From Sabellastarte sp. h YS-2021 (lineage: Eukaryota > Annelida > Polychaeta > Sabellida > Sabellidae), in contig OZ024931.1 of assembly GCA_964017235.1 (NCBI GenBank), forward strand, positions 94,459,721 through 94,523,720: a DNA stretch of 64,000 nt, given 5' to 3'. Shown here piece after piece: positions 1-64,000 of the stretch. The translations under genes and the position numbers were made by a program. The notes under the pieces were generated by a model. That model ran no database searches and was not told where the DNA came from. It was given only the letters and a program-made list of their open reading frames with translations. The number at the start of each line of letters is the position of its first letter. Within the stretch, counting starts at the first letter, position 1.

Positions 1-2032
1 TTATCTGTAAAAGTATTGCAGATAGCCAATTTTTCTCAAATAACTCATTCACCTACTTTTGGAAGAGCTTTCACTTGGTGAAGTTTCAGACCCGTAGCTA
101 ATTACTCACCTGCTCAAAATGAGTAAATGCGAATCATCTCTAAAAGTATTGCAGATAGCCAATTTTTCTCAAATAACTCATTCACCTACTTTTGAGAGAG
201 CTTTCACTTGGTGAAGTTTCAGACCTGTAGCTAATTATTCACCTACTCAAAATGAGTAAATGCTAATTATCTCTAAAAGTATTGCAGATAGCCAATTTTT
301 CTCAAATAACTCATTCACCTACTTTTGAGAGAGCTTTCACTTCGTGAAGTTTCAGACCCGTAGCTAATTATTCACCTGCTGAAAATGAGTAAATGCTAAT
401 TATCTCTAAAAGTATTGCAGGTAGCCAATTTTTCTCAAATAACTCCTTCAGGTACTTTTGGAAGAGCTTTCACATGGTGAAGTTTCAGATCCGTAGCTAA
501 TTACTCACCTACTCAAAATGAGTAAATGCTAATTATCTCTAAAATTATTGCAGATAGACAACTTTTCTCAAATAACTCCTTCAGGTACTTTTGGAAGAGC
601 TTTCACATGGTGAAGTTTCAGATCCGTAGCTAATTGCTCACCTACTCAAAATGAGTAAATGCTAATTATCTCTAAAATTATTGCAGATAGACAACTTTTC
701 TCAAATAACTCGTTCATCTACTTTTGGGAGAGCTTTCACTTGGTGAAGTTTCAGACCTGTAGCTAATTATTCACCTGCTGAAAATGAGTAAATGCTAATT
801 ATCTCTAAAAGTATTGCAGGTAGCCAATTTTTCTCAAATAACTCCTTCACATACTTTTGGGAGAGCTTTCACATGGTCAAGTTTCAGATCCGTAGCTAAT
901 TACTCACCTACTCAAAATGAGTAAATACGAGTTATCTCTAAAAGTATTGCAGATAGCCAATTTTCTCAGATAACTCGTTCACCTACTTTTGGGAGAGCTT
1001 TCACATGGTGAAATTTCAGACCCATAGCTAATTACTCACCTACTCAAAATGAGTAAATGCTAATTATCTCTAAAAGTATTGCAGATAGCCAATTTTTCTC
1101 AAATAACTCATTCATCTACTATTGGGAGAGCTTTCACTTGGTGAAGTTTCAGACCAGTAGCTAATTGTTCACCTACTCAAAATGAGTAAATGCTAATTAT
1201 CTCTAAAAGTATTGCGGATAGCCAATTTTTCTCACATAACTCATTCACCTACTTTTGGGAGAGCTTTCACTTGGTGAAGTTTCAGACCTGTAGCTAATAA
1301 CTCACCTACTCAAAATGAGTAAATGCTAATTATCTCTAAAAGGATTGCAGATAGCCATTTTTTGTCAAATAACTCATTCACCTACTTTTAGGAGAGCTTT
1401 CACTTGGTGAAGTTTCAGACCCATAGCTAATTACTCACCTTCTCAAAATGAGTAAATGCTAATTATCTCTAAAAGTATTGCAGATAGCCAATTTTTCTCA
1501 AATAACTTATTCACCTACTTTTGGGAGAGCTTTCACATGGTGAAGTTTCAGCCCCATAGCTAATTACTCACCTGCTCAAAATGAGTAAATGCTAATTATC
1601 TCTAAAAGTATTGCAGATAGCCAATTTTTCTCAAATAACTCATTCATCTACTATTGGGAGAGCCATCACTTGGTGAAGTTTCAGACCCGTAGCTAATTAT
1701 TCACCTACTCAAAATGAGTAAATGCTAATTATCTCTAAAAGTATTGCAGATAGCCTTCACATGGTGAAGTTCCAGACCCGTAGGTAATTACTCACCTACT
1801 CAAAATGAGTAAATGCTAATTATCTCTAAAAGTATTGCAGATAGCCAATTTTTCTCAAATAAGTCATTCACCTACTTTTGGGACAGCTTTCACTTGAAGT
1901 TTCAGACCTGTAGCTAATTACTCACCTACTCAAAATAAGTAAATGCCTATTATCACTAAAAGTATTGTGAATAGCCAGTATTTCTCAACTAACTCATTCA
2001 CCTACATTTTGGAGAAGTTTCACATGCTTAAG
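1..2032. repeat. Satellite array, 133-bp monomer (about 15 copies)
   Basis: Head-to-tail monomers with starts at about 11, 144 and 277, giving a 133-bp period. Core words include AAAAGTATTGCAGATAGCC, TTCACCTACTTTTGG and AGTTTCAGACCCGTAGCTAA. Copies are a few percent diverged and one near 1741-1790 is partly deleted. It runs off the left edge. It appears to be the inner array of a hairpin-ended element whose 3' end is at 3146-3180. Confidence 0.95.
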
Positions 2033-3070
2033 TTTTTTTATGAATTTTTTAAATAAATTTTAATACATTAAAATTAATTAAATCATGCACTAAATCAATT
2101 ATAACTTGAAAAGTACTGCATTTAGAGCACTTTGTGCAAATATGTTATGCAGCTACTTTTGGGTCAGCTATAACATAGTAAAATTTCAGACCTGTAGCTC
2201 ATGGCATAGCTGAATAATAACTACTTTTAGGTTATCACTGTTGGGTAAATCACTTATAACTTGAAAACTTTTGCATTTACATTATTTAGTTTCAGTATGT
2301 TGTTCACCTATTTTGAGGCAGCTATAACATAGTAAAATTCCAGACCTGTGGCTCATTGCATAGCGGAGTAATAGCTACTTTGAAGTTCTTACTCAACACT
2401 AAATCATTTATAACTTGAAAAGTATTACATTTAGAGCATTTTGTTAAAATATGTCATTCACCTACTTTTTCCATAGCAACAACATGGTGAGTAACTTGGG
2501 TGTCTATCTGAATAGCTAAGTGAGTAATAGCTACTTTTGGGCTTTTCACTAACTTCCATCATGAGTAAAATCACTTGTAACTTGAAAACTATTGCATTTA
2601 GAGAATTTTGTGCAAATATGTTATTCACCTACTTTTGGGTCAGCTATAACATACTAAAATTTCAGACCTCTAGCTCGTGCCATAGCTGAGTAATAGCTAC
2701 TTTTGCCTTTGCCGGTGGATACATTTTGCGTCTGGCCACAGATGCATCCTTGGTCTAGTCTCTAAAAGTATTACAGGTGGGCAATTTCTTCTAAATAAGT
2801 CATTCACCTACTTTTGGGTGATCTACCACATAGTGAAGTTGCAGAACTGTAGCTCTTTAGATGGCAGAGTAATAGCCACTAAAATAAGTAAATGTCTTGT
2901 ATCTCTAAAAGTAGTACAGATAGGCTATTTCTTCTAAAGACGTGCTTCCCTACTTTGAGTTGATCTGCATAATGAAGTGGCAGAAGTGTAGCTCTTTGGA
3001 TGGCAAAGTAATAGCTACTAAAATGAGTAAATGCCTTTTGTCTTTAAAAGTATTGCAATCAAACATTAAA
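2033..3070. repeat. Diverged satellite, about 155-bp monomer
   Basis: Monomers carry words such as ACTTGAAAACTATTGCATTT, CAGCTATAACATAGTAAAAT and CATAGCTGAGTAATAGCTAC. They align with the 133-bp monomer but include about 22 extra bases (the GAGTAATAGCTAC part). Copies after 2720 are more degenerate. Confidence 0.85.
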
Positions 3071-3121
3071 CTTGTCACTTCTACATGTGCCTCCATCTCG
3101 TAGGAAAATTTATATTCCACT

Positions 3122-3182
3122 ATCTTTAGGACATCTAATTTATATGGCGGGAGATAAATACATGCGTGAGAATGCTTGTTTT
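3122..3182. repeat. 3' end of hairpin-ended element, ATCTCCCGCC family
   Basis: Contains the arm GGCGGGAGATAAA followed by a short hairpin (CAT...ATG around gcgtgaga) and then GCTTGTT. It nearly matches 22870-22928, where the 5' partner arm (ATCTCCCGCC) is also in the window. Here the 5' end lies off the left edge. Confidence 0.75.
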
Positions 3183-3185
3183 CAG

Positions 3186-4586
3186 TAAATTGTTTGCATC
3201 ATCCTCCTTGTTTACGTCATTGATGGTTATAACTAAAGCATGATTGCCCATTTGTTGACGAGTCATCCCAAACATAGAGCACCTAGCTTGTTTTGTCAGG
3301 AATAGGTCCTGGAAAATGGAGATGGAGACCTTAGACTTTGTTTAAGCCTTGATTTATGCCAGTGCTAATAATAATGGTTTTACATTGAGGGACAGTGGGC
3401 AGAAACTTGTTCAGGTGCTTCTACTGCCTTCCGGTTGTTGTCTTTTTGAATATTTATTGTTCATGAACTCTTGTCAGTGATGCCTTGCCTTTTGTGGTAA
3501 CTGGTTTAATATTAAAACCCTAGTTTTCTGTTAACAAAGTATTTAAATACAACTGTGCCAGATCAAATTTATTTTCTTCTAACAGATTTTGCAAATTGTT
3601 TCTGATCTATCTAGACTCCTTCTAATGGAAGGTATCTTTAATTTTAGTAAAAAAACCGGTGTTATGAGTTGGTTAATTTGTCATACAAATTCAAACTAAT
3701 GCCAGATCTGCTTTATTGTTAAATTCCTTTGCCATTGTTGTGTGTTTGTTGCAGTTTTTATAAATATTATTGTTTTGTTCTTTTGCATCTGTGAACAGTA
3801 CAAGGATATAAACCTTGTAAGTATGCTAAAACATTGTGTATATATGTGTATTGCAGTTTCAGTCTTTGGCTTGAATTCTGTCACTTAATATTTATAATCT
3901 AAAATATGTTTGGAAATATTGGTAGTGTACTAGACTACTTATTTAACGTTTGGTGCTTACTGTATATATTTTGTATTTTGCTTCTGATATCCAAATTACA
4001 GGTGAAATTTTTCACAACTCTGAACTGTTTTAGATGGGCGAAAGTTCAAGCATTATCCATCTATTAAAGTACAGACCTGTATTTAGGATTTATGATATTT
4101 AAGCTTATATATATTTTTTTCTCTTCAGCAGGAAAATGCACTTTCACTTCAGTAAACAATTATTAACAAGAACATTGAAAATTTTTTTCTTATATTGTGT
4201 GTAGTTACAGTTTATTGCTTGCTCTATAGATTTTTGATACAAATTGCTGCTGGATTCATGGACTCTTGTGAACCAGCCAGATTTTATACCTCTTTCAACA
4301 TAATATGGGTGCGCCATCCCTGAAACCCAAAATAAAAATGTACTATATTTGTGTCACTTAAAAATAGGTTGAGATGTGGCGCCTGAATTCTTGTATTCAT
4401 AAAGACCATGTTACTTATGTACCAAAATAAAATAGAACAAGACCACTGCAGTGGTATGATCTCCCACTGGGGATTAAACACTAGATGAAATACAAATATA
4501 AAGCTATAGTTATGAAAATATGCCACAACACAGAACATCAACAAGACCTTGCTCAGATAGCTATGGAGCTACAGCTCTGAAAAGAT
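3186..4586. other. Non-coding, probably intronic
   Basis: AT-rich sequence with no long reading frame and no repeat family recognised. The only item of note is the microexon candidate at 3799-3816. Confidence 0.5.
3799..3816 (+). other. Candidate 18-nt microexon for myosin loop 1
   Basis: 18 nt (TACAAGGATATAAACCTT, reading YKDINL in phase 0) sit between a pyrimidine-rich tract ending gtgaacag and a strong donor, gtaagtatg. The next confirmed exon (26313) starts in phase 0 with GELE. In vertebrate MYH10 and MYH11, alternative loop-1 exons of 30 and 21 nt are spliced at exactly that point. Position, phase and length fit, but a site this short can arise by chance, and the upstream P-loop exon is not in the window. 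Confidence 0.25.
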
Positions 4587-4594
4587 GCCAGGAC

Positions 4595-5015
4595 TAGTGA
4601 GTGGAATCGCCTCAATTTTCGTGGTCGATTATTGGTCCAATTTTCCGACCGATGATCGACCCATAATCGACTTTTTTACTCCACTGTAAGACAATATATC
4701 ATGAAACACTTTCCGGGATGAAGTATTGTCAATCCGGTAAGAATGACAGTGTTTCCGACATTTAGAACCTACCAAAAGCACTCATTTCCGGTAAATATGG
4801 CGGTAGACATAAACAAACCCAAATTCGTGACAAATCTCATTATTTATCAAAGGAAAGTTAAGGAAATTGCTTAAAATAAAAAAAAAACATGTGGATATTG
4901 AGACACATAAGGAAGGGTAAGATTTAATCGATTTCTAGAAGTTGTCAGTGACCGAACGCGATTGTACCATAACGCCGATGATTAATCGAACGTTGGTCTA
5001 ATCGTTCCTTCACTA
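4595..5015. mobile_element. hAT-like MITE (421 bp) with 8-bp TSD GCCAGGAC
   Basis: Ends TAGTGAGTGGAAT and GTTCCTTCACTA form imperfect inverted termini, and the 8-bp direct repeat GCCAGGAC flanks it at 4587-4594 and 5016-5023. An 8-bp duplication with TAGTG-type ends is typical of hAT DNA transposons. There is no transposase, so it is non-autonomous. A close relative lies at 5779-6200. Confidence 0.85.
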
Positions 5016-5023
5016 GCCAGGAC

Positions 5024-5770
5024 ACTGAACATCAAAAAGTAGATGAACAACATATTTAACCAAATCCCTGTAAGTATTATAAGGCTAACAGTTACAATAA
5101 AAAAAGTCATTTGTCACTCAATGTTTGGCTAGTTTTTACTTTACCGGTACGAGATTTGGGCGATAATATAATTCAACGTTTTTAGCAATTCCATCCTTTT
5201 GTTTTTTATTGTAATACACAGGAATACTGTTCATGGGGGTTGGGGGCTTGCCCCCATTTATAATTTTAATTTTATTTCATATTTCCATGACAATTTCCTG
5301 CAATTATCAAATATGGCGGATCCCCTACCAGTAAAGTAAAATCGCCCCGAATGTTCTTTACATAAAATAGCTGCAACTCACTTAGCTTATTGAGGTTGAC
5401 ATCTAAAACAGGTGCCATCTTTAAGGTACAGAGAAAGTAGCTGAACAACACATTTTGGCAAAATGCTGTAAATGCAGTCATTATGGAGTTGCATACAATT
5501 TACTCAAAGTAGCTACCTGCCCCATTACTCGCTTAGCTATTGACCTAGATCTGCAAAAGAATAGGGTGTTTTAATGATTTAAATTGGTTTTTCATGTCAG
5601 CTGATTTGTCAGTCAGCTGAGATTTTGGCATCACTCTGCAATGTCCCTGTCTGTGTCTACACAACTTCTCCAAAAGTACAAGGCCCAAAGACATCCTATT
5701 TTTTTTTTGAAAAATACCTTCTCTATCGAGGATGAGAAAATGTACAAGGCATGCAGATCTGTTTGTTGGT
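5024..5770. other. Non-coding spacer between two MITEs
   Basis: No coding potential or clear repeat. Contains a G-rich patch (ttgggggcttgccccc, near 5240) that could form a small hairpin. Confidence 0.5.
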
Positions 5771-5778
5771 CTATTCAC

Positions 5779-6200
5779 TTATGAGTGGAATGGCCTCAAT
5801 TTTCGTGGTCGATTATTCGTCCATTTTTCCGACCGATGATCGACCCATAATCGACTCTTTTACTCCACTGTAAGGCAATGTATCATGAAACACTTTCCGG
5901 GATGAAGTATTTGTCAATCTGGTAAGAATAACGGTGTTCCGACATTTAGAACTTACGAAAAACACTCACTTCCGGTAAATATGGCGGTAGACATAAACAA
6001 ACACAAAATTCGTGAGAAATCTATTGATATATTAAAGGAAAGTTTAGAAAACTGCTTAAAATATGAAAAAAATACATGGATATTGAGACACATAAAGAAG
6101 GGTAAGATTTAATCGATTTCTAGAAGTTGTCAGTGACCGAGCGCGATTGTACCATGACACCGACGATTGATTGAACATTGGTCTAATCGTCCACCCACTA
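5779..6200. mobile_element. hAT-like MITE (422 bp) with 8-bp TSD CTATTCAC
   Basis: Second copy of the 4595-5015 family, with the interior closely similar throughout (for example the 'cctcaattttcgtggtcg' and 'ccgaccgatgatcgaccc' stretches). Flanked by CTATTCAC at 5771-5778 and 6201-6208. Its right end is CCACCCACTA. Confidence 0.87.
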
Positions 6201-6345
6201 CTATTCACCAGAGTCATTACAAGTGAGGTATCCTCGCCCAAAGTATGAAAATTTCAACACTTTTCTCGGTGAGTTTTTCAGGAAATTCTCTCCTATCTTA
6301 CCTAAAAGAAACACTACCATAAGTAGATTCTGTTGTGTGAGTGTC

Positions 6346-7230
6346 GGACCTGGATCTTTCTTAATTATTTTTTATGAATATTTGAAATAATTGTTAATGT
6401 ATTAAAATTCATGAAATTATGCACTAAATCACTTATAACTTGAAAAGTATTGCATTTAGAGCATTTCCTTAAAATATATTTTTCAGCTACTTTTTCCATG
6501 GCTACAACATGGTGAGAACTGGGGTGTCTATCCCAATAGCTGAGTAATAGCTCCTTTCTGACTTTTCAGTACCTTCCATAACAAGTAAATTTACTTTAAC
6601 TTGAAAACTATTGCATTGAGAGAATTTTGTATAAATATGTTATTCAGTTACTTTTGGGTCAGCTATAACAATAAAATTGTAGACCAGTAGCTCTTGGCAT
6701 AGCTACTTTTAGGTTGTTACTGTTGAGTAAATTCCTTGTAACATTAAAAAGCTATTGCATTTAGAGTATTTTCTTTAATATGTTATTCACCTACTTTTGG
6801 GTCAGCTATAACATAGTAAATTGCAGAGGTGTAGCTCAAGGCATAGCTGAGTAATAGCTATTTTCAGGTTCTCACCGTTGAAAAAAAAACAGTTGTAACT
6901 TGAAAAGTATTGCATTTACAGTATTTTGTTTAAATATGTTGTTCACCTACTTTTGGCTCAGCTATAACACAGTGAAATTTGAGACCTGTACCTCATGACT
7001 TAGCTGAGCAATAGGTACACTCAGGTTCTCATGGTTGAGTAAATCACTTGCAACTTGAAAACTATTGCATTTACAGTATTTGTTTAAATATATTATTCAC
7101 TTTTCAGTCATCTATAGCATAGTAAAATTGCAGACCTGTGGCTCATTGTATAGCTGAGTAAAACCTACTTTGAGATTGTCACTGTTACGTAAATCAGTCA
7201 TAACTCGAAAACTATTGCATTTGGAATTTT
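6346..7230. repeat. Satellite array, about 155-bp monomer (left part)
   Basis: Starts with a 'gacctggatctttcttaatt' leader that also opens the array at 60945. About six diverged monomers follow (ACTTGAAAACTATTGCATTT, CACCTACTTTTGGGTCAGC). The array is interrupted at 7231 by a hairpin-ended element, and array-like sequence resumes after 13530. Confidence 0.85.
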
Positions 7231-7904
7231 TTATCTCCCGCCTGCGGCCGAAGGCTGTGGTCGGGAGATTATAAAATGCCTTCTGTCCGTGTGTCCATGC
7301 ATCCGTCCGTTCATCTCATTTTTGCATAAACCTTAATATGGCATTCATTTATAAAGATATCTTCACCAAATTTGCAGGGAATGTTTATGGCTGTGAAAAC
7401 CTGCCTCTGAAAAATTTTAGCTTCATTTTGAAAAACAAAATGGCCACCATAGCTAATTGTTTGAAAATTATAAAGGTGCTCTAAATCTTGAAATATCCCA
7501 GCTAGCTTCATTAAGCGTCCCGCAAGGGACGCTTGTTTGTGTATGGGAGAGCTTCAGGCTCCGCCGGCTCCGCATTTTGTTTTCCTTATAACTCTGTAAC
7601 CGTTAGGCGGATTCTTTTCAAATTTGGCAGGTTTAGGCAGTAGCCTTGGGGAATTTTTTTGAATATGCTGCAGTGACATTTCAACCAATCAGAGAGGTCA
7701 CATGACCAAAGATATCTTTTTTCGATGGGGAAGCTTGTCCGGATGATAACTTGAAAGGAATTTTATCAATTCACCTGAAACTTGGCAAATACATTCATTC
7801 TATTAAAATCTGGAAATCATTAGATTTTGGCATTGATTGGTCAAGAAATGGCCGAGTAATTAATGATTAATTAATCATTACGAATTTTCCAAATGAGGAA
7901 AACA

Positions 7905-8599
7905 CAAAAATGCTTATATCTCGAAAACCGTGCTAGATAGAGCGATTTCGACGAAATTTTTGACCCGCAGGGTATCTCTGCGGAGTAGTTTTCCCAATTT
8001 TCAAAAAAAATTTTGTCTCGTCCAAAATGGCGGCCATTTTGAATTTTCGAAATTTTCGCAAAAATTGCAAAACACAAAAATGCTTATATCTCAAAAACCG
8101 TGCTAGATAGAGCAATTTCGACAAAATTTTTGACCCGCAGGATGTCTCTGCGGAGTACTTTTCCCAATTTTCAAAAAAATTTTGTCTCGCCAAAAATGGC
8201 GGTCATTTTGAATTTTCGAAATTTTCGCAAAAATTGCAAAACACAAAAATGCTTATATCTCGAAAACCATGCTAGATAGAGCGATTTCGACAAAATTTTT
8301 GACCCACAGGGTATCTCTGCAGAGTAGTTATCCCAATTTTGAAAAAAATTTTGTCTCGCCAAAAATGGCGGCCATTTTGAATTTTCGAATTTTTCGCAAA
8401 AATTGCAAAACATAAAAATGCTTATATCTCGAAAACCCTGCAAGATAGAGCGATTTCGACGAAATTTTTGACCCACAGGGTATATCTGCAGAGTAGCCAT
8501 GCCAAGTTTCAAAAAAATTTTGTCTCGCCAAAAATGGCGGCCATTTTGAATTTTCGAATTTTTCGCAAAAATTGCAAAACATAAAAATGCTTATATCTC
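7905..8599. repeat. Tandem array, 169-170-bp monomer (left block)
   Basis: Four monomers with 'tgcttatatctc' at 7911, 8081, 8250, 8419 and again at 8588. Each contains a palindromic AAAATGGCGGCCATTTT and the words GATAGAGCGATTTCGAC and TTTTTGACCC. The LINE at 8600 interrupts it. Apparent reading frames on the minus strand are repeat translations, not genes. Confidence 0.95.
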
Positions 8600-10937
8600 A
8601 TTGTACTCGATTGATATACGACTTAATGTTTTACACTGAAAAACACCATATTCCGGGTTTACTGATGCAAATTGATTTCGAGAAAGCCTTCGATTCTGTA
8701 TCATGGAAATTCTTGTATAATGTATTGGAGTCTTTCGGTTTTGATGATAATTTTATCAAATGGGTGAAATTATTCAACACTGATATTAAAGCTTATGTTA
8801 CTCAATGTGGGTTTTTATCTGATCCTATTCTAATTGAGCGCGGATGTAGACAGGGGGACCCTCTTTCGCCGTACCTGTTTATACTTGTAGCAGAAGTGTT
8901 ATGCTCTTTAATCAGCAGATCCCCAAATGTGATAGGTTTATCAATTGGCAACACTGTGTTTAAGCTTACACAGTTTGCAGACGACACTACTTTGATTTTG
9001 GATGGCAGTGCAAACTCTTTGCAAGCAGCATTGAATATATTAGAGATATTTGGCGACATTTCAGGACTAAAAATAAACACGGAAAAGACAAAGCTAATCT
9101 GGATAGGAAGTGAGATATCTTCAACACAAAAGCTAAAAGTTTCACACAAACTGCAGTGGGGTGAAAACATTTTTAATTTATTGGGAATTAATTTCTCAAA
9201 TGATTTGAACATGTTACCAATTTTGAATTATCAGAATGCAATAAGTAAGGCAAAAAAAATTATCAATTCCTGGAAATATAGATACTTAACTCCCTTTGGG
9301 AAAATTACAGTAATCAAAACTTTGATTCTCTCTGTCTTCACCCACTTATTTATGGCAATTCCAACTCCAATAGGTATATTGAATGAAATAAATAAATTGT
9401 TGTTTAACTTTGTCTGGGATGGCAAGCCAGATAAAATTGGTAGAGACAGACTTTGCACTTCCCGGTTAAGCGGAGGACTGAATATGACTAATATATACAA
9501 TTTTGAAAAGTCAATGAAAACAAGATGGCTTAAACAAATGCTTATTTCAAATCATAAAAGTTGGCTTGACCTGCTTCAGAATGATATCAATTTGACCTTC
9601 TTTTCATCCTTAGGAAGCCAATGGTGCCTTTCTGTGATATACAAACTAAATCCGTTTTGGAAAACAGTATTTACATACTTTAATAAATTTAGTCAAAATG
9701 TAATGTACAAAACAAATCTTGATATTTTAAGTACAAATCTATGGTTAAATAAACCATTAGGAACAGAAAATATATATTTTGTAGACTGGTTTAAAAATGG
9801 GATACATGTTATTGGGGACATTGTAAAATCAGATGGTCATCTTCTAACACTAGATGAAATAAAGAACAGATTTGGGTTTAAACCAAATTTTTTGAATTAT
9901 TTTACTATGAGAAGTCTTTTGAAGAAATTTATTGAACAAAACTCTTTCGGTAACAATTTTGAGTTTCACAGACCATATATACCTTTGAATATTAGACTCT
10001 TAGTAGGCCCCCAAGCTGGAAGTAAAAATATCTACAAAGTCTTTCAACAGAGTTGTGGCATTGTTCCAAATAATGAATTAAAATGGAACCAGTCTTTAGA
10101 CTGTAATGTTATCCCATGGAGGCCATTGTATAAGAGTTGTTTTTATTCAATATTAGACAACCATTATGCATGGTTCCAATACCGCATCTTACACAGAATC
10201 CTTGGCGTTCAAGATCTGTTGTTTAAAATAAAGATATCGGATACAAACAAATGTAGACTGTGTGGAGAACAAAAGGAAACAATTATTCATCTTTTCACCG
10301 AGTGCAGAAAGTCAGTCGTTTTATGGGAAAATCTTCTATCTTGGATACATTCTAATGTTACTATTAGAATTGAATTGAATAAAGCTGATAAAATTTTGGG
10401 CTATGTGCAACCAGATTCAAATTTTTGGTCATTAAACTTAATACTCACAGTTACAAGGTACTATATTTTCACTTGCGCAAAGGCAACTCGCCAATTGAAT
10501 ATTTACCACTTGCAAAGTGTAATTAAACAGAAATATCTTGAACAAGAAACTCTATCAAAGCTAAGTAATAAAAATGATTTTTTTGAAAAAAATTGGTCTG
10601 TTTGGAAAAATATATTTATAAATATATAACTTAACCTTATCTTTAGCTTGTCTATTTTCCATATATCACTAGAATTAACGAAACACAGATCATGCAGGTG
10701 CTATACTGAACTGAATCATATATCAACAGTTTCATCCAAAATCAATGCTGAAGAGAGACATACATTTATCTTTGGGGCCTTTGTTGACTTACCTACCCAA
10801 ACCATAAATCAGTGGAGTAAAGAAACTTTGAACACTATGAATTGAGCTGTTATTGTTAAAGAATAGATGTATCTTTAATATGTTTCCTTATGTAACTATT
10901 ATACGCACATATACATGTTGTATACCCAAAAAGATCA

Positions 10938-10968
<31 letters not shown>
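8600..10968 (+). mobile_element. 5'-truncated non-LTR retrotransposon (LINE, L1/Tx1-like) with poly(A) tail
   Basis: An open frame continues to a stop at 10627-10629, then comes a 3' UTR of about 310 bp, AATAAA at the tail and about 29 A's. Target-site copies 'tgcttatatctc' flank it (8588-8599 and 10969-10980), so it inserted into a 169-bp satellite monomer. RT motifs include QIDFEKAFDSVSW (domain A), GCRQGDPLSPYLF and FADDTTLIL. A C-terminal zinc knuckle, CRLCGEQ...HLFTEC (CX2CX8HX4C), precedes the end. The endonuclease and start of the RT are missing. The open frame and matching target copies suggest a recent insertion. Clade assignment (L1/Tx1 versus a related LINE) is tentative. Confidence 0.93.
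8602..10629 (+). CDS. LINE ORF2 fragment: reverse transcriptase, thumb and zf-RVT
   Basis: About 675 codons without a stop. Domain A lies near 8673, the GDP/SPYLF domain near 8850 and the catalytic FADD near 8974, followed by a long linker domain and the CX2CX8HX4C knuckle near 10250. It encodes the enzyme that copies LINE RNA at a nicked target. The N-terminal apurinic-type endonuclease expected in this class is absent through 5' truncation, so it is not autonomous. The first in-frame ATG (8572) falls in flanking satellite and is not the native start. Confidence 0.9.
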   Translation, partial: CTRLIYDLMFYTEKHHIPGLLMQIDFEKAFDSVSWKFLYNVLESFGFDDNFIKWVKLFNTDIKAYVTQCGFLSDPILIERGCRQGDPLSPYLFILVAEVLCSLISRSPNVIGLSIGNTVFKLTQFADDTTLILDGSANSLQAALNILEIFGDISGLKINTEKTKLIWIGSEISSTQKLKVSHKLQWGENIFNLLGINFSNDLNMLPILNYQNAISKAKKIINSWKYRYLTPFGKITVIKTLILSVFTHLFMAIPTPIGILNEINKLLFNFVWDGKPDKIGRDRLCTSRLSGGLNMTNIYNFEKSMKTRWLKQMLISNHKSWLDLLQNDINLTFFSSLGSQWCLSVIYKLNPFWKTVFTYFNKFSQNVMYKTNLDILSTNLWLNKPLGTENIYFVDWFKNGIHVIGDIVKSDGHLLTLDEIKNRFGFKPNFLNYFTMRSLLKKFIEQNSFGNNFEFHRPYIPLNIRLLVGPQAGSKNIYKVFQQSCGIVPNNELKWNQSLDCNVIPWRPLYKSCFYSILDNHYAWFQYRILHRILGVQDLLFKIKISDTNKCRLCGEQKETIIHLFTECRKSVVLWENLLSWIHSNVTIRIELNKADKILGYVQPDSNFWSLNLILTVTRYYIFTCAKATRQLNIYHLQSVIKQKYLEQETLSKLSNKNDFFEKNWSVWKNIFINI

Positions 10969-10970
<2 letters not shown>

Positions 10971-11396
10971 CTTATATCTCGAAAACCTTGCTAGATAGAG
11001 CGATTTCGACGAAATTTTTGACCCACAGGGTATCTCTGCAGAGTAGCCATGCCAATTTTCAAACAAAAAATTTCTCGCAAAAACTGGCGGCCATTTTGAA
11101 TTTTCAAATTTTTCGCAAAATTGCAAAACACAAAAATGCTTATATCTCGAAAACCGTTCTAGATAGAGCGATTTCGACGAAATTTTTGACCCACAGGGTA
11201 TCTCTGCAGAGTAGCCATGCCAATTTTCAAAAAAATTTTGTATTGCCAAAAATGGCGGCCATTTTGAATTTTCGAATTTTTGCGCAAAAATTGCAAAACA
11301 CAAAAATGCTAATATTTCGAAAACCGTGCTACATAGAGCGATTTCGACGAAATTTTTTATCTTCAGGGTATCTCTGCAGAGCAGCTATCCCAAAGA
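10969..11396. repeat. 169-bp tandem array (right block)
   Basis: Continuation of the 7905-8599 array after the LINE, about 2.5 monomers, again with the GGCGGCCATTTT palindrome (near 11090 and 11255). It switches abruptly to 133-bp satellite after 'gcagctatccca'. Confidence 0.93.
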
Positions 11397-12686
11397 GCTT
11401 TCACTTGGTGAAGTTTCAGACCCATAGCTAATTGCTCACCTACTCAAAAAGAGTAAATGCGAATTACCTCTAAAAGTATTGCAGATGGCCAATTTTTCTC
11501 AAATAACTCATTCACCTACTTTTGGAAGAGCTTTCACTTGGTGAAGTTTCAGACCTGTAGCTAATTACTCACCTACTCAAAATGAGTAAATGCTAATTAT
11601 CTCCAAAACTATTGCGGATACCCAATTTTTATCAAATAACTCATTCACCTACTTTTGGAAGGGCTTTCACATGGTGAAGTTTCAGACCCATAGCTAATTA
11701 CTCACCTACTCAAAATGAGTAAATGCGAATTATCTCTAAAAGTATTGCAGATAGCCAATTTTTCTCAAATAACTCATTCACCTACTTTTGGGAGAGCTTT
11801 CACATGGTGAAGTTTCAGACCCATAGCTAATTATTTACCTACTCAAAATGAGTAAATGCTAATTATCTCTAAAAGTATTGCGGATACCCAATTTTTATCA
11901 AATAACTCATTCATCTACTTGTGGGAGAGCTTTCACATGGTGAAGTTTCAGACCCATAGCTAATTACTCACCTACTCAAAATGAGTAAATGCGAATTATC
12001 TCTAAAAGTATTGCAGATAGCCAATTTTTCTCAAATAACTCATTCACCTACTTTTGGGAGAGCTTTCACTTGAAGTTTCAGACCCATAGCTAATTACTCA
12101 CCTACTCAAAATGAGTAAATGCGAATTATCTCTAAAAGTATTGCAGATAGCCAATTTTTCTCAAATAACTCATTCACCTACTTTTGGGAGACCTTTCACT
12201 TGGTGAAGTTTTAGACCCATAGCTAATTACTCACCTACTCAAAATGAGTAAATGTGAATTATCTCTAAAAGTTTTGCAGATAGCCAATTTTTCTCAAATA
12301 ACTCATTCACCTACTTTTGGGACAGCTTTCACTTGGTGAAGTTTCAGACCCATAGCTAATTATTCACCTACTCAAAATGAGTAAATGTGAATTATCTCTA
12401 AAAGTATTGCAGATAGCCAATTTTTCTCAAATAACTCATTTACCTACTTTTGGGAGAGCTTTCACTCTGTGAAGTTTCAGACCCATAGCTATTTATTCAC
12501 CTACTCAAAATGAGTAAATGCGAATTATCTCTAAAAGTATTGCAGATAGCCAATTTTTCTCAAATAACTCATTCACCTACTTTTGGCAGAGCTTTCACTT
12601 GGTGAAGTTTCAGACCCATAGCTAATTACTCACCTACTCAAAATGAGTAAATGTGAATTATCTCTAAAAGTATTGCAGATAGCCAA
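11397..12686. repeat. 133-bp satellite block inside the 169-bp array (about 10 copies)
   Basis: Begins mid-monomer at 'aagagctttcac' and ends mid-monomer at 'gatagccaa', then 169-bp sequence resumes. Monomers are closely similar to those at 1-2032 and 21110-22760. No terminal arms or target duplication mark the block, so it looks like array transfer or unequal exchange, not simple transposition. Confidence 0.92.
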
Positions 12687-12770
12687 ATATAGCGGACATT
12701 TTTAATTTTTTTATTTTTTGCAAAACACAAAAATGCTTATATCTTGAAAACCGTGCTAGATAGAGCAGAC
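12687..12770. repeat. Residual 169-bp monomer
   Basis: Carries 'aaacacaaaaatgcttat' and 'gaaaaccgtgctagataga', then leaves the array at 'gcagactgcgctgac'. This shows the 133-bp block lies within the 169-bp array. Confidence 0.85.
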
Positions 12771-13529
12771 TGCGCTGACTTTGGTCGCCACAACAGTATA
12801 AGGCTAGAAACGAAGCATTTTCTTAATACTTTAGCACTCACCTTTATATCCTTTTCGGGACGCTTTGTTTTTGCTATGCAAAAACATTATCTTTTTTTTT
12901 GCGAGCGATCCTCTAGTTAAATTTGCACCAAAGCTATATGGCTAGAAAAGCTAACCTGATAGTAATTTTGGCCTAGTTCAAATAACAAAATGGCTGCCAT
13001 ATCACATGTTTAATGTCAAATGGGGTTATCCTATTAAAAAGGCCTGTTATCTCCCCTAAAATTGTTCCTAGAGCTTCGGAATGAGAAAACAACTTGTAGG
13101 AAGTCATGGCCAGGGAATCTTTTCCAGGTGTTGAATTTGACCTTTCACCCCTGCTTCAAGGTTAAATGAGGTCGGCACACTAAAACGTCCTTATTTCTCC
13201 CTTATCATTGGTGCTATGGCTTCAGAATATAAAGGCAGACCACCAAAGTCCTGGCCTTCAAATGTTTTACCCGAGATAAATTTTGGCCTTATTTTGAAAA
13301 ACATAATGGCCGCCATAGCCAATTATTTAAAAATCATTAAGATGCTCTAAAACTTGAAATATTGCAGCTAGGGTCATCAAATATGCGCAAAATATATATC
13401 TAGGAAAGTTTGACCCCTTCTTCAATGTCAGGTTGGGTTAACTTATTACAAAGGCCTTATATCTCCTTTAGTTCTCCATTATTACTGATTCTAAGGCGGG
13501 AGATAACCGCTGCAGCAGTGGCCTTGTTT

Positions 13530-13800
13530 CATGTAACATATTTTATTAGCAATTGGACAACAATCATACAAGTACAATTATATTAAGTCTTTTTGCAGGA
13601 CTTAAGGCATTTGGAGTATTTTGTTTATTTTTCCACCTACTTTTTCCACCTTCACAGTTAAGGTGGCACTTCTGAATACCATATGCAGGGCACAATTTTT
13701 GTGTCCTTTTCTTCTTTCACTTCCATTCTGAAACTCAAAACACAGCTGACACAGATCCCATTCATAGGCACTCATTGCTTGTTTGTTTATTTAATCAGTT
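13530..13800. repeat. End of about 155-bp satellite unit with 3' hairpin tail
   Basis: Resumes array-like words (ggcatttggagtattttg) and then the conserved tail 'cagggcacaatttttgtgtcc' to 'ggcactcattgcttgttt'. The same tail closes the arrays at 24733 and 63050. The GCACAAA...TTTGTG palindrome can form a hairpin. Confidence 0.75.
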
Positions 13801-14230
13801 TAATTTTTATACAGAGAATATGTATGAAGACAATTGTTTTTAATGTGATAATCACAACGGTAACAAATTAAGGAAAAAAGGCATAACATTATTTATGATT
13901 GTTTATGTATAATGAAATAATAAGAAAGAAAAATGCCAAAATACATCAATAAATTAAAAATGATACAAAATTCAACAATTTACAAGTAGACAACGTAAGA
14001 ACCAGGAATTCGTCTGTTTAATAAATGTGTAGATTGGGATGTCATCAATGCAAAACTTTTATGATCCCTTGAGTTTTTTTCTTCAGTACTCATTTTTACC
14101 TATCAGAGAAGTCGCATGACCAAAAACATGTTTTCAAAGGGGTGCACTGGTTTGGATGATAACTTAAAAAGCACTTCACCTATTCACAAAAAGATTTTAC
14201 AAGAAGATTTGTTATATAGATGTCGTGTGT
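13801..14230. other. Non-coding, with an AAGCGTCCC-family fragment
   Basis: Mostly AT-rich and unremarkable. 14095-14165 (tatcagagaagtcgcatgac, then gtttggatgataac) matches interior sequence of the elements at 7512 and 60216. A possible hAT-type end (TAGGGCTGCGAACGAGTAC) starts at 14227; its partner was not found. Confidence 0.5.
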
Positions 14231-14508
14231 AGGGCTGCGAACGAGTACTCGAGCCTCGGTGTACGAGGCGGTCTTGGCTTGCACTCGAGTCCATTTTAAA
14301 AACTTGGTTACTCGCGAGGTATTGTATTATCGCCCACGTAATCAAACGCTTGTGATTCTTCGCGATTATCACCCACAAAATAAACTGCATCATATTTTGA
14401 CACATTACACCCTATAAAACAGCTTAGCTAAACAATAGAAAAATATGATATATTCTATAATAAAATCATAGAACGTAAAAAATGACTCCCCCAAAACAAT
14501 TTCATCGA

Positions 14509-14912
14509 CAGGGTGTATCCAGTCATGGAAAACTTAGAAAAGTCATGGAATTCCATTATTTTTTTCCAGGCCTGGAAAAGTCATGGAAATTGACTCCAGG
14601 TTTTGGAAAAATCATAAAAAAGTCATGGAAAGTAAAAGGCATCCTTTTGTGAAATGGCGTTGTTCCTTTCTTTAATCCAGCATTTCAATACAAGGATATG
14701 TTTATGTAATCAGATCAAAGTTTTGGTGTCTTTCTCATCTTCCTGTACTGTGAGTGGAACCTTGTGAGTGGTTCTCAAAGGCAAAACCGGTGGGAGCTTG
14801 TGTCTCTTTCATGCCACGAAGAATGTAAAATGTCCTTAATTTTAAAGCTTTGGTCATGGAGAAGTCATGAAAAAGTCATGGAAAAAATATTGAATTTAGT
14901 GGATACACCCTG
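14509..14912. mobile_element. MITE, 404 bp, perfect 12-bp termini CAGGGTGTATCC
   Basis: Starts CAGGGTGTATCC and ends GGATACACCCTG, a perfect inverted pair. It is flanked by CATCGA on both sides (14503-14508 and 14913-14918), consistent with a 6-bp target duplication. The interior is crowded with copies of 'aagtcatggaaa' and 'aagtcatgaaa'. CAGGG ends suggest a hAT relative; the 6-bp duplication fits only some hAT groups, so the superfamily is open. Confidence 0.8.
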
Positions 14913-14918
14913 CATCGA

Positions 14919-16134
14919 GTTTATAGATTAAAGATAAAATAGTCTGTTTAATTTTCTGGTCAGCTAACTGAAGTGTGATTGTCTACTGGTTAACCATTAA
15001 CTCACTGTAATTGCTTTACTCACATTTTTCCGGCTGTATTATTGACCTTACAACAAATGAACATTAACCTTGTTTTCAAATACATGAAATCATCATTCTT
15101 TACAGCCTAATGAGAAGTTATTTGCCTCAGTATTGAACTTCTATCATCAAATATGCATCTTTTTGACATAATCCTCACTAAAAATAAAAAAAATAAATAG
15201 GAACCTTTAAAATCAATATTTAAATGTTACATAATGCTAAGGGTACACAAGGTAAATGTTGCAGGATTTTAATAATTACTTTGTTTATACTACCAGCCTC
15301 AGCTTAACAATATAAATATAATATGCACTCTACATAGAAATAAGTTGAAATGACAAAACATAAGAAGTGGCTCTCAATACAGTTTTAAGTATATAGATTA
15401 AAGATGAAACAGTCTGTTAATTTTAACTTTTAATAAGATTCAAGGGACAAAGTGATGGTCCATGGCTACTTTCATCATTTTCATGCAGTTTCTTAGATTC
15501 TAAAGAGATTGAAAACATTTTCACTGACATGAATGATAGTTTGCATGTAGCACTATTTTCTTGGTTTTACAAAAAAAAATCACATAAGCTATAATTTTGT
15601 ATGTATAAGAGACAAATTGTGCTTTCTGTAAGGCTTTATGTGGCTTACCTGTGTTGGGGTGGTGGTGTCAGCTATTTTGGCAGTTGCAAAGATGGAGTTG
15701 TAAATCTATCCACTGGATGTCTTTGGTGGGTACTTTGGATTATCTTCATCTATACTGCTACTGTGACGGTGTGTAGAGACTCAACACTCTCATGCTAAAA
15801 GTTTTATGCCTAGGCTTCTCATATTTATAGTATATGTTTTTTTTATTCAGAAAACAAAAGAAATATGCATGAGAATATTTTTGGCTCATTATGAAAAAGA
15901 AGATGGCTGTCGCGGCCATTTTTTGAACATTTTTTTTTTTGTACAGACAAACTGTGGCTGTTGGTTCTCGGCTGCAGAAGGTGGTTAAATCTCTTGATAG
16001 TAGACATGCTAAACAGATAAAAATCTATGTGCCCTCTATATGCCTTAATGCATCTAACTTGGAGGCTCTTCAGTGAAGGTCATCCACAGAGTGTCTCAGT
16101 TACTCCACTGAATCAGTTTTGGTCAAACTTCAAT
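14919..16134. other. Non-coding, AT-rich
   Basis: No coding evidence, exon or recognised repeat. Short frames at 15601-15988 lack splice or family support. Confidence 0.5.
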
Positions 16135-16760
16135 TGCCTGTATCTTGCTTATTACTGATCAAAGACGTTTGGGATCTCAAACAAACCAATGGGAAATGCT
16201 GGCTGGGATTCTTTTGATCTCAAATTTGACCTTGGACCCAGCCAGAGTAAAAAAGGAGTATCCAAACTTTTAAATGCTTATAACTCTGTTATCATTGATC
16301 TATAGGCTTGGCATGTCAGACCAACCAGCAGAAAGTCATTGTTTCGAATTCCATTATTTTTTGTGTAGTCAGATTGACCTTTGACCAAATGAGTTTGGCC
16401 AGACTTAAAACATGCTTACAGCTGAGTTATTATGGATCCTGGCAGTTTGGGATTTGAAACAATGAGCTGGAATTCATAATCTTAAAACATTTTGATTAAT
16501 AATGTGTCCTGGAGGTTTCGATTTTGAAACTAACCCATAAGAAAAATTGTGCTGGAATTCATTTCTTCAGATTTAACCCTGGGCCCCTCCTATAAGGTCA
16601 AATGAGTGTAGCCAATCTCGAAAAAATATTATGTCTTGCTTATTATTGGTTCTCCACCAATGTGGTTTATGATGTCAAATCAACCTATGTGAAATCATAG
16701 GCTCTGAGTTATTTGATGAAGTCAGGTTTGACCTTTGCCCCTAGCATGTTGTAAGGTAAA
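16135..16760. repeat. Degenerate tandem repeat, unit roughly 110-150 bp
   Basis: Recurring words such as 'cttattactgatc', 'taactctgttatcattgatc', 'gagttattatggatcc' and 'cttattattggttct' are spaced 110-150 bp apart. Each is followed by a 'tttgaccttggaccc'-like segment. The style is that of the 146-bp array at 36770-37930 but more decayed. Confidence 0.6.
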
Positions 16761-17386
16761 TTGCTTGTTGACTATGGTTCTTTATCTTTCTGGTGGACAC
16801 AGACTGATATGCATTGCTTCTCAGATGGACTAGGTCTAGTTTTTTAGGAATAAATACAGCATGTGAAACATTCTTTTTGAGGTGGATGGTATTTCACTAG
16901 CCAGTCTTTTGGGATCGTTTTCACTAACATGTATGTTGTGCAAGTGTAATTGCCGTATTCTGTCAGCAGTGACTGGTATGTCATCGTGTGATTGAAAAAT
17001 TATCAGATATTTTTCTGTTTGTGACTGGTATTTCTGTTTGAATAATGATTAAAAAGTTCACCCTTACGACTAGCTTGTATCATAAGTTAGTTGTGCATTA
17101 CACACATAGTACTCTGATTTTACGATTGTTGTTGACATGAATTAAGTTGTTTGGTTGGATTTCCTTCAATTTAAGTTTCAGGGTTATTCTATCATAAAAG
17201 TTTTGCTAAAAAATGATTGACAAAAGTTGTGAATTGTGAGTGTTAAGTGCATAAATAATGCATATAATGTGTAATGTAACATTGCATGTTTTGTATAGTT
17301 GCAAAAACTGGGTGTAACCTGCAAGCAGGATGTCAGGTGGTGTGTGATGTATTCCCAAATGACTATACAACACTTAATGCTCGTTA
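16761..17386. other. Non-coding, nothing recognised
   Basis: AT-rich sequence with no exon, repeat family or RNA gene that can be supported. Confidence 0.5.
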
Positions 17387-17400
17387 AACAGTATACTTTG

Positions 17401-17513
17401 TTGTCACCTCTGTGGGTTCGAGTCCCACAAGTGGCAATGCTGAGGACCTGTCCCAATATGACCCTGGCTGTTGAACGGGACGTTAAACCCCAACTTTGAC
17501 TTTGACTTTGACT
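17401..17513 (+). mobile_element. tRNA-derived SINE (113 bp, 5'-truncated) with 14-bp TSD
   Basis: Contains a pol III B box (GGTTCGAGTCC) within a tRNA-like arm, then 'ctgttgaacgggacgttaaa', a phrase common in molluscan SINEs. It ends in a (ctttga)n tail. AACAGTATACTTTG flanks it at 17387-17400 and 17514-17527. No clear A box, so it is probably truncated. Confidence 0.85.
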
Positions 17514-17701
17514 AACAGTATACTTTGCATATCCATGTATATTCTTGGTGCTTATTTGTATATTAGGATGTCAGATTTAACTATTAAATAACAACCTATG
17601 TTATTTAGTAGTTAATACATTAGCGAAAAGTAGGAAATTGGACCAGGTAGATACTTAAATTTGCCACCAGGCTTTGATGTACCTAAATCATCTGCGAGCA
17701 T

Positions 17702-18077
17702 TAGTGCTGGTATTGTTTATCGATATTGAAATATTTATCGATTCACGCTACATTTGCCGATATCAATAATGTAGAGTATAATATCAATATCGAAACATAC
17801 CACTTAACAGGTACAAATATCATGTTTTTCATTCAAATAAAGGACAATATTTGAAGAATATATTGGTTTTCCTACTATTTTTGTCATCTTTCACTTACCA
17901 CTAAACCGGAAATGCCATATTTGTTTATGTTTCGGGAAATACTAAACCTCGCGAAAGAGTTTGGAAGGTCTCCCCCAAGAAAGCATCTAATACCCCGATA
18001 TTTCAATATCGATCAATACGCAAGGCAAAAATATGGTTTAATATCGATGTGCATATTATTATTCGATACCAACACTA
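17702..18077. mobile_element. hAT-like MITE (376 bp) with 8-bp TSD GCGAGCAT
   Basis: Ends TAGTGCTGGTATTG and GATACCAACACTA are inverted copies. GCGAGCAT is duplicated at 17694-17701 and 18078-18085. The interior is rich in ATCGAT/GATATCG words. No transposase. Confidence 0.87.
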
Positions 18078-18439
18078 GCGAGCATGGGCGTATAATTGAA
18101 CGTAATTGAACTGTTAATGCCTGTAAACGTGATAAAAAGTACTACATATAAAAACCATAAATAGTATACCTCACAATATTATAGAATAGTGATTTTTATT
18201 TAATAATCTATGTCTAAAATCCCAGTATTTTTATCTCCCGCCGGGCTTTAGCCCGGGAGGGAGATTATGAAATGATGTCTGTGTGTGCGTGCGTGCGTGT
18301 GTGCGTGCGTTGGTTAGTCACGCAGATTTCTCCAAAACTACTACAGCTACAGATTTTTTGTAAATTAATTGTCCCAATGAATTTTCATGCCCTTGAAAAT
18401 TTTTTTGGTTTTATTGACTTAGGCCTAAAGATAACTGAG

Positions 18440-21110
18440 TAATAGCAATCTTAGCTACTTTGAGTAAAGGGCTCATAACTCAAAAACTATTGCAGTAACA
18501 ACTTTTTCTTCAAATATGTTGTTCAGCTACTTTGTCCTTAGCTATAAGATGGTACATAGTTTGGGGTCCCATTGCATGCCATAAGTGAGTAATAGCTATT
18601 TTCTCATTTGTAGCTAAATAACAGAAGAAGTAAATGTCAAATATCTTCAAAAGTATTAAAGTTAGGGAAATCTTTTCAAATATGTTGTCCATCTTCTTTT
18701 TGGTAAGCTATGACATAGTAAAGTTTCAGACCTGTTGCACCTTGGATAGCTGAGTAATAGCTACTTTGAAATTCTGACTGGTGAGTAAAGCTATTGTAAC
18801 TCCAAAACTATTGCAGTTAGAGTATTTTCCTAAAATATGTTGTTCAGCTACTTTGTTCTTAGCTATAAGATGGTACATAGTTTGGGCTTCTATTGCATGC
18901 CATAAGTGAGTAATAGCTATTTTCTCATTTGTAGCTAAATAACAGAAGAAGTAAATGTCAAATATCTTCAAAAGTATTAAAGTTAGGGAAATCTTTTCAA
19001 ATATGTTGTCCATCTACTTTTTGGTAAGCTATGACATAGTAAAGTTTCAGACCTGTTGCACCTTGGATAGCTGAGTAATAGCTACTTTGAAATTCTGACT
19101 GTTGAGTAAAGCTATTGTAACTAAAAAAGTATTGCAGTTAGAGTGTTTTCCTAAAATATGTTGTTCACCTACTTTGTTCTTAGCTATAAGATGGTACATA
19201 GTTTGGGGTTCTATTGCTTGCCATAAGTGAGTAATAGCTATTTCCTCATTTGTAGCTAAATAACAGAAGAAGTAAGTGTCAAATATCTTCAAAAGTATTA
19301 AAGTTAGGGAAATCTTTTCAAATATGTTGTCCATCTACTTTTTGGTAAGCTATGACATAGTAAAGTTTCAGACCTGTTGCACCTTGGATAGCTGAGTAAT
19401 AGCTACTTTGAAATTCTGACTGTTGAGTAAAGCCATTGTAACTCCAAAACTATTGCAGTTGGAGTATTTTCCTAAAATATGTTGTTCAGCTACTTTGTTC
19501 TTAGCTATAAGATGGTACATAGTTTGGGGTTCTATTGCTTGCCATAAGTGAGTAATAGCTATTTTCTCATTTGTAGCTAAATAACAGAAGAAGTAAATGT
19601 CAAATATCTTCAAAAGTATTGAAGTTAGGGAAATCTTTTCAAATATGTTGTCCATCTACTTTTTGGTAAGCTATAATGTAGTAAAGTTTCAGACCTGTTG
19701 CACCTTGGATAGCTGAGTTATGGCTACTTTGAAATTCTGACTGTTGAGTAAAGCCATTGTAACTCCAAAACTATTGCAGTTAGAGTATTTTCCTAAAATA
19801 TGTTGTTCAGCTACTTTGTCCTTAGCTATAAGATGGTACATAGTTTGGGGTTCTATTGCATGCCATAAGTGAGTAATAGCTATTTTGTTATTTGTAGCAA
19901 AATCATGACATAAGTAAATGTCAAATATCTTCAAAAGTATTAAAGTTAGGGAATTCTTTTCAAATATGTTATCCATCTACTTTTTCATAAGCTATGACAT
20001 AGTAAAGTTTCAGATCTGTTGCACATTGGATAGCTGAGTAATAGCTACTTTGAAATTCTACAGTTGAGTAAATCCATTGTAACTCCAAAACTATTGCAGT
20101 TAGAGTGTTTTCCTAAAATATGTTGTTCACCTACTTTCTCCTTAGCTATAAGCTGGCATGTAGTTCGGGGTTCTATTGCATGCCATAAGTGAGTAATAGC
20201 TATTTTCTTATTTGTAGCAAAATAATGACATAAGTAAATGTCAAATATCTTCAGAAGTATTAAAGTTACGGAATTCTTTTCAAATATGTCATTCATCTAC
20301 TTTTTTGTAAGCTATCACATAGTAAAGTTTCAGACCTGTTGCACATTGCATAGCTAAGTAATAGCTACTTTGAAATTGTGACTGTTGAGTAAATCCATTG
20401 TAACTCCAAAGCTATTGCAGCTTTTTCTTCAAATATGTTGTTCAGCTACTTTTTCCTTAGCTATAAGATGGTACATAGTTTGGGGTTCTATTGCATTCCA
20501 AAAGTGAGTAATAGCTATTTTCTTATTAGTAGCAAAATAATGACATAAGTAAATGTCAAATATCTTCAGAAGTATTAAAGTTACGGAATTCTTTTAAAAT
20601 ATGTCATTCATCTACTTTTTTGTATGCTATCACATAGTAAAGTTTCAGACCTGTTGCACATTGCATAGCTAAGTAATAGCTACTTTGAAATTGTGACTAT
20701 TGAGTAAATCCATTGTAACTCCAAAACTATTGCAGTTACAGCTTTTTCTTCAAATATGTTGTTCAGCTACTTTGTCCTTAACTATAAGATGGTATATATT
20801 TTGGGGTTGTATTGCATGCCATAAGTGAGTAATAGCTATTTTCTTATTTGTAGCAAAATAACAACATAAGTAAATGTCAAATATCTTCAAAAGTATTAAA
20901 GTTAGGGAAATATTTTCAAATATGTTATTCATCTATTTTTTGATAACCTATCACATAGTAAAGTTTCAGACCTCTTGCACATTGGATAGCCGAGTAATAC
21001 CTACTTTGAAATTGTGACTGTAGGGTAAATGCATATAGTTTGGGGTTCTATTGCATGCTATAAGTGAGTAATAGCTATTTTCTTATTTGTGGCAAAATAA
21101 TGACATAATT
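18440..21110. repeat. Higher-order satellite, 321-bp dimeric unit (about 8 copies)
   Basis: Near-identical units repeat every 321 bp (for example homologous positions 18726, 19047, 19368 and 19689). Each unit is two diverged halves of about 160 bp, one with 'tttcagacctgttgcacctt' and one with 'agatggtacatagtttgggg'. Both halves align with the 155-bp monomer. Minus-strand frames of 95 codons are by-products of the repeat. Copies after 20300 are more diverged. Confidence 0.93.
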
Positions 21111-22760
21111 TTTCTCAAATAACTGCTTCATCTACTTTTGGGAGAGCTTTCACATGGTGAAGTTTCAGACCCGTAGCTAATTATTCACCCACTCAAAATG
21201 AGTAAATGATAATTATCTCTAAAAGTATTGCGGATATCCAATTTTTATCAAATAACTCATTCATCTACTTTTGGGAGAGCTTTCACATGGTGAAGTTCCA
21301 GACCCATAGCTAATTACTCACCTACTCAAAATGAGTCAATGTGAATTATCCCTAAAAGTATTGGGGATATCCAATTTTTCTTAAATAACTCATTCACCTA
21401 CTTTTGGAAGAGCTTTCACTTGGTGAAGTTTCAGACCCGTAGCTAATTATTCACCTACTCAAAATGAGTAAATGCTAATTATCTCTAAAAGTATTGTGGA
21501 TATCCAATTTTTATCAAATTACTCGTTCATCTACTTTTGGGAGAGCTTTCACATGGTGAAGTTCCAGACCCGTAAGCTAATTACTCGCCTACTCAAAATG
21601 AGTAAATGTGAATTATCTGTAAAAGTATTGCAGATATCCAACTTTTCTCAAATAACTTATTCACCTACTTTTGGGAGAGCTTTTACTTGGGGAGGTTTCA
21701 GACCCGTAGCTAATTATTCACCTACTCAAAATGAGTAAATGTGAATTATCTCTAAAAGTATTGCGGATATCCAATTTTTATCAAATAACTCATTCATCTA
21801 CTTTTGGGAGGGCTTTCACATGGTGAAGTTCCAGACCCGTAGCTAATTACTCACCTACTCAAAATGAGTAAATGTGAATTATCCCTAAAAGTATTGGAGA
21901 TATCCAATTTTTCTTAAATAACTCATTCACCTACTTTTGGAAGAGCTTTCACTTGAAGTTTCAGACCCGTAGCTAATTATTCACCTACTCAAAATGAGTA
22001 AATGCTAATTATCTCTAAAAGTATTGTGGATATCCAATTTTTATCAAATTACTCGTTCATCTACTTTTGGGAGAGCTTTCACATGGTGAAGTTCCAGACC
22101 CGTAGCTGATTACTCACCTACTGAAAATGAGTAAATGTGAATTATCTCTAAAAGTATTGCAGATAGCCAATTTTTATCAAATAACTCATTCACCTACTTT
22201 TGGGAGAGCTTTCACTTGGTGAATTTTCAGAGCCGTAGCTAATTATTCACCTCCTCAAAATGAGTAAATGCCAATTATCTCTAAAAGTATTGCGGGTATC
22301 CAATTTTTATCAAATTACTCGTTCATCTACTTTTGGGAGAGCTTTCACATGGTGAAGTTCCAGACCTGTAGCTAATTACTCACCTAATCAAAATGAGTAA
22401 ATGTGAATTATCTGTAAAAGTATTGCAGATAGCCAATTTTTCTCAAATAACTCATTCACCTACTTTTGGGAGAGCTTTCACTTGGTGAAGTTTCACACCC
22501 GTTGTTAATTATTCACCTACTCAAAATGAGTAAATGCGAATTATCTCTACAAGTATTGCAGATAGCCAGTATTTCTGAAATAACTCATTCACATACATTT
22601 TGGAGAGCTTTCAATTAGTGAATTTTCAGATCCGTAGCTAATTACTCGCCTACTCAAAATGAGTAACTGCCTATTATCACTAAAAGTATTGCAGATAGCC
22701 AATATTTCTCAAATAACTCATTCACCTACATTTTGGAGAGCTTTCACATGCTAAATTTTT
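21111..22760. repeat. 133-bp satellite array (about 12 copies)
   Basis: Same family as 1-2032 and 11397-12686. A subset alternates between 'gatatccaatttttatcaaa' and 'gatagccaatttttctcaaa' forms, hinting at a two-monomer higher-order pattern. It ends with 'gagctttcacatgctaaa' and a short 155-type segment. Confidence 0.93.
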
Positions 22761-22928
22761 TTAATGAATTTTTTAAATAATTTTTAATGCATTAAAATTC
22801 ATGAAATCATGCACTAAATCAATTATAACTTGAAAAGTATTACATTTAGAGCACCTTGTTAAAATATGTTATCTTTAGTACATCTAATTTATATGGCGGG
22901 AGATAAATGCATGCGTCAGAATGCTTGT

Positions 22929-23340
22929 TCTTCATAAAATAAATGTATTGCTAATGTAACGATACCCAGTCAAATGTATTTCACCCGCCATATTCATGCT
23001 CAGAACCCTTGAAACTTCTCTGATTGTGGAATTCCCACTTCTATTGGGCATTTTTTTAATGTTTTTGCAATAGTTAAAATTATGCACTTTTTGTGACATA
23101 CAGGGGATGATACTTAAGTAAAATATGCATCAAAATCCCCCAAACAATCTGGCCTTTGTTTTTTGTTGTAAAGGATTGGCATTTACATATATTTCATGTG
23201 TTTTTGGAGATGGAAGATAATATGAACATGTGCGCTTCTGCGAATGATTTCGGTAGTAACGTATTATCTCTTGTCTTCTGATTATCTAAAAGAGATTGTG
23301 TGAGTCGATTAAGGCTGATGATAAATCGTAAAATCCATGC
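22929..23340. other. Non-coding, nothing recognised
   Basis: Short unique-looking stretch between satellite blocks. No exon or RNA feature seen. Confidence 0.5.
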
Positions 23341-24737
23341 AGCTCTGTTTGTCTAGTGTGTAATAGCTACTTTCTAACTTTTCAGTACCTTCCATAATGA
23401 GTAAAATCACTGGTAACTCGAGAATTTTGTATAAAAATGTTATTCAGCTACTTTTGGGTCAGCTATAACATACTGTTAGTAAAACTGCAGACCTGTAACT
23501 CATTGCATAGCTGAGTAATAGCCACTTTGAGGATATCACTGTTGAGTAAATTCCTTATAACTTGAAAATTGTTGCATTTAGAGAATTTTCTTTAAATATG
23601 CCATTCATGTAGCTTTAAATCAGCTCTAACATAATGAAATTACAGACCTGTAGTTATGGCATAGTTGAGCAATAGCTATTTCAGGTTCTCATTGTTGAGT
23701 AAATCAGTTGTAACTTAAAAACTATTGCGTAAACAGTATTTTGTTTAAGTATGTTATTCACCTACATTTCTGTCAGCTATAACATGCTGAAATTGCAGAC
23801 CTGTGGCTCATTGCATAGCTGAGCAACAGCTATTTCAGGTTATCACTGTTAAGTAAATCAGTTGTAACTTGAAAACTATTGCATTTAGAGTATTTTGTTT
23901 AAATATGTTGTTCACCTACTTTTGGGTCAGCTATAACAATGAAATTGCAGACCTGTAGCTCATGGCATAGCTGAGAAATAGCTATTTTCAGGTTCTCACT
24001 GTTGAGTAAATCATTTATAATTTGAAAACTATTGCATTTATAGTATTTTGTTTAAATATGTTCTTCACCTACTTTTCTGTCAGCTATAACATAGTGAAAT
24101 CGCTGACTTGTAGCTCATTGCATAGCTGAGCTGTATCTACCGGTGCCGCGCTCTTTATCGCTCATGCGTTTGTAAGCGCCCATCCACAATCTTACGTTAT
24201 CGCCCATAAATTGCTAATATATCGTTTTGATGTACACTTTCTCCATAAAAACCCAATAATTGGTCAAATTTGATTAATTTATATCTATTTTCAACAAAAT
24301 CTTCCTTATTTTAGTTATTATATCACCTTTTATTGTGATGAGATTTGTTTACCAACCGCATATTTTACTTCCAGTCAGTATGTCCTAAAATGCAGTTTCC
24401 CCAAATTCATGTTATTTTTCTCAAAACGCCCAGCTGGTTGTCGTTGTCGTAAACGCCCATCCTTAACTTTTGCAAATATTTGGTCACATTGCCCATGGGC
24501 GCTACAGAGCGCGGCACCGGTACTTTCAGAGTATAGCTGTTGAGTAAATCAGTTGTAACTCGAAAACAGTTGCACTTACAGTATTTTGTTTAAATAGGTT
24601 TTTTTCTACCTACATTTTACACCTTAACAGGTAATTTGGTACTTCTGAATACCATTTACAGGGCACAAATTTTGTGTGCTTTTCTTTATTCACTTTTACT
24701 CTGAAACTTACGGGCACTGATTGCTTGTTTTAAATAT
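23341..24737. repeat. Satellite array, about 155-bp monomer, with 3' tail
   Basis: About seven monomers, then the tail 'cagggcacaaattttgtgtg' to 'gggcactgattgcttgtttt'. A MITE at 24140-24520 is inserted into one monomer. Confidence 0.88.
24140..24520. mobile_element. MITE (381 bp) with perfect 15-bp TIRs, flanked by TA
   Basis: Ends CCGGTGCCGCGCTCT and AGAGCGCGGCACCGG are perfect inverted repeats, flanked on both sides by TA. Removing the element and one TA restores a satellite-like 'tctactttcag'. A TA duplication is typical of Tc1/mariner-type elements; the superfamily is inferred only from this. It is more GC-rich than its host array and has no transposase. Confidence 0.85.
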
Positions 24738-24761
24738 TTGCAGTGTAAATTTACAGTTTTA

Positions 24762-25592
24762 CCAACCCACCTATTAGATAGATGTGTCCGACGTCCATCT
24801 GTTCGTCCACATTTTCGTTTCCAGACTCTAACTCGAAAACGGTTTGTCCAATCAAATTCAAACTTGACAGGGATATAGATCACCATCATAGCTAGGTTCC
24901 TTTTGAAATCGGTGTAATTCCGTACGTTCGCTTGTCCGTTTTTTGTCTGTTTGTCTGTCTGTCAACATTTCTGTTTCCGGACTCTAACTCGAAATCTGTC
25001 AAAATTTCTGTTTTCGGTCTCTAACTCGAAAACGTTTTTTCCAGTCGAATTCAAACTTGACAGGAAGATGAATCACCATCACAGCTAGGTTCCTTTCGAA
25101 ATTGGTGTAATTCCGCCTGTTGATTTGTCTGTTTTTTTTTGTCCGTCTGTCCATCAAGATTTCCATTTCCGGACTCTAACTCGAAAATGCTTTGTCCAAT
25201 CAAATTCAGGGACATAGATCACTTTGACATTGGTGTAATTCCGTCTGTTCGTTTGTCCGGTTTTTGTCTGTTCGTCAACAATTCCGTTTCCTGACTCTAA
25301 CTCGAAAACGGTTTGTCCAATTGTATTCAAACTTGACAGGGACATAGATCACCATCATAGCTAAGTTGCTTTCGAAATTGGTGTAATTTCGTCCTTTCGT
25401 TTGTCCGTTTATGGCATAGATACAATTATGTAACCTAGATTACAAGTTTTACATTTCTTAGCACGCCTAACACATTCACCTTAACTGGGTGACCTAACAT
25501 TTCTTTCCTTGTTTCTAAATTTAATTACAGCAGTCGCTAACCTTATTGCTGCCTGCTCAACCTGCCTTTTGGGATATCTTTGACCCTCTTGT
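24762..25592. repeat. ACCAACCCACC-family repeat element (copy 1)
   Basis: Opens 'accaacccacctatt', then 'gtccgacgtccatctg' tracts. About four tandem units follow (gactctaactcgaaaacg, ttcaaacttgacaggg, gatcaccatcatagctaggt), then a conserved 3' segment (atgtaacctagattacaag to gaccctcttgtt). A second copy lies at 49043-49849. It has no coding region. Confidence 0.8.
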
Positions 25593-26312
25593 TATATACA
25601 TGTCATCGATATCGGCAAACCAGCCCCAAAACAATAAATATCGGCAGTATCGATAAGAGTGCCACTACCTACAATAAGTTGATCTTAAACCCCCCAAAGT
25701 AACTTCACTATAATGAATTTAAGGTTATCATTTTAAAGGCCCAAACAAATAGAATTGACTTGATATATTTGATTTCCTCATCGTGTCTCGATGTATATTG
25801 ACCATAGGTGGATACCTTAAGGCAACCTTGACCTTCCAACGTTAAATTTAATTCCTCTTTTAGCAGTAGGGTTAATTCTCTGAATCCCATATCTAGTTCT
25901 GCTTGGTTTGTAATATCTCTTCAGGTCTATGGATGTTCAGGGACTCCAAATTTTGAAAGAATTACTGCTACAGGTGTTTAAGATCAGTTCTAAGAAATTC
26001 TGAAAAAGTAGTGAGTCTTATATTGTAAACAATATTTGCCATGTACCTTTTGTTATTTACAGCAGTTTAAACGTTAGACTATAAAATTCTTGCTTCTTTA
26101 GTCCTTGTTAAGATAATAAACGCTTTTACTTCTTTGGAAGCTTTCATTGAGATTCTATTATTTTTATATGTAGTGAACAACATGTTTGATCTTTCAATAA
26201 CACACTGTTCTTTAAAATCCTCATGCTTTCTAATGGACAAATGTTCCTAGATGAGGTTTTTTCCATTGGTTTGATTTAGATGGTGCTGCTACTTCATTTT
26301 ATCTTTTTGTAG
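25593..26312. other. Intron sequence upstream of first confirmed exon
   Basis: Contains a small ATCGATA-rich patch (25600-25665) that may be a decayed hAT-like end. Otherwise unremarkable up to the acceptor tttttgtag. Confidence 0.5.
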
Positions 26313-63819
<37,507 letters not shown>

Positions 63820-64000
63820 GTCAGTGCTTCTGACAAGTTTGAATTAACCATATGCATATCTACAGATTGTGTGCTATGGTATTGTTTTCTGCTTTCACTT
63901 TGTATTGGAAACATTGTTGGATTTGGGTAGTGTGTTTTTGTGTATCTTTTTTTTTTTTTGCACAATAGTTTAAAGGATAGAATCTTGATATGTATTTTGA

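What the first reader, a model, noticed from the sequence alone, without database searches (positions are those of the whole stretch)
7231..63177. Several unrelated-looking repeat families share one terminal architecture
At least four families have a 5' arm plus its immediate inverted copy (a hairpin), a second inverted-arm copy near the 3' end, then a small hairpin and a T-rich or CTAGTT end. Examples: ATCTCCCGCC (7231, 18231, 51073), ACCCCACAGCC (36658, 57366), ATATCCCCAGAC (38017) and AAGCGTCCC (7512, 60216). A fifth (49043) has the 5' hairpin only. The arm sequences differ between families, but position and pairing are kept. This resembles non-autonomous Helentron/HINE elements, possibly moved by one replicase that reads structure more than sequence.
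Basis: partly seen in the sequence, partly recalled or inferred. Interest (0 to 1): 0.72.

Follow-up and report, generated by a model that had tools for sequence, protein, structure and literature searches.

The report
Clam rolling-circle transposon families (HINEs)
These repeats are several families of protein-less passenger copies of rolling-circle transposons, a kind already known from oysters and flies; here one family is matched to a longer copy that carries the copying enzyme, and most of the families turn out to share an internal sequence as well as a shape.

Summary
At each cited place there is a 5' arm plus inverted copy (hairpin), a distal inverted arm and a small hairpin before a T-rich end, with microsatellite and tandem repeats between. 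Fetched genome copies of A1, B, C, D and E start, and A1, B, C and D stop, at the arms; they insert next to TT, and the cases testable (A1, D) show no target duplication. This is the published anatomy of HINEs, non-autonomous Helentrons, described in oyster as Cg_HINE. The 'fifth' family (49043) does have a 3' end, at 49814-49847.

Three further points. (1) Family E shares its 5' hairpin, repeats and last ~186 bp with a ~12.3-kb element in the same genome whose 2245-aa frame encodes Ulp1-Rep-PIF1-endonuclease: E's probable autonomous partner. The oyster study could not relate one to its HINEs. (2) Five sampled Rep loci are 31-54% identical, so 'one replicase reading structure' is not supported; partners of A-D were not found. 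(3) B-E (and a further family F) share a ~46-nt oriented core just after the microsatellite (0 of 300 shuffles each; 955 genome matches against 0 for the reversed pattern). A1 and A2 are not significant there.

New member of a known kind.

The parts
1..3178 (+). A2-type element, 5' end outside the window; 133-, 154- and 139-bp repeats, distal arm GGCGGGAGAT at 3146-3155, ends GCTTG before TT
7233..13526 (+). A1 element interrupted by a nested D element; 5' hairpin 7233-7269, distal arm 13495-13504, terminal hairpin, end CCTTG before TT
7509..12916 (+). D element (CATTAAGCGTCCC...CTAG before TT), nested in A1; joined flanks match the uninterrupted A1 at 51075 with 4-5 host bases missing and no duplication
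8600..10968 (+). Not part of the HINE: truncated LINE (reverse transcriptase frame 8497-10626, poly-A) nested in D's 169-bp array, 17-bp duplication AAAAATGCTTATATCTC at 8583-8599 and 10964-10980
18233..22927 (+). A2 element; 5' hairpin, 321-bp then 133-bp repeats, distal arm 22895-22904, end GCTTG before TT
24762..25591 (+). E-family copy with lost 5' arm (inverted copy CCAACCCACCT kept), 3' end CCCTCTTG before TT
36658..41743 (+). B element interrupted by a nested C element; distal arm 41709-41719, hairpin GCATCTCTGATGC, end CTATTTTT
38017..41284 (+). C element (ATATCCCCAGAC hairpin ... GTCTGGGGATAT, hairpin, CTAGTTTAAT), nested in B
49043..49847 (+). E element: AGGTGGGTTG hairpin, microsatellite, 145-bp repeats, 3' arm 49814-49823, end CCCTCTTG before TT; family of the autonomous element found on contig C3
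51075..52228 (+). uninterrupted A1 element
57366..58423 (+). B element, diverged copy
60217..63175 (+). D element, diverged copy, ends CTAG before TT
7586..7631 (+). shared 46-nt core, D
36771..36816 (+). shared 46-nt core, B (also within the 146-bp monomer)
38103..38148 (+). shared 46-nt core, C
49120..49165 (+). shared 46-nt core, E
57443..57488 (+). shared 46-nt core, second B copy
60302..60347 (+). shared 46-nt core, second D copy

Best explanation
The families are HINEs, non-autonomous Helentrons, spread by rolling-circle transposition. Inferred mechanism: the Rep (HUH, two-tyrosine) nuclease of an autonomous Helentron cuts at the 5' boundary, next to TT and beside the 5' hairpin; the PIF1 helicase peels off one strand; the 3' arm and terminal hairpin mark the stop; the strand joins into a TT-containing target without duplicating it. 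Because the 5' arm can pair either with its neighbour or with the 3' arm, the arms could also hold the two ends together (inference). Each family is most likely moved by its own autonomous relative that shares its end sequences; for E a candidate was found. The common shape is a property of the whole superfamily. Shown: anatomy, boundaries, TT context, lack of duplication in A1 and D, the E candidate's coding capacity and shared ends. Inferred: the enzymatic steps and the partners of A-D.
For: 5' boundaries: D 12 of 12 fetched copies share TTCATT-AAGCG and diverge before it; B 10 of 10 TTTTT-ACCCC; C 10 of 10 TATTT-ATATCCCC; E TT directly before the arm in 9 of 10 (not L142). 3' ends: D CTAGTT in 21 of 21 (19 fetched, 2 window); A1 CTTGTT in 26 of 29 fetched; B CTATTTT in 11 of 12 (10 fetched, 2 window); C CTAGTTTAAT in 10 of 10. 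These are top hits of searches whose queries held the ends, and a few share host flanks (L047/L048, L075/L077, L119/L121, L127/L129, L138/L140/L141), so the informative point is where similarity stops. A1 whole copies: TT at -2,-1 in 19 of 19 and no excess of direct repeats over re-paired flanks (94.7% of 1000 permutations at least as high). Two empty-site views: D in A1; and C, 5' junction only, in one copy of the Rep gene after TTTATT where three sister copies read TTTATTTTGG. E partner: on C3:168665376-168682636 an E hairpin (and a second 600 bp on), E repeats, an open frame of 2245 aa and E's last 186 bp at 86.6% and 84.9% identity to the window copies. Its pieces match Peptidase_C48, Helitron_like_N, PIF1 and Exo_endo_phos and hold HLHCLFW and YIASYIMK (motif meaning recalled). 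Three of ten fetched E copies carry before their 5' end the same sequence as that element's second 5' end. Apart from D's nested LINE no element has a frame over 104 aa.
Against: No partner was found for A, B, C or D; sequence beyond 1.5 kb was read for only 5 of 24 Rep loci (L009, L010, L015, L018, L021), and on both sides for only two (L010, L015). The ends of the E-type autonomous element were not checked against its sister copies. Within-family covariation in the A1 hairpin does not exceed shuffles, and E arm changes look like CpG decay. One of 19 A1 copies (L008) has a 10-base direct repeat TTTATTTATT at its ends. D's insertion in A1 lost 4-5 host bases. The 3' junction of C in the Rep copy was missed. 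C has six constant bases beyond CTAG. A1 and A2 begin A-TC, which alone would fit the Helitron rule.
Confidence: 0.92

Rival explanations
1. One replicase moves all the families, recognising hairpin position and pairing more than base sequence.
For: All families keep the same layout although arms differ. B-F also share an internal core, which a single enzyme could recognise.
Against: The one resolved autonomous element carries the arms and 3' end of E by sequence. Five sampled Rep loci show 31-54% protein identity.
Confidence: 0.08
2. They are MITE-like or foldback cut-and-paste elements whose inverted ends are bound by a transposase.
For: Subterminal inverted arms; the bivalve relative Pearl was first called a MITE (PMC7492417 passage). 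One A1 copy has a 10-base direct repeat at its ends.
Against: No excess of duplications in 19 A1 copies; D-in-A1 empty site shows none; asymmetric ends; an E-ended element encodes Rep-helicase-endonuclease.
Confidence: 0.02
3. Canonical Helitrons (Helitron1 type) rather than Helentrons.
For: Rep-PIF1 protein; D and C end in CTAG, which fits CTRR; A1 and A2 begin A-TC.
Against: B, C, D and E have no 5' TC; C's empty site is T-T, not A-T; subterminal inverted arms; endonuclease domain in the same frame; A and E end in CTTG.
Confidence: 0.03

Closest known systems
Cg_HINE elements of Crassostrea gigas (PMC7492417; passages and part 2 of 7 of the text seen)
   Same: 5' subTIR, neighbouring IR, microsatellite (often GTCY/GTCC), satellite-like tandem repeats, 3' subTIR then palindrome, no target duplication, oligo-T targets; several families with different ends
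   Different: Other families. That study could not relate any of ten autonomous elements to its HINEs, whereas here E has a candidate. C and A2 monomers are longer (350 and 321 bp) than the oyster's 138-181 bp
DINE-1 / HINE and Helentrons of flies, mites and mosquitoes (PMC4067079; passages seen)
   Same: subTIRs, IR, 3' stem-loop, TT insertion, autonomous partner with Rep-helicase-endonuclease
   Different: E's partner also has a Ulp1-type domain; another Rep locus here (L009) has an OTU domain, which the paper mentions for Helentrons
Helitron1 (canonical; features from passages of PMC4067079)
   Same: Rep-PIF1 protein, 3' hairpin, CTAG-type end in D and C, A-TC start in A1/A2
   Different: TT target, inverted subterminal arms, endonuclease domain

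Membership tests
HINE (non-autonomous Helentron) | 5' subterminal inverted repeat with a neighbouring inverted copy | tested here: met
   A1, A2, B, C, D, E (A2 in the window only)
HINE (non-autonomous Helentron) | 3' copy of the arm followed by a palindrome near the end | tested here: met
   E arm mismatched in the window copies, better matched in the C3 element
HINE (non-autonomous Helentron) | no target-site duplication | tested here: met
   A1: 19 copies, no excess; one copy has a 10-base repeat. D: one empty site. Not testable here for B, C, E (one end read per copy)
HINE (non-autonomous Helentron) | insertion at TT / T-rich | tested here: met
   5' TT in A1 19/19, D 12/12, B 10/10, C 10/10, E 9/10; C in a TT site by its 5' junction
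HINE (non-autonomous Helentron) | no coding capacity of its own; microsatellite and tandem repeats inside | tested here: met
   longest frame 104 aa or less in each element, except 710 aa in D (and so in the A1 around it), which is a nested LINE; repeats
HINE (non-autonomous Helentron) | shares ends with an autonomous Helentron | tested here: inconclusive
   met for E; not found for A-D, 5 of 24 Rep loci read beyond 1.5 kb
Helentron (the C3 element) | Rep + PIF1 helicase + fused AP-type endonuclease in one protein | tested here: met
   PF14214, PF05970, PF03372 (24.2 bits, just under its 24.5-bit cut-off) in pieces of one 2245-aa frame
Helentron (the C3 element) | demonstrated transposition | not testable with these tools
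   needs an experiment; four copies at about 99% identity suggest recent activity
Helitron1 | 5' TC, 3' CTRR, insertion between A and T | tested here: not met
   B, C, D, E lack 5' TC, A and E end CTTG, C's empty site is T-T; A1/A2 alone do begin A-TC

The most novel reading that the evidence does not exclude
The 46-nt core just inside the 5' end (TAWCTCnnAAACnnT...ATTnnnTTCAAACTTGG) is a working part of Helentron DNA, for instance a replication or Rep/RPA loading site. It is kept in orientation and position in families whose arms have diverged beyond recognition, and it was multiplied into the central satellite arrays because extra copies help transposition. If so, the satellite-like repeats of bivalve HINEs are arrays of a transposition signal, not passive cargo.
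Probability: 0.25. Interest if true: 0.68.

Novelty: new member of a known kind. Interest (0 to 1): 0.45.

Why it matters
HINEs carry much of the scattered satellite DNA of oysters, and what moves them there has been open: the oyster study could not relate an autonomous partner. A family-partner pair in one genome makes the recognition question testable (which parts of the ends does the Rep read?). A core shared by families with different arms gives a sequence handle for finding HINEs, and a reason to ask why their satellites exist.

Tried and rejected
Counting the architecture in the window alone: too weak, dominated by tandem repeats. Within-family covariation of the A1 hairpin: 22 sequences, not above shuffles. 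Autonomous partner of A: L010 has A2-type repeats in antisense after its Rep frame, but no A arm was found in its own locus or in the 2.8 kb fetched upstream; L009 is followed about 0.4 kb after its stop by a decayed A2-type 5' hairpin. Both may be neighbouring insertions and I claim no link. L150 (downstream of L018) shows frames that look to me like a LINE (by eye, not searched); L151 (downstream of L021) gave no lead. C-in-B as an empty site: the host B copy is too diverged. A duplication around C (TATAAATTAATT on both sides) was rejected as target duplication because the host has a 23-bp tandem repeat there. Rfam on the window: no match at gathering score. PDB search with the L015 segment: no match at E 0.01. 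Core: A2's 5' site scores worse than most shuffles (272 of 300), A1 44 of 300; in the earlier profile test with 100 shuffles B z 5.6, E 8.1, A2 5.2, D head 7.6, C 3.5 (barely above the best shuffle), A1 2.3 and D169 1.0 (not significant). Pairwise alignments of whole repeat units: beyond the A2 units among themselves, 5 of 42 pairs exceeded all 60 shuffles. A long frame inside D, found only on re-checking, proved to be a nested LINE, not a captured gene.

Full report
Setting. The window is G000:C5:94459721-94523720 in a 1.786-Gb, 647-contig genome.

Observation. Every cited arm is present within 1-2 bases, some as diverged copies. The families are A1 and A2 (ATCTCCCGCC), B (ACCCCACAGCC), C (ATATCCCCAGAC), D (AAGCGTCCC) and E (AGGTGGGTTG). 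D is nested in A1 and C in B; D itself holds a truncated LINE with poly-A and a 17-bp duplication. E has a 3' end after all (49814-49847), and a second E copy ends at 25591. The six 5' hairpins fold at z -4.4 to -6.4 against shuffles; the 3' hairpins of A1, B, C, D and E at -2.1 to -5.6. A window-only count is weak evidence.

Genome copies. Each search scored only its 40 best candidates and I read 10-30 of them per end, not a random sample; for A2 only window copies, for E's 3' end only three copies, and for A1's 5' end seven fetched copies besides those in the whole-copy set. At the 5' side similarity begins at the arm or a few T/A bases before it: D 12 of 12, B 10 of 10, C 10 of 10; E has TT directly before the arm in 9 of 10, three of the ten sharing one flank. 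At the 3' side it stops after the small hairpin: D CTAGTT 21 of 21; A1 CTTGTT 26 of 29 fetched; B CTATTTT 11 of 12; C CTAGTTTAAT 10 of 10; E CCCTCTTGTT in 3 of 3. The queries contained these ends, so the constancy of the motif is partly selected; the place where similarity stops is not. Some copies share host flanks (listed under evidence). Nineteen distinct whole A1 copies have TT before the element in 19 of 19; direct repeats between flanks are no commoner than in re-paired flanks, though one copy, L008, has a 10-base T-rich repeat. D in A1 gives an empty site: the joined flanks match the intact A1 at 51075 apart from 4-5 missing bases. C follows TTTATT in one Rep gene copy, three sister copies reading TTTATTTTGG; its other junction was missed.

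Autonomous partner. PF14214 finds 24 Rep matches in the genome. L012, L014, L015 and L017 are about 99% identical over what was read. Around L015 I read 17.3 kb. It has an E hairpin at position 1317 and again at 1917, E repeats to about 2460, a 2245-aa open frame at 6157-12891, and E's 3' end at 13399-13584 (86.6% and 84.9% identical to the two window copies). Pfam gives Ulp1 protease, DUF6570, Helitron_like_N, PIF1 and Exo_endo_phos, the last at 24.2 bits against a cut-off of 24.5. Three of ten fetched E copies (L138, L140, L141) have the same sequence before their 5' end as the element's second 5' end, consistent with a shared doubled start; the nearest Rep match is tens of Mb away. This is a Helentron with the ends of family E. 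Thomas et al. (PMC4067079, passages) describe such pairs in mites, mosquitoes and flies; the oyster study (PMC7492417, passages and one part) reports that it could not relate its ten autonomous elements to its HINEs. In five paper searches, of which I saw the listings, no title or abstract start reports such a pair in a bivalve; only open-licence papers are held. Of two further oyster papers (PMC11136912, PMC8268682) I saw passages.

One replicase or several. Rep segments of five loci (199-1187 aa) are 31-54% identical in protein. An endonuclease follows the helicase region in L015 and L009 by Pfam and in L010 by eye. This fits one partner per family. Partners of A-D remain unknown; only 5 of 24 loci were read beyond 1.5 kb, and two A2-like neighbours (L009, L010) could not be resolved.

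Not unrelated after all. A 46-column profile made from the other families finds the same oriented core in each of B, C, D, E and a further family F (L072) at 66-114 nt from the 5' end, just past the microsatellite, with 0 of 300 shuffles reaching the score. F was itself found with an earlier profile and its start set by eye, so its score is not independent. In A1 and A2 the best plus-strand hits lie at 86 and 92 but are not significant (44 and 272 of 300). The core is also in the consensus monomers of the B and E arrays (by eye) and, by a profile that left A2 out, in A2's array (z 5.2). In 355 kb of held sequence 115 hits fall in nine flank clusters, four of them single hits and several belonging to the training families, against 0, 0 and 1 in shuffles. 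Genome-wide the pattern CTCNNAAACNNTN7ATTNNNTTCAAACTTG has 955 exact matches and its reverse 0; how many families these represent is unknown. The training cores were chosen by eye, which leave-one-family-out only partly offsets. The oyster paper notes two conserved segments shared between some of its monomer clusters, which may be the same thing; I could not compare sequences. Shared ancestry explains the core as well as function does.

Arms. The arms differ between families and pair within them, but inside A1 the changes do not co-vary beyond shuffles. E's C/T and G/A arm variants fit CpG decay (inference). Each arm begins with A after TT in the copies shown, apart from the exceptions named.

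Verdict. Ordinary in kind: several HINE families of the Cg_HINE type. The added value is the E partner and the shared core.

Noticed in passing
window 8600-10968: 5'-truncated LINE (RVT_1 and zf-RVT, poly-A, 17-bp duplication) inside the D array; it landed within a copy of the core-like stretch TTATATCTC-GAAAACC. Three-level nest: LINE in D in A1.
   Followed up: yes
window about 59076-59350: Coding sequence that looks like a myosin heavy-chain coiled coil ([41 protein letters not shown]), named from memory; the Pfam call failed for frame reasons.
   Followed up: no
C3:168666692 and C3:168667292: The autonomous E-type element has two 5' ends 600 bp apart in the same orientation; three short E copies have the same sequence before their 5' end. 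Fits rolling-circle tandem insertion with loss of an inner 3' end.
   Followed up: partly
L012 and window 38017-41284: A C-family HINE has inserted in the Rep domain of one copy of the E-type autonomous element: one family's passenger broke another family's engine.
   Followed up: partly
L153, L010, L149, L152: A second Rep lineage whose end is followed by A2 133-bp repeats in antisense; fly Helentron-Da-40 also has Rep in reverse orientation (PMC4067079 passage), so this could be an A2 partner.
   Followed up: partly
window 36762-37933: B monomers are rich in TGACCTTTGACC-like motifs, which resemble nuclear-receptor sites (recalled).
   Followed up: no
window 34542-34689 and 48208-48356: Inverted repeat pairs, 93 and 55 bp arms at 96-99%, about 13.5 kb apart; another repeat family, not examined.
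   Followed up: no
L013:3302-3333: Hairpin ATTGTATCCCCAGCGTAAAGCGGGGATACTAT downstream of a broken Rep: probably the 5' end of a further HINE family.
   Followed up: no
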